From Thalassotalea nanhaiensis (GTDB lineage Bacteria; Pseudomonadota; Gammaproteobacteria; Enterobacterales; Alteromonadaceae), in NCBI RefSeq assembly GCF_031583575.1, contig NZ_CP134146.1, forward strand, positions 3,844,001-3,908,000: 64,000 nt of DNA. Reading direction: 5' to 3'. Made by a program: the position numbers and the translations under genes. Numbering within the stretch: the stretch's first letter is position 1; every line of letters starts with the position of its first letter. The notes under the pieces were generated by a model. It was not told the origin of the DNA. It did not search any database and worked only from the letters and a program-made list of their open reading frames with translations. This document shows, piece after piece, positions 1-64,000 of the stretch.

Positions 1-1384
1 CAATGATTTTATGGGCATCATTTCGAATAACAGGCTCAACAGAATCAATTTTTCTATCGGCATTAAAAATAAAACGGACTTCTTCAGTTTCAAACTCAAT
101 GGCACCACGACCACGTCTGGCAACAACTAAGCTATGATATAAACGATGCAATTCTTCAAGATCGCCAACACGTTCTTTATATTGCTCTCGAAGGTCAACA
201 TCACCTTCTAAAATGGCTGCTACTTTGGTGTAAGTAAAACGCGCATGAGAATTCATTACTGCCGGATAAAATTTAGCATCCTGTAATTTACCATTTGCGC
301 TAATGCTCATTTCTGAAACCATACACAAACGGTCAACGTCAGGGTTTAATGAACATAACCCATTTGATAATACTTCTGGCAGCATAGGAATAACTTGATT
401 AGGGAAATAAACCGAGTTACCACGTTTAATCGCCTCACCATCCAATGCAGTACCAGGGCGAACATAATAACTAACATCGGCAATTGCTACCCATAAACGC
501 CAACCACCATCTTTCTCTGGACGACAATACACTGCATCATCAAAATCACGGGCGTCTTCACCATCAATGGTAACCAATGGTAGTTCACGCAAATCTATAC
601 GCCCTTTTTTGGCGTCTTCATCTACTTCAGGGGTAAGTGAACTAATTTCTTTTAATAGCTCTTCAGACCATGAATGGGGTAAATCGTGTTGATGTAAAGC
701 AACCTGTATTTCCATACCCGGCGCCATATGCTCACCAAGTACTTCCGTAATTTTGCCTAAAGGGGTTGTTCGTTTGGTTGGACGTTGAATGATATCAACA
801 ATCACCATTTGCCCTTGTCGCGCACCTAAACGTTTGTCACTTGGGATAATTATCTCATGACTAATACGAGCATCTTCAGGAATAACAGTAATTACCGATT
901 TTTCAACAAAAATTCGTCCGATAATTTTATCTTTACGCGGCTGTAAAATATCTAGAATTCGAACTTCTTGACGCCCTTTTGCATCAGAGCTTTCCGTCAC
1001 TCTTGCTTCAACAACGTCGCCATGAATCAGTTTTCGCATTTCATGATAAGGAATATATAAGTCTTTATCACCTTCGTCCGGTTTTAAAAATCCAAAGCCG
1101 TCACGATGACCGATCACCACACCGGTAATTACCGATGATTTACTAGCAATTGCATACTGTTTAAATTTAGTAAATACCAGTTGACCAGCATTTTCCATTG
1201 CTCGTAAACGTCGTTTAACACCAACCTTTTGATCTTCATCTTTATAACCAAGCTCTTTGCAAACTTGCACAAACGTCATCGGATGACCTTTTTGCTCTAA
1301 CAAAGATAAAAGAAATTCACGACTGGCCACAGGGTTATCGTATTTGGCTGATTCACGTTGATGGTGGGGGTCTTTATGCTTCAC
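1..1384 (-). CDS. rnr: Ribonuclease R, 5' part (truncated by window edge)
   Basis: This is the N-terminal part (about 461 residues) of the 3'-5' exoribonuclease RNase R, which degrades structured RNA and matures rRNA and tmRNA. Reading the minus strand gives an N-terminal helix-turn-helix region (PVASREFLLSLLEQKGHPMT), then the cold-shock domains, then the start of the RNB catalytic domain. The region near the window edge reads RNDAHKII, matching the conserved RNDAHKLIEE block of E. coli RNase R. The start is a GTG at 1384 with AGGA 13 bases before it; no ATG is available nearby, so the start is likely but not certain. It is divergent from the cytochrome b562 gene across about 180 bases. The C-terminal half lies outside the window. 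Confidence 0.93.
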   Translation of the reverse strand, partial: MKHKDPHHQRESAKYDNPVASREFLLSLLEQKGHPMTFVQVCKELGYKDEDQKVGVKRRLRAMENAGQLVFTKFKQYAIASKSSVITGVVIGHRDGFGFLKPDEGDKDLYIPYHEMRKLIHGDVVEARVTESSDAKGRQEVRILDILQPRKDKIIGRIFVEKSVITVIPEDARISHEIIIPSDKRLGARQGQMVIVDIIQRPTKRTTPLGKITEVLGEHMAPGMEIQVALHQHDLPHSWSEELLKEISSLTPEVDEDAKKGRIDLRELPLVTIDGEDARDFDDAVYCRPEKDGGWRLWVAIADVSYYVRPGTALDGEAIKRGNSVYFPNQVIPMLPEVLSNGLCSLNPDVDRLCMVSEMSISANGKLQDAKFYPAVMNSHARFTYTKVAAILEGDVDLREQYKERVGDLEELHRLYHSLVVARRGRGAIEFETEEVRFIFNADRKIDSVEPVIRNDAHKII

Positions 1385-1564
1385 TGATGCTTTTTATTCC
1401 TAGCTAAAATTATTATTAGTGTCCGAATTAACATTAACTCTCACTAATAACCTGAGTATATCTTAGTTATTAACTGAACACCTAACAATCGGTTAGTGTA
1501 ATACTTGAAAAGCTATTATTAATCATTACAATGCTGATATTCCTTTCAATAATAAAGAACAATT

Positions 1565-1993
1565 ATGAAAAAATTATTACTAAGCACTATTTTATCAATC
1601 AGCTTCATCTCATCTGCTTTTGCAGCCCACCCACAATGTGGCGAAACTGAACTTGCCAACATCATGGGCAATATGAAAGACAACATGAAAGCGATTAAAG
1701 GCGCAGCTAAAGCCGATGATTTTGAAAAAATCAATGCTATTGCTAAACAATTATTAGTTGATGTTCAAAAGGCTGAGCAATACGTACCTCTCGCTATTAG
1801 CGATAAAAAAGAGCTTAACCAAGAGCAACAAAAAGAGTTTGATGATTACAAAAACGGCATTGCCAACCTAGAGAAAGCGGTTACCTCATTAACTACTGCA
1901 ACAAATATCGAAGAACAAAAAGCGGCACTAGGAAAAATAGGCAAAGCGGCTAAAAAAGGTCATAAAGCATTTAAAATGGATTGTGACGAATAA
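1565..1993 (+). CDS. cybC: Periplasmic cytochrome b562
   Basis: A small four-helix-bundle haem protein of the cytochrome b562 family (142 residues, usual family length). Residues 1-20 form a Sec signal peptide ending AFA, so it should be periplasmic. Alignment with E. coli CybC puts the axial haem ligands at Met34 (in ELANIMGNMKDN) and His133 (in AAKKGHKAFK). There is no CxxCH motif, so haem is bound non-covalently. Cys25 and Cys140 could form a disulfide linking the two ends; this is an inference. It is followed after 5 bases by a membrane cytochrome b561, which suggests that the two form an electron-transfer pair. The physiological role of b562 is unknown even in E. coli. Confidence 0.87.
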   Translation: MKKLLLSTILSISFISSAFAAHPQCGETELANIMGNMKDNMKAIKGAAKADDFEKINAIAKQLLVDVQKAEQYVPLAISDKKELNQEQQKEFDDYKNGIANLEKAVTSLTTATNIEEQKAALGKIGKAAKKGHKAFKMDCDE

Positions 1994-1998
1994 TCGCG

Positions 1999-2649
1999 AT
2001 GCAAACAGTTAAAGTTTGGGATAATTTCACCCGAATTTACCATTTAAGCCAGCTAATATTGCTGGCTTTATTATGGTATACCGGTGAAAACGCTGAGTTT
2101 GAATGGCATTTTATCTGTGGATTCACTCTCGCAGGTTTATGGCTTACTCGCTTGGCTTGGGGGTTTATCGGTAGTGACACATCCAAGTTTATTCATTTCG
2201 TTAAAACGCCGATATCAGTGTTAAAAGCATGGAAAAGCAATTCCATTGCTACTCCACATCATGGTCATAACCCTGTTGGTGGCTATATGGTGATGTTTCT
2301 TTTGTTTTGCTTAGGTATGCAACTCATTACTGGGTTATTTGCCAGCGACGATGTTTTAGCAGAAGGGCCTTTATACATGTCTGTTAGCGAATCGTTTGCC
2401 GAAACCATGGATTCATTACACCATCAAACATTTAATGTATTGTTAGTATTGGTAGGGCTACACGCGCTTGCTGGCATTTTACATGTGCTTAGAGGTGATA
2501 ATGTAATTCTTGCAATATTCACAGGTAAAAAGAAAACCAAACAGAGCGTTGAGCCATTAAAACTTAAATCCGCAATGTTCCCTTTAGCTATTTGGACAGT
2601 GTTCTCTTATGTTATATACAGTTGGGGCATGACTGCCGCGAGTTTTTAG
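1999..2649 (+). CDS. Cytochrome b561-family membrane protein
   Basis: An inner-membrane di-haem cytochrome b of the prokaryotic b561 / Ni-Fe hydrogenase b-type family (216 residues). It opens with the typical WDNFTRIYH motif before the first membrane helix and has at least four hydrophobic segments. Histidines in the helices (H15, the one in EWHFICGF, and those in HHQTFNVLLVLVGLHALAGILH) are candidate haem ligands. Members pass electrons between the quinone pool and a soluble partner. It starts 5 bases after cybC with no clear ribosome-binding site of its own, so translation is probably coupled. The exact partner and direction of electron flow cannot be read from sequence. Confidence 0.85.
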   Translation: MQTVKVWDNFTRIYHLSQLILLALLWYTGENAEFEWHFICGFTLAGLWLTRLAWGFIGSDTSKFIHFVKTPISVLKAWKSNSIATPHHGHNPVGGYMVMFLLFCLGMQLITGLFASDDVLAEGPLYMSVSESFAETMDSLHHQTFNVLLVLVGLHALAGILHVLRGDNVILAIFTGKKKTKQSVEPLKLKSAMFPLAIWTVFSYVIYSWGMTAASF

Positions 2650-2668
2650 TTAAGATCCCTAAAGCAGA

Positions 2669-2703
2669 TCCCGGACCAAGTCCGGGACGACGCGAGTGCG
2701 TCG
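2669..2703. repeat. Paired GC-rich hairpins between convergent genes
   Basis: Two adjacent perfect hairpins: TCCCGGACCAAGTCCGGGA (7-bp stem, 2669-2687) and, directly abutting, CGACGCGAGTGCGTCG (6-bp stem, 2688-2703). They lie between the convergent b561 and TraB-family genes, in DNA far richer in GC than the surroundings. There is no T tract, so they look more like a REP-type dispersed palindrome than a factor-independent terminator. They could still block transcription readthrough in both directions. Confidence 0.7.
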
Positions 2704-2723
2704 GTTAGGAAGATTTAAATCGA

Positions 2724-3590
2724 TTATAGCTGCTTAATTGTATACCCTTTAGCTTTTAGTTGGCTTAACACGCCCTCTTCGCCGACTAAATGCATTGCCC
2801 CTACTAATACAAACTCGACTTCCTTAGTGTTAAAATATCCCTCAACTGCAGGCATCCAATTATTATTACGTTCAACTAGAAGTTCATTATACGACTTAGG
2901 AAAGCTTTCCTGCCATTCTTTGCCGGCAACATTATAAAGTTCTTCATTATCACCTTTTCGCCAAGCGTCTTTCATTTGCTGCATGACTGTTGGCAATTTT
3001 TTCATATCATCAAGCGTGTAATTGATGAGTTCATCTTCATAGCCTTTACCCATATTAGCGAGATAGGAAATTTGCTGTTCCGGTAACTCTAGGTATTTAA
3101 ATGATTTTTTATCCGCAATACCTTTAGTATTAAAGAATGCATCAACCCCAGTACCACCTAAACCTAGACGCTGAAGCTCTACCATAGTTAATGTAATTGA
3201 AAGCATAGAAGGCTTGAACATTTGCAAATTTGCAACAGGAATACCTTTGCTTTCCATATAAGCATTTAACTTTTTAACCGTTTCAGGTTTTAAATCATCA
3301 GCATAAGTTCTGCCATCCTGATAAGTCATCTGCTGTAGCATTTGTTGTTGAAACGCCATTGTTTGAGTCAGGCTCATATCCATTTCAAACACTAAAACAG
3401 CTGATTGTTGATACGCTTTATCAAATGCAGCGGGCAATGGATAATCACTCTCACTAAGTACATGAACCGTACCGCCAAAAAAAACTGTTTCACCATTTTT
3501 ACTCACCTGCCAAACAGGTGCATCGGCAAAACTTATAAAACTAATTGCGAGAAGGGTGAATGTTGAGAGGATTTTCCCTAATGTTGACAT
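2724..3590 (-). CDS. TraB/GumN family protein
   Basis: A 288-residue secreted or membrane-anchored protein of the TraB/GumN (PF01963) family. A hydrophobic signal segment covers about residues 7-23. The family's two GxxH signatures are present: GGTVH near the N-terminus (39-43) and GAMH close to the C-terminus. Some eukaryotic relatives are metalloproteases; bacterial members are mostly uncharacterised, so no reaction is assigned. The start at 3590 is chosen because AAAGGAA lies 7 bases upstream; an ATG 12 codons earlier has no such site and would spoil the signal peptide. It converges with the b561 gene and sits next to a block of tandem repeats upstream. Confidence 0.8.
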   Translation of the reverse strand: MSTLGKILSTFTLLAISFISFADAPVWQVSKNGETVFFGGTVHVLSESDYPLPAAFDKAYQQSAVLVFEMDMSLTQTMAFQQQMLQQMTYQDGRTYADDLKPETVKKLNAYMESKGIPVANLQMFKPSMLSITLTMVELQRLGLGGTGVDAFFNTKGIADKKSFKYLELPEQQISYLANMGKGYEDELINYTLDDMKKLPTVMQQMKDAWRKGDNEELYNVAGKEWQESFPKSYNELLVERNNNWMPAVEGYFNTKEVEFVLVGAMHLVGEEGVLSQLKAKGYTIKQL

Positions 3591-3640
3591 AATATTTCCT
3601 TTATTAAACAAGTAACTCTGTATCATCTTAGACTAAAGAA

Positions 3641-3734
3641 CAAAAAATTGCTCCTGCATTTTTGTCATAAAGTCCATCCATGGCCAAAAACAAAAAATTG
3701 CTCCTGCATTTTTGTCATAAAGTCCATCCATGGC
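3641..3734. repeat. 50-bp tandem repeat, 1.9 copies
   Basis: A 50-base unit starting CAAAAAATTGCTCCTGCATT occurs at 3641-3690 and again, identical for 44 bases, at 3691-3734. Each copy ends in the block GTCCATCCATGGC, whose last bases are shared with the different repeat that follows directly. The 15-mer AATTGCTCCTGCATT inside it recurs at 41163-41177. Confidence 0.95.
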
Positions 3735-3942
3735 GATTTGCATTGATTCATCCTCTTTACAAATCTAATGCCATCCATGGCGATTTGCATTGATTCATCC
3801 TCTTTACAAATCTATTGCCATCCATGGCGATTTGCATTGATTCATCCTCTTTACAAATCTAATGCCATCCATGGCGATTTGCATTGATTCATCCTCTTTA
3901 CAAATCTAATGCCATCCATGGCGATTTGCATTGATTCATCCT
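3735..3942. repeat. 47-bp tandem minisatellite, 4 full copies plus 20 bp
   Basis: A 47-base unit beginning GATTTGCATTGATTCATCCT is repeated at 3735-3781, 3782-3828, 3829-3875 and 3876-3922, followed by 20 bases of a fifth copy. Copies are identical apart from one A/T change in the second. Within each unit GATTTG and CAAATC can pair, and GCCAT/ATGGC forms a second small stem, so a transcript would fold into a chain of hairpins. It occupies the upstream region of the TraB-family gene and the downstream region of the M28 peptidase gene. Confidence 0.97.
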
Positions 3943-3948
3943 TGAATC

Positions 3949-3978
3949 AAAAAAAAAGGTTAGCCAATGGCTAACCTT
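3949..3978 (-). terminator. Factor-independent terminator of the M28 peptidase gene
   Basis: A perfect 10-bp stem (AAGGTTAGCC / GGCTAACCTT) with a 3-base loop, 3956-3978. Read on the minus strand it is followed by a run of nine T (3949-3957). It lies 24 bases after the stop codon of the minus-strand peptidase gene. Confidence 0.9.
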
Positions 3979-4002
3979 ATTATATACACCTAACATGTTG
4001 GT

Positions 4003-5403
4003 TTACTTTCTAAAATCAACACCCGCCTGAGCAGCAAAGTAAGCGAAAACTGTATAAACAGCGGTATTTTGCTGTAAATCTTCTGCATTAACTTTGTCTA
4101 ACGTGTCATTCTCAGTATGGTGAATATCAAAATAGGTTGTACCATCTGGTGAGAAGTTCATTGCCGGTACGCCTTTATCTGTTACTGCGCCCATATCCGA
4201 TTGACCGCGTGCTTTATTACCTTTGTTATAGGCGACACCTAAAGATTCAAGGTATGTTGCTAATTCAGCAATAGCTGGTACAGAAGCTTCACCTACACCA
4301 GATTGCATTGAATAAATTTTACCTAAACCAAAATCCCACTCTGCAGCAATGGTATGGTTTTTAAGTTCGTCTTTATGATCGATAATATATTGCTTAGCAC
4401 CTAACAAACCAACTTCTTCGCCAGCAAACAAAATAACGCGAATTGTACGTTTAGGACGTTGTGGTAATTTAGCGATATGTGCAGTAGCAGCCATAACCAT
4501 AGACACACCTAACCCATCATCAATTGCGCCAGTGCCAACATCCCAGCTATCCAAATGTGCGCCTAACGCAACCACTTGCTCAGGTAATTCACTGCCAGTA
4601 ATTTCACCAATAACATTAGCGCCTTTAGTAGCAACAATCTCATTACGCAGGGCAGTAACCTTTAAGTAAAACTCAACCGGTTTGTTACGTTTAAATATAT
4701 TTACCATCACATCAGCATCTGGGTTTGATAATGCAACCGCAGGTATACGTTTTACTTCTTCTTTATAGCGAGTAACACCGGTGTGACCTAAACGGTTATT
4801 GTCAGTACCAACAGAGCGCATGATAAACCCAATCGCACCTTTTTCTGCAGCAACAGAAGCACCATTAACTCTAGCGCCAACTGCTTTGCCGTAGCCTTTA
4901 CCAGTTTTAAAACGTTCCATACGATAAGAAACAAATGCAATTTTTCCTGTTAAGCTCCCAGGTTTTGCAGCTTCAAGATCTGCCATTGTTTTAAAGTGAA
5001 CAACTTCAGCTTGAATGCCTTTTTCGCCAGTACCAACCGACTCGCCTAAAGCGATGGCTTTAATGTCATGAGGAAAAGGAGCAAGCACTTGTGCTTCTAC
5101 ATCACCGCGAATCCACTGATAATGGCCAACTTCTTCGGTCCAAACTTTATCAAAACCCAGCGAATTCATTTTCTCTACTGCCCAGGCAATAGCTCGTTTA
5201 TCACCTTCAGTACCAATCATACGGGCACCAACTTCAGTGGTTAGTGATTCTTCTATTTGGTAGGCAAGATCTGAACTGAGGGCAGTTTGTTTTAACGTGT
5301 TTATTTGTTTTTGCTGTGCTTCATCTAAGTATGCAGCCTGCACAGTAAAGGTAGAAAGCGCTACAACAGATAATACAACGCTTTTTAATGTTGCTTTCAA
5401 CAT
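4003..5403 (-). CDS. Secreted M28 family metallopeptidase (carboxypeptidase Q-like)
   Basis: A 466-residue zinc aminopeptidase/carboxypeptidase of family M28 that resembles plasma glutamate carboxypeptidase (CPQ). Residues 1-23 are a signal peptide ending VQA. A protease-associated (PA) domain probably covers about residues 120-250. The catalytic domain carries the M28 zinc ligands in order: GAHLDSWDVGTGAIDDG (His, Asp), FAGEEVGLLGAKQY (paired Glu), EWDFG (Asp) and DIHHTENDT (His). It should trim peptides in the periplasm or outside the cell. It lies 43 bases downstream of the RND pump gene on the same strand and ends in its own terminator, so it may be the last gene of that unit. Confidence 0.88.
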   Translation of the reverse strand: MLKATLKSVVLSVVALSTFTVQAAYLDEAQQKQINTLKQTALSSDLAYQIEESLTTEVGARMIGTEGDKRAIAWAVEKMNSLGFDKVWTEEVGHYQWIRGDVEAQVLAPFPHDIKAIALGESVGTGEKGIQAEVVHFKTMADLEAAKPGSLTGKIAFVSYRMERFKTGKGYGKAVGARVNGASVAAEKGAIGFIMRSVGTDNNRLGHTGVTRYKEEVKRIPAVALSNPDADVMVNIFKRNKPVEFYLKVTALRNEIVATKGANVIGEITGSELPEQVVALGAHLDSWDVGTGAIDDGLGVSMVMAATAHIAKLPQRPKRTIRVILFAGEEVGLLGAKQYIIDHKDELKNHTIAAEWDFGLGKIYSMQSGVGEASVPAIAELATYLESLGVAYNKGNKARGQSDMGAVTDKGVPAMNFSPDGTTYFDIHHTENDTLDKVNAEDLQQNTAVYTVFAYFAAQAGVDFRK

Positions 5404-5446
5404 GATTAATTCCTAGGACTTGATATGGGAGTTTATTATTTCGAGA

Positions 5447-8400
5447 TTATACTTCTTCATAGACAGGTGCAGCAACCCATTGTTGCTTGGATTTCTTCTC
5501 TTGTTTATAGTCTCTTAACGCTAATAAACATGGCGTAAGTACTAAGGTAAGGATTGTGGCGAACGCTAAACCGCCAGCCACAGCTGTTGCCAGTTGTGCC
5601 CACCACTGAGTAGAAGGAGAGCCGAAACTGATATCTCGGCTAACAAAATCAATATTCATTTGTAACACCATCGGCATTAAACCCAAAATGGTGGTTATTG
5701 TTGTTAATAGCACCGGTCGTAAACGTTGTGCCCCGGTTCTTAAAATAGCTTCTTTGGCATTTAACCCTGTCGCTTTCAACACATTGTAAGTATCAATGAG
5801 TACAATATTGTTGTTTACGACAATACCTGCTAACGCAATTACGCCTAATCCAGACATCACTATTCCAAACGGTTTGCCAGCAACTAATAACGCTAAGAAC
5901 ACCCCTACCGTTGAAAACAACACAGCAGAAAGTATCAACATCGCTTGATAAAAACTATTAAATTGAGTGACTAAAATAATCGCCATAACAAATAGCGCTA
6001 CCGCAAAGGCATTGCCTAAAAAGTCTTCCGACTCTTGTTGATCTTCTGTTTGACCTTTTACATCAACGGTAACTGTGCGCCAATCAATATCGAGTGATTG
6101 CATTTGCGCTTGTAACAAAGGTAATTCTGTTGGCAATTGTGCGCCGGGAATTAAATCTGCTTGGATAGTAATAACCCGTTTAGAATCAACACGTTTAATG
6201 GTATCAATTTTTTGTGCGGCATTTTTATCCACAAAATTTGTCATTGGTACCAGGCCATCTTTGGTTTTTAAACGCAATTCATCTAGGCGGCTAATACTGC
6301 GTTTTTCAGCAGGAAAACGTACTCGAATATCTAATTCGTCATCAACATCATCGGGGCGATACTCACCCAGTTTTAAACCATTAGTCACCATTTGTACCGA
6401 AGTACCGACTAGAGTAGCATCGGCATTGAAGGTTGCCGCAAGAGCACGGTTAACTTTAAGTTGCCACTCAATGCCAGGTTTTGAGCCGCCGTCTTCAACA
6501 TTGGTAAATTTAGGGTTTAGTTGCAATGCTGTTCGTACTTTACGCACCGCATCCTGTAATTTATCAGGAAACCTAGAAGATAACTCGAGGATCAAATCTT
6601 TTCCTTGCTGTGGCCCCATTTCATCTTTGCGAACTTCAACCTCTACTCCGGCATAACTATCAAGACGACGATGTAATTCAGTAACGAGTTCATTGGCTGG
6701 CGCTCTAAATTGCCAGTTAATTAAATTTATACGTAGTTTGCCAACCAGATCGTTACCACCGGTTTTCGAATACAATGATTTAATGGCTTTTAGGTCTAAC
6801 ACTCGGCGTTCGATTTCTTTCATGATCAAATCTTTTTCATCAATCGATAAATCACCATATGAGCGCACAGTTAAGTTAATGCCCTCTGGTTCAATTTCGG
6901 GGAAGAATTCACTGCCTAAACCTGAACCAACATAATTTCCCATCACCGCAATGGCGAAAACCAAAGTGACCAACAACACTTTAACAGGGTGAGTGATCGC
7001 AACAGCAAGCATTGAAACATATTTACCCATCAATCCTTTAAGTTTGGTTATATCGCCCTCTTCTGCTTGAATAAGTTGCTGCTTTTCTTGCTCTGTAATT
7101 AAACGACTTTTGCCCCACAATGTACCCATGGTAGGCACAAAAATAAGCGCCATAAATAAAGACGCGCTAAGCACGGCAATTAACGTAATAGGCATGAACT
7201 TCATAAACTCACCCATCATGCCAGGCCAAAACAGTAATGGCGCAAATGCTGCCAAGGTAGTTGCGGTAGAAGCAATGATAGGCCATGCCATGCGTTTTGC
7301 TGCTAGTGAATATGCCTGCTGTTTGGGTACGCCTTCACTCATTTGCCTATCTGCAAATTCTGTCACTACTATCGCGCCGTCTACCAGCATTCCAACGGCC
7401 ATAATCAAAGCGAATAGCACCACAATATTTACGGTTAAACCAAATATAGACAGGACTAAAATACCAGTAAGAAATGCACCAGGAATTGATAAGCCAACCA
7501 GTACAGCAGTTCTAGCCCCTAAGGCAGCAACAATAACAATAACAACAAGCAATACGGCTGAAATAACATTGTTTTGCAAATCACTAAGCATAGTTTTCAC
7601 TTGCTTGGATTGATCGCCGGTATAATTCACCAGAATATGTTCCGGCCAAAGTTTGCGCTCACTTTCTATCAAGGCTTTTACATTATTTACCGTATCAATA
7701 ATGTTTTGTCCTGGACGCTTTTTCACTTCAATGGAAATAGCACGCTCACCATTTAAGCGAGCGTAAGTGGTTGGGTCTTTATATGCCCTACGAACTATTG
7801 ATACATCTTGAAAGGTAACAACCCTTTCACCGTCTACCTTAATCGGTAACTCAAGCAAGTCTTTTACCGTTTCAAATACTGACGGTACTTTAATCGCGAA
7901 ACGTCCTTTACCGGTATCCATAGTACCAGCAGGTACTAGGCGGTTATTACGCTCAACTAAATTATAGATATCATTTTGATCAAGTCCGTAACTTTCCATC
8001 AGCAATGGATCGACGATGATTTCGACCATATCTTCTCGATCGCCGCCAATGTCTACTTCCAGCACTTGTGGCATGCTCGCTATTTTATCTTCTAAATCTC
8101 GAGCGATAGTAATTAAGCCGCGCTCACTTACCGGCCCAGATAAAAATACCGTTACTGCGGGTTGTTGATTTGCCATTGTCACCTGTTTAACTTCAGGCTC
8201 TTCAGACTCATCTGGGAGTTTTGCTTTTGCTAATATGACTTTATCACGCACCGAAGATAGGGCTTCTTTGGCATCAAAACCCGCGATAAATTCCAAACGA
8301 ATGCTGGCATGACCTTCGCTGGCCGAGGCATGCATAGCTTTAATACCTTCAATCGATTTAAGTTCATTTTCCATGGGACGAACTAACATGCGCTCAGCAT

Positions 8401-8575
8401 CTTCTGGTGAAATGCCATCATGTACGATAGAAATATAAATTTGCGGAATAGTAATGTCAGGGTTCGACTCTTTCGGAATATTATTGTAGGTAATACCACC
8501 GGAGACTAGCAATAAAATAAAGATCATCATAACCGAACGAGTTCGGTATAAAGCTGAGTCGATAAGCGCTAACAT
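5447..8575 (-). CDS. RND efflux pump, inner-membrane transporter
   Basis: A 1042-residue AcrB-type (HAE1 family) proton-driven transporter with the usual two repeats, each of one N-terminal helix, a large periplasmic porter domain and a block of helices. Proton-relay helix 4 reads VGMLVDGAIVVTEF: one acidic residue is kept, but the second Asp of AcrB's LVDDAIVV is Gly. The sequence before helix 1 (IDSALYRTRSVM) and the DVDIGGDRED-type porter segments are typical of environmental HAE1 pumps with unknown substrates. It follows the adaptor gene after 6 bases, so they form one operon. No outer-membrane channel gene is adjacent; a separate TolC is probably used. Confidence 0.9.
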   Translation of the reverse strand: MLALIDSALYRTRSVMMIFILLLVSGGITYNNIPKESNPDITIPQIYISIVHDGISPEDAERMLVRPMENELKSIEGIKAMHASASEGHASIRLEFIAGFDAKEALSSVRDKVILAKAKLPDESEEPEVKQVTMANQQPAVTVFLSGPVSERGLITIARDLEDKIASMPQVLEVDIGGDREDMVEIIVDPLLMESYGLDQNDIYNLVERNNRLVPAGTMDTGKGRFAIKVPSVFETVKDLLELPIKVDGERVVTFQDVSIVRRAYKDPTTYARLNGERAISIEVKKRPGQNIIDTVNNVKALIESERKLWPEHILVNYTGDQSKQVKTMLSDLQNNVISAVLLVVIVIVAALGARTAVLVGLSIPGAFLTGILVLSIFGLTVNIVVLFALIMAVGMLVDGAIVVTEFADRQMSEGVPKQQAYSLAAKRMAWPIIASTATTLAAFAPLLFWPGMMGEFMKFMPITLIAVLSASLFMALIFVPTMGTLWGKSRLITEQEKQQLIQAEEGDITKLKGLMGKYVSMLAVAITHPVKVLLVTLVFAIAVMGNYVGSGLGSEFFPEIEPEGINLTVRSYGDLSIDEKDLIMKEIERRVLDLKAIKSLYSKTGGNDLVGKLRINLINWQFRAPANELVTELHRRLDSYAGVEVEVRKDEMGPQQGKDLILELSSRFPDKLQDAVRKVRTALQLNPKFTNVEDGGSKPGIEWQLKVNRALAATFNADATLVGTSVQMVTNGLKLGEYRPDDVDDELDIRVRFPAEKRSISRLDELRLKTKDGLVPMTNFVDKNAAQKIDTIKRVDSKRVITIQADLIPGAQLPTELPLLQAQMQSLDIDWRTVTVDVKGQTEDQQESEDFLGNAFAVALFVMAIILVTQFNSFYQAMLILSAVLFSTVGVFLALLVAGKPFGIVMSGLGVIALAGIVVNNNIVLIDTYNVLKATGLNAKEAILRTGAQRLRPVLLTTITTILGLMPMVLQMNIDFVSRDISFGSPSTQWWAQLATAVAGGLAFATILTLVLTPCLLALRDYKQEKKSKQQWVAAPVYEEV

Positions 8576-8581
8576 ACTCGC

Positions 8582-9658
8582 TTATTGTTCCACTGAAATT
8601 GGGTTAACTGTGTCGCCAGGGCGAACGAAGCCTTGTCCCAGAGTGATAATTTGTTCTTTTTCGCCAAGGCCTCTTAACCAAACACCTGACTCGTCACTTT
8701 TGACAATATTTATCTGTGTAAATACCACTTTATTATCAACGACCGACTTAACCCCGATATTGCCTTTTTCATCCAACGCAAGTAATGCTGGTGATACCTT
8801 AATGGCCGACACCATAGCAAGTGGTAATTCAACTTCAGAACTAATTCCAGCAAAGTAGCGATAATCTTGGTTTTCAATGGCGATTTCGGCTTTAAAGGTA
8901 TTGGTTTTTTCATTAGCGACGCTGGCGATATATCGCAATTTACCTTTTATTTCACGTTCACCAAGTAAAGTAATCTCTGCAAATTGCCCTTCTTTAATCA
9001 TGCTGACTTGATTTTCAGTAACATGAGCTCGAATGACTAATGGATCTAAATCGGCGATCATGGCGATATCATCACCGACACCAACGTAATCACCCACTTC
9101 AACATAGCGTTCGTTTAAGACACCATCAAAAGGAGCTTTTATTGTGGTATTAGCAATATCCGTCTCTATGCGGGCAAGTTCAGCTTTGGCATCGGTAACA
9201 TCTGACAATCTTTGCGCTAACGCTGACTCGCCTTGATAGCCGCCCTGCAGTAATTTTTTTGCACCGTAATAATCTACTCGTCGTTGTCTTAATAACTGTT
9301 GGAAGTGCTCTAATTTGGCGGGTAAATCGTTAAGGGCAATGGTTGCGATCACATCCCCTTTTTTTACAAAGCTGCCTCGCTGGGCAAACACTTTAGTTAT
9401 GGCGCCTTTAACCTCTGCTTGCAAGGTAACCAATCGATCGGGCTCGGTACGACCATATAAGGTTACAGTGTTAGCAATTTGCTCGGCAAAAAGTGTTTCC
9501 ACCTTAACTTTCGGAACAGGAGCTGTTTTTTCAGCAACGACATCGGGGTTTATTTTACTATTAACTAAGCCTGTCGCTAACCAAACGATCAGTAACAAAG
9601 AAATAGCTAAAGCAATTACATACGGACGCTGTGCCAGCCATTGGCTGTTTAAACGCAT
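8582..9658 (-). CDS. RND efflux periplasmic adaptor (membrane fusion protein)
   Basis: A 358-residue HlyD/AcrA-type adaptor linking the inner-membrane pump to an outer-membrane channel. It has an uncleaved N-terminal membrane anchor (about residues 12-33), then a lipoyl/barrel-sandwich half (VTLQAEVKGAITKVFAQRGS), a short alpha-hairpin (about 115-165), the second lipoyl half (TIKAPFDGVLNERYVEVGDYV) and a beta-barrel region. It is the first gene of the operon with the RND pump 6 bases downstream. No lipobox Cys is present, so it is held by the helix rather than a lipid. Confidence 0.9.
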   Translation of the reverse strand: MRLNSQWLAQRPYVIALAISLLLIVWLATGLVNSKINPDVVAEKTAPVPKVKVETLFAEQIANTVTLYGRTEPDRLVTLQAEVKGAITKVFAQRGSFVKKGDVIATIALNDLPAKLEHFQQLLRQRRVDYYGAKKLLQGGYQGESALAQRLSDVTDAKAELARIETDIANTTIKAPFDGVLNERYVEVGDYVGVGDDIAMIADLDPLVIRAHVTENQVSMIKEGQFAEITLLGEREIKGKLRYIASVANEKTNTFKAEIAIENQDYRYFAGISSEVELPLAMVSAIKVSPALLALDEKGNIGVKSVVDNKVVFTQINIVKSDESGVWLRGLGEKEQIITLGQGFVRPGDTVNPISVEQ

Positions 9659-9775
9659 ACCTTCCCCAAAATAAAAAAATCTTTTTATGTTATGAAGTTA
9701 GTATAAAACGAAGTGAGGGATTTTAGCAGCAATTAATTTACATAATTGCTACTTTTTTTGGCTTTTCGAGGAATT

Positions 9776-10117
9776 TTAAATAGAAAAAGAAGAGCCACAG
9801 CCACAAGTGGTTTCTGCATTTGGATTGTCAACTAAGAAACGACTGCCTTCTAAGCCTTCGATGTAATCAACTGTGCCACCAACAAGATATTGTAAGCTCA
9901 TTGGATCGACCACCATAGTTACGCCTTCTTTAACGATAGTCATGTCGCCATCATTTACTTTTTCATCAAAAGTAAAACCGTATTGAAAACCAGAACAGCC
10001 TCCACCGGTAACGTAAACACGAAGTTTTAATTCCGGGTTTTCTTCTTCGCTAATGAGTACTTTTACTTTATTAGCGGCAGCGTCACTGAATTGAATTGGT
10101 AATTGGGTATCTGACAT
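9776..10117 (-). CDS. erpA: Iron-sulfur cluster insertion protein ErpA
   Basis: An A-type Fe-S carrier of 113 residues, nearly collinear with E. coli ErpA. It transfers [4Fe-4S]/[2Fe-2S] clusters to apoproteins such as the isoprenoid enzymes IspG and IspH. The three cluster-binding cysteines are Cys41 (GGGCSGF) and Cys105 and Cys107 (TCGCGSS near the C-terminus). The block [24 protein letters not shown], seen over about residues 71-94, is diagnostic for ErpA over IscA. A 6-bp hairpin (GCAGAT/ATCTGC, 10154-10169) lies upstream, between erpA and the preceding gene. The neighbourhood clcA/hemL matches E. coli. Confidence 0.97.
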
Positions 10118-10224
10118 AGGTTACTTCTTAAAAATTACGGCAATAAATCTTGAGCAGATTAGTATCTGCGGATTATCTTAAACCTGAGCAATTTAATCAA
10201 GTATTATTGCTAATCATGCCGCTA

Positions 10225-10950
10225 TTAACCAGTTTTAACCGTTTTCCAAGGGTAACTTTCGTCTAAACGATGGGACTTTTGCCACTTACCTGCAGGCAAT
10301 ATTGCTGAAACATCAATTTTTTCAGGGACAAAATCTTTTGGCAAGGCAAACTCGGCCTCAATAACCTGAAAGTATTGAAAGCTAAACGCTAGTGAGTTTT
10401 TATCAAGCTCGGTCATTTTAGCAATGTTAATAGTGGCAGGACGATTAACTAAACTGCCGGCAAAAGTAATGTCTACTCGCCCCTTGGCAAAGCGTTTACT
10501 TTTCTGTTGTTGTACTAGCACAACGCGAATTCGATAATGATTGTCACTTGCGCTTGGCGTAACCTCTACTTCATCAATAATAATGCCATTCGCCTGTTTT
10601 TCAGGAGCCATTATTTTTTCATAAAATGCCAGTTCTTTTTTCAACGAAAAGTGATCATCTTCAATGCTTCTAAGCGCTTGTTGCGCTTTTTGGTTTGCCA
10701 GACGTTCAATTTCAAGCTCTACCTGCAAGGTATTAAGTCTACTTTTTGCTTGTTCGTTTTTTTGATACAACTTTTCTAAACGTTCAGATTGCTCTGCGAT
10801 GAGTTGATTTTGATGTTTTTGATAAAAATTACCGGCCTTATACGAAAGTATAATAACCACAAATAACACTAAGCCACTGGTTATTAGTAATTTAAATGCA
10901 CCATATCGCTGGTGTAGGTCTGATATTGTTATTTTTTTTAACCAATTCAT
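10225..10950 (-). CDS. Membrane-anchored coiled-coil protein (DUF6776-like)
   Basis: A protein of about 241 residues with one N-terminal membrane helix (about 19-37), a long charged coiled coil (about 45-105, rich in Glu, Lys, Gln) and a C-terminal beta-rich domain ending in a conserved-looking SYPW motif. It resembles the uncharacterised gammaproteobacterial family called DUF6776; this is from memory of the family and was not searched. Function is unknown. The start is unclear: ATG at 10950 is chosen, but a TTG at 10992 in the same frame adds 14 residues, and neither has a good ribosome-binding site. It is divergent from the CLC gene and upstream of erpA on the same strand. Confidence 0.65.
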   Translation of the reverse strand: MNWLKKITISDLHQRYGAFKLLITSGLVLFVVIILSYKAGNFYQKHQNQLIAEQSERLEKLYQKNEQAKSRLNTLQVELEIERLANQKAQQALRSIEDDHFSLKKELAFYEKIMAPEKQANGIIIDEVEVTPSASDNHYRIRVVLVQQQKSKRFAKGRVDITFAGSLVNRPATINIAKMTELDKNSLAFSFQYFQVIEAEFALPKDFVPEKIDVSAILPAGKWQKSHRLDESYPWKTVKTG

Positions 10951-11036
10951 TTTTAAGGTATTATCTATTTTAAGTATGTTAAACTTGTACAACCAATCTA
11001 TAAAACCAACAAAAATAATAGTAACAAAGGTAACAC

Positions 11037-12722
11037 ATGTCTTTAGTGTCGTTTAGAACCAAATTAGCTAAGCCGGAGCCTTCCTGGCAATTATGCCTGA
11101 TAGGTATAATTGGCGGCACATTAGCGTCACTATGTATTATTTTATTTCGTTTAAGTGTCGAGTCTTTACAATTATTGTATCTGGAAAATATTGATGACTA
11201 CACCACTGTATCAGAATTTTACCGATTTATAACCCCTGTTATCGCCGTACTTTTTATTTTAGCCTTGGCTTGGATATCAAAATTTAAGTATTCCAGAATG
11301 GGCATACCATTTGTGATACATCGCTTGAAAGCCAATTATGGCTTTATTCCGTTTAAAAATACCCTTACTCAATTTTTTGGCGGTATTTTTGCCCTGGCGG
11401 GTGGTTTTTCTGTAGGTCGAGAAGGGCCTGCTGTACATATTGGCGCAGCTTCGAGTAGCTTTTTAGGTAGTAAATTGGCACTACCGCATAATTCCATTAG
11501 AACTCTGTGTGCCTGTGGGGTTGCAGCTGGCATATCGGCAAGTTTCAATACGCCTTTAGCGGCAGTTATTTTCGTTATGGAAGTGATATTGCGTGAATAC
11601 AAATTGCACATATTCATTCCGGTAATTCTAGCGTCTATCATTGGCTCAATGATGACCCATGCGGCGTTTGGCCCTTATCATGAATTTGAGTTTTTTGCCT
11701 ACATCGTTATCGACTTTTGGCATTACCCTTTGTTGATCATTTTTGGCGTAGGTCTAGGTTTTTTAGCCAAGTTATTTAATACCAGTTTAATCGCAACGTT
11801 AAGAGTTTCTTCAAAGTACCATATGGCTAAACGGTTAGTGTTAGCGGCATTAATTATGGGTACTATCGGGTTATTAGTACCGCAAAGTATGGGGGCGAGT
11901 TTAAGCGCTATCGGCTCAATGCTCGACCAAAACTCTCACTTACTGATAATAATATCAATATTAGTCGCTAAATTTATCGCTACAGTGGCTGTACTTGGCT
12001 TAGGTGTACCGGGTGGGATCATTGGACCAACCTTAGCTATTGGAGCAATTGCCGGCGCCTTAATGGCATTTTTTGTTAGCTTTTTATACCCTGAAGTCAG
12101 CTTTGCAGGTGATTATGCGTTAATGGGTATGGCCGGCATGTTAGCAGCAACATTGAATGCACCGCTTGCAGCGTTATTAACCGTAATAGAATTATCTAAT
12201 CAATTACAATTAGCCTTACCCGCGATGGTGGTTATTACTTCGGCTTATTTAACCTCAGCCCAATTTTTAAAGAATCGTTCGATATTCTTACAACAATTAG
12301 AATTTCAAAAGCTGCCCTACCTTGCCTCTCCGGTAGAAAGGGTGTTACAAAAACATGGCGTGTTATCGCAAATGGATACTAATTTCAAAGTTCTTAATGC
12401 GCCTGATAGCAATCAAATAAAGTGGTTACTTGCAGGACAAAATCACGGCGAAAAGTTGATCATTAAACCAGATAACAACGAATCCATTTATAAATTAGTA
12501 CAAATTGACATGAACATTCATCCATTAGATGGTGAAGATCAAGCAATTAAGTCCACCTTTATGCCTGCGATAGACAGCCAAGCAACGTTATCTGAAGCCT
12601 ATTTTGCACTATACAAACAACGCGAAGGCGCGGTGTATATTTATCACAGGTCAAAGGATAAAATTATTGGTGTGTTAGCATTTGAAAAAATTCGGAAAAT
12701 ATTAACTCAAGGTAACGTTTAA
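11037..12722 (+). CDS. CLC-family chloride channel/transporter
   Basis: A 561-residue CLC anion transport protein with a C-terminal cytoplasmic extension (about 430-561) that may be a degenerate CBS pair. The gating-glutamate motif is GREGP (127-131, Glu129). The segment FNTPLAAVIFVMEV aligns with ClcA FNAPLAGILFIIEE and has Val183 where ClcA has the internal proton-transfer Glu203. The first selectivity motif GSGIP is replaced by SRMGIP. Both changes argue against simple ClcA-like 2Cl-/H+ exchange, so a passive channel or another anion is possible. AAAGG lies 7 bases before the ATG. It holds the position of clcA in the E. coli order hemL-clcA-erpA, and the next gene starts 2 bases after its stop. 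Confidence 0.9.
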   Translation: MSLVSFRTKLAKPEPSWQLCLIGIIGGTLASLCIILFRLSVESLQLLYLENIDDYTTVSEFYRFITPVIAVLFILALAWISKFKYSRMGIPFVIHRLKANYGFIPFKNTLTQFFGGIFALAGGFSVGREGPAVHIGAASSSFLGSKLALPHNSIRTLCACGVAAGISASFNTPLAAVIFVMEVILREYKLHIFIPVILASIIGSMMTHAAFGPYHEFEFFAYIVIDFWHYPLLIIFGVGLGFLAKLFNTSLIATLRVSSKYHMAKRLVLAALIMGTIGLLVPQSMGASLSAIGSMLDQNSHLLIIISILVAKFIATVAVLGLGVPGGIIGPTLAIGAIAGALMAFFVSFLYPEVSFAGDYALMGMAGMLAATLNAPLAALLTVIELSNQLQLALPAMVVITSAYLTSAQFLKNRSIFLQQLEFQKLPYLASPVERVLQKHGVLSQMDTNFKVLNAPDSNQIKWLLAGQNHGEKLIIKPDNNESIYKLVQIDMNIHPLDGEDQAIKSTFMPAIDSQATLSEAYFALYKQREGAVYIYHRSKDKIIGVLAFEKIRKILTQGNV

Positions 12723-12723
12723 A

Positions 12724-13161
12724 ATGAGCAGTTTATTATGGATTAAAGCCTTACATGTGGCGTTTATGGTTGCCTGGTTCGCCGGTATTTTTTACTTACC
12801 AAGACTGTTTGTTTATCATGCCGAGTCTAAAAATAAGGACGTGCATGAGCAATTAAAAATCATGGAACGTCGACTACTGTATTTCGTTACACCGTTTGCT
12901 CTATTAACACTAATTTTTGGCTTAATACTTATCTATATGATGGGCAGTAATTGGTTTATCCACAGCACTTGGCTTCACATAAAATTAGTGTTGGTGGCTT
13001 TATTATTTGTGTATCACGGCTATTGCTTTAAATTACTTAACGACTTTAAAACCGACCAAAATACTCGCTCGGGCAAGTTTTTTCGACTATTTAATGAACT
13101 ACCGGTATTTATCTTATTTGCCGTTATCATTTTAGCGATTGTTAAACCGGTCATTTATTAA
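12724..13161 (+). CDS. hemJ: Protoporphyrinogen IX oxidase, HemJ type
   Basis: A 145-residue, four-helix membrane protein of the UPF0093/HemJ family, which oxidises protoporphyrinogen IX to protoporphyrin IX late in haem synthesis. It shows the family's short N-terminus with a conserved His (His11, IKALHVAFMVAWFAGIFYLP), the YLPRLFVYH motif after helix 1 and HIKLVLV in a later helix. It follows the CLC gene by 2 bases, so the two are cotranscribed. hemL, another haem-pathway gene, lies 1.2 kb downstream. CopD-like proteins share the fold, but the length and motifs favour HemJ. Confidence 0.85.
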   Translation: MSSLLWIKALHVAFMVAWFAGIFYLPRLFVYHAESKNKDVHEQLKIMERRLLYFVTPFALLTLIFGLILIYMMGSNWFIHSTWLHIKLVLVALLFVYHGYCFKLLNDFKTDQNTRSGKFFRLFNELPVFILFAVIILAIVKPVIY

Positions 13162-13285
13162 CAAAATAGCGATTCTGTGTTAAAGTTGCGCGCATAATGA
13201 ACTAGGTAATATTTAAGCTGTATCAACTTACGCTTTACCCTAGTAAATAACCAATATATTTAATAATAATATCAGGCAGTTAACC

Positions 13286-14293
13286 ATGATGAATTTTCAA
13301 GGCAGCCATATTTTATCGGTATCACAATTTGATCGTGAATCGGTATCTCGCATTCTTGAAGTTGCGCAAGCAATGATCCCTTATGCCAGCAGACAAAAAC
13401 GTTGTCATGTGCTTGAAGGGGCGATTTTAAATAATCTTTTTTTTGAACCGAGTACTCGTACTCGTATTTCGTTTGGCACAGCCTTTCAATTGCTCGGCGG
13501 CTTTGTTCACGAAACGGTCGGTCAAGAAAGCTCATCATTATCCAAAGGCGAGTCATTATTTGATACTGCACGGGTGATCAGCGGTTATTCTGATGTAATT
13601 GCCATGCGCCACCCTGACATGCATTCGGTAGCTGAATTTTCTACCGGCAGCACTGTACCAGTAATTAACGGTGGCGATGGTGCGAACGAACACCCTACTC
13701 AAGCGCTATTAGACTTATTCACCATTCAGGCTGAAATGAGCCGTTTTGGTAAAGGCATCGATAACTTAAACATTGTGCTAATGGGCGACTTGAAACACGG
13801 ACGCACAGTACATTCATTATCAAGATTATTAAGCTTATATAAAAACTTAACCATTACCTTATTGTCGCCAAAAGAATTACAAATGCCAGCCTACATTGTA
13901 GATGTATTAACTAATGCAGGCCATAAAGTAAATATTACCGAAACGATGGCGGGCAATTTAGAAAGCGATGTGGTTTATCAAACCCGTATCCAGCAAGAAC
14001 GATTTGCAAGTATTGCTGAAGCCGAACAATACCGCGGTCACTTTAGCCTAAATAAAAGTGTTTATGAGCAGTACTGTAAAGATCATACGGTGATAATGCA
14101 CCCGCTACCAAGAGATGCTCGCCCTGAAGCGAACGAACTCGACATAGATTTAAATGACAACAACAATTTAGCAATTTTCCGTCAAGCCCAAAATGGCGTT
14201 TTAGTACGCATGGCATTATTTGCCTTAACCCTTGGAGTTGATGAGAAACTTACCCAATATGAAAAAGAAGTAACTTGGTTTACGAATAAATAA
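13286..14293 (+). CDS. pyrB: Aspartate carbamoyltransferase catalytic chain
   Basis: Condenses carbamoyl phosphate with aspartate in the first committed step of pyrimidine synthesis. At 335 residues it is about 25 longer than E. coli PyrB. The carbamoyl-phosphate loop FFEPSTRTR (52-60), the SLSKGES loop with its catalytic Lys (Lys87), HPTQ (135-138) and HPLPR (271-275) are all present. No regulatory pyrI gene follows; hemL starts 32 bases later. The ATG at 13286 is preceded by CAGGCAG; a Met-Met start makes the exact codon uncertain by one. Confidence 0.96.
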
Positions 14294-14325
14294 GCCAACT
14301 ATTTAAAAGATCACAAGGCAACCAA

Positions 14326-15606
14326 ATGTCACATTCACAACAATTATTTGAACAAGCTCAACAAACCATTCCAGGCGGTGTTAACTCACCAGTACGTGCT
14401 TTCACGGGCGTTGGTGGAACTCCGCTATTTATTGAACGAGCTGAAGGCGCATATACCTTTGATGCTGATGGTAAACAGTACATCGATTATGTAGGTTCTT
14501 GGGGACCTATGATCTTAGGTCATAACCACCCGGCCATTCTAGATGCGGTAATTACTACTGCACAAAAAGGTTTAAGTTTTGGTGCACCAACTGAACTTGA
14601 AATTACCATGGCAGAAAAAGTACGTGAATTAGTTCCATCAATGGAAAAACTGCGTATGGTAAGCTCAGGTACAGAAGCAACAATGAGTGCTATTCGTTTA
14701 GCTCGTGGTTACACTGGACGTGACAAAATTTTGAAATTTGAAGGCTGTTACCACGGCCATGCCGACTCTTTATTGGTTAAAGCAGGCTCGGGCGCATTAA
14801 CTTTAGGTGTACCAAACTCACCTGGTATTCCAGCTGATTTAGCTCAGCATACGTTAACGGTTAACTACAACGACATTCAGTCAGTAAAAGACGTGTTCAA
14901 AGAACTTGGCGATCAAATAGCCTGTATTATTGTTGAACCAGTTGCCGGTAACATGAACTGTATTCCACCAATTGCTGGATTCCTAGAAGGCTTACGCAGT
15001 ATTTGTGATGAATACAAATCAGTATTTATTATCGACGAAGTAATGACGGGTTTCCGTGTTGCCCTTGGCGGCGCACAAGCGCACTACAATGTTAAGCCTG
15101 ACTTAACCACACTGGGTAAAGTTATTGGTGGTGGTATGCCAGTTGGTGCATTTGGTGGTAAAGCTGAAATTATGGATTTCATTGCACCTGTTGGCCCGGT
15201 TTACCAAGCGGGTACATTATCGGGCAACCCAATTGCAATGGCCGCAGGTCTTGCAGCACTTAATGAGTTAAGTAGCAAAGATTACCACGCTGATTTAACA
15301 GCAAAAACAAAGCAGATTGCTGAAGGTTTTAAAGCCGCTGCCGATCGTCAAAATGTTCCATTAGCAATAAACTACGTTGGCGCTATGTTTGGTTTCTTCT
15401 TTACCGATCAAGAACAAGTAAACACATTTGCACAAGTGATGAAATGTGATACCGCTAAGTTCAATAAGTTCTTTCATTTAATGCTAGAAGAAGGCGTTTA
15501 CCTTGCACCTTCAGCGTTTGAAGCAGGTTTCTTATCAACAGCACATTCAGATGCCGACATACAAGCAACGCTTGACGCTGCAGAACGTTGTTTCGCAAAG
15601 TTATAA
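14326..15606 (+). CDS. hemL: Glutamate-1-semialdehyde 2,1-aminomutase
   Basis: A PLP enzyme of 426 residues that converts glutamate-1-semialdehyde to 5-aminolevulinate in the C5 route to haem and siroheme. The PLP lysine is Lys265 in [28 protein letters not shown] (113-122), [10 protein letters not shown] and [10 protein letters not shown] are the family's cofactor and active-site blocks. Length is standard. It ends 20 bases before a strong terminator, and the accessory island begins directly after that. The product also feeds the siroheme needed by the nitrite reductase encoded later in the window. Confidence 0.98.
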
Positions 15607-15626
15607 CTTAACGACAATTTAAATCC

Positions 15627-15658
15627 AAAAAGCCCGTGTTTATCACGGGCTTTTTTTT
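15627..15658 (+). terminator. hemL factor-independent terminator
   Basis: A 12-bp stem (AAAAAGCCCGTG / CACGGGCTTTTT) with loop TTTAT, followed by eight T (15651-15658). It is symmetrical enough in A/T tracts to work in both directions. Confidence 0.95.
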
Positions 15659-15991
15659 GACCAAATAAGAGTTAATGCAATATATTCTGCCGCTATTAGA
15701 CCACTAAGACCCTCTCATCTACCAAACAACTTCGGTTGCCTTTTTCCTTCCTTAAAACTACCTCTTTGAATTTTTCAACGAAAACGATATATTGGATTGA
15801 TTAGTTTTTAGACTGAAAATGTCTGCATGTAGTAGTCTAGGTATTATCACTCTAATAAGCTGTTTTATTTATAGTTGTTTTAGTAACTTTGAATAATCTT
15901 TAATTTCACCTAAACCCCTTATTTTACTTGCTTTTTATCCTTTATTACGTTTTAAATAGTACACCACTTTTTTAAACAGCGTGACTACACT
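15659..15991. other. Non-coding left flank of the integrated element
   Basis: No convincing gene is seen in these 333 AT-rich bases. The left attachment site of the neighbouring integrase should lie here or in the hemL terminator, but no tRNA fragment or clear direct repeat with the right side was found. At 15691-15698, CCGCTATT begins a stretch that loosely resembles the dispersed repeat seen at 23423-23447. Confidence 0.5.
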
Positions 15992-17215
15992 GTGTCTACA
16001 CGTAAAATTACTAAGTCTTTTGTAGACAAGCTTGGATTTCCTGAAACGGGACAAGCTTTTCATCGAGATAACACCTTAAAAGGCTTTGCCATCCGTGTAA
16101 CTTCGGGCGGAAGTAAGGCTTTCATTCTTGAAAAACGTATCAATCGAAAAGTACGTAGAATAACGTTAGGTCGATATCCTGAAATCACCGTTGAAATGGC
16201 TCGTAAAGAAGCCCTTAAATATTTAGGTGAAATTGCGACAGGTGTAGATCCAATTGCAAAAAGGCAACAGCAAGAAGCTGAAACTCTTACCTTATGGCAA
16301 GTGTGGCAAGAATATCGAAGAGTTAAATCAAATTTAAAAGATAAAACCTATGTGCAATACGAAATGTACTTTAATGGTGAACTCAAAGATTGGAAAAATA
16401 AACGCATTGTAGATATCACTAAAGATATGATTGTTACTCGACACAATCGTTTGTTATCAACTCATAGCCCTTCATATGCTAATACTGCTATGAGAATATT
16501 AAGCGCTATTTATAAGTTCGCTAAAGGGCAATACGAAGATAACTCAGGTAATAGTTTATTCCCCCACAACCCTATTGATAGGTTAGGTCAATTAAAAGCG
16601 TGGGCAAAAGAGCCAAGACGACAAACTCTTATAAAACCACATCAACTAAAACCTTTATATATCGCATTACAAGATATGAAATTCAATACAGGTGCAGAAT
16701 CAGATCACGTGGCGGCTGACTATATTTTATTTATTTTATTAACAGGACTTAGAAAAAATGAAGCCGCTACATTGACGTGGGATAATGTCGATCTACAAGA
16801 AGGGACAATTCATATTCCCGATACTAAAAATAAAGAGCCTTTAACATTGCCACTTACCGATGTTCTTAGTGCTATTTTAAGTTATCGCTATAGATTTAGA
16901 ATTAATGACTATGTGTTTTCATCAAGAAAGAAGGGATATTTTGCCTACCCTGAACATTCACTAAAATATTTAGTTGAACAATCAAAAATTAAGTTTACCT
17001 TCCACGATCTCCGTAGAACGTTTATAACGGTTGCTGAGTCATTAGATATATCATCTTATGCAATAAAGCGTTTAGTGAACCATAAAAGCGGCTCAGACGT
17101 TACTGAGGGCTATATTATTTCAAATCATGATAGGTTAAGAGCTCCTATGCAACGCATTACGGATTTTTTTAAGGTGCAATGTGAAATAAACAAGGATGAT
17201 ATTAATGGAAACTGA
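15992..17215 (+). CDS. Tyrosine integrase with DUF4102 arm-binding domain
   Basis: A 407-residue site-specific recombinase of the P4/phage-integrase group. An N-terminal arm-type DNA-binding domain (about 1-90, GFAIRVTSGGSKAFIL) is followed by a core-binding SAM-like domain (about 100-185) and the catalytic domain. The catalytic residues are all visible: Arg254 (TGLRKNEA), the Lys279/281 region, His338-x-x-Arg341 (FHDLRRTF), His364 (LVNHKSG) and nucleophile Tyr374 (TEGYI). The start is a GTG at 15992. It integrates and excises the element. The next gene overlaps its 3' end by 11 bases, so the two are translationally coupled. Confidence 0.95.
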   Translation: MSTRKITKSFVDKLGFPETGQAFHRDNTLKGFAIRVTSGGSKAFILEKRINRKVRRITLGRYPEITVEMARKEALKYLGEIATGVDPIAKRQQQEAETLTLWQVWQEYRRVKSNLKDKTYVQYEMYFNGELKDWKNKRIVDITKDMIVTRHNRLLSTHSPSYANTAMRILSAIYKFAKGQYEDNSGNSLFPHNPIDRLGQLKAWAKEPRRQTLIKPHQLKPLYIALQDMKFNTGAESDHVAADYILFILLTGLRKNEAATLTWDNVDLQEGTIHIPDTKNKEPLTLPLTDVLSAILSYRYRFRINDYVFSSRKKGYFAYPEHSLKYLVEQSKIKFTFHDLRRTFITVAESLDISSYAIKRLVNHKSGSDVTEGYIISNHDRLRAPMQRITDFFKVQCEINKDDINGN

Positions 17216-17987
17216 GCTAACTGATTTAGCACAAGCATTAACACAGTCAGAAAAACAAAAACGTATAGAATTGATAAAAGAAGTTATTAACGACTCTAGT
17301 GCACTATTTAATAATTTAAATGACCATATTGATATATCACACTTTCAAAAACTGTTCGCTATCGTTAATAGCACGATATCTGATGATAATTTATTAAGCC
17401 AAAGTATAACGAAATCATTTTGGGTATTAGAACTACTGTTAGCCGCCAATACCAATCAACCTAACTATCATGGCAAACTATTGTTCGAGTACATGGACAT
17501 TTTTGACATAAGTCCAAAAGAGTCATTATCACTTAGTTGGTCAACCATCTTTGCTATTACTGCAATTGATAGATTATGTGAATTATGTGCTTCGTTTGAC
17601 AATGAAGTGAACCTAGAAAAAGCGCTTGCACATCAAGCGAAGCAAAGTGCAGAAAGACTTCATTTAGATGCAATTGATTGTGGGTCAAAAGCAATGGTTT
17701 TCACCAAGCTTATCGATGAGAATTGGGCGAGTTCATATTTAAGTAAATTACAAACAGCTAAAAGAGTAGCTAAAACGGACAAGCTTAAAGGAATCGTACT
17801 AATTCGTTATATTCGAGAGCATACCGATGTAGATGTTACGTCTGCTGCAAATGCTATAGAAAGCCAGTTAGTTTCAGAAAATTGTCCTGAACTTTCTTCA
17901 TTAAGATCAGAAGCTAGAAGAGCAAAAACATTCGCCGAATGGATCAATAAACATAAAGAAGGTGAACTTAAAATCCCTATTTTTTAG
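17205..17987 (+). CDS. Unknown protein coupled to the integrase
   Basis: A 260-residue, apparently all-helical soluble protein with no recognised domain. There is no signal peptide or membrane segment. Acidic and Leu/Ser-rich stretches dominate, and the C-terminus (LRSEARRAKTFAEWINKHKEG) is basic. The ATG at 17205 is preferred because AAGG lies 9 bases upstream; an ATG three codons earlier sits on that site. It overlaps the integrase stop by 11 bases, suggesting a product needed in proportion to integrase, such as an excision helper. That role is only an inference from position. Confidence 0.7.
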   Translation: METELTDLAQALTQSEKQKRIELIKEVINDSSALFNNLNDHIDISHFQKLFAIVNSTISDDNLLSQSITKSFWVLELLLAANTNQPNYHGKLLFEYMDIFDISPKESLSLSWSTIFAITAIDRLCELCASFDNEVNLEKALAHQAKQSAERLHLDAIDCGSKAMVFTKLIDENWASSYLSKLQTAKRVAKTDKLKGIVLIRYIREHTDVDVTSAANAIESQLVSENCPELSSLRSEARRAKTFAEWINKHKEGELKIPIF

Positions 17988-17991
17988 CTGT

Positions 17992-18009
17992 CCGTTATCA
18001 GGATAACGG
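17992..18009. promoter_or_regulatory. Palindrome CCGTTATCAGGATAACGG
   Basis: A perfect 8-bp inverted repeat with a 2-base loop, 4 bases after the stop codon of the preceding gene and about 110 bases before the AlpA-like gene. There is no T tract. It shares the CCGTTA half-site with palindromes inside the replication gene and at 21342-21366, so it is more likely a protein-binding site or operator of the element than a terminator. Confidence 0.55.
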
Positions 18010-18115
18010 GACGCTAGTCCTCTAATTCTCTTTTAATTCATTCAAATTTCCTCCAACATAATAAGCGACTTTATGGTCATTAACTTTTAAATTTAACCGC
18101 CGCTGTGAAGCGTAA

Positions 18116-18325
18116 GTGAATAACATGATAAACAAACTATTAAATACAAAAGAAACCGCTGAAATTTTAAATGTCAGTGAAGCGTTTTTAGAACGTGACC
18201 GTTGGGCTGGTGCTCGAATTCCATTTATCAAAGTGGGCGCACGAGCTATCCGTTATCGTTCGCAAGATATAGAAAAATACCTCGAAGACAATTTATGTTA
18301 CTCCACCAGTGAAGGGGTTGCATAA
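18116..18325 (+). CDS. AlpA-like helix-turn-helix regulator/excisionase
   Basis: A 66-69-residue DNA-binding protein of the AlpA/MerR-like HTH_17 group, typical of P4-type satellites and integrative elements, where it promotes integrase expression or excision. The helix-turn-helix is LLNTKETAEILNVSEAFLER, followed by the winged segment IPFIKVGARAIRYRSQDIEKYLED. A GTG at 18116 and an ATG at 18125 are both possible starts. The stop codon overlaps the next ATG by one base (TAATG), so the genes are coupled. Confidence 0.85.
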   Translation: MNNMINKLLNTKETAEILNVSEAFLERDRWAGARIPFIKVGARAIRYRSQDIEKYLEDNLCYSTSEGVA

Positions 18326-18600
18326 TGAAAATCACTCCCTCTATTAGTCCATGCTTAAAATGGTTTTTGAACGGGCATCATTTAGATTTTTGCGTAGACG
18401 TTTGTGGTCAATTTGGTCATACCTTACCTTCCGTACCTGATGGAAATTTCATCAAGAAGGGTAACCTTAGGGATTTGCAAGCGAAGGGTTATATTACTAA
18501 AGAAAACACATACATATTTGGAGTTCAATATTCGCGATTCACTATAACTGAGTTTGCTAAAAAGTTTTTTAAAGGTAATGTAAATGATTTCACAAGATAG
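18325..18600 (+). CDS. Small unknown protein of the element
   Basis: A 91-residue protein with no recognised domain. It contains three cysteines in the first 28 residues (CLKWFLNGHHLDFCVDVC) and a basic C-terminus. Its start overlaps the stop of the AlpA-like gene by one base, and its end overlaps the start of the replication gene by 17 bases, so it belongs to one operon with them. It could be a replication or copy-control accessory; nothing in the sequence proves this. Confidence 0.7.
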   Translation: MKITPSISPCLKWFLNGHHLDFCVDVCGQFGHTLPSVPDGNFIKKGNLRDLQAKGYITKENTYIFGVQYSRFTITEFAKKFFKGNVNDFTR

Positions 18601-20380
18601 CGAGATTAATCATGAACTAAACAAGCGAGCACCAGTTTTTCGTGACTATGATTTTTTAACTGCGGAGTGGCATAAATGCCCTGCTGACAGAGCTGATGTA
18701 GAGTTTATTTTTCATCATCTGTCTAAACTGCCGGATCAGTTAAAAAGATTAGTGCTTAACAATGCTTTAAAGATAGAAAGTAGACGAGATAGAAATTTAT
18801 ATATTCTAAATACCACTAAAAGAATAGTGGATTTTCTACCTGCAAAACTTCGTTATTCATTAACGGTTGATGATGAAGAAATTAGAAAAATTGCGGAAGA
18901 GTCTGCGGATAGGTGCAGAAGGTTAGCAACCCTTCATAATGTTAAGTTTCGCTATAGTGCATCAATGCCTCAATCCGTTAAAGGGTTTGATAATAGCGTT
19001 ACGAAAGGCACAAATCCGTTAAGGAGTAATCACATTAATAGAAATCCCGTTAACGTAACGGGGAGTAATAGCCCGTTAACGGAAATTTCCGTAACGGACA
19101 CATCCGAAACTTACCGAGTATTGACAGAGTACATTGAAACTTTTCGAATTGATCCTATTGCTGTTACGAGTCATGGCGTAACGGAGCTAGGTGCAATTAA
19201 GCGCATGTGCAATAAAAATTGGTGGATTCGAAGATTACGTAAAATCTTTAACCAAGCGTATGAACAAGCCGCCATAGAGTTAATTTTGGTGAATAAATAT
19301 AAGCAGATATACGCCAGTGATTTAACCGTAACGAAAAGGAAACAACAACTTTTCCGTAACGAACAAATCATGAGTTCAATGCTTGTTATAAATGATATTG
19401 GTCAACAATATTCATTAAAGGATTTGTCTGACTTAAACGTTTCCAATCCTCAAGTGCGAAAAGCTGAGTTAATGGTTCGTATGCGTGGCTTTGAAGAACT
19501 GTCTCAAGAGCATGGTCATAAAGGTATATTCATTACCATTACCTGCCCTTCAAAATATCATGCTACCTACGCAAAATCAGGTCAGAGGAACGTGAAATAT
19601 GAGAACTTAACCCCTTATCAGGGAAATCAATATTTATGCTCTGTATGGTCTCGTATTCGCGCAGAATGGAATCGACAAGAGATTAAGCCTTACGGTTTTA
19701 GGGTTGCTGAACCCCAACATGACGGAACACCACATTGGCACATATTACTTTTTGTTGAAGAAAAACATATTACAACTGTGAAAAACGTTGTTAGCCATTA
19801 TGGCTTGCAAGAAGATGGAGACGAAAAAGGGGCGTTAGAGAATCGATGTGATTTTAAATTGATAGACCCCAAAAAAGGTAGCGCGACTGGCTATATTGCT
19901 AAATATGTATCAAAAAACATTGACGGAAAAGGGCTAGACGTTGGTGTTTATGGTGAAGACCCAATCACTGCTGCACAACGAGTAGATGCTTGGTCCTCAT
20001 GTTGGTGTATACGTCAGTTTCAACAAATTGGTGGCGCATCAGTATCCGTATGGAGAGAATTAAGGCGTTTAAAGCAGTCAATGGGTAAAGACACATTAAT
20101 AGAAAAAGCAAGACAAGCTGCTGATGAAAGCAAATGGAATGATTATATTAATGTTATGGGTGGCGTCTTTGTTAAAAGAAAAGACCAACCACTAACGCTT
20201 GCGTATGAGCTTGCATCGAATATAGAAACAGGCGAATGCAAACTCGGTTATTACGATGGTAATTTTATTAAAAACATTAAAGGTATACTTTACAAAGGGC
20301 AGATGATTATCACGCGATTCTTTAGTTGGAGAATGGAAAAGACAGGAACTGACTTTTCTAACTTGGAGTTCTGTAAATAA
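18584..20380 (+). CDS. gpA-type HUH replication endonuclease
   Basis: A 598-residue rolling-circle replication initiator of the phage P2 gpA family (PF05840 type). The metal-binding HUH motif is HWH in GTPHWHILLF (His384, His386). The catalytic helix carries the two-tyrosine signature YIAKY (Tyr437, Tyr441), which defines the replicases that cut and rejoin repeatedly. An upstream beta-strand motif, IFITITCPSKYH (315-326), completes the fold. Residues about 128-180 are a low-complexity linker rich in Asn, Ser and Thr, whose DNA holds strong palindromes (19046-19097). The protein should nick the element's origin and start single-strand replication. It is the last long gene of the element operon. 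Confidence 0.9.
   Translation: MISQDSEINHELNKRAPVFRDYDFLTAEWHKCPADRADVEFIFHHLSKLPDQLKRLVLNNALKIESRRDRNLYILNTTKRIVDFLPAKLRYSLTVDDEEIRKIAEESADRCRRLATLHNVKFRYSASMPQSVKGFDNSVTKGTNPLRSNHINRNPVNVTGSNSPLTEISVTDTSETYRVLTEYIETFRIDPIAVTSHGVTELGAIKRMCNKNWWIRRLRKIFNQAYEQAAIELILVNKYKQIYASDLTVTKRKQQLFRNEQIMSSMLVINDIGQQYSLKDLSDLNVSNPQVRKAELMVRMRGFEELSQEHGHKGIFITITCPSKYHATYAKSGQRNVKYENLTPYQGNQYLCSVWSRIRAEWNRQEIKPYGFRVAEPQHDGTPHWHILLFVEEKHITTVKNVVSHYGLQEDGDEKGALENRCDFKLIDPKKGSATGYIAKYVSKNIDGKGLDVGVYGEDPITAAQRVDAWSSCWCIRQFQQIGGASVSVWRELRRLKQSMGKDTLIEKARQAADESKWNDYINVMGGVFVKRKDQPLTLAYELASNIETGECKLGYYDGNFIKNIKGILYKGQMIITRFFSWRMEKTGTDFSNLEFCK
18974..19363. promoter_or_regulatory. Candidate replication origin: CCGTTA/TAACGG cluster inside the rep gene
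   Basis: About ten copies of CCGTTA, CGTTACG or CGTAACG fall in 390 bases. The core is a perfect 7-bp palindrome CCCGTTAACGTAACGGG (19046-19062) and, 10 bases on, a 25-base palindrome with a single bulged A (19073-19097, arms CCGTTA...TAACGG around a self-complementary CGGAAATTTCCG). A third hairpin GTTACG...CGTAAC lies at 19163-19182, and CCGTAACGAA is directly repeated at 19326 and 19354. In phage P2 the origin also lies inside gene A. The origin role is inferred. Confidence 0.6.
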
Positions 20381-20393
20381 CTGTACTAAAGAA

Positions 20394-20498
20394 ATGAAAT
20401 TAATAAAAAAAGCAATTAAAAACCATGAAAAAACAAAATATAACAGGGTTGTTTGTGAGGGCGTGACCGTCTCAAAAGTGCCATTAGCTGCCTATTAG
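20394..20498 (+). CDS. Possible 34-residue small protein after the rep gene
   Basis: An ATG-initiated frame of 34 residues beginning MKLIKKAIKNHEK, basic at the N-terminus, 13 bases after the replication gene. No good ribosome-binding site is present, and the last third overlaps one copy of the dispersed repeat (20464-20488). It could be a small element gene or chance. Confidence 0.25.
   Translation: MKLIKKAIKNHEKTKYNRVVCEGVTVSKVPLAAY
20464..20488. repeat. Dispersed repeat, inverted copy
   Basis: TGACCGTCTCAAAAGTGCCA followed by TTAGC. It matches, in inverted orientation, 23 of 25 bases of 23423-23447. A shorter, more diverged copy in this same orientation lies at about 22677-22693 (GTCTCATAAGAGCAATT). 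Confidence 0.8.
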
Positions 20499-20518
20499 GA
20501 GCTTCTAATATAACTAGG

Positions 20519-21175
20519 TTATTGGTTAAGCTGAATTTGATAATCAATAAACACGGTTACTTGTTTATCGTTTTTTTGCCTAACTATTACAGGGTTCTCT
20601 ATGCCAGAAATTGACACTTTGTATTCGGTTCCCAGAACTTCCTTAGTGGAATTGATTTCAGCTTTAATTTTGTTAAGCAATTGACTTCTGTATTGCTCTG
20701 GGGAGGCTAACGCTAGAGAAGTATTACCAAGTCTCAAGTTAGTGTCTTCTGGAATTTCTATCTGAGAAATAAAGTTATAAATTTCTTGGGTAGCACTGTA
20801 TATATCTTTTGAATCATCTAGCTTAGCTAATATATAAAACTTAGATTCAGAATTTCGACCGTAAGACCTTGAAATTGAAAAAGAAGATTTTTCTCTTGGA
20901 GATAGTGAAATTACGCCCTGTTGAAAGTCTATGTTAGTTGCTTGAGATGCCTTTGAATTGATTATATTTTGGAGTTTGTTAATTAACTTAGCTCTTTCAG
21001 CAGGCATTTTAGCATCAGCGGTAATTGTAACCGATAACGCTACAAAGTCTGCATCAACGTCTATCGAGCTATTAACTGGAACATCACCTGTCCCATACGC
21101 AATGACTACTTTTAACAGTCCAGCATTAGCACTAACTGAAATTACTAGCAAAAAAACACCAAGAAGTTTATACAT
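20519..21175 (-). CDS. Secreted SIMPL-domain-like protein
   Basis: A 218-residue exported protein with signal peptide MYKLLGVFLLVISVSANA. The mature part begins with a beta-strand pattern like SIMPL (DUF541) proteins (DVDADFVALSVTITADAKMPAER), with a helix LINKLQNIINSKA and later a second helix LLNKIKAEINS. SIMPL-family proteins are periplasmic or outer-membrane associated with poorly known functions. The start at 21175 is supported by AAAGGA 7 bases upstream and by the signal peptide; earlier in-frame starts would precede it with a charged stretch. It is the only minus-strand gene of the island and is divergent from the gene at 21515. Confidence 0.6.
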   Translation of the reverse strand: MYKLLGVFLLVISVSANAGLLKVVIAYGTGDVPVNSSIDVDADFVALSVTITADAKMPAERAKLINKLQNIINSKASQATNIDFQQGVISLSPREKSSFSISRSYGRNSESKFYILAKLDDSKDIYSATQEIYNFISQIEIPEDTNLRLGNTSLALASPEQYRSQLLNKIKAEINSTKEVLGTEYKVSISGIENPVIVRQKNDKQVTVFIDYQIQLNQ

Positions 21176-21341
21176 CCTAATTCCTTTTAAATTATTTTTA
21201 TTAGCCTTTATAACTATTCGTTTGTCACAGATATCTTCCGTCAGCAATTCGCTCTTAACCGCCGCTGGGTAAGTTAATTATTTGTAAACCTACAATACAT
21301 GATGTTATTGTAATTACACAAGTTTTTTAGCAGCAGTTACA

Positions 21342-21366
21342 GTCCGTTATGAGCGAAACAACGGAC
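21342..21366. promoter_or_regulatory. Inverted repeat GTCCGTT...AACGGAC
   Basis: A perfect 7-bp inverted repeat with an 11-base spacer in the 339-base divergent gap between the SIMPL-like gene and the gene at 21515. It contains the same CCGTT half-site as the element's other palindromes. It could be an operator, or a relic of the element's right end. No other structure stands out in this gap. Confidence 0.45.
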
Positions 21367-21514
21367 GTGAAAACTCAATAACCTGATGCTCTCCTACAAG
21401 CTCATATAAGTAGTTTCTTATTTAAACATATATAACTAAGTATTTAACCAATCTTACAGACATATTAAATATGTCCTTTTACATGGTAATTTGAATATAA
21501 CATTAGGGAAGATC

Positions 21515-22624
21515 ATGAAAATAGATGTAAGCGACGAAAAAATAAATAAATTTAGAGAGTTAGTTAACGATAATTCTAGCTTTGTTTGCAAACAATATAA
21601 AAACAAAAACGGTAAAAATTTATGGCACCCAATTTGTTCTTGTATGGATTGGATAACGGTCTCAATTAGATTTCTTCAGGATGCACCTGAATTAAGCGAT
21701 AACATTGATGTTAGAGTTATGCAGATGTATTCATTTATTTCTGCCATTGATATTGTCGCTGAATCAATCACGCAACTTCACCGTGTTTTTATTAGCCACA
21801 AAAATTTACCCTTTAAAGGTGATGAATCTATTTTTAAATACAAGCTGTTTGAAAATGACGATAACGATTATTTTAAACAAATTAGAGCTTGCTATGGTGC
21901 TCACCCTGTAAATTTAAACCCTCATAATTCGAACCAGCAAAGATACTTTGCAAGTTGGCCCTTTGATGGTTTTAATACTGGAAAAACAGATCTTGATGTT
22001 CGCTTATATAGTAACAGTCCTGAAGAAGAAGATTTAACACTTTCATTAAAATCAGATGAACTTATCTCTTTTCTTAAAAGTAGATATGAGTATTTAGATG
22101 TGATTTTTGATGAAATTAATAAACAGTTTTTAGACTTTAAAGAAGATCAAAGCAAAAAATCAATAACTGCTAATGGTTCACCGCTGGAAGTTCTTCATGA
22201 GCTTTCTAAAGAGTCCTCTATTCGTCTTGATAATGACTACTATCAAGGAATGATAAACGATTTAATTATTATCTTCAGAACAACATTAGATGATGAATAT
22301 CAAATTGAAGAAGTTGAATTTAAAGAAAGCTTGCTCCCATTAATTGAGGAAATAAAAGTAAACTTACAAGCAGTTGAAATCAAAGATTTAGAACTTCATT
22401 CACTGGTATATATTGACTCAACTATTGATTCAGAATTAAGTTATGAATTACCTAAGTTTTATTCTTGGCTTTACCGTGGGGAATATGATCCCCTATTAGA
22501 TTACTATATCAGAAAGCTAAACAAGGTATCAGATAACAAATATAAATTTAGTGAATCAGATGGTTGTGATAAATCATTTTTAAAATTAAAGCTTATGCTT
22601 AAAATGCATTCAACTAGATTGTAG
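21515..22624 (+). CDS. Unknown protein with a possible HEPN-type R-x5-H motif
   Basis: A 369-residue soluble protein, mainly helical in its first half. Around residues 66-130 two helices are followed by FKQIRACYGAHPVNL, an R-x5-H motif (Arg124, His130) within the R-x4-6-H signature of HEPN ribonucleases. The aromatic segment RYFASWPFDGF follows. The C-terminal half is acidic and rich in Glu, Leu and Ile. If the motif is real, an RNA-cleaving defence or toxin role is possible, but the match is short and could be chance. The ATG at 21515 is chosen because AGGGA lies 7 bases upstream. It stands alone on the plus strand after a divergent gap. Confidence 0.6.
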   Translation: MKIDVSDEKINKFRELVNDNSSFVCKQYKNKNGKNLWHPICSCMDWITVSIRFLQDAPELSDNIDVRVMQMYSFISAIDIVAESITQLHRVFISHKNLPFKGDESIFKYKLFENDDNDYFKQIRACYGAHPVNLNPHNSNQQRYFASWPFDGFNTGKTDLDVRLYSNSPEEEDLTLSLKSDELISFLKSRYEYLDVIFDEINKQFLDFKEDQSKKSITANGSPLEVLHELSKESSIRLDNDYYQGMINDLIIIFRTTLDDEYQIEEVEFKESLLPLIEEIKVNLQAVEIKDLELHSLVYIDSTIDSELSYELPKFYSWLYRGEYDPLLDYYIRKLNKVSDNKYKFSESDGCDKSFLKLKLMLKMHSTRL

Positions 22625-22748
22625 TAAACGACTATATCTGTCACAAATTTGACGTTAACTATCTGAAAAGGTTAATGTCTCATAAGAGCAATTAATCGAC
22701 ACTTTGTTTGACTAGCAAGCTAAAATTTATGAAGTCCAAGGATTTGTG

Positions 22749-23285
22749 ATGAAACATATTTTAACCATTCTTACTGCTCTATTTTTAATTAGTTGTAGTG
22801 AAAGAACTGATTATTCTCAACCACATGAATACATTAAACCTTTATCATACGGAGGTGGTTATGTCTCTTTAGAAGGTAATGATTATCAGTATTCAGGTAT
22901 AGGTGTAATACCTAAAACCAATAGGTTTCCTATAAATGAAGGAAAGTGCGAGTCGTATATAAAAAACATTAAGAAAAAGAAAGTAGACTTATCAATTCAA
23001 GGCTTTAACTATTATATAAGAACCGATCACTTAAACGATAAATTTGTTAGGCACGCTAAATTTGTATGTGTGCAATATAAAGGTGAAAAAAAAGGTTGCA
23101 GAGAACATTATCAAAAGGAAACTCAGAGGTATATAAAAGAAAATAAATTAACAGGTGCTGAAGCGGCACGAGCAATACTGTTAATTGATATGGAAACATA
23201 CTCTCGTTGCAGAAATGAAGAGGTCATAGGGGAAACTGAGATGTTCCATACGTATGGTTATGAAGATGATTCATATATAGATTAA
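22749..23285 (+). CDS. Small lipoprotein of unknown function
   Basis: A 178-residue predicted lipoprotein: MKHILTILTALFLISC has a lipobox (LISC), so the protein is acylated on Cys16 or nearby. The rest is charged and Tyr/Lys-rich, with a further four or more cysteines (GKCESY, FVCVQ, KGCREH, SRCRNE) that could form disulfides in the periplasm. No domain is recognised. The ATG at 22749 has AAGG 7 bases upstream; a GTG directly before it is an alternative. Confidence 0.65.
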   Translation: MKHILTILTALFLISCSERTDYSQPHEYIKPLSYGGGYVSLEGNDYQYSGIGVIPKTNRFPINEGKCESYIKNIKKKKVDLSIQGFNYYIRTDHLNDKFVRHAKFVCVQYKGEKKGCREHYQKETQRYIKENKLTGAEAARAILLIDMETYSRCRNEEVIGETEMFHTYGYEDDSYID

Positions 23286-23606
23286 GATATTTAGGTCGCT
23301 CAATCCAATCTAACAAAATGATGATTTAATAAACACAATCTAACAATATATACTAAGCTTTCGTTGCTCTCGGTCATATTCAGGGTCGATATTAGTGAGT
23401 AGCACTTAATAACTCGACTTCCGCTATTGGCACTTATGAGACGGTCAGAACTGAAAAAAAGATTTTATGTTTTTATTGATTTGAATGACTACATAAGGTC
23501 TACATTTTAAAGTGGTATATCGACAACCTATTGATTTTAAAGATGTTGGTGTGATTTAAATGATAATAAGCTGTTATGTTCATTGGCGAATTGCGGAGAA
23601 TATATT
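23286..23606. other. Intergenic stretch carrying a dispersed repeat
   Basis: About 320 bases without a plausible gene. From about 23350 to 23447 the sequence is less AT-rich than its surroundings, and it ends in the repeat TGGCACTTATGAGACGGTCA (23428-23447). Nothing else is recognised. Confidence 0.5.
23423..23447. repeat. Dispersed repeat, direct copy
   Basis: The block ending TGGCACTTATGAGACGGTCA is the inverted partner of 20464-20488 (23 of 25 bases). Together the two copies bracket the SIMPL-like, HEPN-like and lipoprotein genes. Confidence 0.8.
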
Positions 23607-23846
23607 ATGAGCAAACCAGAACGTGCTTCAGATATTCCATATGCGGTAGAGGTCGAATCAGGCAAGAATTATTTTTGGTGTTCTTGCGGAAAAAGTGACA
23701 CCCAGCCCTTTTGTGATGGCTCTCATAAAGGCTCAGAATTTACACCTGTAAAGTTCACGGCTACAGAATCTTGTAAAGTGTTCTTTTGTGGCTGTAAGTC
23801 AACAAGAACTAAGCCGGTATGTGACGGTAGTCATAAACAAACATAA
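23607..23846 (+). CDS. Double CDGSH iron-sulfur protein
   Basis: A 79-residue protein with two complete CDGSH-type [2Fe-2S] motifs: WCSCGKSDTQPFCDGSH and FFCGCKSTRTKPVCDGSH. Each provides the Cys3-His1 ligand set (C-x-C-x-n-P-x-C-D-G-S-H). Paired motifs without a membrane anchor are typical of bacterial and CISD3-like members, which act in iron-sulfur or redox homeostasis. GGAG lies 9 bases before the ATG. It is short and self-contained, with a gene-poor stretch upstream. Confidence 0.93.
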   Translation: MSKPERASDIPYAVEVESGKNYFWCSCGKSDTQPFCDGSHKGSEFTPVKFTATESCKVFFCGCKSTRTKPVCDGSHKQT

Positions 23847-23927
23847 CATCTTTTCAAGCTGGAATTTTTGTTAATTAGTAAAATGGACATCATCCATTTT
23901 TCGAGAAAGATCGATAAAAAGGACGTT

Positions 23928-24617
23928 ATGATCATCAATAATCTAAAAAAAATACTGTCTGATGAAGTTAAACTGTTGACCTTCAGAGCGATTAAGCTAG
24001 ATTTTGCAATGTTTAATTGGTATTTGGCTTTTGGGATTTTCTTTACTTGGTTGTGTGGAATAGGAAGATATTGGGATAACCCTAAAGCCGAGTTGTGGCA
24101 GTATCTTGGTTTGGGTTCAGTCGCTTATATTTTTATTTTGGCATTTATACTTTGGGTCGTTATTGCTCCGCTAAAACCTAATAACTGGAGCTACAAAAAT
24201 GTTCTTCTTTTTATTTCTTTAACATCACCACCAGCTATTTTATATGCGATACCAGTTGAACAATTTATGTCGTTAAAGTCAGCTCAGAGCGCGAATGTAT
24301 GGTTTCTTGCCATTGTTGCTATATGGCGAGTTGCTTTGCTACTTAAATACCTTAAAGATGTTGCAGGTTTGTCCGGCTTTTGTGTTTTAGTCGCCACCCT
24401 TTTGCCATTAACACTTATCGTAAGTGGGTTAACCGCTCTTAACTTAGAGCATGTTGTTTTCAAAATCATGGCAGGTTTGGAAGAACATGAAAAATCAGCT
24501 AACGACAACGCTTATTTTGTGCTTATATTAATAACAACATTTTCTGTTGTAGCTTCACCGGTATTATTAAGTATGTACGGATGGTTTGTTTATGAAAAGC
24601 GTGTCAAAAACATCTAA
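23928..24617 (+). CDS. Conserved multi-spanning membrane protein, function unknown
   Basis: A 229-residue inner-membrane protein with about five or six hydrophobic segments, including MFNWYLAFGIFFTWLCGIGR, VAYIFILAFILWVVIAP and LLPLTLIVSGLTAL. The motif GIGRYWDNP and the SPPAILYAIPVE loop look conserved from memory of similar gammaproteobacterial hypothetical proteins, but no function is known. The ATG at 23928 has AAGGA 5 bases upstream and fits better than the earlier TTG or ATG. Confidence 0.65.
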   Translation: MIINNLKKILSDEVKLLTFRAIKLDFAMFNWYLAFGIFFTWLCGIGRYWDNPKAELWQYLGLGSVAYIFILAFILWVVIAPLKPNNWSYKNVLLFISLTSPPAILYAIPVEQFMSLKSAQSANVWFLAIVAIWRVALLLKYLKDVAGLSGFCVLVATLLPLTLIVSGLTALNLEHVVFKIMAGLEEHEKSANDNAYFVLILITTFSVVASPVLLSMYGWFVYEKRVKNI

Positions 24618-24718
24618 TAAGAATTTCAACTAAGCTACAAAAAGTTTGCTCAGTTTCTCTTCACATTCTCGCAAACTATTATCAACCAATTAATTGGGCG
24701 TAATGCCTCAGTAGGGTT

Positions 24719-25207
24719 ATGATGAATTTATCTGACGATCAAAGATTAGAAATAATAAAAATAGAAATGGGACTTATACAGTCTACTTTGGATAAATATG
24801 ATGACTTGATTTTTAGAAATAGAAATTGGTTTATTACACTTTGGATGGGAACTATGGGGGCAACATTTACAATCAAAGAACCATTATTCCCTCTATTTGC
24901 TACTATGTTAGCCTTACTCTACTGGTTTACCGAAGGAATGATGCGTCACCAATATTGGTATAAGTATGTATTGAGATATCGAACTCTTAGAGAGAACTTT
25001 AATTCTAAAAGTGCCATTATTTCAAATATATCACTTTATGATTTAACAAATCGCTATATGGATGAGCACGGAACTTCCAATGAAAGACTCAAAAAGTCCT
25101 TTTTTAAATTAGAGCCTTCTGTAATCTATGGTCTCATGGCTTTATGCTCGTTAATTATTTGGCTATTACTAATAAATGGTACTGTAGTGTTCAGTACAAA
25201 CGAATGA
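24719..25207 (+). CDS. Small membrane protein, function unknown
   Basis: A 161-162-residue protein with an N-terminal helix (SDDQRLEIIKIEMGLIQSTLDKYDDL), a pair of membrane segments close together (about 38-70), a charged cytoplasmic middle and one C-terminal membrane segment (YGLMALCSLIIWLLLI). The layout loosely recalls SLATT or S-4TM-type effector proteins, but no signature is clear. The start is one of two consecutive ATGs after TAGGG. Confidence 0.55.
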   Translation: MMNLSDDQRLEIIKIEMGLIQSTLDKYDDLIFRNRNWFITLWMGTMGATFTIKEPLFPLFATMLALLYWFTEGMMRHQYWYKYVLRYRTLRENFNSKSAIISNISLYDLTNRYMDEHGTSNERLKKSFFKLEPSVIYGLMALCSLIIWLLLINGTVVFSTNE

Positions 25208-25259
25208 CAAATAATAGTTGGTTTTTCCCCTTTAATAGGTGTTAGAGCACACTCAGGCT

Positions 25260-25736
25260 ATGTATTTATATCCACATAACAATCAATGGAAATTTGAGTT
25301 TGAACATGAAAAAGACTCCATTATTTCTAACTATGAAGGGAAAATTGATATTTTTCATATTGGCTCTACAGCAATAAAGGGCCTGTATGCAAAAGATTGC
25401 ATTGACCTTCTGGGGGTTGTAAGAGATATATCTGAGGTTTCAATTTTAAAGCAGAACCTTATTGATCTTGGCTATGATTATAAAGGTGAATACGGTATTT
25501 CTGGCCGGGAGTACTTCTCGAAAAAACAAAGAAAAGTTCATTTTCATATTTTCCAGTCTGGAGATTTGAATATAGAAAAACACTTAAATTTTGTTAAAGT
25601 CATGCAAGGTAACTCAGAATTGATTGCTGAATTAAATCAGATCAAACAACAGTTGCAGGCAAAGTACCCAAAGGATAAAAACTACTATCAAAGTGAGAAA
25701 GAATTTTTTTATAATCGAATCAATAAAGAGAAGTAA
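25260..25736 (+). CDS. GrpB/UPF0157 family nucleotidyltransferase-like protein
   Basis: A 158-residue member of the GrpB (PF04229) family, which adopts a nucleotidyltransferase fold. The family motif HIGSTAIKGLYAKDCIDLLGVV is present at about residues 33-54, and VHFHIFQSGD further on corresponds to the conserved HxH strand. Substrate is unknown. The ATG at 25260 matches the usual family N-terminus (YPHNNQWKFEF); a GTG at 25239 would add seven residues. Such genes are frequent in integrons and other cargo regions. Confidence 0.8.
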   Translation: MYLYPHNNQWKFEFEHEKDSIISNYEGKIDIFHIGSTAIKGLYAKDCIDLLGVVRDISEVSILKQNLIDLGYDYKGEYGISGREYFSKKQRKVHFHIFQSGDLNIEKHLNFVKVMQGNSELIAELNQIKQQLQAKYPKDKNYYQSEKEFFYNRINKEK

Positions 25737-25747
25737 CAAGGGGAATT

Positions 25748-25876
25748 GTAAAAGAAACAAATGCAATTGATATAGAGTTAAAAACAGCTGTAAACAACAC
25801 TACAGCCAGAAGTCTTTATAAATCTATGAATTTTCAAATAGATGCTGATAATATTTATTACAGAGTTCCATGTTAA
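25748..25876 (+). pseudogene. GNAT acetyltransferase 3' remnant
   Basis: An open stretch of 42 codons that reads as the C-terminal end of a GNAT N-acetyltransferase: ELKTAVNNTTARSLYKSMNF carries the typical NxxARxLY..xxF acceptor-side motif, and it ends IYYRVPC then stop. No upstream coding part with the acetyl-CoA loop is present, since the GrpB gene ends directly before it. This is a truncated leftover, not a functional gene. Confidence 0.75.
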
Positions 25877-25919
25877 TTAGCGAAAAAGGCTCCCTTAATA
25901 GTCAAAACAGTAGGTTTTA

Positions 25920-26282
25920 ATGAGTATATCAATGCGACAACAACTGAAAGAAGCGTTTAATTTAGAAATGGATAAAGCGGCTCATCTATATGAGAAAAAT
26001 GAGTTTGACTCTGCATTTGTTCACCTAGAGCGAGCTCATATTCTGGGGCAGTCTTATATTATTCCTCATACAAAATCCCACTGGTGGATGCTAAAGATTG
26101 GCTTTAAAAAGCATAAATTTAGAGACGTTTTAGGTCAGATAACAAGAATTATAGCGTCCATATTGTTTTCCAGGATTTGGGTTCCTTTAGGTAATACTGG
26201 AGGGACAAATGTTAACCCATTGAAGCCTATGCCAATTCCTGAGGATCTAAAAAACATTTTGGATGAACGACCAAAAACGTGA
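25920..26282 (+). CDS. DUF3703 family protein
   Basis: A 120-residue protein of the DUF3703 family. The characteristic blocks are FVHLERAHILGQSY (about 34-47), the HWWMLKIGFKK segment and VPLGNTGGTNVNPLKPMPIP near the C-terminus. It is often found in accessory DNA and near metal-resistance genes; biochemical function is unknown. AGG lies 6 bases before the ATG. Confidence 0.8.
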   Translation: MSISMRQQLKEAFNLEMDKAAHLYEKNEFDSAFVHLERAHILGQSYIIPHTKSHWWMLKIGFKKHKFRDVLGQITRIIASILFSRIWVPLGNTGGTNVNPLKPMPIPEDLKNILDERPKT

Positions 26283-26394
26283 TCGTATCAGTAGTATATC
26301 TATTTCAGAAAAACGCCCTCTGATAGATGCCACAGGAAATGTGTAACAAACGAATTTAAATCGCGGAACATTATGGCAATAACGGAGTAGTAAT

Positions 26395-26793
26395 ATGGAA
26401 GAAGTTACAGATTTTATATCGAGTATTGATAACGAAACCCGAAAATTAGACTCAATCGCTTTGCTAGCTATTCTGGAAAAAGTGTCAGGGTATAAGCCTT
26501 ATTTAAGTGGCAGTATTATTGGTTTTGGCAGCTACCACTATAAATATGATAGTGGGCGAGAAGGAGACTCAGCAGTCATCGCATTCTCACCGAGAAAGCA
26601 AAATTTAGTAGTTTATATAATGCCCGGCTTTGAAAAGCTAGAAAGTTTATTACAAGATTTGGGGAAACATAAACTGGGTAAATCCTGCTTGTACATTAAT
26701 AAACTTTCCGATCTCAACCTTGATATACTCGAACAGATTGCAAAATTATCAGTGCAATTTATGCAACAAAAATATAAATGTATAAATACTTAA
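26395..26793 (+). CDS. DUF1801 family protein
   Basis: A 132-residue protein of the DUF1801 (YdhG-like) family. The core GFGSYHYKYDSGREGDSAVI followed by FSPRKQNLVVYIMPGF (about residues 43-80) is distinctive for the family. Function is not known; the fold is small alpha/beta. The stop codon is followed by CAAGGCATTC. GGAG lies upstream of the ATG. Confidence 0.85.
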   Translation: MEEVTDFISSIDNETRKLDSIALLAILEKVSGYKPYLSGSIIGFGSYHYKYDSGREGDSAVIAFSPRKQNLVVYIMPGFEKLESLLQDLGKHKLGKSCLYINKLSDLNLDILEQIAKLSVQFMQQKYKCINT

Positions 26794-26865
26794 CAAGGCA
26801 TTCAAATTTACTAAATTCATTTGATTATTAGGTAAATTATGTGTTCATAAATTTTTGGAAATTAA

Positions 26866-27171
26866 ATGAATAGTAAACTAATCGTAGTACTTTCTGTTTT
26901 TGCCGTGTTGACTTTATTAGCAGGTAATACCCACCGGTATTTATCTGCTTCTTCAGATCCTTGCCAACAAGATATTTCGCATCTAAATCATGTAAATGAG
27001 TTACCTATGTTTCACTGTATAGGTCACACAGAGTTTGCCGTTGCTCCAGGTAAAAGTGGCTTGCTTCGTGTTGCTAAATGGGATCATATTCACCCTTGGA
27101 TGACTCTTGACTGGCATTTAGAGCAAGGGTTTAACAAAGAGCATGCGTTAGAGTTGATTTCACATCAATAG
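26866..27171 (+). CDS. Small secreted or membrane-anchored unknown protein
   Basis: A 101-residue protein with one N-terminal hydrophobic segment (KLIVVLSVFAVLTLLAG) that may be a signal peptide or anchor. The rest has two Cys (33 and 51) and many His and Trp residues (WDHIHPWMTLDWHLEQG). Domain and role are unrecognised. Confidence 0.55.
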   Translation: MNSKLIVVLSVFAVLTLLAGNTHRYLSASSDPCQQDISHLNHVNELPMFHCIGHTEFAVAPGKSGLLRVAKWDHIHPWMTLDWHLEQGFNKEHALELISHQ

Positions 27172-27221
27172 CAGATAATGCATCTCTAAATTTTTCAAAA
27201 TAGGTTAGCTAAGGATTTAAA

Positions 27222-27611
27222 TTGAGCAGAACTTTAATTGCAAGTACAAGCCCCTACGCATCTAAATTGGGCTTTTCCAGAGCTGTAAAAGTGGGTAATT
27301 TTATCTGTATTGGCGGCACGGCTCCTATTGATGAAAATGGAAATACCGTAGGCGTTAATGATCCTACAGCGCAAACAAGACAATGCTTTAAAACCATTAT
27401 TGCCGCGTTAGAAGAAGCTGGCGCATCATTAAATGATGTTGTTAGAACGCGAATGCTACTTACGAATATTGATATTTGGAAAGAAGTTGCCGAAGTTAGA
27501 GGCGAATACTTTAAAGACATACGCCCGGTAGATACGGTAATGGAAGTTAGCCAATTTATAAATCCAGAATGGCTCATTGAAATAGAAGTCGATGCGGTTG
27601 TAGACGATTAA
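27222..27611 (+). CDS. Rid (YjgF/YER057c/UK114) family protein without the RidA arginine
   Basis: A 129-residue protein of the Rid family. It keeps VGNFICIGGTAPID and VVRTRMLLTNI, the usual core blocks. In RidA proper the catalytic Arg lies in VEVARLP; here the aligned segment is MEVSQFIN, with Gln in place of Arg, so imine/enamine deaminase activity of RidA type is doubtful and another Rid subgroup is likely. The start is a TTG at 27222, supported by TAAGGA 7 bases upstream. Confidence 0.85.
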   Translation: MSRTLIASTSPYASKLGFSRAVKVGNFICIGGTAPIDENGNTVGVNDPTAQTRQCFKTIIAALEEAGASLNDVVRTRMLLTNIDIWKEVAEVRGEYFKDIRPVDTVMEVSQFINPEWLIEIEVDAVVDD

Positions 27612-27716
27612 TTTAAACGTTGAAAACGGATTTATCAGACACGTAATTTATGAAGTGATGAATCAATGCAGTATTAGCTATAGTAAAGTCTTACAATCAA
27701 CTAAACAGGAATTGAA

Positions 27717-27962
27717 ATGTCATTAGGAATGAGTGCGGCATGGCGTTCAATGCAACCAAAGAAAAAGCGCTGTAAGAGATGTGGCCTTTTCTACACTAAA
27801 GCATTAGGGAAATGTAATAACTGCTCACATCTGAATGAGTCACAATTGGCTCAGCTTAAAAAACAACACCAGAAGAGTCTATCTGCAAACTCTGCCTTAG
27901 GTAAAACTATGCTACTGTGTGCCGTCATTATTGGCTTACTTTTATTAGCAAGTTTTTTATAA
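27717..27962 (+). CDS. Small zinc-ribbon membrane protein
   Basis: An 81-residue protein: a basic N-terminus, a four-cysteine zinc ribbon (CKRCG at about 19-23 and CNNC at about 33-36), a short linker and a C-terminal membrane helix (TMLLCAVIIGLLLLASF). It is probably tail-anchored with the ribbon in the cytoplasm. Function is unknown. Confidence 0.65.
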   Translation: MSLGMSAAWRSMQPKKKRCKRCGLFYTKALGKCNNCSHLNESQLAQLKKQHQKSLSANSALGKTMLLCAVIIGLLLLASFL

Positions 27963-28004
27963 GCATTAAAACCTAACACCAATTACTGCTCAAGGAAGTG
28001 TCAT

Positions 28005-28550
28005 ATTAGTATTATTATTGTTTCAGATGTGTTCGGAAAAACGCCGGCACTTATTAATCTGAGTGAACAGTTAAAAGCAGACGTTATTGTCGACCCTTAC
28101 GGAGGTATAGACATGGAGTTTAACAGTGAAACCGAAGCGTATTCTCATTTTATCAAAAACGTCGGACTTGATGCGTATTTGGCAAAATTACTCAATGTGA
28201 TTGAAACAGAAGCGTCTATCTGCACGTTAATTGGATTCAGTGTTGGTGCTTCCATAGTTTGGAAAATATCTGAACAAGTTTCAACAAATAGTGTTAAACA
28301 GGCAGTTTGTTATTATGGCTCGCAAATTAGGCACTTCTCAGGTGTAAAACCACGGTTTAAAATAGAATTAGTATTTCCAAAAAGTGAGCCTGGCTTTAAT
28401 GTTTCTGCACTGCAAGCAGAGCTTGCTAAAAAGCATAATGTAAAAGCATTTAACGTCGATTACTTACATGGTTTTATGAATTATCATTCAAACAATTACA
28501 ATCATTCAGCGTATCAAGAACAAATACGTAGGCTGAATGATAGCCAATAA
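28005..28550 (+). CDS. Dienelactone hydrolase-like alpha/beta hydrolase, apparent ATT start
   Basis: A 181-residue alpha/beta-hydrolase-type protein. It has the N-terminal beta-strand (SIIIVSDVFGKTPAL), the nucleophile elbow IGFSVGAS (Ser in G-x-S-x-G) and a C-terminal FNVDYLHGF with the probable catalytic His. The first strand needs eight codons upstream of a GTG at 28029. The only start-like codon there is ATT at 28005, placed 8 bases after AAGGA. ATT starts are rare (known for infC), so this may be a real non-canonical start or a mutated ATG that lowers or abolishes expression. Starting at 28029 would remove the first strand. It is the last island gene before mrcB, convergent with it. Confidence 0.7.
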   Translation: MSIIIVSDVFGKTPALINLSEQLKADVIVDPYGGIDMEFNSETEAYSHFIKNVGLDAYLAKLLNVIETEASICTLIGFSVGASIVWKISEQVSTNSVKQAVCYYGSQIRHFSGVKPRFKIELVFPKSEPGFNVSALQAELAKKHNVKAFNVDYLHGFMNYHSNNYNHSAYQEQIRRLNDSQ

Positions 28551-28588
28551 AAATAGTAAGTTAATTAACGAATTTGAACCAGTACCTA

Positions 28589-30937
28589 CTAATCGCTATC
28601 TAATCCAAACAGTTTTTCTAACCAATTTGGTGGGTCTTTACGTTTTTCTAGACATTGATCTGAATAGAAAACGCCATCACTAATTGCCGGAAAATCTGCA
28701 ACATTAGCGCAATCACCAATTACCGCGTTACCTGTTGCCAATTCAAACGTGGTAAATTCTACGCCGTCCGGCACTAAATCGAAGCGACTATTGCTACCTT
28801 GCTTTTTAAGATAATTAGCAAAAACAGTTAACGCGCCACTGCTACCGGTTAATCCGGTAGGTAAATTATCATCACGGCCTACCCAGGTTGTTACAACACT
28901 TTCTCTATCGTAACCTACAAACCATGAATCACGGGAATCATTGCTAGTACCTGTTTTTCCGGCGAGAATTTGTTCTGGGAAGCGCCAAGCCAATGATTTA
29001 GCGGTCCCTTCTTGAGCGACCTTGGCTAAGGCATAGTCAATTAAATAAGCGCCTTGTTGCGATAACCTGACATCAACAACATTCGCTTTACTCCACAATA
29101 CATCACCTTGCGAAGACACTACTTTTATAATGGCATAAGACTTGTTATATAAGCCGCCATTGGCAATGGTGTTATACCATTGGTTCACTTCAAGGGCAGA
29201 CATGTTTATTGCGCCAAGTAACATACTAGGCACTTTCGGCACCTTCCCCTTAAAACCAAGTGTGGCAAGCGTAATAGCGACATTATCAACGCCAACTTTT
29301 AGCCCTAAATTTACTGTAGGTACGTTTAATGATTTTACTAAGCCGTCAAGTAATGGCACTTGCCCTCTAAACTTACCATCGTAATTTTTCGGCTGCCATA
29401 GCTTCCCTTTTGAGCTCTTCAATGAGATAGGTTCATCTTTTAATGGCGTTGCCAGGTTATACTGTTCAAAACGTTCAAGTGCAGCTAGATAAACTACCGG
29501 TTTAATTAACGAGCCTATCGGGCGCTTAGCATCTAATGCACGATTAAAGCCTGAATATTTGACTTCTTTGCCACCCACTACCGCTTGAATTTCGCCGGTA
29601 CGAATGTCGCTCACCAGCACCGATGCTTCAAGCTGATCATTGTCTTTAGCTTTTTCAAGGGTTGTAAGTTGTTCAATTACGGCACGTTCCGCATGAGTTT
29701 GGCGCTGTAAATCAAAACCAGTAAAAATACGAATGCCAGATTGCATAGCACTGTTAGCACCCATATTTTTCAATTCACGGCGTACCAATTGCATATAACC
29801 TGGGTAGGTTTGCTTGGCAAAGCGGCGATCTGGTCGGATATTTAATGGCGTCGATAGCGCTTGCTTGTATTGTTCGGTATCAATACTGTGGTTTTCAAAC
29901 ATCACTCTTAGTACTAGATCTCGACGCTGGATGGCACGCTCTGGTTTGCGCCATGGATCATAAAACGATGGTCCTTTAATTTGCGCGACTAATAGGGCAA
30001 CTTCAGCATTGTCTAATTGCTTTATCGGCTTACCAAAATAAAATTGAGAGGCTAAACCGACACCGTGAATACCATTAGCATAGTGCTGGCCTAAATATAC
30101 TTCATTCAAGTACGCTTCTAAAATTTGATCTTTTGAATAACGTATTTCAAGAATGATAGACATAATTGCTTCATTCACTTTTCGCCATAAAGTTTTATGA
30201 CGAGTTAAGTACATATTTTTAGCGAGTTGTTGAGTTAAGGTACTGCCACCTTGTACTGTTTGACCAGCGAGTAAATTTTTCCAAAATGCGCGTAATATCC
30301 CCGTTGGAGACAAGCCATGGTGGTGATAAAAATCTTTATCTTCAATCAGTAATAACGTATCTATAACTTGCTGTGGGATTTGGTCTAACGGAATAACCAC
30401 CCTATCTTCACCTTCAGCCGACAAAATACGATCAATTAAAATCGGCTCAAGTTTAACTTGATGAACAGGTTGATTATCTTGAACTAAGCGGAATACTTCA
30501 CCACTTTTTTTCTCTATGGTAATTAATGAGGCCGGCTCTAACCCTGAGCCAAAATCAAATTCACGTCGATAAATAATCAGTTTTGTTGATTTTCGGGTAA
30601 ATTCACCTGGAGATTTAACAATCGATACGCGTTTATAATTGAGGTGCTTTAATTCTTCTTCAAGAAAATCAAAATTAACTTTTTGATCATTAAAAATTGT
30701 TGGGACTCGAGCAAACACCTGAGCAGGAACTTGCCAGCGTTGCCCTTCAAACGTTTGTCTGACTTTACCATCTAAATAAATACTGTATAAACCAATGCTA
30801 ACAATGAAAATGATGGAAAGCTTAATTGATGTAATCGCACACCAATGAGCAAAGCCTTTATTTGGAGCTTTATTGCTTTTAGCTTTACCTTTGGTAAAAC
30901 CCTTTTCTTGTTTTTTTATTATTTTTCTAGTTGCCAT
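28589..30937 (-). CDS. mrcB: Penicillin-binding protein 1B
   Basis: A bifunctional class A PBP (782 residues) that polymerises and cross-links peptidoglycan. The cytoplasmic basic tail and membrane helix (about 31-55) precede a UB2H-like region, then the glycosyltransferase domain with EDKDFYHHHG (catalytic Glu199) and QGGSTLTQQLAKN, and the transpeptidase with SLIK (Ser476), SLN in KSLNVPT and AGKTGTSND. Length and domain order are as in E. coli PBP1B. It lies 26 bases downstream of hrpB, the same pair and order as in E. coli. Confidence 0.96.
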   Translation of the reverse strand: MATRKIIKKQEKGFTKGKAKSNKAPNKGFAHWCAITSIKLSIIFIVSIGLYSIYLDGKVRQTFEGQRWQVPAQVFARVPTIFNDQKVNFDFLEEELKHLNYKRVSIVKSPGEFTRKSTKLIIYRREFDFGSGLEPASLITIEKKSGEVFRLVQDNQPVHQVKLEPILIDRILSAEGEDRVVIPLDQIPQQVIDTLLLIEDKDFYHHHGLSPTGILRAFWKNLLAGQTVQGGSTLTQQLAKNMYLTRHKTLWRKVNEAIMSIILEIRYSKDQILEAYLNEVYLGQHYANGIHGVGLASQFYFGKPIKQLDNAEVALLVAQIKGPSFYDPWRKPERAIQRRDLVLRVMFENHSIDTEQYKQALSTPLNIRPDRRFAKQTYPGYMQLVRRELKNMGANSAMQSGIRIFTGFDLQRQTHAERAVIEQLTTLEKAKDNDQLEASVLVSDIRTGEIQAVVGGKEVKYSGFNRALDAKRPIGSLIKPVVYLAALERFEQYNLATPLKDEPISLKSSKGKLWQPKNYDGKFRGQVPLLDGLVKSLNVPTVNLGLKVGVDNVAITLATLGFKGKVPKVPSMLLGAINMSALEVNQWYNTIANGGLYNKSYAIIKVVSSQGDVLWSKANVVDVRLSQQGAYLIDYALAKVAQEGTAKSLAWRFPEQILAGKTGTSNDSRDSWFVGYDRESVVTTWVGRDDNLPTGLTGSSGALTVFANYLKKQGSNSRFDLVPDGVEFTTFELATGNAVIGDCANVADFPAISDGVFYSDQCLEKRKDPPNWLEKLFGLDSD

Positions 30938-30963
30938 CGTCGGTATGTATTATTGCCGCTTAA

Positions 30964-33513
30964 TTATTTATTGGTTAAATGCTTTTTCAATTTTGTTGTT
31001 GCTTGCGCATTAGCCGGATCGTCAGGCCAAAAATGTTTCGGGTAGTTGGCTTTCATATCTTTTTGCACATCCTTGTAGCTACCCTGCCAAAACCTTGCTA
31101 AGTCTTGCGTTACCTGTATTGGCCTTTTAGCCGGGGAGAGTAATTCTAATAATACCGCAACTTGCCCATTAGCAACATAGGGTGAGCTACTTAAACCATA
31201 CACTTGTTGCATAGGTAAAGCCAACTTTGGCTGAGGTTGTTCACTATACTGATAAGTGAATTCTCTGCCTACCGGGCTAGTGTAGCTTTTAGGTGCCCAT
31301 TGTTTAACTAAATTTTGCTGTTCAAAATCTAATGAATTATTCAATATTTCTTTAAAATCAAGTTTTTGCAATGCCGATAACTTCTTTACATCAAACACAT
31401 AAGGAGCAAGCCATGCTTCTAATGCATCTGTTAAGCCTTGCTCAGAAAAGTCAGGCAGATTCAGCTCACTGCAATAGCTGTTAAGCCAGCGTACGCGGGT
31501 AATGAAGTTTTCGGTGTAGTTATTAAATTTTAATACGGACAAACCTTTTTGACGAATAAAGTCGCACCATAATGCAGTTAACGTTTCGCTATTTATCGCC
31601 GTTTTTGTCCGCTCTTGTTTGAGCGTTAAGTTAAATAGACGGGTTTGTTTTTCACTGGAAATTTTTTGTTGTTTATCATCATAATTCAGCACATCAATAG
31701 TAGCAATATGCGAATTAAAATACTGATAAATATACTGTTCTTCAATTGTTGAAGCTAATGTGATTTGTAACTTCTGTTGATAGCTATGCAGCTTGGCACA
31801 CACTAGGTACGGTTCACCATTTAATTTATCATTATTAGCTAACTCAGCGCCTTTGCCATTAGCACACAAATAACTGCCTAAGGATTTTCGAGCCATCGCT
31901 ATTCGCTCAGGATAGGCAAACGCGAGTAATAATCCACAGAACTCCATGGGCCAGTCGTTCTCATTTACACTCAATGAAAACTTAGTTGCGCTAATATTGT
32001 TCAACTTTTTAGCCAGGCTTTGTGCTTGTTTAATAATGCGATATTCAATGCCTGTCGGCTTATTTTTGCTGCTATTAGAAAGTTGATATAAGCGAGCTTG
32101 AATATCACAGTGTTCATTAGCTCTGTCGCGGTTGAAAATATCACGCTCTTCAAGCATCGCTGCCAATATACACGCCAGCGATAAGCAGTGCTTAGCGTGA
32201 GTATTATCTGCAACGACATCTAATGCTTTAATCATCATATGGGCAAACCTTGGGTGGCAAGGAAAATTCGCCACCAATTGCCCATGTTTCGTTAACCTAT
32301 TTTTGCTATCGACGATGTCCAGCGCTTGCAACGATTGCCAGTTTTGTTGCTCTCGCGAATTAACCGGCAATTCAAGAAAGCTCAATTGTTTAAATTGACT
32401 TACCCCCCAATTCGCCACATCTATGGTTAATGGTAATAAATCCGCTTGGCTTATCTCACTGGCTGCGTGTTCAGATCGGCGTTGAAAATCATCATTTGCA
32501 TATAGTCGTATACATTTGCCCGCTTGTACACGACCCGCTCGGCCCGCTCGCTGTATTGCCGATGCTTTGCTAATTTTTTGCATCGTTAATTCATTAATTA
32601 AACTGTCATGATTAAAGCGTGCGACCTTTTCATAACCGCTATCAATCACCATTGAAATACCATCTATGGTTAACGACGTTTCGGCAATATTGGTTGCCAA
32701 CACCAATTTTCGCCGCCCAGATATTGCCGGATTAATTGCTTGTTGTTGTTGCTTAATATCTAAGTCGCCATACAAGGCAAACAAATCGACATCGGCAGGT
32801 AGCTGTTCAATTAAGGCATTGTAAATAAAGCGAATATCTGCAGTGCCTGGCAAGAAAACTAAAATAGAGCCGACTTCATTGACAGTATGTTGACGTATTA
32901 CACTTATTGCATGTTGGCGCCAATTACGTTCAATATTTGGCGCTTGATAGCTCACTTCAATTGGAAAACTGCGGCCTTCACAACCAAGTACTTTAGCATC
33001 AGGTAAAAATCGAGCGAGGTAGTCATTATCTAACGTGGCAGACATTAACAACAGCTGTAAATCGTCACGAAGACCTTGTTGAATATCTAATGCTAAGGCA
33101 AAGGCTAAATCAGCATGAATTGAGCGTTCATGAAACTCATCAAAAATAATCAAGCCAACATCAGCAAGTTCATTATCAGCTTGAATGAGTCGAGTCAGTA
33201 TACCTTCGGTCACCACTTCTAACCGAGTATGTTTAGATACCTTGGTATCATTACGCATACGATACCCTACAGTTTCTCCAACGTTCTCATCTAGTTGTCC
33301 AGCCAACCGATTTGCCACTGATTTAGCTGCAATGCGGCGCGGTTGCAGCATAATGATTTTTTTCTGTTTGAATAAATCAGCTTCTAATAGCCATAAAGGC
33401 AGTTGCGTTGATTTGCCTGCTCCGGGCGGAGCAGACAATATGATAGCCGGATAAGTTTCTAGTGCCGTTAGCATTGGAGATTTTACGGTTTGAATCGGTA
33501 ATACTGTATTCAT
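30964..33513 (-). CDS. hrpB: ATP-dependent helicase HrpB
   Basis: An 849-residue DEAH-family RNA helicase. Walker A is GAGKST (31-36), the motif II box is DEFH (125-128), motif III is SAT in LLLMSATLDND, and the second RecA half carries QRAGRAGR (motif VI). The C-terminal HrpB-specific region follows. Its exact role in bacteria is still unclear. It is adjacent to mrcB as in E. coli, and the promoter presumably lies in the 67 bases separating it from the RND gene. Confidence 0.95.
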   Translation of the reverse strand: MNTVLPIQTVKSPMLTALETYPAIILSAPPGAGKSTQLPLWLLEADLFKQKKIIMLQPRRIAAKSVANRLAGQLDENVGETVGYRMRNDTKVSKHTRLEVVTEGILTRLIQADNELADVGLIIFDEFHERSIHADLAFALALDIQQGLRDDLQLLLMSATLDNDYLARFLPDAKVLGCEGRSFPIEVSYQAPNIERNWRQHAISVIRQHTVNEVGSILVFLPGTADIRFIYNALIEQLPADVDLFALYGDLDIKQQQQAINPAISGRRKLVLATNIAETSLTIDGISMVIDSGYEKVARFNHDSLINELTMQKISKASAIQRAGRAGRVQAGKCIRLYANDDFQRRSEHAASEISQADLLPLTIDVANWGVSQFKQLSFLELPVNSREQQNWQSLQALDIVDSKNRLTKHGQLVANFPCHPRFAHMMIKALDVVADNTHAKHCLSLACILAAMLEERDIFNRDRANEHCDIQARLYQLSNSSKNKPTGIEYRIIKQAQSLAKKLNNISATKFSLSVNENDWPMEFCGLLLAFAYPERIAMARKSLGSYLCANGKGAELANNDKLNGEPYLVCAKLHSYQQKLQITLASTIEEQYIYQYFNSHIATIDVLNYDDKQQKISSEKQTRLFNLTLKQERTKTAINSETLTALWCDFIRQKGLSVLKFNNYTENFITRVRWLNSYCSELNLPDFSEQGLTDALEAWLAPYVFDVKKLSALQKLDFKEILNNSLDFEQQNLVKQWAPKSYTSPVGREFTYQYSEQPQPKLALPMQQVYGLSSSPYVANGQVAVLLELLSPAKRPIQVTQDLARFWQGSYKDVQKDMKANYPKHFWPDDPANAQATTKLKKHLTNK

Positions 33514-33580
33514 ATTAGGCTAATATACAAGAGCTAGGCTCTGGTATATTTTGATAAAACGTAAATTATTAATGCGTTAT

Positions 33581-36500
33581 TTATACCACAGTTTTCATTG
33601 CTAATTCAGCAGTATTTCCAACTTCACTGTCCAGTGGTTGCTTATCCTTATTGAACACAATGTATAAAGAAGGCAAAACTAATAAGCAGACAATAGTTGT
33701 GAATAAAATCCCAAAACCTAACGACACGGCCATTGGCACAACAAATTGCGCTTGTCGTGAGGTTTCAAATACCATAGGAGCTAAACCACCAAATGTAGTC
33801 AATGTGGTAAGGATTATCGGTCGAAAGCGACGCTGACACGCAAGAGTGATTGCCTGCAAGGAACTAACTCCTTGTGCCGTTTTTTTATTGGCATACTCAA
33901 CTAAAATCAAACTGTCGTTAACAACAACCCCGGCAAGTGCCAGCATGCCCATTAAACTAACCACACTCAAACTAAGCCCTAAAACCATATGACCTAATAT
34001 GGCGCCTATCGCACCAAAGGGGATAACAGCCATAATGAGTAACGGTTGGGCATAACTTTTAAACGCAATAGCCAATAAAATATATATCGCAGCTAATGCA
34101 AAACCAGTACCTAACTCTAAACTCGACACGCTTTCTGCTATTTGTTCTTGGTTACCACCAAAATGAACTGTTAAGCCTGGGTAGCGACCTTCTAACTCGG
34201 TTACTAAATGCGCGTGAACAGCTTGTGTTACCGCAGGTATGGCCTCTTCAGGTAACACTTCGGCGCCAACGGTTTCGATACGTTGTCCTTTGCGTCGATT
34301 TATTCTTGAAGGTGCTAATACTTTTTCAATGGTCGCGACACTCCCTAAAGGCGCATAACCGCCACCTTTAGTATGTATAAGCAAACTTTCAATGTTGTTA
34401 GCAACCTCTCGTTCCTCTCTAGGTAAGCGTACCAAGGTAGTTACTTCGTTTCTCAGGCGGTGTTGTCTTTGCGCTCTTGCACCATATAGTGATGCGCGCA
34501 TTTGTGCCGCTAAATCAGCTGCATCTAATCCTAACGAACGTCCATTTTCATTGAGTTTTAATTTCCATTCTGGCTTACCTTCTTCCATGGAGTTGACGGT
34601 AGCAACAACATTGTCTATCCCTTCAAAAAATAAAGCAGCATCTTGCGTTGCAGCAAGTAACACATCGGCGTCACTATGACGCAACTCTATGGTTACCGAA
34701 GTAGCGGCTACTGCGCTACTACCACGACGAGCACCACTAAAGCGTAACTTACCTTTTTTATTAAGTTCGGCAGAGCTTTCTCGCCACCACATGCGAACCT
34801 GCTCGGTACTAACGTCTCGTTCTTCACTCTCAACCAACAGTAAGCTCACTTCTACCCCAGTATCGATGATAATACTGCGAGTGCTAACCAATATATCTTC
34901 CGCGTCATGCCGTTTTAGCATTTCTTGGCTGCTTCTTTCTAATATATCCCTCAGTTTTATTGCTTGTTCAAGAGGTTCACTCTCTGATATTTCAAAGCTG
35001 GCTTTAACCCAGCGACCATCCATTTTAGGGTATAAACCAAAGCCCATTTTGCCACTAAATGCATAAGCCATAACTAACACAAAACATAAAACAGCAATGG
35101 CTAACGTTAAACTTGGCCAAGCTAAACACTTCTTTAATAACGGCGTATAATAATGAGAAATGAGCTTTTGTAAGCCTTTATCACAGTGCTTTTGCAGCGC
35201 CTTAAATTTGGCGGTAATTACATTGGGTTTCTTTTCTTTTATGTTTGCAAGATGCGCCGGCAAAATAAATAACGCTTCAACCCAAGAAACAACAAAACAA
35301 AGCACGACCACTACCGGTATTGCCCCGAACAATAACTTCATAAAACCAGGCAATAACAACAAGGGCAAGAAGGCAACAATGTTGGTTAAAATGGCAAAGG
35401 TTAAGGGTTTAGCAACTTCTTTGGCGCCCAGAATGGCAGCATCGGAATAGGACATTCCCTCTTCCATATGGGCATAAATATTTTCACCGGCAATAATAGC
35501 GTCATCAACCACAATACCGAGTGCAATAATAAAACCAAACATCGACACCATATTGATCGAAACATCAAAACTCGGCATTAATAAAATAGCACCTAAAAAA
35601 GCGCTTGGTATACCTGCAACAACCCAAAAGGCTAATTTGAACTCTAAAAATAGGCTCATTAAAATTAGAACTAGCAATAGTCCCATAAACGCATTATTAA
35701 GTAATAATCCCAAACGCTTTTGATAATTTGTCGCATCATCATCAACAATAGAAAGGCCAGCATTAGGGGGGAGCATAGCCTCGAGTTCAGGCCACATACT
35801 TTTTACTGAATCAGCAATGTCGCTAGGGCTTTGATCACCTACGCGGTAAATATTTAATCTCGCCGATAACTGTTTATTATATGTGACTAAATAGCGCTCA
35901 TCCGCAAAGCCTTCGCTAACTTGTGCGATATCACCTAGTACTAATTGGTCACCCTGCTCTGATGATAATAAAGGCATTTTTTCGAGTTCGTCAGCCCAAT
36001 AAGTCCGTTCATCAATAGATAATAAAATATCACCATTATCCGCTTTAATTTTTCCTGCTGATTGCTCAATAACGCCACGTTTAATTTTAGATGACACTTG
36101 CGATAGCGTTAAATTATAGGCTTGCAGTGTACTTTGCGGTATTTCAACATGTATCTCTTCACGAGGAATACCACTTAATTTAACTTGAGAAATATAAGGA
36201 GATTGTAAAATACGATCGCGTATTTGTTCAGCCACTCTCTTAACATTGAATTTATCAAGATCAGCATGGACAACAATCTCCATCACATCGATGATGCGTT
36301 TTCCTAAATTTACTTTAGGACGTTCCATTCCCGATGGAAACGATGAAATACGATTTACCGCCTGCTGTGCGTCTTGATACACTTGTTGAGCGTCTGCACC
36401 AGCCTCAAGCTCGCCCTTAATTCGAACCCATCCTGCGAATATTGAGGTTCGTATACTTCGTATACCCGATAAGCTATCAAGGGAGTCTTCAATGGGGACA

Positions 36501-36697
36501 GCAATAGAATTTTCCATTTCACTGGGCGAGGCACCTGGATAAGCAACAGTAACAGATATGCTATCAAGGGTAGTTTCTGGCATATATTCTTTGCGAATAA
36601 CTACCGACATAACCAGGCCACCAAGCAACAACGCAAACATTAATAAATTAGGAGCAATACCGTGGCGGATCATCCATGTCATTGGATTAAAGCTCAT
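33581..36697 (-). CDS. RND efflux pump, inner-membrane transporter (three-gene operon)
   Basis: A 1038-residue RND transporter with the two-fold repeated helix/porter layout. Helix 4 reads ALGIVVDDAIIAGENI and keeps both relay aspartates, unlike the pump at 5447-8575. The start (SFNPMTWMIRHGIAPNLLMFALLLGG) and the YPGASPSEMENSIAVPIEDSL block are typical of AcrB-like pumps of marine gammaproteobacteria. The ATG overlaps the adaptor stop by one base, so translation is coupled. Substrates cannot be predicted. Confidence 0.92.
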   Translation of the reverse strand: MSFNPMTWMIRHGIAPNLLMFALLLGGLVMSVVIRKEYMPETTLDSISVTVAYPGASPSEMENSIAVPIEDSLDSLSGIRSIRTSIFAGWVRIKGELEAGADAQQVYQDAQQAVNRISSFPSGMERPKVNLGKRIIDVMEIVVHADLDKFNVKRVAEQIRDRILQSPYISQVKLSGIPREEIHVEIPQSTLQAYNLTLSQVSSKIKRGVIEQSAGKIKADNGDILLSIDERTYWADELEKMPLLSSEQGDQLVLGDIAQVSEGFADERYLVTYNKQLSARLNIYRVGDQSPSDIADSVKSMWPELEAMLPPNAGLSIVDDDATNYQKRLGLLLNNAFMGLLLVLILMSLFLEFKLAFWVVAGIPSAFLGAILLMPSFDVSINMVSMFGFIIALGIVVDDAIIAGENIYAHMEEGMSYSDAAILGAKEVAKPLTFAILTNIVAFLPLLLLPGFMKLLFGAIPVVVVLCFVVSWVEALFILPAHLANIKEKKPNVITAKFKALQKHCDKGLQKLISHYYTPLLKKCLAWPSLTLAIAVLCFVLVMAYAFSGKMGFGLYPKMDGRWVKASFEISESEPLEQAIKLRDILERSSQEMLKRHDAEDILVSTRSIIIDTGVEVSLLLVESEERDVSTEQVRMWWRESSAELNKKGKLRFSGARRGSSAVAATSVTIELRHSDADVLLAATQDAALFFEGIDNVVATVNSMEEGKPEWKLKLNENGRSLGLDAADLAAQMRASLYGARAQRQHRLRNEVTTLVRLPREEREVANNIESLLIHTKGGGYAPLGSVATIEKVLAPSRINRRKGQRIETVGAEVLPEEAIPAVTQAVHAHLVTELEGRYPGLTVHFGGNQEQIAESVSSLELGTGFALAAIYILLAIAFKSYAQPLLIMAVIPFGAIGAILGHMVLGLSLSVVSLMGMLALAGVVVNDSLILVEYANKKTAQGVSSLQAITLACQRRFRPIILTTLTTFGGLAPMVFETSRQAQFVVPMAVSLGFGILFTTIVCLLVLPSLYIVFNKDKQPLDSEVGNTAELAMKTVV

Positions 36698-37959
36698 TAA
36701 AATTTACCTCTTTCACGGCGCTGTTGCTTTTTTTTATCAATTAAATCATGTTCATTTGTAGATACTTGTTTTATTTTTCTGGGTTTATTTATATTTATTG
36801 GTCTAACTTCTAACCCGACACTGGCAATGCCTGGTTTTTCGCTTAATGCTCTGTCACCTTTAATAAAGTCAGCTCTGATATAAATAGAATCTCGGCTTTT
36901 GAATAACACGTCGACAAAGCGTTTTTGCAGTGTATTAGCTCTATCAACGACCCAAATAGAATCATCTGCTTGTAGCCAATTACTTTTAATAACCCAAGCA
37001 TCATTAATAGCCTCACCCTGTAATTCAATACTCAAAAAGTCATTGATAAATATTGGCGGTTTATTAGCATCAACTATATTGTCTGCATTTAATGATAAAG
37101 GGTTATCAATCGCTAATAATACTTTGACCTGACGGTCTCGAGTATCCAACTCAGGTAACACTGACACAAACTTTGCGGTTCGGGTTACGTCTTCACCCCA
37201 AAGTTTAGGTTGCGTTATCACGGCAGCTTTTGTGCTATCAAACAGCCCAAGAAAGGTACGTGGGATCTTCACTTCAACCCAGAAAGTATCAACATTTACA
37301 ATTTTAAATAAATTACTGTTTTGTCCGACTCTGCTGCCTCGGCCAATCGACTTACTCACTATTTTGCCTTTGAATGGCATAACTATATTCGTGCGTTGTA
37401 AGGCAATTTCTGCTTTTTCTACATTTGCTTTAGCAATATCTAATTTTGCTTGCGCCATTAATAATTGTGGTTCGCGTAAGACGAGTGCGGTTTCTAAGCT
37501 ATTTTGGTCAACACCTTCTAATAAAGCTAATTCTTCCTTAGCCAATATTTGATCGCCACGTTCTAATTCTAAGCTCGCCTGAGCCTGCACTAATTGGCTT
37601 TGCTGAGAGCGCAACGCTAATACATAGTCTATGTCATCAACTTTAGCTAACAACTCACCACGCTCTAACAAGGCACCCGGTCTGGCGATAGCGTTAACCT
37701 GAGTGACTTTACCCGAGACTTGAGCCAAAACGTTAACGGTTTCATTAGCTTTAACCATACCTGAAGACTGCCACTTAGGTATAACCGATCCTTTTTGCAA
37801 ATCAACAACTCGTACTATTCGCTGTTTTGGCTTACCTCCCTTTTTCCATTGTGGTTTTTCCATTTTTCCAGAATCTAAAAGATACATTGCCAGAGGGATG
37901 CTGATGATTACGAGAGCTAACGGTATTGATTTTTTCAGCAGAGGGGTAATTTTATTCAT
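36697..37959 (-). CDS. RND efflux periplasmic adaptor (three-gene operon)
   Basis: A 420-residue HlyD/AcrA-type adaptor. An N-terminal anchor helix (about 13-28) is followed by lipoyl halves (VLAQVSGKVTQVNAIARPGALLERGE and IVMPFKGKIVSKSIGRGSRV), a coiled hairpin of about residues 115-190 and beta-barrel/membrane-proximal domains. The C-terminus is a basic tail (KKKQQRRERGKF). It overlaps both neighbours by one base: the outer-membrane factor upstream and the pump downstream. Confidence 0.9.
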   Translation of the reverse strand: MNKITPLLKKSIPLALVIISIPLAMYLLDSGKMEKPQWKKGGKPKQRIVRVVDLQKGSVIPKWQSSGMVKANETVNVLAQVSGKVTQVNAIARPGALLERGELLAKVDDIDYVLALRSQQSQLVQAQASLELERGDQILAKEELALLEGVDQNSLETALVLREPQLLMAQAKLDIAKANVEKAEIALQRTNIVMPFKGKIVSKSIGRGSRVGQNSNLFKIVNVDTFWVEVKIPRTFLGLFDSTKAAVITQPKLWGEDVTRTAKFVSVLPELDTRDRQVKVLLAIDNPLSLNADNIVDANKPPIFINDFLSIELQGEAINDAWVIKSNWLQADDSIWVVDRANTLQKRFVDVLFKSRDSIYIRADFIKGDRALSEKPGIASVGLEVRPININKPRKIKQVSTNEHDLIDKKKQQRRERGKF

Positions 37960-39383
37960 TAGGTATTTTCATCGATTATTGTTTTAGCAGAAAAGTCTGT
38001 CTGTTTTTCTTTATCACTTTCTTGAGCAAAGTCGCCATGACTTAATTCTCGATATAAAGAAATTCGATTATTTATTAAGGTAAATTGCGCATCAACAACT
38101 TGTCGCTCAAGATTCAGACTGGTTTCTTGCGCTTTTAGTAGATTTAAGTAATTAGATTTACCATTTAAATATTTCATCGATATAACCCGCTCTGTTTTTT
38201 TAGCAAGGCCCATTTGAAGTGAAATATTATCTGCCACTTTGGCTAATTGTTGCTCAGTAATAAGTGACTTTTCAACGTCAAAAATTGCATCAAACCAAGT
38301 TTGTTTATAGTCAGCAAATGATGCTTCAAGTTGGTATTCTTGCTGCTTAATTTTTGACTGTATTGCACCAGCATCAAATATTGGCATAGCAAGGGATGAA
38401 ATAAGCGAGCCACTCCAATCATCAAATAGATCCTTAACGCTATTTTTATTGGTTGAATAGTTTGCTCTCAGCGATAACCTTGGAAATCGCTCTGTTGATG
38501 CTGCAGCTAAACTTGCATTAGATGCTTGTAAGTTAGCGTATGCTTGTTGAATATCCGGTCTAAATTGCAATATTTGTATCGGCAAACCCATTTTAGGTAA
38601 ACCTGAAATTTGTGGCAAAGAGGCTTTGGTTAATTGTGGTAAATCGGAATTTTTAACACCAGCCCATAAAGCTAATTGTTTACGATATATCGCTAAGCGT
38701 GCATCATTCACAGCCTGCTGAGCAACAATTGATTCTAACAATCGTTGTTGCTGCCAAATGTCAGTAATTGAATTCTTTCCCAAAGCAAAACGACGATTGA
38801 TGACTTTTAAAGCAGAACTGGTACGTTTGTGTTGATCAGCAAATAAACGCTGTTTATCAACTTCGGCAAGCCAACCAAACCACGCGGTGCTAATGGCGCC
38901 GGCAACGCTGTTTGCGCGAGCCTTGTATAATGCTTTTTTGGCTTCTAAGTCCCACGTTGCTTTTTGTTCAAGCGCTGCTATTTGTCCCCAAACATCCAAT
39001 TCCCAACTGGTTGTAAAGCCGACATAAGCAGTATCTGCACCATCTAACTTTTCAATATCGGTATTAGTACCGGCCGTAAGATTTAGGTCGGGATATTTTT
39101 TTGACTGGCTAATGCCAAGGCTGGCTTTAGCGCGATTAACATTGGCAAGTGACGCGCGTAATGATTGATTTTGCTGTAGCCCCAGCGCGATTAATTCATT
39201 AAGCTGTTCGTCTTCAAATGCAAGCCACCACTGTGCTGACTGGGCAAGTTCTCCTTCACTAAAGAATGACTCATCAATATCAGGGGATAAATTAAGTGGC
39301 TTAGTTTGTACGCTACAAGATTGAACAATTATGATCAGCGCAAAATAGCCAAGATACTTAAACAATATTTTACTTACTTCCAT
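37959..39383 (-). CDS. RND outer-membrane factor lipoprotein (NodT/OprM family)
   Basis: A 474-residue TolC-like outer-membrane channel of the NodT group. The signal peptide ends in a lipobox (IVQSC, Cys23). Two outer-membrane efflux repeats follow, with the typical WWLAFEDEQLNELI and LQFRPDIQQAYANLQASNASL blocks. It is the first gene of the operon with the adaptor and pump, giving a complete tripartite system in one transcript. The promoter should lie in the 190-base gap shared with the divergent YHYH-protein gene. Confidence 0.92.
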   Translation of the reverse strand: MEVSKILFKYLGYFALIIIVQSCSVQTKPLNLSPDIDESFFSEGELAQSAQWWLAFEDEQLNELIALGLQQNQSLRASLANVNRAKASLGISQSKKYPDLNLTAGTNTDIEKLDGADTAYVGFTTSWELDVWGQIAALEQKATWDLEAKKALYKARANSVAGAISTAWFGWLAEVDKQRLFADQHKRTSSALKVINRRFALGKNSITDIWQQQRLLESIVAQQAVNDARLAIYRKQLALWAGVKNSDLPQLTKASLPQISGLPKMGLPIQILQFRPDIQQAYANLQASNASLAAASTERFPRLSLRANYSTNKNSVKDLFDDWSGSLISSLAMPIFDAGAIQSKIKQQEYQLEASFADYKQTWFDAIFDVEKSLITEQQLAKVADNISLQMGLAKKTERVISMKYLNGKSNYLNLLKAQETSLNLERQVVDAQFTLINNRISLYRELSHGDFAQESDKEKQTDFSAKTIIDENT

Positions 39384-39575
39384 AAAAACTTAACGGTAAA
39401 CCTTTGTATCAACGGACAAAAAAACTATCAATGTTATATCATGTTACAGAGTCTTATTGACATTCTTTACAAAAGATTTACGTTGTACTTCATTCACTTT
39501 TGGCAATAATTATGCAAGTTTATAACCTATGAAGTCGGCACTTAAATTGCCAACATATAGAGACTTGGACATTGT

Positions 39576-41078
39576 ATGAAACCAACTAAAAACTCTTCTG
39601 CTGTTAAACAGCTCATTATATTATTTTTTACTTTTTCACTAATGGCATGCGGTGGTAGTGGTAGTTCGGACTCGAGTAAAGATGTACAAGTGCCTCCCCC
39701 TGTTTCTACGCCAGATCCGACTCCCGATCCTGCTCCTGAACCGACTCCAGAGCCCGATGGTTATCAGGAAAATCCTGATTTAAATGAAACCGAATCGGGA
39801 ATGCTCAATGCTGTTTTAGTCAATAGAAACCCAGATTGCAGAGTTTACGCTGTTGATAAAAATGACGGTGATTATAGTTCTGCAGGAATGAGCGATAAGT
39901 CTAATGCTGCCGATGGTGCGCCTTACTTTCCAGGTACTAATACCAAAAGTAAGGTCAACATAGATTTAGTCATCGTTAGTGGTGATTATATCCAAGACCC
40001 CGATAACCCGCATATAGCCGGGGGATGGAATTACGAAAACGTAGAGCCAACCTCAGATCCTGAACTGGCTACGCATTGTCGTATGACACATAACATGATC
40101 CCGAACCATGATTTTGGTTGGGGGGTAGGCGCGCCTAATCAAATCAATGTTTGGGTAACTGAAATCGATCATGACGATATGCAGATTACTTATATTCCTG
40201 TACACCCGAAAATGTCTGAGCCATTAGTGGCAGACGATACCGACAGAAATCCTACCAACTTTATGGATTATGATGGTATTTTGCTAAATGGTATTGGCAT
40301 TGCCATGGATTCTGGCTTTTGTTACAACCCAGATCATCCTAGGGTAAACGCAGCGGGTAATGCAACAGGCTGTGGACCTGGCTCGGTTTGGTTTGAAATT
40401 CCAGCTTATACATTACAAGAGCCTGAAGCAGAAAATATGGCGGCGATTTTCGATGAATATTACGGCCATGGTTTTGAAGGGACCTATCATTATCATGCGA
40501 TGACCCATCCACTGCAAGACGACAGTGAACATGAACACGCTCCTTCACCGCAAGGCTCTCCGTTAATTGGCTACGCTAAAGATGGCTTTCCAATTTATGG
40601 CCAATGGTTTGTCAATCAAGCGGGAGAGTTAGTGAAAGCAAAATCGGGTTATGTGCTTAAGAATTGGGGATTAAACCCTGATCTTAATGGCTTTGGTCAA
40701 TCTCGTGTTCCCTATACTGACACGCCTCCATTTAAAGAACACGGTACACCACCTACACCTTGGGATGTCATTAATAGACCAACAGATTTTGATTTCAGCT
40801 TTACCAATGAACCGTTTGGTGTGCCGTTAGGCCGTTACATAGACGATTGGGAATTTGATAATGGCAATACGGGTAATTTGGATGAATGTAACGGCGCTAC
40901 TGATATAAATGGTGTTTATGGCTATTACATTACCGACACATACCCATACGGACCAATCTGTACCTTTGGCGTTCATGAACCTTCATTTGGTAAAGTACCG
41001 CCACTAAGATGGGATGACGAACTTGCCTCGCCATCAGATACCTTGGATGAAAATGGTGCTCTCATTAATGGCCATTAG
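39576..41078 (+). CDS. YHYH-domain lipoprotein
   Basis: A 500-residue exported lipoprotein: the signal peptide ends LMAC followed by GGSGSSDSS, so it is lipidated at Cys25. A proline-rich spacer (PDPTPDPAPEPTPEPD) lifts the folded part from the membrane. The rest matches the YHYH protein family (PF14240), named after the motif seen in GFEGTYHYHAMTHP at about residues 305-318. The family is common in marine bacteria and sometimes near metal or haem genes; function is unknown. Several His and Asp clusters could bind metal. Confidence 0.85.
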   Translation: MKPTKNSSAVKQLIILFFTFSLMACGGSGSSDSSKDVQVPPPVSTPDPTPDPAPEPTPEPDGYQENPDLNETESGMLNAVLVNRNPDCRVYAVDKNDGDYSSAGMSDKSNAADGAPYFPGTNTKSKVNIDLVIVSGDYIQDPDNPHIAGGWNYENVEPTSDPELATHCRMTHNMIPNHDFGWGVGAPNQINVWVTEIDHDDMQITYIPVHPKMSEPLVADDTDRNPTNFMDYDGILLNGIGIAMDSGFCYNPDHPRVNAAGNATGCGPGSVWFEIPAYTLQEPEAENMAAIFDEYYGHGFEGTYHYHAMTHPLQDDSEHEHAPSPQGSPLIGYAKDGFPIYGQWFVNQAGELVKAKSGYVLKNWGLNPDLNGFGQSRVPYTDTPPFKEHGTPPTPWDVINRPTDFDFSFTNEPFGVPLGRYIDDWEFDNGNTGNLDECNGATDINGVYGYYITDTYPYGPICTFGVHEPSFGKVPPLRWDDELASPSDTLDENGALINGH

Positions 41079-41130
41079 AACTGCATCTAAAAAATAACTA
41101 AAGTTAAATTATTATAAGCACACTATTACT

Positions 41131-41211
41131 GGAGGAGGTACCGGATGTCGCTTGAGCTCGATAATTGCTCCTGCATTATTCTACCTACGTGCATCCTTGC
41201 ACTAGTCCTCC
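41131..41211. repeat. Folded intergenic repeat of about 80 bp
   Basis: Nested complementary arms: GGAGGA (41131-41136) with TCCTCC (41206-41211), and GGATG (41143-41147) with CATCC (41192-41196). It contains AATTGCTCCTGCATT (41163-41177), the 15-mer also present twice in the tandem repeat at 3641-3710. A 29-codon frame from 41145 has a fine ribosome-binding site, but it lies wholly inside this repeat and is not called as a gene. Confidence 0.65.
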
Positions 41212-41230
41212 GGCATGACAGAGTATTTTT

Positions 41231-42115
41231 CTAGCTTTGCGCCTGTAACTCAATGGCGCTTAACATTGACTCTGATATAGCTTGGCGTTTATTTACCACT
41301 TCACCAACAATAATAAGCGCAGGGCCTTTGAAATCATAAAATTTCATATCGTTAGCAATGTTAGTTAAATCACTACAACACACCTGCTGATCACTTAACG
41401 TACCTTGGTCAATGATGGCAATTGGCATGGTCTCCGGCATACCATGCTTTATTAATCTTTCGCTAATTTGCGCTACTTTATTCAGGCCCATGTAAAATAC
41501 TAAAGTATCTTTTTCATTAGCAATATTGCGCCAATTGGCTTCAGCATCACTGTCTTTTAGAGAAGCGGTAACAAATCTTACTGATTGCGCACAATCACGA
41601 TGCGTTAGCGGGATGCCTGAGTAGGCAGCACAACCACTAGCTGCTGTTATTCCTGGAATTATCGCAAATGGGATTTGGTGCTTGGTCAGAATTTCGGTTT
41701 CTTCGGCTAAACGACCAAAAATGCTTGGGTCGCCGCCTTTTAAACGAATAACGGTGTTTCCGGCTTGTGCATGCGCTAACATTGTTTGACATATTTCATC
41801 CTGGTGCATACTGTGTTTGCCACATTTTTTTCCAACGAATTCAACTTGTGCTTGTTTAGGAAAGTATTGGTACATGTCTGGATTTACTAACCAATCAACC
41901 ATAATAATATCGGCTGACTGTAGAATGCGATGAGCTTTCATAGTCAGTAATTCAGGATCACCACAGCCACCACCAATTAAATAGACTTGCCCTTGACGGT
42001 TAGTATTATTCGACAGAGTGTTATAGTCAGCACCGCTGTTATTTAAGTTGCTTATGCTCATTTTTACAAAACGAGTAAAGCTGTAAAATGGGTTAAATAA
42101 ACTCGAGCTATTCAT
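41231..42115 (-). CDS. cobA: Uroporphyrinogen-III C-methyltransferase
   Basis: A SAM-dependent methyltransferase (294 residues) making precorrin-2, the first step to siroheme, the cofactor of the nitrite reductase encoded just upstream. Family blocks: VYLIGGGCGDPELLT (SAM P-loop), VIRLKGGDPSIFGR and GITAASGCAAYSGIPLTHR. There is no CysG-type dehydrogenase/ferrochelatase domain, so those steps must come from elsewhere. AGGA lies 9 bases before the ATG at 42115; the first 40 residues are a non-conserved extension, so a later start is possible. It is the third gene of the nirB-nirD-cobA operon. Confidence 0.93.
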   Translation of the reverse strand: MNSSSLFNPFYSFTRFVKMSISNLNNSGADYNTLSNNTNRQGQVYLIGGGCGDPELLTMKAHRILQSADIIMVDWLVNPDMYQYFPKQAQVEFVGKKCGKHSMHQDEICQTMLAHAQAGNTVIRLKGGDPSIFGRLAEETEILTKHQIPFAIIPGITAASGCAAYSGIPLTHRDCAQSVRFVTASLKDSDAEANWRNIANEKDTLVFYMGLNKVAQISERLIKHGMPETMPIAIIDQGTLSDQQVCCSDLTNIANDMKFYDFKGPALIIVGEVVNKRQAISESMLSAIELQAQS

Positions 42116-42148
42116 AACATGCGTTCCTAAACTATTTACTTTTTAAAA

Positions 42149-42496
42149 CTAAACCAATACTTGTACTTGGCCTTGTTCAATACGAGTGGCATAACTGGTT
42201 ACAGACAGTGATTCATCGTCTAAACAACGACCATCACTTAACGCAAAGCGCTCTTTGTATAACGGCGAGGCGACAAAAACTTCGCCATTTTCATCTCCGA
42301 TCAAACCACGATAAAGCACATTAGCATTACCGGCTGGATCCCAATTGCTAATAGTAAAAGCACTGTCATCATCAATTAGAAAAATTGCGACTTGCTGTTC
42401 ATTATCTAACAGTGCGCAAACACCTGAATGTTTTACTAAATCATCTTTTTGACACAGCGTTTGCCAATTTGTGTTGCTACGAGTTATTACAGTCAT
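42149..42496 (-). CDS. nirD: Nitrite reductase small subunit
   Basis: A 115-residue Rieske-fold subunit of the NAD(P)H-dependent cytoplasmic nitrite reductase. It has the fold's GDENGEVFVASPLYKERFAL segment but lacks the Cys-x-His pairs of true Rieske proteins, as is normal for NirD. It lies 28 bases downstream of nirB and upstream of cobA on the same strand. Confidence 0.94.
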   Translation of the reverse strand: MTVITRSNTNWQTLCQKDDLVKHSGVCALLDNEQQVAIFLIDDDSAFTISNWDPAGNANVLYRGLIGDENGEVFVASPLYKERFALSDGRCLDDESLSVTSYATRIEQGQVQVLV

Positions 42497-42524
42497 TATT
42501 TTATTCCTAATAAACCTAAAGTGG

Positions 42525-45092
42525 TTAAGCGGGCTCTACCGCAGTAACATCTACTGTTTCAATAAGCAGGCCATTTGCTGCTTTTTCAGTAAGTGTTGCC
42601 GGGCGAATTTGCTCACGTTCGGTGACAAATTGAATGTTTTCATCTTGCTTGTCAGAGTTAACAAACTGACGGAAACGTTTTAATTTTTCAGGACTTTCTA
42701 CGGTTGTTTTCCACTCACATTGATAAGTGGCGACAACGGCATCCATTTGACGTTCAAGCTCATCGTTAATGCCTAAATGATCATCCTTAACGACCTTTTG
42801 CATGTACTCTAACCCGCCTTCCAGGCTTTCCAACCATACTGAAGTACGTTGTAACCTGTCAGCCATACGGACATAAAACATTAAGTAACGATCGATGTAT
42901 TTAATCAATGTGGCATCATCTAAGTCGGTAGCAAATAAATCACCATGGCGCGGTTTCATGCCACCATTACCACTCACGTATAAGTTCCAGCCATTTTCAG
43001 TGGCTATTACACCAATATCTTTGCTTTGTGCTTCAGCACACTCACGGGTACAACCCGATACAGCAAATTTGATTTTGTGTGGTGAACGTAAACCTTTGTA
43101 GCGTTCTTCTAAGAAAATGGCCATCGACATACTGTCTTGTACGCCATAACGACACCAGGTACTACCAACACAAGATTTTACCGTACGCAATGACTTACCA
43201 TAGGCATGACCTGTTTCCATACCAGCATCGATTAAGCGCTTCCAAATTGCGGGTAATTGGTCAACGCGAGCACCAAATAAATCGATGCGCTGACCGCCAG
43301 TTACTTTGGTATATAAGTTGTATTCTTTCGCGACTTCACCAATAACAATAAGTTTTTCTGGCGTTACTTCGCCGCCAGGCATACGCGGTACTACTGAATA
43401 AGTACCATCTTTTTGCATATTACCTAAGTAAGTATCGTTAGTATCTTGCAGGTGCAAGTGGTCGTCTTGCAGGATGTAATCGTTATACACTGAGGCTAAA
43501 ATTGACCCTACTGCCGGCTTACAAATCTCACAGCCCATGCCTTTACCGTGTTTAGCAATTAAGGTATCAAAGTTTTTAATTTTTTCAGCTTTAATGATAT
43601 GAAACAATTCAGTTCGGCTATAAACAAAGTGACTACAGATGTCCTTTTTAACTTCAAGGCCACGTTTGGCAAACTCATTTTCAGCAACGTTTTTAAGCAG
43701 CGCCGAACAACCACCACAACCGGTGCTAGCTTTAGTCACGCTTTTGATAGCACCAACATCGGTAGCACCAGCATCAACGGCAGCAACAATATCGCCTTTG
43801 GTTACGTTTAAACATGAACAAATAGTTGCAGTATCAGGTAATGAATCTACCCCTAAAGTAGGTTTTTCACCACCATTGCTTGGTAAAATTAACGCGTCAG
43901 GGTTTTCCGGCAATTCAATGCCATTTAATGCGTATTGCAATAACGAATCATATTCACTGGTGTCCCCTACAAGTACGGCACCTAATAAGGTTTTGCCATC
44001 TTGGCTTACTACCATTTTTTTATAAACATTATCGCGTTCATTTTGATAAGTGTAAGATTGAGCACCCGGTGTGCGAGCATGGGCATCACCAATAGAGCCA
44101 ACTTCAACGCCCATCAGTTTTAATTTTGTACTCATGTCTGCGCCAGTGAACGACTCTTCACCGCCATCAATATGACTTGCGGCAACTTTTGCCATGGTAT
44201 AACCAGGGGCGACCAAACCAAATATAAAGTTATTCCATAATGCACATTCGCCTATGGCGTAAATATCCTCATCTGACGTTTGGCACTGATTGTTCACTAC
44301 AATGCCGCCTCGCTCACCAACGGCTAAATCAAATTCACGAGCTAAATTATCATAAGGACGAATACCCGCTGAAAATAAAATTAAATCAGTTTCAAGGTGA
44401 GTGCCGTCGGCAAATTCCATTTTATGAACACTTGATTCACCATCAGTAATTACGTTAGTGGCTTTTTCGGTATGAACGGTAACACCAAGCTCTTCGATCA
44501 TTTTACGCAACTGTTGCCCGCCAGCTTGGTCAAGCTGAACGCCCATTAACTGCGGAGCAAATTCCACTACATGAGTATCTAGACCTAATTCTTTTAATGC
44601 ATTTGCCGCTTCTAAGCCAAGTAAACCACCGCCAACAACGACACCAGTTTTACCGGTATTGGCAGACGCTTGAATCGCATCTAAATCATCAATGGTACGA
44701 TACACTAGACAGTGCTCGCGTTCTTTGCCTGGAATTGGCGGAACAAATGGATACGAGCCAGTAGCAAGCACAAGCTTGTCATAACTATATGACTCTCCTT
44801 GCTCGGTAGTCACCACTTTTCGGCTTTTGTCGATAGTAGTAACCTTGGCATCAAGGTAAAAGTTAACGCCAAGCTGTTGATAAACCTCAGGTGTTGTTAG
44901 AGCTAAATCGTCAGCAGTTTTGCCAGAAAAATACTCAGATAAGTGCACTCGGTCGTAAGCTAAACGTGATTCTGCTGACAACACGGTAATGTTGTAATTT
45001 GAATTTTGGCTAAGCTGCTCAACAAAGTGATGGCCAACCATGCCATTTCCGACGACGACAATATTTTGTGTACTTTGAGTATCTGCGCTCAT
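42525..45092 (-). CDS. nirB: Nitrite reductase [NAD(P)H] large subunit
   Basis: An 855-residue enzyme that reduces nitrite to ammonium with NAD(P)H. Order of domains: FAD/NAD-binding pyridine nucleotide-disulfide fold (VVVGNGMVGHHFVEQL; second nucleotide site GVVVGGGLLGLEAA), a BFD-like [2Fe-2S] domain (TICSCLNV and STGCGGC), a ferredoxin-like half domain and the sirohaem/[4Fe-4S] domain (SCVGSTWCRYG and FAVSGCTRECAEA). It is the first gene of nirB-nirD-cobA. The upstream region contains a sigma-54 promoter, an NtrC-type site and a leader hairpin, pointing to control by nitrogen supply rather than by anaerobiosis. Confidence 0.97.
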   Translation of the reverse strand: MSADTQSTQNIVVVGNGMVGHHFVEQLSQNSNYNITVLSAESRLAYDRVHLSEYFSGKTADDLALTTPEVYQQLGVNFYLDAKVTTIDKSRKVVTTEQGESYSYDKLVLATGSYPFVPPIPGKEREHCLVYRTIDDLDAIQASANTGKTGVVVGGGLLGLEAANALKELGLDTHVVEFAPQLMGVQLDQAGGQQLRKMIEELGVTVHTEKATNVITDGESSVHKMEFADGTHLETDLILFSAGIRPYDNLAREFDLAVGERGGIVVNNQCQTSDEDIYAIGECALWNNFIFGLVAPGYTMAKVAASHIDGGEESFTGADMSTKLKLMGVEVGSIGDAHARTPGAQSYTYQNERDNVYKKMVVSQDGKTLLGAVLVGDTSEYDSLLQYALNGIELPENPDALILPSNGGEKPTLGVDSLPDTATICSCLNVTKGDIVAAVDAGATDVGAIKSVTKASTGCGGCSALLKNVAENEFAKRGLEVKKDICSHFVYSRTELFHIIKAEKIKNFDTLIAKHGKGMGCEICKPAVGSILASVYNDYILQDDHLHLQDTNDTYLGNMQKDGTYSVVPRMPGGEVTPEKLIVIGEVAKEYNLYTKVTGGQRIDLFGARVDQLPAIWKRLIDAGMETGHAYGKSLRTVKSCVGSTWCRYGVQDSMSMAIFLEERYKGLRSPHKIKFAVSGCTRECAEAQSKDIGVIATENGWNLYVSGNGGMKPRHGDLFATDLDDATLIKYIDRYLMFYVRMADRLQRTSVWLESLEGGLEYMQKVVKDDHLGINDELERQMDAVVATYQCEWKTTVESPEKLKRFRQFVNSDKQDENIQFVTEREQIRPATLTEKAANGLLIETVDVTAVEPA

Positions 45093-45113
45093 AGTTCTTT
45101 CCTAGTTCATTAA

Positions 45114-45133
45114 AAATCGCTATGTAGCGATTT
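45114..45133 (-). promoter_or_regulatory. Terminator-like hairpin in the nirB leader (possible attenuator)
   Basis: A perfect 9-bp stem (AAATCGCTA / TAGCGATTT) with a 2-base top. Read on the minus strand it runs into TTTTTAATG, about 20 bases before the nirB ATG and inside the expected 5' leader. Nitrate-assimilation operons in Klebsiella (NasR) and Azotobacter/Pseudomonas (NasT) are controlled by leader antitermination. A similar role is possible here, but the usual ANTAR-binding double hairpin was not recognised. Confidence 0.55.
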
Positions 45134-45164
45134 CGATTAAATAACCGATATATAAACTAGATAG

Positions 45165-45181
45165 AGCAAACACAGTGCCAA
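45165..45181 (-). promoter_or_regulatory. Sigma-54 promoter of nirB
   Basis: TTGGCACTGTGTTTGCT on the minus strand matches the -24/-12 consensus TTGGCAC-N5-TTGCT fully, with the GG and GC 10 bases apart. The transcript should start near 45154, giving a leader of about 60 bases. Confidence 0.88.
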
Positions 45182-45263
45182 TATTAAATGTGCTGCAATA
45201 ACAATGAGTTATATAATATGAATGTTGCATTGAATTTTTCATTGCCCTAGGTTGAACAGCAAA

Positions 45264-45282
45264 GCGCACTAAACAAGTGCGC
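45264..45282. promoter_or_regulatory. NtrC-type enhancer site of nirB
   Basis: The perfect palindrome GCGCACTAAACAAGTGCGC contains GCAC-N7-GTGC, the NtrC half-site spacing. It is centred about 120 bases upstream of the expected sigma-54 transcript start, a normal distance for an NtrC enhancer. Confidence 0.75.
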
Positions 45283-45449
45283 CTTAAACGCAACAACTTT
45301 TCTATAAAAAGCTGCCTTTGTAAAACGACTATTCATAAGAGGTACTCTTCGATTAGGCTCGGATAATCGTTAATACATTGTTTTACAGTCAAAAAATTTA
45401 ACTCTGCTAGACTATAAGTATCTTTCACATTTTACTGTCAGCTGCGTTT

Positions 45450-47405
45450 ATGAACCTAAATATCGATAAATTAAACAAGCCGGTCTTCGTAGTATCTTCA
45501 CTGTTCATTCTTGCGTTAATCATTTATACCGTTCTAGACCCTAGCACTGCTGGGAGCAACTTTTCGTATTTACAAAATACTATTGTCACTAACGGCAGCT
45601 GGTTCTATGTGTTAACCGTAACGATAATACTTGTATTTGCTATATATATGAGTATCTCAAGTATCAGTGCAATAAAGCTTGGGCCTGATCACGCAAGTCC
45701 TGATTACAGTTTCAGTACTTGGCTTGCAATGTTATTTGCTGCGGGTATGGGTATTGGATTAATGTTCTTTGGCGTGGCTGAGCCGGTTATGCATTATCTG
45801 TCTCCACCAACGGCTGAAAAAAACACCTTGGAAGCTGCACGGGAAGCGATGAAAATAACCTTTTTTCATTGGGGATTACACGCTTGGGCAATTTATGCCA
45901 TTGTCGCGTTAATTCTATCCTATTTTTGTTATCGCCATAAGCTGCCTTTAACCCTGCGATCGGCCCTTCACCCTATTATTGGTGATAAAATTTATGGTTG
46001 GCCGGGTCATTTAGTTGATATTTTTGCTGTGGTCAGTACCGTATTTGGGGTTGCCACATCTTTAGGCTTAGGAGCGACGCAAGTTAATTCAGGACTAAAT
46101 TACCTACTTGGTATTGATGTTAGCACCCAAAATCAAATTTTCATTATGATTGCTATAACGGCTCTCGCTTCTGTGTCTGTAGCAACCGGACTAGACAAGG
46201 GTATTAAAATTTTATCGCAAACCAATATGTTGCTGGCTATTGCGCTATTAGCATTAGTATTTGTGCTTGGGCCTAGTGTGTTTTTACTCAAAGTTTATGT
46301 ACAAAATATTGGCGCCTACTTGTCTGATTTAGTCCATACCTCATTTAACTTATTCGCTTATGATAAAAAAGATTGGATCGGTGGATGGACAATATTTTAT
46401 TGGGGGTGGTGGCTTGCCTGGGCGCCATTCGTAGGATTATTTATTGCGCGTATTTCTCGAGGCCGAACCATAAGAGAATTTATTTTAGGGGTAATGTTAG
46501 TACCTACTGCATTCACTCTGTTATGGATGACAATTTTTGGTAACACCGCTATTTCTATGGTTACTGACGGTACTAGTGCAAACTTGGCACAAATGGTTGG
46601 AGAAAATAGCTCGGTAGCCTTATTTGTGTTTTTGGAAAATTTCCCATTTACAACGGCATTAACCATTTTATCAGTAGTAATGATCGTTATTTTCTTTGTC
46701 ACTTCATGTGACTCTGGCGCGATGGTTATCGATATGTTGTGCTCTAACGGTAGAAATGACACGCCATTATGGCAACGTTTATTTTGGGCGATTAGTGTAG
46801 GTTTAGTTGCAGCGATACTTTCTGTTGCCGGAGGTTTAAGTGCCTTGCAAACCATGACTATAGCCAGTGCCTTGCCGTTTTCTATTGTATTGCTGTTTGC
46901 TATTTTTGGCTTAATGCGGGCGTTACAAATAGAGAGTGTTAAAAAAGAAAGTTTATTAGTTAATGCCATGCCGACCAATTATTATCAAGATGCCGAACAG
47001 TGGCGAGAAAAACTGGATAACCTGGTGTCTCACCCCGATAAAAAAAATGCCACCAAGTATATCGAAGTGAAAGTTTTTAAAGCGTTTAGCAAATTAAAAG
47101 AACAATTTGAACTTAATGGTATTAATGCTGAAATAGAACAATCTAAAAATGGCATCAAGATTTTAGTAAACCATGGTACTGAATATGACTTTGCCTATGG
47201 TGTGCACAAGAAAATGCACACTCAACCTGACTTTGCCAGCGATGATGATAGTAACGACGATGACATGTATTATCGGGCGGAAGTGCATTTAATGGAAGGC
47301 GGTCAAGATTACGATATTATGGGTTGGTCTGAAATTGCAATAATTAACGATGTGATTGATCAATACCAGAAGCATACCCACTTCTTGCATCTACTAAGAG
47401 AGTAA
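45450..47405 (+). CDS. BCCT family transporter (betaine/choline type)
   Basis: A 651-residue sodium- or proton-coupled transporter of the BCCT family with about 12 membrane helices. The substrate-site tryptophan-rich helix is visible as WTIFYWGWWLAWAPFVGLFIARISRGRTIREF, and helix 3 carries AAGMGIGLMFFGVAEP. A cytoplasmic C-terminal domain of about 140 residues resembles the extension of E. coli BetT, ending in acidic and charged segments. The substrate is probably choline or glycine betaine; no betAB genes are nearby. It is divergent from nirB across 357 bases and ends at a shared terminator. Confidence 0.9.
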   Translation: MNLNIDKLNKPVFVVSSLFILALIIYTVLDPSTAGSNFSYLQNTIVTNGSWFYVLTVTIILVFAIYMSISSISAIKLGPDHASPDYSFSTWLAMLFAAGMGIGLMFFGVAEPVMHYLSPPTAEKNTLEAAREAMKITFFHWGLHAWAIYAIVALILSYFCYRHKLPLTLRSALHPIIGDKIYGWPGHLVDIFAVVSTVFGVATSLGLGATQVNSGLNYLLGIDVSTQNQIFIMIAITALASVSVATGLDKGIKILSQTNMLLAIALLALVFVLGPSVFLLKVYVQNIGAYLSDLVHTSFNLFAYDKKDWIGGWTIFYWGWWLAWAPFVGLFIARISRGRTIREFILGVMLVPTAFTLLWMTIFGNTAISMVTDGTSANLAQMVGENSSVALFVFLENFPFTTALTILSVVMIVIFFVTSCDSGAMVIDMLCSNGRNDTPLWQRLFWAISVGLVAAILSVAGGLSALQTMTIASALPFSIVLLFAIFGLMRALQIESVKKESLLVNAMPTNYYQDAEQWREKLDNLVSHPDKKNATKYIEVKVFKAFSKLKEQFELNGINAEIEQSKNGIKILVNHGTEYDFAYGVHKKMHTQPDFASDDDSNDDDMYYRAEVHLMEGGQDYDIMGWSEIAIINDVIDQYQKHTHFLHLLRE

Positions 47406-47435
47406 CTCGAATACTTCAAACAGAACATATTAATT

Positions 47436-47461
47436 AGGGGGAAGCAGTTATGCTTCCCCCT
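47436..47461. terminator. Bidirectional terminator between convergent genes
   Basis: A 10-bp stem AGGGGGAAGC / GCTTCCCCCT with a 6-base loop, between the convergent BCCT gene and the symporter-fusion gene. T-rich sequence follows on the plus strand (ATTTATTA), and TAATTAATAT follows on the minus strand. Confidence 0.85.
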
Positions 47462-47466
47462 ATTTA

Positions 47467-49644
47467 TTAATCGCCGTCTTTATCATCAACCCAGTGCAGT
47501 ACATCTTTTATGATTGACCAACGAGGTTGTTTAGGCACCGCATTTTCACCTAAAATCCAATAACCATATAACTTTTCAATATGACCCGATGATTCCTGAA
47601 TGGTAAGCCAGCTGTTTAAAAAGGTTTGCAATGAAATATTGTCTCGAGCAACAGCATAAGACATTGGGAAAGATTTAATGTCATCGCGGTTATAAATCGC
47701 AACGTATTCAGGGTATAAAATAGTCCAAGCTTGACCTGCTTCTAAACTAATAATTAAGCCATCCCACTTACCGCTTTTATCATCAAAAAATTCTTTATCT
47801 GATTCTATTCGTTGTATTTCAACGTTCGGATACATCTTGATCAACTGTGATGATATTGAATACTCTCCAACCGATGCTAAGGTGATTTTTTCAGCCGTTT
47901 TTAAATAATCACTATTTAAAAATTCATCAGCTCGATGATCTTTCACCACGATAGAATAATGCAGTGTCAGCGCTGGATTGGTGAAGTTTAACATTTGAAT
48001 ACGTTTTGTAGTCATTTGCAGCCCTGAAATGGCAATATCAAATTGACCTCTGTTTAATGCTTTCACGGCATTAACGTCATCGTAAGGTATGAAAACCAAT
48101 TTAACATCCAATTCAGACGCGAGTTTTTTCATCATTTCAATATCAAAGCCAACCAGTTCTTGATTAGCATTAAAATATGAGAAAGGCACTTGTCTAGGGT
48201 TATAGCCAACATTTAAATAGCCATTCTTCTTTATATCTGCAATCGATCTTGGCGATATGGTTGGCGCTAAATCATCCCAAAGGTAAGTTTTAACTTCTTC
48301 AGGCAGTTCGTTTGCTGTTTCCATTTTTGTAACGACTTCATCCATAACATATTCAGTGTCAACGAAACTGCTTAACAACATATTTGTCAGTGAAAAAATA
48401 ACCACAAAAACCACCGGCGTTAATGCGCTGTACACCGCCAAACGTTTCATACTTATTTTGGCAATGCCTGCCAACATAGCGGTACCACCCACGGCAAGAA
48501 TGAAAATATTCATTGCCGCTAAAAGCGATGTGAAACGACTGGTAAATAAGCTGGATACCATAAACAATTGAAATAAATCAGAAGAAAGCTCTAATGAATC
48601 CAATAACATAGGTATGGTTAAATACACACTACCAAACAAGCTAATAAGCCCATTGATAGACATAGGTAGGTAGGTGAAAAAATCCAGCTCTCTGCCAGAG
48701 AACCAAGCGGCAAATAATACGAATACTATGGTTAATAATTTACCCAGATTAGGAAAACTAAACACTACAGGAATAATGATATTTGAATAGTTGTCAGTGT
48801 TTTCGTCACCTAAATTATATTTATGAAACAGCTCTTTAGTACGTTCAATTAATAACGGCAAAATGATAAATATATTACCGGCAGCAAATGCAGTGATCAT
48901 CGCATCTTTGGCAATACCTGTAATATCACGATAGGAAAACGGGGTAATCGTCGCTAAAATTGCCGGCAACACCCAATAAGTTAAAATAATAGTCATTACT
49001 ATATGAGCGACAAAGTACACCTGCAACTTTTGAAACTCAGCTAAGTCCATCGTTCCTGCAGTTGCTGCGGTCATCGCAAAAATACCAATTGGCATCATTT
49101 TTACAATATATTGAGTCACTTTATTAAACGCAGCGCCTAATAACTCCATAGGCTTCATTAATGACTCTTTCTCATCCACCGAAATAAGCGCGATACCTGT
49201 GGCAACACAAAACACAACGATGGCCGGAATATAGCTGTTTGATAACGAATAAAATGGATTTGCCGGTATATATAAATCAAGTAAATCAATAGATTCAGGA
49301 TCGGTTAACGCGGTTAAACTGAAAAACGAACCCGACTGCCATTCTGGAAAGGTAAATTTAATTAAATACATGACTAATAAGCCGATGATCCAGATGACAA
49401 GCATCAATTTACCTACTTTGACTCCTAACGAACGAGCCTGTTCATAGGACAAGTTACCTAAGCTGGAAATTAATGAAACGATTATGTATGGAATAATGGT
49501 CATCTGTAATAGCTTAATAAAAGCATCACCAATGATCCCCATCCAAGCTAACATTTCACCAAAAAACAATCCAAAAATAATGCCTAACGCAAAGGAGAGT
49601 AGCACCATGGTTGACATGCTCATTTTATTTTTTTTATCAAACAT
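47467..49644 (-). CDS. Dicarboxylate/amino-acid:cation symporter fused to a solute-binding domain
   Basis: A 725-residue two-part protein. Residues about 1-440 are a DAACS (SDF, PF00375) symporter of the glutamate/aspartate transporter fold, with the helical hairpin and substrate region around AAMNIFILAVGGTAMLAG. Residues about 465-700 are a family-3 periplasmic solute-binding domain (NGYLNVGYNPRQVPFSYFN, ELVGFDIEMMKKLASEL, FDIAISGLQMTTKRIQMLNFT). Such binding domains normally serve ABC importers. Here one is tethered to a secondary transporter and may deliver amino acids to it. It is followed downstream by a terminator shared with the BCCT gene and lies 8 bases after the BshA-like gene. Confidence 0.88.
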   Translation of the reverse strand: MFDKKNKMSMSTMVLLSFALGIIFGLFFGEMLAWMGIIGDAFIKLLQMTIIPYIIVSLISSLGNLSYEQARSLGVKVGKLMLVIWIIGLLVMYLIKFTFPEWQSGSFFSLTALTDPESIDLLDLYIPANPFYSLSNSYIPAIVVFCVATGIALISVDEKESLMKPMELLGAAFNKVTQYIVKMMPIGIFAMTAATAGTMDLAEFQKLQVYFVAHIVMTIILTYWVLPAILATITPFSYRDITGIAKDAMITAFAAGNIFIILPLLIERTKELFHKYNLGDENTDNYSNIIIPVVFSFPNLGKLLTIVFVLFAAWFSGRELDFFTYLPMSINGLISLFGSVYLTIPMLLDSLELSSDLFQLFMVSSLFTSRFTSLLAAMNIFILAVGGTAMLAGIAKISMKRLAVYSALTPVVFVVIFSLTNMLLSSFVDTEYVMDEVVTKMETANELPEEVKTYLWDDLAPTISPRSIADIKKNGYLNVGYNPRQVPFSYFNANQELVGFDIEMMKKLASELDVKLVFIPYDDVNAVKALNRGQFDIAISGLQMTTKRIQMLNFTNPALTLHYSIVVKDHRADEFLNSDYLKTAEKITLASVGEYSISSQLIKMYPNVEIQRIESDKEFFDDKSGKWDGLIISLEAGQAWTILYPEYVAIYNRDDIKSFPMSYAVARDNISLQTFLNSWLTIQESSGHIEKLYGYWILGENAVPKQPRWSIIKDVLHWVDDKDGD

Positions 49645-49652
49645 ACTTTTTC

Positions 49653-50813
49653 CTATTGTTGTTGTCTTTTAGGAAATTCAATTAATTTTGCCTGGCGTTT
49701 TGAAATTGCTCTCTCATAACACTGCACATATTCAGCAATTTTGTCTGACCAACAAAAATTCTGCTCAGCTCTTTTTCGGCCATAAGCGCCCATTCTTTGC
49801 TGTAATTGGGAATCACTTAATACATCAATTATATCTTTAGCCATTGCAAGGATGTCGTTTGGCTCTGACATAAAACCACTCTTCCCTTGCTCTACGACTT
49901 CTGGAATACCATCTGCATTACTGGTAACGGTAGGCACTCCGCACGCCATCGCCTCTAGTGCCACCATGCTAAATGACTCGTGATAACTGGGTTGAAATAC
50001 ACAGTCGGCATTAGGAAGAATATTTTCTACATGCATAACGTCGCCTAAAAACGTGACTTTTTCAGCAATACCCAATTGCTCGCACAGTAATTTTATTTTA
50101 TTTAAATCTGGCCCATTGCCGAGTAACACCAAACGAGCATTCACCTTAGCTTGCACCATATGAAATGCCTCAATTACTGCTTCAGTATTTTTTACCGGAC
50201 GAAAGTTTGAAATATGCATTAATATTTTTTCGTCATCACTGGCTAACATACGTCTTCGTTCTAAACTTGCGTGTTTAGGAGAAAAAATTTCAAGGTCTAT
50301 AAAATTGTAAATGACCTCAATCGATTTACTGATCTCAAATTGTTCTTTGGTATAGCGCCGCTGGAAATTAGAAACGGTAGTAACCACTGTGCTTTTGTTA
50401 ATACTGAATCTATTTAGTGGATAAAGCGGTTTGTCTTGCCCAACAACGGTAACATCCGTGCCATGAATAGTAGTAACGGTTGGAAACTTCTTATGGGTAA
50501 TTTCTGAGGCAAGGTATGCACATAACGAATGTGGAATAGAATAATGCGCATGCACTAAATCTAAATCGTAAGTATTCGCTACTTCAACTATTTTCGCCGT
50601 TAAGGCAAAGGTATAAAGCGGATCATCAAACAAGGGGTAGTCTATGCCTTCGACACAATGAAAAAATATGCCCTTTTCATCGACTAATTTAAAAGGTCGA
50701 GCATGAGAAATGAAATGAACTTCATAGCCTATTCGAGCTAGCCCTATACCAAGTTGAGTGGCAATTAAGCCAGAGCCTCCAATTGTAGGGTGGCAAACTA
50801 TACCAATGCGCAT
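49653..50813 (-). CDS. BshA-like glycosyltransferase (family GT4)
   Basis: A 386-residue GT-B glycosyltransferase closely resembling BshA, which joins N-acetylglucosamine to L-malate in bacillithiol synthesis: MRIGIVCHPTIGGSGLIATQ, HAHYSIPHSLCAYLA, TTIHGTDVTVVG and IEVIYNFID match in order, as do the UDP-sugar block ISNFRPVKN and the motif ESFSMVALEAMACGVP. Bacillithiol is best known from Firmicutes, Deinococci and Bacteroidota. No bshB or bshC is in the window, so another acceptor is possible. The start at 50813 removes a 14-residue extension and leaves GAGG 10 bases upstream. It is cotranscribed with the acyltransferase upstream. Confidence 0.8.
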   Translation of the reverse strand: MRIGIVCHPTIGGSGLIATQLGIGLARIGYEVHFISHARPFKLVDEKGIFFHCVEGIDYPLFDDPLYTFALTAKIVEVANTYDLDLVHAHYSIPHSLCAYLASEITHKKFPTVTTIHGTDVTVVGQDKPLYPLNRFSINKSTVVTTVSNFQRRYTKEQFEISKSIEVIYNFIDLEIFSPKHASLERRRMLASDDEKILMHISNFRPVKNTEAVIEAFHMVQAKVNARLVLLGNGPDLNKIKLLCEQLGIAEKVTFLGDVMHVENILPNADCVFQPSYHESFSMVALEAMACGVPTVTSNADGIPEVVEQGKSGFMSEPNDILAMAKDIIDVLSDSQLQQRMGAYGRKRAEQNFCWSDKIAEYVQCYERAISKRQAKLIEFPKRQQQ

Positions 50814-50844
50814 ATAAGGTGAACCTCGTAAAGTAAATTCATGT

Positions 50845-51927
50845 TTACCAACCAATAATGTAACGACTGCGATGTTTTAACGCTTTCTTAAAAAGCTTAG
50901 CAATAAGGTACGAAATGGCAATTACGCCCATAGTAACCAACAGCGTTGTTAGAATATTTCCCTGTCCCTGCATGTTAAAAACATCTGGACTGTTATAAAT
51001 CATCCACCAAGGCGTAGTTATCCAAGGGTGGATAAAGTAAATAGCAAAGCTTACTTCGGCTAACTTCTGTAAAAAACCAATGCTGATATGTTCAAACTTA
51101 TTTAAAACTGCCAGTAAGGCGAAGGTTAAAAGTAGTTTTTGTGGCAGCATCAAATCTAATACCGTTAACTCAAAGGCATGCTTGTTCAATACGCCAGCAC
51201 CAAAGAAGAAAGCTTGCCCTATGGCTAAACCAATAGCACCTAGCAGCATTACAAACCAAAGCTTATCTATTACAGGGAATATTTTGTCTCTCTCTACCGA
51301 AGTCCAAACGCCGATTAGATATACAGGTAAAAAATAGATCAGAGATTGAATAGCATTTAAATTAGAAATGGGTCGGTGCATCAACATGGCAAGTATTGCC
51401 AAAGGAATAGCAAACTGTAGCAGTGACTTTCGCGCAATTAAGCCCATCACCCAAGGAGAAAGGGCAAATAACATCATTCCCATTGGAATATACCAATATG
51501 CGGTCAATGCCCTACCGGTTAATACATACCAGGTTGCTGCAGTAGAAGTATCACTAATGTTGGCATGTAGGACATGCAATGAAGGCTCAGGTCCAGCAAG
51601 TAAGTGCCATACAATCCAAGGTAAAGATAATAAGAAATAAGGTACAAATACGTACTTGGTTTTATTCTTCATATACTTTTCATAATCCCAACGATTATAA
51701 AAAACATGGTGAAATAAAAAGCCTGAAATAAAGACGAAAAATACGGTGCCATTCATCATCAGGTTAAACCAAAACTTATCCGCAAGCGTTTCAATTTGCC
51801 AACCCGCTGGACGATAGCAATGCGCCATAACAATAAATATTATGGCGATACCTCTAAAGTGATTGATACTATTGAGGAATTTCTTTTTCGCGGGTTTATC
51901 TTGTTGGTTTACAGCTTCAGATGTCAT
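50845..51927 (-). CDS. Acyltransferase family 3 membrane protein
   Basis: A 360-residue inner-membrane O-acyltransferase (PF01757, OafA/YrhL type) with about ten membrane helices. The conserved N-terminal HFRGIAIIFIVMAHCY block contains the catalytic-type His and Arg. Family members acetylate or succinylate sugars on polysaccharides and lipids. It is upstream of the BshA-like glycosyltransferase by about 31 bases and so may modify the same glycan or small glycoside. The acyl donor and acceptor are not predictable. Confidence 0.85.
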   Translation of the reverse strand: MTSEAVNQQDKPAKKKFLNSINHFRGIAIIFIVMAHCYRPAGWQIETLADKFWFNLMMNGTVFFVFISGFLFHHVFYNRWDYEKYMKNKTKYVFVPYFLLSLPWIVWHLLAGPEPSLHVLHANISDTSTAATWYVLTGRALTAYWYIPMGMMLFALSPWVMGLIARKSLLQFAIPLAILAMLMHRPISNLNAIQSLIYFLPVYLIGVWTSVERDKIFPVIDKLWFVMLLGAIGLAIGQAFFFGAGVLNKHAFELTVLDLMLPQKLLLTFALLAVLNKFEHISIGFLQKLAEVSFAIYFIHPWITTPWWMIYNSPDVFNMQGQGNILTTLLVTMGVIAISYLIAKLFKKALKHRSRYIIGW

Positions 51928-52129
51928 GCTTAGTTAGGCCTTTTACGTTAATACTTAAAAGTAACCTAAATAAATTACAAAGTATTAGAGTCTGCTGACC
52001 TTTCAACAGACCTTAGTATCTAACCTTAAAGAATAGCTTATATTTCAAAGTGTAAAGGTTAAACACTAAACTTTTTTATTTTCTCTATGAACTCCCGTTG
52101 CCTATGAAAAAAAGACTTAAAAAAAATGA

Positions 52130-52687
52130 TTATCTTGTTTTCATCATTAAGGCAGAAGTACGCGAGTAAATAAAATGCACAAGGTGATATATCAAAGCAG
52201 ATACAAGGCCAACGACTATGGCAAATACGGTAGGCAGCACCGCGCCGAATACAAATGACATACTAAGGATAACAGCTAGTACGCACTCTTCTTTATAAAG
52301 TTTAAAAAATATCGCTAAAACCAAAACCCAAGGAAACATAATTGACGTTATAGTAGAAAAACCGTAGGCAAAGCTTGCCGAAAATACTGTCCCGTAAACT
52401 AACGCCGCAGTAAATCCAATAATTACTGATCTTGGATACGTTTGTTCGTTGTTATGCTCAGGAGAATCAATAATACGTTTATGAATTCGCCCCAGTAGAA
52501 ACCATGATAGCCCTGGTAATAACACTGCGCCCCACCAATTTGAAATTCCTGGCATATCAGCTCTATGCAAAATGTGATGGACTGGCACGCCACCGTTAAA
52601 ATACTGCCAAACTAATAGCACCGAAATTATTATTGTCACTGCGCCAGTAAAGTAAATGCGGAATTGTTTAAGTTGTTGCTCGCTCAT
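52130..52687 (-). CDS. Membrane protein of unknown function
   Basis: A 185-residue integral membrane protein with about five hydrophobic segments, the first at about 9-27 (IYFTGAVTIIISVLLVWQYF). A short charged loop (GRIHKRIIDSPEHNNEQ) separates the first two or three from the rest. There is no recognised domain. The start at 52687 is chosen because AAGG lies 7 bases upstream; an in-frame ATG 11 codons earlier has none. Confidence 0.6.
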   Translation of the reverse strand: MSEQQLKQFRIYFTGAVTIIISVLLVWQYFNGGVPVHHILHRADMPGISNWWGAVLLPGLSWFLLGRIHKRIIDSPEHNNEQTYPRSVIIGFTAALVYGTVFSASFAYGFSTITSIMFPWVLVLAIFFKLYKEECVLAVILSMSFVFGAVLPTVFAIVVGLVSALIYHLVHFIYSRTSALMMKTR

Positions 52688-52864
52688 GTAAATGCCTTGT
52701 GTATATATTGTAAATTCCATTCACTTAAAGCAACATACATACCAACTACAAACCCCTTATAAACAAAGGTCTGTAAGGAGGTTAAAACAAACAATAAAAT
52801 TAAAACTAGTGATATTTACCAAATACTGAATTTTTTGACTACGCGTAAATATGGCTTGGTATAC

Positions 52865-53083
52865 TCATAATGAATACAAATCACTGTCTGACATTTTATG
52901 CATTTCACCATGCTCAACAAGTCGATCAACGGCAGTTTGAACTTGCTCAATATTGTGCGCCACACTTTCGTTAGCTAACCAACGTGAGCAAATATCTTCT
53001 ACTGGCGCAGAGGCATCAGGGTGAATTGAAAGGTAATTTAAAATACCGGCTTGAATTTCTGTGTGTATATGTGACATTTTCAT
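52865..53083 (-). CDS. Small protein, possible winged-helix
   Basis: A 72-residue protein (76 if an ATG four codons upstream, at 53095, is used) with helix-rich composition: HTEIQAGILNYLSIHP, SAPVEDICSRWL, IEQVQTAVDRLVEHGEMHKM. The order helix, helix, helix, short turn fits a small winged-helix fold of the kind that senses or binds DNA, but no family is recognised. It is a stand-alone minus-strand gene with a gap of more than 150 bases downstream. Confidence 0.55.
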   Translation of the reverse strand: MKMSHIHTEIQAGILNYLSIHPDASAPVEDICSRWLANESVAHNIEQVQTAVDRLVEHGEMHKMSDSDLYSL

Positions 53084-53159
53084 AACGCTTACCATAGATG
53101 ATTTGGGTTTTAAGGCATGGTTCGTATAATAAGCATAGTTTAAGACTATCAGTTTTTCC

Positions 53160-53987
53160 TCAACCTTTACTTAACAAAGCATCTAACCAATGGCTTGGTA
53201 ATAGGCGCTTTAGCACGGTAAATAATTTAGTTGGGAACGTTATGCGATATCGAATTTTTGGGCGTTTACTTTCCAAAGCATGAATTAAACAACGAGTTAC
53301 CGCGCTTGCTTGTAAGGTAAAGCCGCTGGCTGGCTCTGTACTTGCCAAACGATCAATTTGTTTTTGATAATTATCACTATGAATACTATGTTGCCAATCA
53401 ATATTTTGCTTAAACGCCTGCAGCGCATTTTGTCTAAAATGCGTATCGATAGGCCCCGGTTGTAAAATGCTAATGTGAATATTAGTATTTTTTAATTCTA
53501 ACCTGAGCGTATCGGTTAGACCTTCGATAGCAAATTTTGAAGCGTTATAGGCACCTCTGTAAGGCATACAAACAAAGCCTAATACTGAGCTGTTTTGAAC
53601 AATACGACCATGCCCTTGAGCGCGCATAATTTTGAGTACTTGAATGGTTAATTCATGCCAACCAAACACGTTAGCTTCAAATTGTTGGCGTAATACCTCG
53701 GTAGGAAGATCTTCAACAGCACCCGGTTGCCCATAAGCGCCATTGTTAAATAAATAATCTAGCGTACCACCGGTTATTTCGAGTACCTGCGCCAGCGCTT
53801 GTTCAATCGAATTTTGCTCACATAGGTCTAAGCGTATTGCTTGCAAACCTTGGGCAGTTAAGTTGTCGACATCGGTTTGCTTTCTTGCGGTAGCAAGTAC
53901 TTGATAGCCCCGTGCCATTAATGTTTTTGCCGAATCTAAGCCAATACCAGACGAACAGCCGGTGATTAGTATCGATTTCTTATTCAT
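53160..53987 (-). CDS. Short-chain dehydrogenase/reductase
   Basis: A 275-residue classical SDR with the cofactor motif TGCSSGIG (9-16), the structural NNGAYG (80s) and the catalytic YxxxK (YNASK in AYNASKFAIEG), with Ser in NSSVLG. The N-terminal region around LATARKQTDVDNL does not settle the choice between NADH and NADPH. The C-terminal extension (IRYRITFPTKLFTVLKRLLPSHWLDALL) is amphipathic and typical of SDRs acting on lipid or sterol-like substrates. The substrate is unknown. Confidence 0.9.
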   Translation of the reverse strand: MNKKSILITGCSSGIGLDSAKTLMARGYQVLATARKQTDVDNLTAQGLQAIRLDLCEQNSIEQALAQVLEITGGTLDYLFNNGAYGQPGAVEDLPTEVLRQQFEANVFGWHELTIQVLKIMRAQGHGRIVQNSSVLGFVCMPYRGAYNASKFAIEGLTDTLRLELKNTNIHISILQPGPIDTHFRQNALQAFKQNIDWQHSIHSDNYQKQIDRLASTEPASGFTLQASAVTRCLIHALESKRPKIRYRITFPTKLFTVLKRLLPSHWLDALLSKG

Positions 53988-54047
53988 AAATGTTCCATTG
54001 ATTTGCTAACTAGCTAGCAACATTATGAATAGAAAACAGCAGGGTTA

Positions 54048-54449
54048 TCAACCTATTTGTGGCGCCTCTGTCCTTGGTTGCCATTTCCACCATTGTTGTT
54101 GACCTTCACTTTGCTGTTGCGAATCTTGTTCTTTCGTTTGATAAATATCCCAGGTAACCAAGTAATCTGGGTTAGTGATTTTCACCCCAGATTGACTGGT
54201 ATGAAAATCGCCTTTTGGGGCGATAAACCAGCAGACTAAGTTAGCCGGAATGATAAAGTTTGCTGGCTTTTCCGTACCTGTATTTTTATCTGCAGTCGTT
54301 AATAACGAAACGGTGATACCCATTTCTTTATCGACTGCCGTAACCGTTCCGGCCAGCATACTTTGTTTCAGTAAATTATGCTCAACATCAAAGTAGCTTA
54401 AGCCAATTAAGCAGGTTTTGTTGATGGTTTGTTCTAACGTTAGATTCAT
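54048..54449 (-). CDS. Unknown protein, last gene of the nitrate reductase operon
   Basis: A 133-residue soluble protein with a beta-rich N-terminal part (CLIGLSYFDVEHNLLKQSMLAGTVTAVD, over the first 40 residues) and a Trp/Gln-rich C-terminal tail (QQWWKWQP). No domain is known. It starts 2 bases after the DmsB-DmsC fusion gene, so it is cotranscribed with the nitrate reductase genes. It may be an assembly or regulatory partner; this is an inference from operon position only. Confidence 0.65.
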   Translation of the reverse strand: MNLTLEQTINKTCLIGLSYFDVEHNLLKQSMLAGTVTAVDKEMGITVSLLTTADKNTGTEKPANFIIPANLVCWFIAPKGDFHTSQSGVKITNPDYLVTWDIYQTKEQDSQQQSEGQQQWWKWQPRTEAPQIG

Positions 54450-54451
54450 AA

Positions 54452-56506
54452 TTAATGCGCCAAAGGTGCTACACCGGTAGTTGGGTTATCTGCCAAGCCT
54501 ATCTCACGAGCATGTTCTTCAAAGCCTTTGTTTTTCCAGAAGAATGCTCCTGGCATAGTGGTAGGGATCACTAATATATAAAATAATGCGCGACCAACCA
54601 TCGCAGTAAAACAGTTTAATAAGGCCAATAGTGACCACAAAACTAATACCTGCGTAGTTACGCCTGCAAATAATGAATAGGCCAATAAAACACAAGTTAG
54701 CACAATGTTGATACCTAGCAAATAATTGCGCAATAAGTAGGTTTTACCAAAGGTAGTACATTGTACATAGTGCGCTGCGCCGCCTTCATTCTCATTACGG
54801 TTTAAATCATAGTTATGACGAATTAACCCAAGTGCTTCAATAACCATACCTAATAAAAATGCGCCGCCAATTACCGCTAATGCTTGCTTAACGACTGTAA
54901 CTTCTGAAGATTGCATCAGCAATGTTGCAATCACCACGACACCACTAACAAAAGCCCCCAAAGATAAGCTGTTACCACTAAACGATGTCACTGTTTGCCA
55001 GTGATTCCAAAATGGACGCGCTTTAATTTGATAACATTTATTCATGTAATAAATACCAGTAAAGCCAGCTAACAAAGCAAATATTCCAGACCCTGTTTGT
55101 AATGATTTAAGTGGTAATTGCTCGGTTAACGTAACTAAGTTTACACCTAAAAGTGTATTAACCAGCTGCGTTATCCAGTCATTGCTTGGTAGTGAGAACA
55201 ACACAGTTAAACCACAACCAGCACTGAATAATGCCAAGCCTAGCCCTTCTCGACTCATTGGTGAATAACGTAAGTTGTTAAAACCACGATAAAAGCGCAT
55301 AGGTTTACCTAAATGGGTAACACTCATAAATAAACCAAAACTGGTAAATATCAATGCTAATACCGCTAATGGCACAAACATATCTGATGTTAAAAAGCCT
55401 TCAAATGCCTCAGCGCCGAACAGTGCCGCTAAAAATGGAATAACAAATGTACCAAATGCCGCTTGGGCGAATAAGGTAAACAATACCAATGGATTTTCTC
55501 TGCTGTTTAAACGAGAAAAGTTCCAATGCTTTGCCTTGCCATGTTTTTGATCAACCACTGGTTTGTAGTCACCATTTTTGTCTTTATGATATTTTACCGG
55601 CATTGAATCAGTACGACTCATTTCAACCGGCATAGATTTAGTTTGTTGAAAGCGAATATTTGGGTGAGTAATTTCAGGATCAGGGAAGCCCGGAATACTG
55701 GTTTTACATTGTTCACGATTCTCAGGGGTATTTTCTATCACACCAAAATCTAGTGCATTACCGACACAGGCAGATACACACGCTGGTTTTAAGCCAACTT
55801 CTAAACGGTCAACACACATATTACATTTTGATACTCGCCCCTTAACCGGATCAAGTTGCGGAGCATTGTATGGGCAAACCCAAGTACAGTAACCACAACC
55901 AAAACAGGTTTCAGGATCTTGCAGTACCGCGCCGTATTCTGCATGTTTAGTATAAGCCTTAGTTGGACAACCTTTTAAACATACCGGATCATCACAATGG
56001 TTACAGGCCATGGAAATATTCATGCGCTTGTAATCTGGGTATGAGCCACCTTCTACATAACCCACCGAACGAAACGATAAATGCGCCGGGTTATCATTTT
56101 TTTCAGAACAAGCAGATTCACAGGCATGACAACCAATACAGTTGTCGGCAGTAAAGAAGAAACCGTGTTGCTTATTTCGATTAAGATTGCTGCCAACTTC
56201 TGGGTTCTCGTTGATAAACATTGATCTATCTTTAGGTAAACCAGAAATATCGACACAATCAATAAGTTGACCATAGCGATTTTTATCTTTTATTGGTTGC
56301 TCTGGTAAATACGCATAGTCTTGCTCTTCGGTACGAACTTCCCAATGATTTGAACGACCTTCTTGCTCTTTGCCTACTTCAGGCTTTATCCTAGCTGAAG
56401 TTTTAGTTTCGACACTCATGGTTTTCGGGTCAAAACTTTGTACCGATTCTTGTAGTACAGGCTCTATTGATTGCAGTTCAGGACTGTTTTTAAGTGATTG
56501 ATTCAT
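54452..56506 (-). CDS. Fused electron-transfer subunit: DmsB-type ferredoxin plus DmsC-type membrane anchor
   Basis: A 684-residue protein. Residues about 110-260 form a DmsB/NrfC-like ferredoxin with sixteen cysteines in four groups (123-133, 168-180, 201-211, and 228-247), enough for four [4Fe-4S] clusters. Residues about 335-670 are a DmsC-like membrane domain with about eight helices, which would oxidise quinol. In DMSO reductase the two are separate genes; here they are one chain. It is 23 bases downstream of the nitrate reductase gene, so it should deliver quinol electrons to that enzyme. The first 110 residues are an unusual charged extension. Confidence 0.9.
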   Translation of the reverse strand: MNQSLKNSPELQSIEPVLQESVQSFDPKTMSVETKTSARIKPEVGKEQEGRSNHWEVRTEEQDYAYLPEQPIKDKNRYGQLIDCVDISGLPKDRSMFINENPEVGSNLNRNKQHGFFFTADNCIGCHACESACSEKNDNPAHLSFRSVGYVEGGSYPDYKRMNISMACNHCDDPVCLKGCPTKAYTKHAEYGAVLQDPETCFGCGYCTWVCPYNAPQLDPVKGRVSKCNMCVDRLEVGLKPACVSACVGNALDFGVIENTPENREQCKTSIPGFPDPEITHPNIRFQQTKSMPVEMSRTDSMPVKYHKDKNGDYKPVVDQKHGKAKHWNFSRLNSRENPLVLFTLFAQAAFGTFVIPFLAALFGAEAFEGFLTSDMFVPLAVLALIFTSFGLFMSVTHLGKPMRFYRGFNNLRYSPMSREGLGLALFSAGCGLTVLFSLPSNDWITQLVNTLLGVNLVTLTEQLPLKSLQTGSGIFALLAGFTGIYYMNKCYQIKARPFWNHWQTVTSFSGNSLSLGAFVSGVVVIATLLMQSSEVTVVKQALAVIGGAFLLGMVIEALGLIRHNYDLNRNENEGGAAHYVQCTTFGKTYLLRNYLLGINIVLTCVLLAYSLFAGVTTQVLVLWSLLALLNCFTAMVGRALFYILVIPTTMPGAFFWKNKGFEEHAREIGLADNPTTGVAPLAH

Positions 56507-56529
56507 AGTCTTTTACCTTTCTACAAAAA

Positions 56530-58755
56530 TTAAAATGCACGACGTTCAACATTTAACCGGGCGGCTTCTACTTGATCGACAGTTTCAATTTGCACAGCAC
56601 ACTGCTTAAACGCAGGCTGGCGAGAATGCGGGTCTAATAAACCTAACGTTAAGCGATTTACACAGTCAAAAAAGTGGAACGGAATAAATACCATATTGCG
56701 TGGCACTCGCTGAGTTAGCTGCACCATAACCACAGCGTCACCGCGACGACTGGTAAGGCGCACATAACTTTGGTGGGTAATGCCAAGTTCATTGGCCGCA
56801 TCCGGGTTCATTTCCATATAGGCTGTTGGGCTAAATTTATTACAGTTGCCTATTTTTCCGGTTCGAGTACGAGTATGAAAATGCTCAACTACACGACCAC
56901 TGTTTAACCAAAATGGAAAGTCTTGGCACGGTTGTTCGTTGTTATTAAAAAACTTAATCGGCAGTAAGTTCGCTTTACCAGATTTGGTTTGAAATTTACC
57001 ATCGGTATATAAACGCGGATCGCCTTTTAGGCTTTCCGGGGCTTCATTGTCTTGTTCACAGTTCTCTTCACGGCTCTTTTCACGATAAGGCCATTGAATG
57101 CCTTTAGCTTTAACCAGTTTTTCATAAGTCATGCCAGAAATATCCAGCGTTCTATCCTTACCTTTAGATAATTGTTTCATTTCATTGAACGCACCTTCAG
57201 GTGTATCTGGGAAATCAATAACCTTGCCATTATCAAAACGCTTTGCCACCTGGTTAAAAATCCAAAAATCAGGTTTTGAATTTGCATAAGGAGGTAAGAC
57301 ATTACTAATTAAATTTACCCGACGCTCAGTATTGGTATGACAGCCTTCTTTTTCAGCCCATACCGAAGCAGGAAAATACACATGTGAATATTGATTTGTT
57401 TCTACGTCTTCATAAACATCTTGAATCACTAAAAAATCTAGTTTTTCCAGAGCCTTGCGAATACGAGCAGTATTAGGCATTGAGGTCATAGGATTCGTTG
57501 CCACTATCCACATGCCTTTAATTTCGCCAGTTTCAATGGCTGGGAAAATATCAGTTTCTGCCAAGCCGCGTTTTTTAGGGAAAAACTCTGGGTCAATCCC
57601 CCAAAAATCTGCTATCTCTTGTCTATCATCAGCATTTTCTAAGTAGCGGTATCCCGGTAAACCAGAGCACGATGACCACTCACGGGTGCCCATGGCATTA
57701 CACTGACCAGTGATCGATAAACTTGTACCACCCGGCTTACCAATATTGCCAGTGATCAGGTTTAAATTATTGATGTTCGCTACACCATCTGAGCCATGTG
57801 TAGACTGGTTAATGCCCATCGTCCAAATGCTCATTGCCGCAGGTGCTTTGGCGTAAATACGCGCCACATTACGAATGGTATCTTCATCAATTCCACAAAT
57901 GTGCTGAGCTGATTTAGGATCATAATCTTGTACTAAGGCTTTTACTTCATCAAAGCCTTGGGTATGAGCATCAATGTAGGATTGATCTTGTAAGCCTTCA
58001 TTGATAATGACAAACATCATGGCATTAATTAACACACAGTCAGTACCAGGTGTAATGGGTAAATGAATATCAGCAAATTGCGCCAACATAGTGACTCGTG
58101 GGTCAACCACTATGAGTGGGAACTTTCTTTTTTCTAGTGCCTCTTTTAAGCGCCAGTAAATTATTGGATGTTGCTCTGGTAAGTTTGAACCAAACGCCAT
58201 AAAGCAATGAGTGTGCTCAAAATCATCATAACAACCTGGTGGGCCATCAGAGCCAAATGAGCGCTTATAACCACTAACAGCTGACGCCATACAAAGCGTG
58301 GTATTACCATCATAGTTATTAGTGCCAATACAACCTCGGGCTAATTTTCCAAGGGTGTAGAATTCTTCAGTCATTAGCTGGCCACTTGAAACAATGGCGA
58401 AAGAATCTTTACCGTATTGCGCTTGAATAGATTTTATTTTTTGCGCAGTTACATCTAACGCGTTATCCCATGAAGTTTTTTCAAAGGCTTCATAATGTTT
58501 GTCACGAATAAGTGGTTCACTGCCTCGACCTGGGCTGTCAAAAAGCTCATGTTCTAAAATACCTTTAATACATAACTTACCACGGTTAACATCCGCGCCA
58601 GCATGGCCGCGAGTAGTAACCACTTTTTTATCAGCGTCTAAACCAATTTCAATAGAACAACCGGTAGAACAATAGTTACACGTGGTGTATTTCCATTGTT
58701 CAACCTTTTTACTAGGAATAGAGATAGGCTTTCTGTTTTTACGCCCAAACAACAT
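56530..58755 (-). CDS. nasA: Assimilatory-type nitrate reductase, molybdopterin subunit
   Basis: A 741-residue Mo-bisMGD oxidoreductase that should reduce nitrate to nitrite for assimilation. The N-terminal [4Fe-4S] site is Cys26, Cys29, Cys33 (CNYCSTGC) and Cys62. The Mo ligand is Cys155 in TTLCMASAVSGYKRSFGSDG, as in Nap/Nas enzymes. There is no twin-arginine leader, so it is cytoplasmic. It lacks the C-terminal [2Fe-2S] domain of Klebsiella NasA, and no FAD-type NasB is adjacent; the DmsB-DmsC fusion in the operon replaces them. Nitrite produced would go to NirBD, encoded 11 kb away. Other Mo enzymes of this group (formate dehydrogenase type) cannot be fully excluded. Confidence 0.87.
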   Translation of the reverse strand: MLFGRKNRKPISIPSKKVEQWKYTTCNYCSTGCSIEIGLDADKKVVTTRGHAGADVNRGKLCIKGILEHELFDSPGRGSEPLIRDKHYEAFEKTSWDNALDVTAQKIKSIQAQYGKDSFAIVSSGQLMTEEFYTLGKLARGCIGTNNYDGNTTLCMASAVSGYKRSFGSDGPPGCYDDFEHTHCFMAFGSNLPEQHPIIYWRLKEALEKRKFPLIVVDPRVTMLAQFADIHLPITPGTDCVLINAMMFVIINEGLQDQSYIDAHTQGFDEVKALVQDYDPKSAQHICGIDEDTIRNVARIYAKAPAAMSIWTMGINQSTHGSDGVANINNLNLITGNIGKPGGTSLSITGQCNAMGTREWSSCSGLPGYRYLENADDRQEIADFWGIDPEFFPKKRGLAETDIFPAIETGEIKGMWIVATNPMTSMPNTARIRKALEKLDFLVIQDVYEDVETNQYSHVYFPASVWAEKEGCHTNTERRVNLISNVLPPYANSKPDFWIFNQVAKRFDNGKVIDFPDTPEGAFNEMKQLSKGKDRTLDISGMTYEKLVKAKGIQWPYREKSREENCEQDNEAPESLKGDPRLYTDGKFQTKSGKANLLPIKFFNNNEQPCQDFPFWLNSGRVVEHFHTRTRTGKIGNCNKFSPTAYMEMNPDAANELGITHQSYVRLTSRRGDAVVMVQLTQRVPRNMVFIPFHFFDCVNRLTLGLLDPHSRQPAFKQCAVQIETVDQVEAARLNVERRAF

Positions 58756-58798
58756 AGATGAATCCTGAGAATGAATAGCTTTGCATTAATAGTGCAGT

Positions 58799-58815
58799 TG
58801 CAATATTCAAACCAA
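58799..58815 (-). promoter_or_regulatory. Sigma-54 promoter of nasA
   Basis: TTGGTTTGAATATTGCA on the minus strand keeps the invariant GG and GC of -24/-12 promoters at the exact 10-base interval. The start of transcription is expected near 58788, about 35 bases before the ATG. Confidence 0.75.
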
Positions 58816-58901
58816 GAATAAAAACCAGGTTAAACAACAAGTTATGGTTGATGATTTAAGGATGGCTGTACGATAAGAGTGCCGATGCCCTAAAAGAGTG
58901 C

Positions 58902-58916
58902 GCACCTAACTGGTGA
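58902..58916. promoter_or_regulatory. NtrC-type enhancer site of nasA
   Basis: GCACCTAACTGGTGA differs from the classical GCACC-N5-GGTGC in one base. It is centred about 120 bases upstream of the expected start, the same distance as at nirB, and lies just past the stop codon of the next gene. Confidence 0.68.
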
Positions 58917-58926
58917 TTTAAAGCGA

Positions 58927-59907
58927 TTAATACTGTAAACCAATAATGCTTCGCACTTCATCCAGAGTATTAATTAACAGTTGGCTAAATTTAAAGCTCA
59001 TAATATTGCTTTCAGTTTTCCCTTGTCGTAATAACTCATTAATATGCTCAATTTCATAGCTATAACCATTAGTGCAATAATCGAAATCAAACACCTTTTC
59101 ATCATTGTTGGCAATAACCGTTACCGTTGTAGGTCCGTGAAAGGGGCTGTTAAGTTTAATAACGCCTGTTTCACAATAAAATATTGCTTGATTAGACGTT
59201 TGCTCTAACAAGGTACTTTCAAGAAGAGCTGTGGCATGATCATATTCAAATACCATTGCACAAGATGAGTCTGCGCCATTGGCAAAATAACTCGCCTTTG
59301 CATTTATGGACTTCGGTTTGCCAAGAGTTGAAAGGGCTGCAAATATTGGGTAAATACCTATATCTAGAAGGCTACCTCCGCCGAGTGATTTATTAAATAA
59401 TCGAGACTCGTCATTAAATTCACGAACAAAACCAAAGTTTGCTTCCAGTTTTAAAATATTGCCATAGGTTTTATTGGCCAGCTCTTTTAACACAAATTGA
59501 TAATGGGGAAGAAAATATGTCCAGAGCGCTTCCATTAGCAATGTGTTATTTTTTTGTGCACAAGCAATCATGGTATTTACTTGCTGACTATTCATGGCAA
59601 ACGGCTTTTCACATAAAACCGCTTTGCCATGCTCTAAACATAATAAGGTATTGTCTTGGTGTAATGCATGCGGGGTGGCAATATAAATGGCATCAACATG
59701 TTCGTCTTTAACCAGTTGCTCGTAGCTGTTATAGGCAACACTCGCATTATATTGATTAGAAAAAGCTTCTGCTTTATCCGTTGAACGTGACGCTACGGCA
59801 TAAAGCTCGCCACCTTTAACTTTGACAAGGTCGCTAGCAAATTTATGAGCAATACTACCAAGCCCGATAATGCCCCAACGGATGTTTCTGTCTTTAATTG
59901 ATTTCAT
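58927..59907 (-). CDS. Gfo/Idh/MocA family oxidoreductase
   Basis: A 326-residue NAD(P)-dependent sugar or cyclitol dehydrogenase. The Rossmann motif is WGIIGLGSIAHKFASDLV near the N-terminus, with AVASRST following, and the active-site block is CEKPFAMN (the EKP motif). The C-terminal half is the substrate-binding GFO/IDH/MOCA beta-sheet domain. It is the most downstream gene of the minus-strand locus with sulfatases, so a role in oxidising a liberated sugar is plausible. Confidence 0.92.
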   Translation of the reverse strand: MKSIKDRNIRWGIIGLGSIAHKFASDLVKVKGGELYAVASRSTDKAEAFSNQYNASVAYNSYEQLVKDEHVDAIYIATPHALHQDNTLLCLEHGKAVLCEKPFAMNSQQVNTMIACAQKNNTLLMEALWTYFLPHYQFVLKELANKTYGNILKLEANFGFVREFNDESRLFNKSLGGGSLLDIGIYPIFAALSTLGKPKSINAKASYFANGADSSCAMVFEYDHATALLESTLLEQTSNQAIFYCETGVIKLNSPFHGPTTVTVIANNDEKVFDFDYCTNGYSYEIEHINELLRQGKTESNIMSFKFSQLLINTLDEVRSIIGLQY

Positions 59908-59977
59908 ACTTTGCTAAGTTTTTTAGAGTTTTATCAATACAGTTTATAGCGAAAATAATAATATAATACCAATTCCA

Positions 59978-61516
59978 TTAATTATTTTGCAGCCGTGGAG
60001 CAGAAAAGCCTTGGCTTTGTATTTGTTCCAATTTCTTTAGTAAGTCATTAGCCTTTTCAGGATGTTTTTCGATAATATTATTACGCTGCCCTGCATCGCT
60101 TTTCATATCAAACAACTGTCCTTTGTCATTATCATCAGTCACATAACCATGCTTTTTTTGCCAAGCCGAATAATTAAATCGCTGCATGCGTCTATTTTGA
60201 TTACCTGATTTAGCATCAATCAATGTCCAGCCTTCACTTCTGATAGCGTAATCGTCTTTGAACGTATTATGGACAAGTGATCGTCTGCTGCCTTTACTTG
60301 ATTCGCCTGTCCATAAAGGTAATAAATTATATGAATCCTCTGCAGCATTGTCTGGCAAATCAAAGCCAACAACATTTGCGATGGTTGCCATAAAATCAAT
60401 TTGAGACATTAGTTCGTTAGTCTGTGTATTTTTTGGTACATGATCAGGCCAACGCACAATAGTTGGTACACGATGCCCACCTTCATAGATATCACGCTTT
60501 AATCCTCGAAAATCACCAGATGACCAATGGTCAAATTTTTCATCTCGCAAGTAAGCATAATGTTCAGGACCATTGTCTGAGCTAAATATCACGAGGGTAG
60601 TATCTTCAATGCCTGCGGCTTTTATTGCGGCTAATAATTTGCCAATTGAGTCATCGGTTTCTACGATTAAATCACCATAAGGGCCAGCTTTAGAGGTATT
60701 GTCAAATTCATCATTAGGAATAATTGGCGCATGAGGTGACGGGTAAGCAAAGTAAAGAAAGAACGGCTTATCTTGCTTCGCTTTTTCAGTAATGTACTCA
60801 ATGCCCTTTTGTGTTGTCGTTGGAATATTTTCGTATGGATCCCACCCTGTGATCATCGGCCCCTTTCGATACTCCATTTTTCCTTCTTTGTTTTTCCACA
60901 AAGTTTCATCAACCATAGTGTCAGGTACTTGCAATACTTTGTCATTTTCAATCCAAACATAAGGAGGAAAATTAATAACTGTATCGCCAAAGTAGTAGTC
61001 AAAACCATGAGCAGTAGGACCATCAGGGATTGGTTTTGACCAGTCAAAATCATCAGGGCCGACACCATCTTGTGCTCGATTAGGTTTTCGAATAGCATCC
61101 CAATCCCAACCTAAATGCCATTTACCAATGGCGGCTGTGGTGTAACCTTTTTTCTGTAGCATTTCAGGTAGAGTTAAACGTTTGGCATCAAAAACAGACG
61201 GTTCAAACGACTTTACAATACCGTGAAATTTTCGCCAATGGTAACGACCAGTTAGTAGCGCATAACGTGACGGTGTGCAGATGGCAGAAGAAGAGTGTGC
61301 ATCAGTAAAACTCAAACCTTGCGTTGCAAGCTGATCTAAATTTGGCGTAGGAATTTTAGATTTATTAGCTGAGTTTTTATTAAAACTACCCAAATCTCCC
61401 ATGCCTAAATCATCAGCATATAAAATAACGATATTAGGTTGTTTATCCGCCGCCAAAGATAGCGAAGTATAAAAAAGTACACTTAATGTAAATATTAATT
61501 TGATGAGTAACGTCAT
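59978..61516 (-). CDS. Secreted sulfatase (formylglycine type)
   Basis: A 512-residue arylsulfatase-family (S1) enzyme that removes sulfate esters from sugars. Residues 1-23 are a signal peptide. Metal ligands Asp35/Asp36 lie in YADDLGMGD. The formylglycine motif is CTPSR (80-84) in SSAICTPSRYALLTGRY, so it needs an FGE-type maturase. IGKWHLGW and FSSDNGPEHY are further active-site blocks. Together with the second sulfatase it suggests desulfation of algal polysaccharide in the periplasm or outside the cell. Confidence 0.93.
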   Translation of the reverse strand: MTLLIKLIFTLSVLFYTSLSLAADKQPNIVILYADDLGMGDLGSFNKNSANKSKIPTPNLDQLATQGLSFTDAHSSSAICTPSRYALLTGRYHWRKFHGIVKSFEPSVFDAKRLTLPEMLQKKGYTTAAIGKWHLGWDWDAIRKPNRAQDGVGPDDFDWSKPIPDGPTAHGFDYYFGDTVINFPPYVWIENDKVLQVPDTMVDETLWKNKEGKMEYRKGPMITGWDPYENIPTTTQKGIEYITEKAKQDKPFFLYFAYPSPHAPIIPNDEFDNTSKAGPYGDLIVETDDSIGKLLAAIKAAGIEDTTLVIFSSDNGPEHYAYLRDEKFDHWSSGDFRGLKRDIYEGGHRVPTIVRWPDHVPKNTQTNELMSQIDFMATIANVVGFDLPDNAAEDSYNLLPLWTGESSKGSRRSLVHNTFKDDYAIRSEGWTLIDAKSGNQNRRMQRFNYSAWQKKHGYVTDDNDKGQLFDMKSDAGQRNNIIEKHPEKANDLLKKLEQIQSQGFSAPRLQNN

Positions 61517-61624
61517 CTATCTCTCTTATTTTAGTTCTTATAATTTTCGACAATCAACATATTTATCATCGAAAGGAATATCGGCTTTTTACCGGCTACT
61601 TGCCGACTTTTTTTCATTATTACC

Positions 61625-62422
61625 TTAATCAGTATTCTTTTTAAGTGTTAGTTGAGAAATGATCACACTAGCAACTTTTTCGCCCTGAGACTTTCTACCT
61701 AATTCGTTGTAATGAACGTTACCAGCATCAGCCCACCACTTTTGGTGATGAGGTTTGGTAAATTGATATAAATCGTTAATGATCACCTCTGGGTGATCTT
61801 TGAGTACGTTTAATGCGGCTTCATTATATTTAACTGCGTCTCCTACAATGCGTCCGGGCTCTCCTGCTGGAATAGGCGTGGTTGTGGCAAATATTAACTT
61901 GGCTGATGGCGCCATTGTTTTCAGGTATTTAATGATATTGCGAAGGTTATTTTCATATTCTGCAATTGAGCTAACTTGCTTACCATTGGCTTTATCGAGC
62001 TTTCTATCTTTGGTGTATTTCAGATCATGCAAACCGACATTAAAGTGGATTACATCCCATTGAAATGTCCAGGCATCTTTTAGATCTGGATTTTGCATAA
62101 TGGTATGCATTTTTCTCATTTTTTTAATAAATGAAGAAGAGTCACCACCATTTAAATACAAACGATAAACATTGGCTTTACTTGCAAGTTCGGCGCGAAC
62201 TGCTTGTGTGTAGTGAATAGAAATTGAATCACCGTAAATAAGAACATTAGGAAGCTCTGGATTATTTTCAACAAAAGCAAACTCTGCTCGTGTACTAAAT
62301 TGCTCAGAAACAAGTTCACGCCATGCATCCTTTGCAGAATCAGCATAAGTAAGCGAGCTAAAGAAGCTAGCAAATATTATGCAAATAAAGCTCAATGATG
62401 AGTGTTTAACATTTAATTTCAT
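61625..62422 (-). CDS. SGNH/GDSL-family hydrolase
   Basis: A 265-residue secreted esterase. The signal peptide (about 1-27) ends LTYA. Block I is YGDSISI with nucleophile Ser66, block III is NVGLHDL, and the catalytic Asp-x-x-His pair is DAGNVHYNE near the C-terminus. SGNH hydrolases in polysaccharide loci usually remove acetyl or other acyl groups from sugars. It sits between two sulfatase genes on the same strand, about 107 bases from the downstream one. Confidence 0.88.
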   Translation of the reverse strand: MKLNVKHSSLSFICIIFASFFSSLTYADSAKDAWRELVSEQFSTRAEFAFVENNPELPNVLIYGDSISIHYTQAVRAELASKANVYRLYLNGGDSSSFIKKMRKMHTIMQNPDLKDAWTFQWDVIHFNVGLHDLKYTKDRKLDKANGKQVSSIAEYENNLRNIIKYLKTMAPSAKLIFATTTPIPAGEPGRIVGDAVKYNEAALNVLKDHPEVIINDLYQFTKPHHQKWWADAGNVHYNELGRKSQGEKVASVIISQLTLKKNTD

Positions 62423-62494
62423 TTAAATTGCAACGACCTTCCTTTAGATACAGCCGTGGGGCTGTTACCTGCGAAAGAGCACTTAATAAATAGT

Positions 62495-62578
62495 ATGTTT
62501 AATATTAAAAAAAACAGCTTAAATATTTTCATTTTATCTTCTCTTCTTTTCTCTTGTGATGGCGTTTCTATCTGGTAA
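62495..62578 (+). CDS. Possible 27-residue lipoprotein-like leader
   Basis: An ATG-initiated plus-strand frame in the gap between two minus-strand genes. It reads as a signal peptide with a lipobox (MFNIKKNSLNIFILSSLLFS then Cys) and stops six residues later. It has no ribosome-binding site. It may be a chance frame or the stump of a lost lipoprotein gene. Confidence 0.2.
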   Translation: MFNIKKNSLNIFILSSLLFSCDGVSIW

Positions 62579-62596
62579 ACAGTTTATTTTTGTAAT

Positions 62597-64000
62597 CTAT
62601 TCAACGGAGATTTTCTTTTGAATTGGCCATTCATCAACAGATTTAAATTTTACTTGGTAGTCATCACCGTTATGGCTAGCTTTCGCTGAAAGAATGAACT
62701 GTTTAAGTTGTTCTATCATTGCATTAACCCGCTTAGGATGATTTTTGGCGATATTGGTTGTTTCACCTCTATCTAATGTTAAATTATACAGTTCTAATTC
62801 GGCTAAATTATTCGCCAAAGCATTGGTGTTAGTCACCAATTTATAGTTACCATCAAGCAGTGACAATTTATCTTTAGCAATAAATGGGATGGCTTTATTT
62901 CGCTTCTCATTTATTTCTATGCCTTGTAAAATTGGCAGAATACTTGTGCCATCTATAGGCCTATCATCAGGCATTTTATAACCGACAATTTCATTAATTG
63001 TTGGTAAATAATCTAATGTTGAAGCTGGAATATTAATGACACTGCCTGCTGCGATTTTTTCTGGCCACAATGCCAGAGTAGGTACTCGAACACCGCCTTC
63101 ATAGAGGGAACGTTTACGTCCCTTCAAATTATCAGTGCTGCCAGCTAAACGCCCTTCTGCCCCTGGATTTCTTGCTCGTATATTTGCGCTTTCAGGACCA
63201 TTGTCACTGGTAAAAGTGATTAAGGTATTTTTATCTACGCCTAAATACTTTAACTTATCTCGAAGCCGACCAATTTGTTCATCCATTTCTGAGATCACAC
63301 CGTAATAATGAGCCGCCTCACCATACTCTTTATATCGTGCAAGATACTCAGGTCCTGCGACCACATCTTGATGTGGGGCATGAAACCAAATGACCGTGAA
63401 GAATGGTTGTTTATTTTTAACCGAATTTTCAATAAAAGGTAAAGCCCTATCCATAACAACTTTACTTGCTCCTCCTTGTAAACTTGCATCGTTAGGTTCA
63501 AGTGCAACACCATCCAGCCAAAAAGGATTGTTAACCGCTCTTTTACCAAGAGCAGGATCCCAAAGTTGAATTGCAGATTCAGTAACAAAGGAAGTATCGT
63601 AACCATGCCACGAAGGCGGTGAATAGTTTTCAAGCGGCTTACGTTTATCCCCCTTAGCTGAAAAATCTTTACTTAATGTTCCTAAATGCCACTTGCCGAA
63701 ATGCCCTGTGCTATAGCCCTGTTCTTTAAGGATTTCAGCAAGGGTAATTTCTTCTTTAGGTAAATGGCCAACGTTCGCCCAAAAGACACCGTAGCGATGA
63801 TGATGACGACCTGTTAAAAATGTGCCTCTTGTTGGCGAACAAACCGAACCGCCAGCATGGAAGTTAGCCATTACAGCTCCCTCTTGCGCCATTGTATCAA
63901 GACTTGGTGTTTTGATTATTTTGTTGCCGGTAAAGCCGGTATCACCGTAACCAAGGTCATCCGCCATAATAAGAATAATATTCGGTTTTTCTTCCGCAAA
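62597..64000 (-). CDS. Sulfatase (formylglycine type), 5' end beyond the window
   Basis: A second S1-type sulfatase, at least 467 residues. The reading frame runs open to the window edge: FAEEKPNIILIMADDLGYGD shows the metal-binding Asp pair, and the upstream part of the signal peptide is missing. The formylglycine motif is CSPTR in SVCSPTRGTFLTGR; GKWHLGTL and TFTSDNGPESAN follow. It differs clearly from the sulfatase at 59978-61516, so the two probably act on different sulfate positions. Confidence 0.92.
   Translation of the reverse strand, partial: FAEEKPNIILIMADDLGYGDTGFTGNKIIKTPSLDTMAQEGAVMANFHAGGSVCSPTRGTFLTGRHHHRYGVFWANVGHLPKEEITLAEILKEQGYSTGHFGKWHLGTLSKDFSAKGDKRKPLENYSPPSWHGYDTSFVTESAIQLWDPALGKRAVNNPFWLDGVALEPNDASLQGGASKVVMDRALPFIENSVKNKQPFFTVIWFHAPHQDVVAGPEYLARYKEYGEAAHYYGVISEMDEQIGRLRDKLKYLGVDKNTLITFTSDNGPESANIRARNPGAEGRLAGSTDNLKGRKRSLYEGGVRVPTLALWPEKIAAGSVINIPASTLDYLPTINEIVGYKMPDDRPIDGTSILPILQGIEINEKRNKAIPFIAKDKLSLLDGNYKLVTNTNALANNLAELELYNLTLDRGETTNIAKNHPKRVNAMIEQLKQFILSAKASHNGDDYQVKFKSVDEWPIQKKISVE

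Follow-up and report, generated by a model that had tools for sequence, protein, structure and literature searches.

Which kind of mobile element lies downstream of a gene that we take, from its translation, to be hemL in Thalassotalea nanhaiensis, and how could so small an element be copied, moved and supplied with passenger genes? The window, i.e. the whole stretch of 64,000 nucleotides that was analysed, comes from a host genome that is a single contig of 4.31 Mb. The original prediction saw in it a minimal integrative element with its own rolling-circle replicase, possibly a phage satellite or a helper-dependent circle that replicates itself after excision, and the best candidate there for an undescribed system. 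Taken as a whole, we consider it probable that the locus holds a phage-satellite-like element of 7.7 kb which is copied as a circle by its own Rep, packaged by a helper phage and provided with other cargo by exchange at its replication origin. Similar elements are widespread and form one family with it.

Core genes of the element

Five core genes were identified, all on the forward strand. The first (15992-17215) encodes a tyrosine integrase of 407 aa, which matched PF00589 and PF13356 (1.8e-16 each) as well as phrog_1 (7e-52) and carries HxxR at position 338. ORF2 (17196-17987) overlaps the integrase gene by 20 nt (17196-17215) and is the positional equivalent of iolg in the PICMI satellites. 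It gave no family match above cut-off and a poor AF2 model (pLDDT 49); homologues with 20-26% identity occupy the same place in five relatives, and none was found in viral contigs. After a gap of 128 nt follows alpA (18116-18325), encoding an AlpA-like excisionase or regulator of the HTH_17 type (PF12728, 9e-10; phrog_66, 4e-6; TIGR01764 score under the family cut-off). ORF4 (18325-18600) encodes a small protein and is coupled to both alpA and rep. It had no Pfam or NCBIfam match and a weak one to phrog_6336 (E 0.007), and its homologues sit between AlpA and Rep in the relatives. The fifth gene, rep (18584-20380), encodes a P2 gpA-type HUH rolling-circle initiator of 598 aa (PF05840, 5e-83, 279 bits) with the motifs H384-x-H386 and Y437-xxx-Y441. 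Its match in the PHROGs comparison, which covered the five core ORFs only, was phrog_91 (4e-161, annotated as 'nicking at origin of replication'), and 324 phage records matched Rep, all below 60% identity.

The five genes that had been predicted are real. Their description as one overlapping set was not confirmed, since the gap between ORF2 and alpA interrupts it. A lack of relatives with the same five genes, which would have counted against the prediction, was not observed: the complete set recurs at four further loci, namely L114, L118 (where ORF2 is split in two), L137 and L171.

Borders and insertion site

The original prediction had placed the element at 15659-20498. These borders were given up, since 15659 is merely the end of the hemL-side similarity to two relatives and the repeats and arm sites lie elsewhere. 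The 12-nt core TAATAAGCTGTT is present in two identical forward-strand copies, attL at 15853-15864 and attR at 23564-23575, and each end also carries one forward-strand arm-type site GACTACA-N4-GTCTACA (15983-16000 and 23487-23504). Sites of this kind, one per end, were found in all five elements examined (the window, L035, L036, L039 and L043); the left one lies 130 nt inward of its core and the right one 77-79 nt ahead of its core. The TAATAAGCTGTT repeat pair recurs in L035, L039 and L043, while L036 has the variant core TAATAGGTTGTT at both ends. We therefore set the element at 15853-23575 (about 7.7 kb), so that three more genes behind rep (20519-21247, 21491-22624 and 22746-23285) fall inside it.

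Elements with an integrase of the same clade have TAATAAGCTGTTTTATTT in common at the left, and a further TAATAAGCTGTT follows a long way behind it, as in the window, L035, L039 and L043. Among twelve elements of this clade, from 11 of 395 family genomes, an exact second core was found in six (window, G074, G228, G274a, G274b and G002), and G378 offers a candidate with one mismatch. For G069 and G363 no second core was found within the sequence stretch covered, and G163, G271 and G212 had no match to the left-core pattern. An empty site for the window locus, which had been proposed as a check, was looked for and not found; nor does the left flank have a second copy elsewhere in the genome.

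The surrounding region varies as well. From hemL, the next conserved gene is at 28589-30937; what lies between the two (15607-28588) is almost absent from the related genome L070 and differs in content among other relatives, and is hence a variable spot that reaches beyond the element. In L249 (G363), the left neighbour at about 3135-3212 resembles the right end of another family element, with an arm site and a flank as in L043, and reads as a tandem insertion.

A P2-type origin at the end of rep

A 26-nt predicted double-strand origin lies at 20361-20386 on the forward strand, with the predicted nick at 20365. It spans the stop codon of rep and encodes the last rep codons (NLEFCK-stop). The P2 record NC_001895 annotates an ori nick at 29892, and the P2 sequence there, CCTCGGAGTCCTGTCAATAACTGTGG, is identical to the window site at 20 of 26 positions. 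When the family site was compared with five other gpA loci (four from P2-type phages and one from a plasmid), 21-24 of the 26 positions agreed. In P2 the origin sits within gene A, and a Vibrio phage has an almost identical one (PMC3986222). By contrast, the window origin ends rep, and those of relatives lie up to about 340 nt behind it. Among 30 full-length cases, the origin starts 15-19 nt before the end of rep in 14 and 17-287 nt behind it in 16.

The pattern ACTTGGAGTTCTGTAAATAA[C/G]TGTAC was present behind 21/21 Reps of the first 20 relatives, and the origin is kept behind Reps that share as little as 34% identity with that of the window. In the window the motif occurs once, with 0 occurrences expected. 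Allowing up to two mismatches, 45 of 295 family genomes contained it, at 58 places in all, and the reversed-pattern control gave 0. The 25-mer core of the origin was located 78 times in genome contigs, chiefly of Alteromonadales; in 71 cases it is preceded by the leading A of the 26-mer. A Rep or Rep remnant is located upstream of 69 of these 78 sites and no recognisable Rep at the other nine. Many origins (e.g. L113, L130, L145, L149, L152 and L179) are preceded by a short C-terminal Rep remnant only; such remnant-only or Rep-less origins are possible scars of exchange, products of decay, or origin-only passengers. A codon-conservation scan of rep for a second origin revealed several conserved codon runs, none of them a clear second origin. 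At 19307-19331 and 19970-20040 synonymous sites are unusually conserved, and these runs are possibly further cis signals.

Two other readings of the 26-nt site were discarded. It is not confined to the family: although the full 26-mer had no match among IMG/VR viral contigs, the 25-mer occurs in three of them (L374, L381 and L395). The phage form of the origin, with C after TGT, is present in at least 120 viral contigs, and among the matches listed a Rep stood at the site in 78/80 loci. Because of this association and the match to the P2 nick site, we also dropped the reading of the site as a phage packaging site. By our own reading, L395 (Zot-like and filamentous-phage-like ORFs) and L374 (a gene set unlike that of a tailed phage) are not P2-like, and the P2-type Rep and origin seem to be common to unrelated small phages.

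The kinship with P2-type phages (Peduoviridae) is clear in the PF05840 Rep, its HUH motif and the two tyrosines of its YxxxY motif, and the P2-type nick site, all features of a gpA-type replicon. Unlike these phages, the window element has no structural genes and carries AlpA beside Rep. One may ask whether the locus is what is left of a P2-like or other prophage after loss of the structural genes, a reading to which the gpA-type Rep, the P2-type origin and the occurrence of the 25-mer in three viral contigs would lend themselves. Two observations make it very improbable. AlpA stands just ahead of Rep in 24/25 testable full-length family loci, as against 0/56 testable phage-form viral loci among the matches listed. 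Moreover, the AlpA-Rep-origin core recurs with varied integrases and cargo. Given the att repeats, arm sites, gpA-type Rep, matching origin and relatives, the locus is almost certainly an integrative element that brings along a Rep and an origin of P2 type. Of this, the original prediction had the compact integrative element and its rolling-circle replicase, but not the origin.

Probable exchange of cargo at the origin edge

Similarity between family elements stops sharply at the origin. When blastn similarity was followed through and past the origin in 176 family pairs, it broke off within 0-5 nt in 156, after 6-15 nt in 17, after 16-50 nt in two and beyond 200 nt in one. This statistic was dropped as the main argument because weakly similar viral pairs stop at the origin too: in the viral control, likewise without an identity floor, 216 of 435 pairs ended within 5 nt. 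At 85% identity or more, all 46 family pairs ended within 15 nt past the origin, versus two of 79 pairs of viral P2-type loci, of which 68 ran beyond 200 nt; these pairs share sequences (44 family, 38 viral) and are hence non-independent. In narrower bands, obtained by subtraction, the similarity ended within 15 nt in 33/33 family versus 1/14 viral pairs at 85-90% identity, and in 46/47 versus 2/28 at 80-85%.

The converse arrangement was also observed. L117 and L149 have 2.6 kb of cargo in common (81%), and L131 and L179 have 2.5 kb (86%), with no upstream blastn match longer than 150 nt in either pair. In both mosaics, the common cargo starts at a distance of 10-152 nt from the origin. Only a Rep remnant of 143-347 nt is left in L149, L131 and L179, three of the four loci, so the absent upstream match is weak evidence there. 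The stop of similarity at the origin and these converse mosaics together indicate that cores and cargoes recombined at the origin edge, and we hold that cargo has very probably been exchanged between family elements at this point. That Rep itself does so has about an even chance: the cutting and joining of two origins by Rep would be the simplest cause, and other recombination within the shared 26 nt is the alternative. A block of 120-170 nt that is about 79-96% alike was noticed in otherwise differing cargoes, roughly 1.6-3.6 kb past the origin (L113, L128, L129, L130, L145, L147, L156, L160 and L173); it is perhaps a common right end or regulatory block.

The sharp edge could also be read as the end of the element rather than as an exchange point, with the origin forming one end of a rolling-circle transposon behaving like IS91 or Helitrons. 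The same similarity stop, and the Rep tails that occur with an origin and without a core, would suit such a transposon. We regard it as quite improbable all the same, since in 5/5 elements the cargo is followed by an arm site and an att core, and the core includes an integrase and AlpA; an unsystematic inspection showed no second transposon end either.

Cargo genes

Between the origin and attR, the window element carries one gene on the reverse strand (20519-21247) and two on the forward strand (21491-22624, 377 aa, and 22746-23285, 179 aa). None of the three had a Pfam match above cut-off or any NCBIfam or PADLOC match; to our reading, the N-terminus of the third reads like a lipoprotein signal. 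The PADLOC sample consisted of ten proteins, namely these three, both from L035, three from L043 and two from L039. It identified a type II methyltransferase and restriction enzyme in L035, a retron I-A reverse transcriptase accompanied by PtuA and PtuB in L043, and PDC-M68A/B-like proteins in L039. The cargo of L036 includes a pectate-lyase-like protein. Defence genes were thus found in the cargo of three of the four relatives examined.

Integron-type targets in the integrase clade

Several elements of the same integrase clade lie next to integrons. An integron integrase gene, intI, stands divergently and directly to the left in 5/12 of them (G163, G069, G274a, G212 and G002, broken in the last), and attC-like sites occur in or beside 9/12. 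In G163 and G069 the attC-like sites are located behind the origin in reverse orientation, and the cargo of L039 contains attC-like sites. For G271 and G363 neither an adjoining intI nor an attC-like site was found. L247 (G163), at oriented positions 8310-13566, holds an inverted attC array and a second full-length integron integrase behind the origin.

The window element has no intI nearby. A single attC-like site, at 24607-24705, shows 70-78% similarity to the attC sites that belong to the host's chromosomal integron (intI at C1:54185-55132, with 44 attC profile matches in 54-90 kb); the genes on the right-hand side of the element therefore resemble stray integron cassettes.

Many further copies of the L043 left flank were found; these end in CATAATAAGCTGTTA, after which a different sequence continues, and four adjoin the start of intI. 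These copies look like unoccupied versions of the same target, and ends that resemble attI accordingly appear to serve this clade as attB. The dispersed flanking repeats were also considered as classical attC sites; this was unsupported, as no close inverted partner was found and the repeats look attI-like. By title, we found no paper on point that links integron attI with satellites or islands.

Comparison with known satellites and islands

The closest likeness in gene order is to the PICMIs of Vibrionaceae. PICMI115 consists of int, iolg (which overlaps int), alpA, up1 and prim, of which int, iolg, alpA and prim are required for transfer; iolg is required for excision, and expression of alpA sets off excision without phage (PMC10803314). 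PICMIs are moved by a virulent phage, being induced and packaged as a concatemer (PMC10803314). The window element shares with them the order integrase, int-overlapping gene, alpA, small gene and replication gene, as well as small size, lack of capsid genes and a marine gammaproteobacterial host. It differs in having a P2 gpA-type HUH Rep with its own P2-type origin where PICMIs have a primase, in its att core TAATAAGCTGTT and in a cargo block behind the origin. In the published model, colocated int, alpA and prim are mandatory and an int-overlapping gene is common, though not mandatory (PMC10803314). Here int and alpA are present and the overlap measures 20 nt versus the published 1, 4 or 13 nt (PMC10803314). 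The primase family is absent, replaced by a PF05840 Rep, and the element is located downstream of hemL instead of at fis. Since neither of the defining features, prim and a location at fis, is found here, the window element is not a PICMI.

Elements of Escherichia coli that combine an integrase, AlpA and an HUH Rep with defence genes have been proposed as satellites in a 2025 preprint (PMC12458937). They likewise have an AlpA-like excisionase, an HUH initiator, direct repeats and defence cargo, the last found in the relatives of the window element. They differ in their tRNA gene targets and large payloads, and their repeats measure 16-20 nt versus 12 nt here (PMC12458937); no tRNA gene was found in the window. 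In the accessible part of the preprint, neither an origin site nor a cargo junction at the origin edge nor integron targets are mentioned. I55 has been shown to be carried by a phage, islands of its type are moved by a jumbo phage, and many of them encode an inovirus Gp2-like protein (PMC12595487). I55-type islands also combine a tyrosine integrase, AlpA and defence cargo, but are apparently larger, lie at tmRNA and have int and alpA near opposite ends (PMC12595487).

The claim that the system is undescribed therefore holds in part. The E. coli kin and the PICMI layout are known, while a P2-type origin at a fixed place, exchange at the origin edge and an integron-targeting clade were not met in the accessible portions of the literature on related elements.

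Proposed life cycle

The predicted lack of capsid, packaging, relaxase and conjugation genes was borne out: Pfam and NCBIfam detected no capsid, terminase, portal, relaxase or conjugation family in any of the eight main ORFs that the att repeats enclose. A plasmid search returned only short rep-internal matches, in two Pantoea records. A self-replicating integrative element could in principle do without a phage helper and be moved in trans by conjugation, vesicles or natural transformation; no packaging gene was found among the ORFs, and an own Rep-origin pair permits helper-independent copying. We consider this unlikely, because the eight ORFs include no relaxase family, the Rep and origin are of phage type, and the gene order is that of proven satellites. 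The original suggestion of a phage satellite is accordingly plausible, in view of the gene order of proven PICMIs and the defence cargo in three of four relatives, and transfer by a helper phage seems rather likely. The P2-type capsid gene PF05125, the one family covered by the helper search, was absent from the host's own genome.

The gene content, the arm sites and att cores, the origin, the sharp boundary between core and cargo and the integron-type targets of the relatives can all be read directly in the DNA; from them we infer how excision, rolling-circle copying, exchange by Rep and helper-phage packaging may proceed. The integrase, with ORF2 and AlpA as putative excision helpers, would integrate and excise the element between the TAATAAGCTGTT cores. 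The excised circle would then be copied by its own P2 gpA-type Rep nicking the P2-type origin at the rep end, and would most likely leave the cell inside helper-phage particles. The cargo block behind the origin could be swapped between elements, the simplest way being that Rep cuts two origins and joins them anew. A wider reading, which we offer tentatively and think rather doubtful, is that of a satellite family whose Rep both copies the element and swaps cargo at the origin as a cassette junction, with one integrase clade using the border of attI and the first cassette as attB and thereby gaining integron cassettes as additional cargo, in keeping with the attC-like sites in the L039 cargo.

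If this is true, very small satellites would stay competent for replication and yet keep changing their passenger genes, some of which serve anti-phage defence, and the replication origin would at the same time be the point of exchange. With its almost unchanging sequence, the 26-nt site offers a simple probe for the family, and the integron link would join two gene-capture systems, satellites and integrons.
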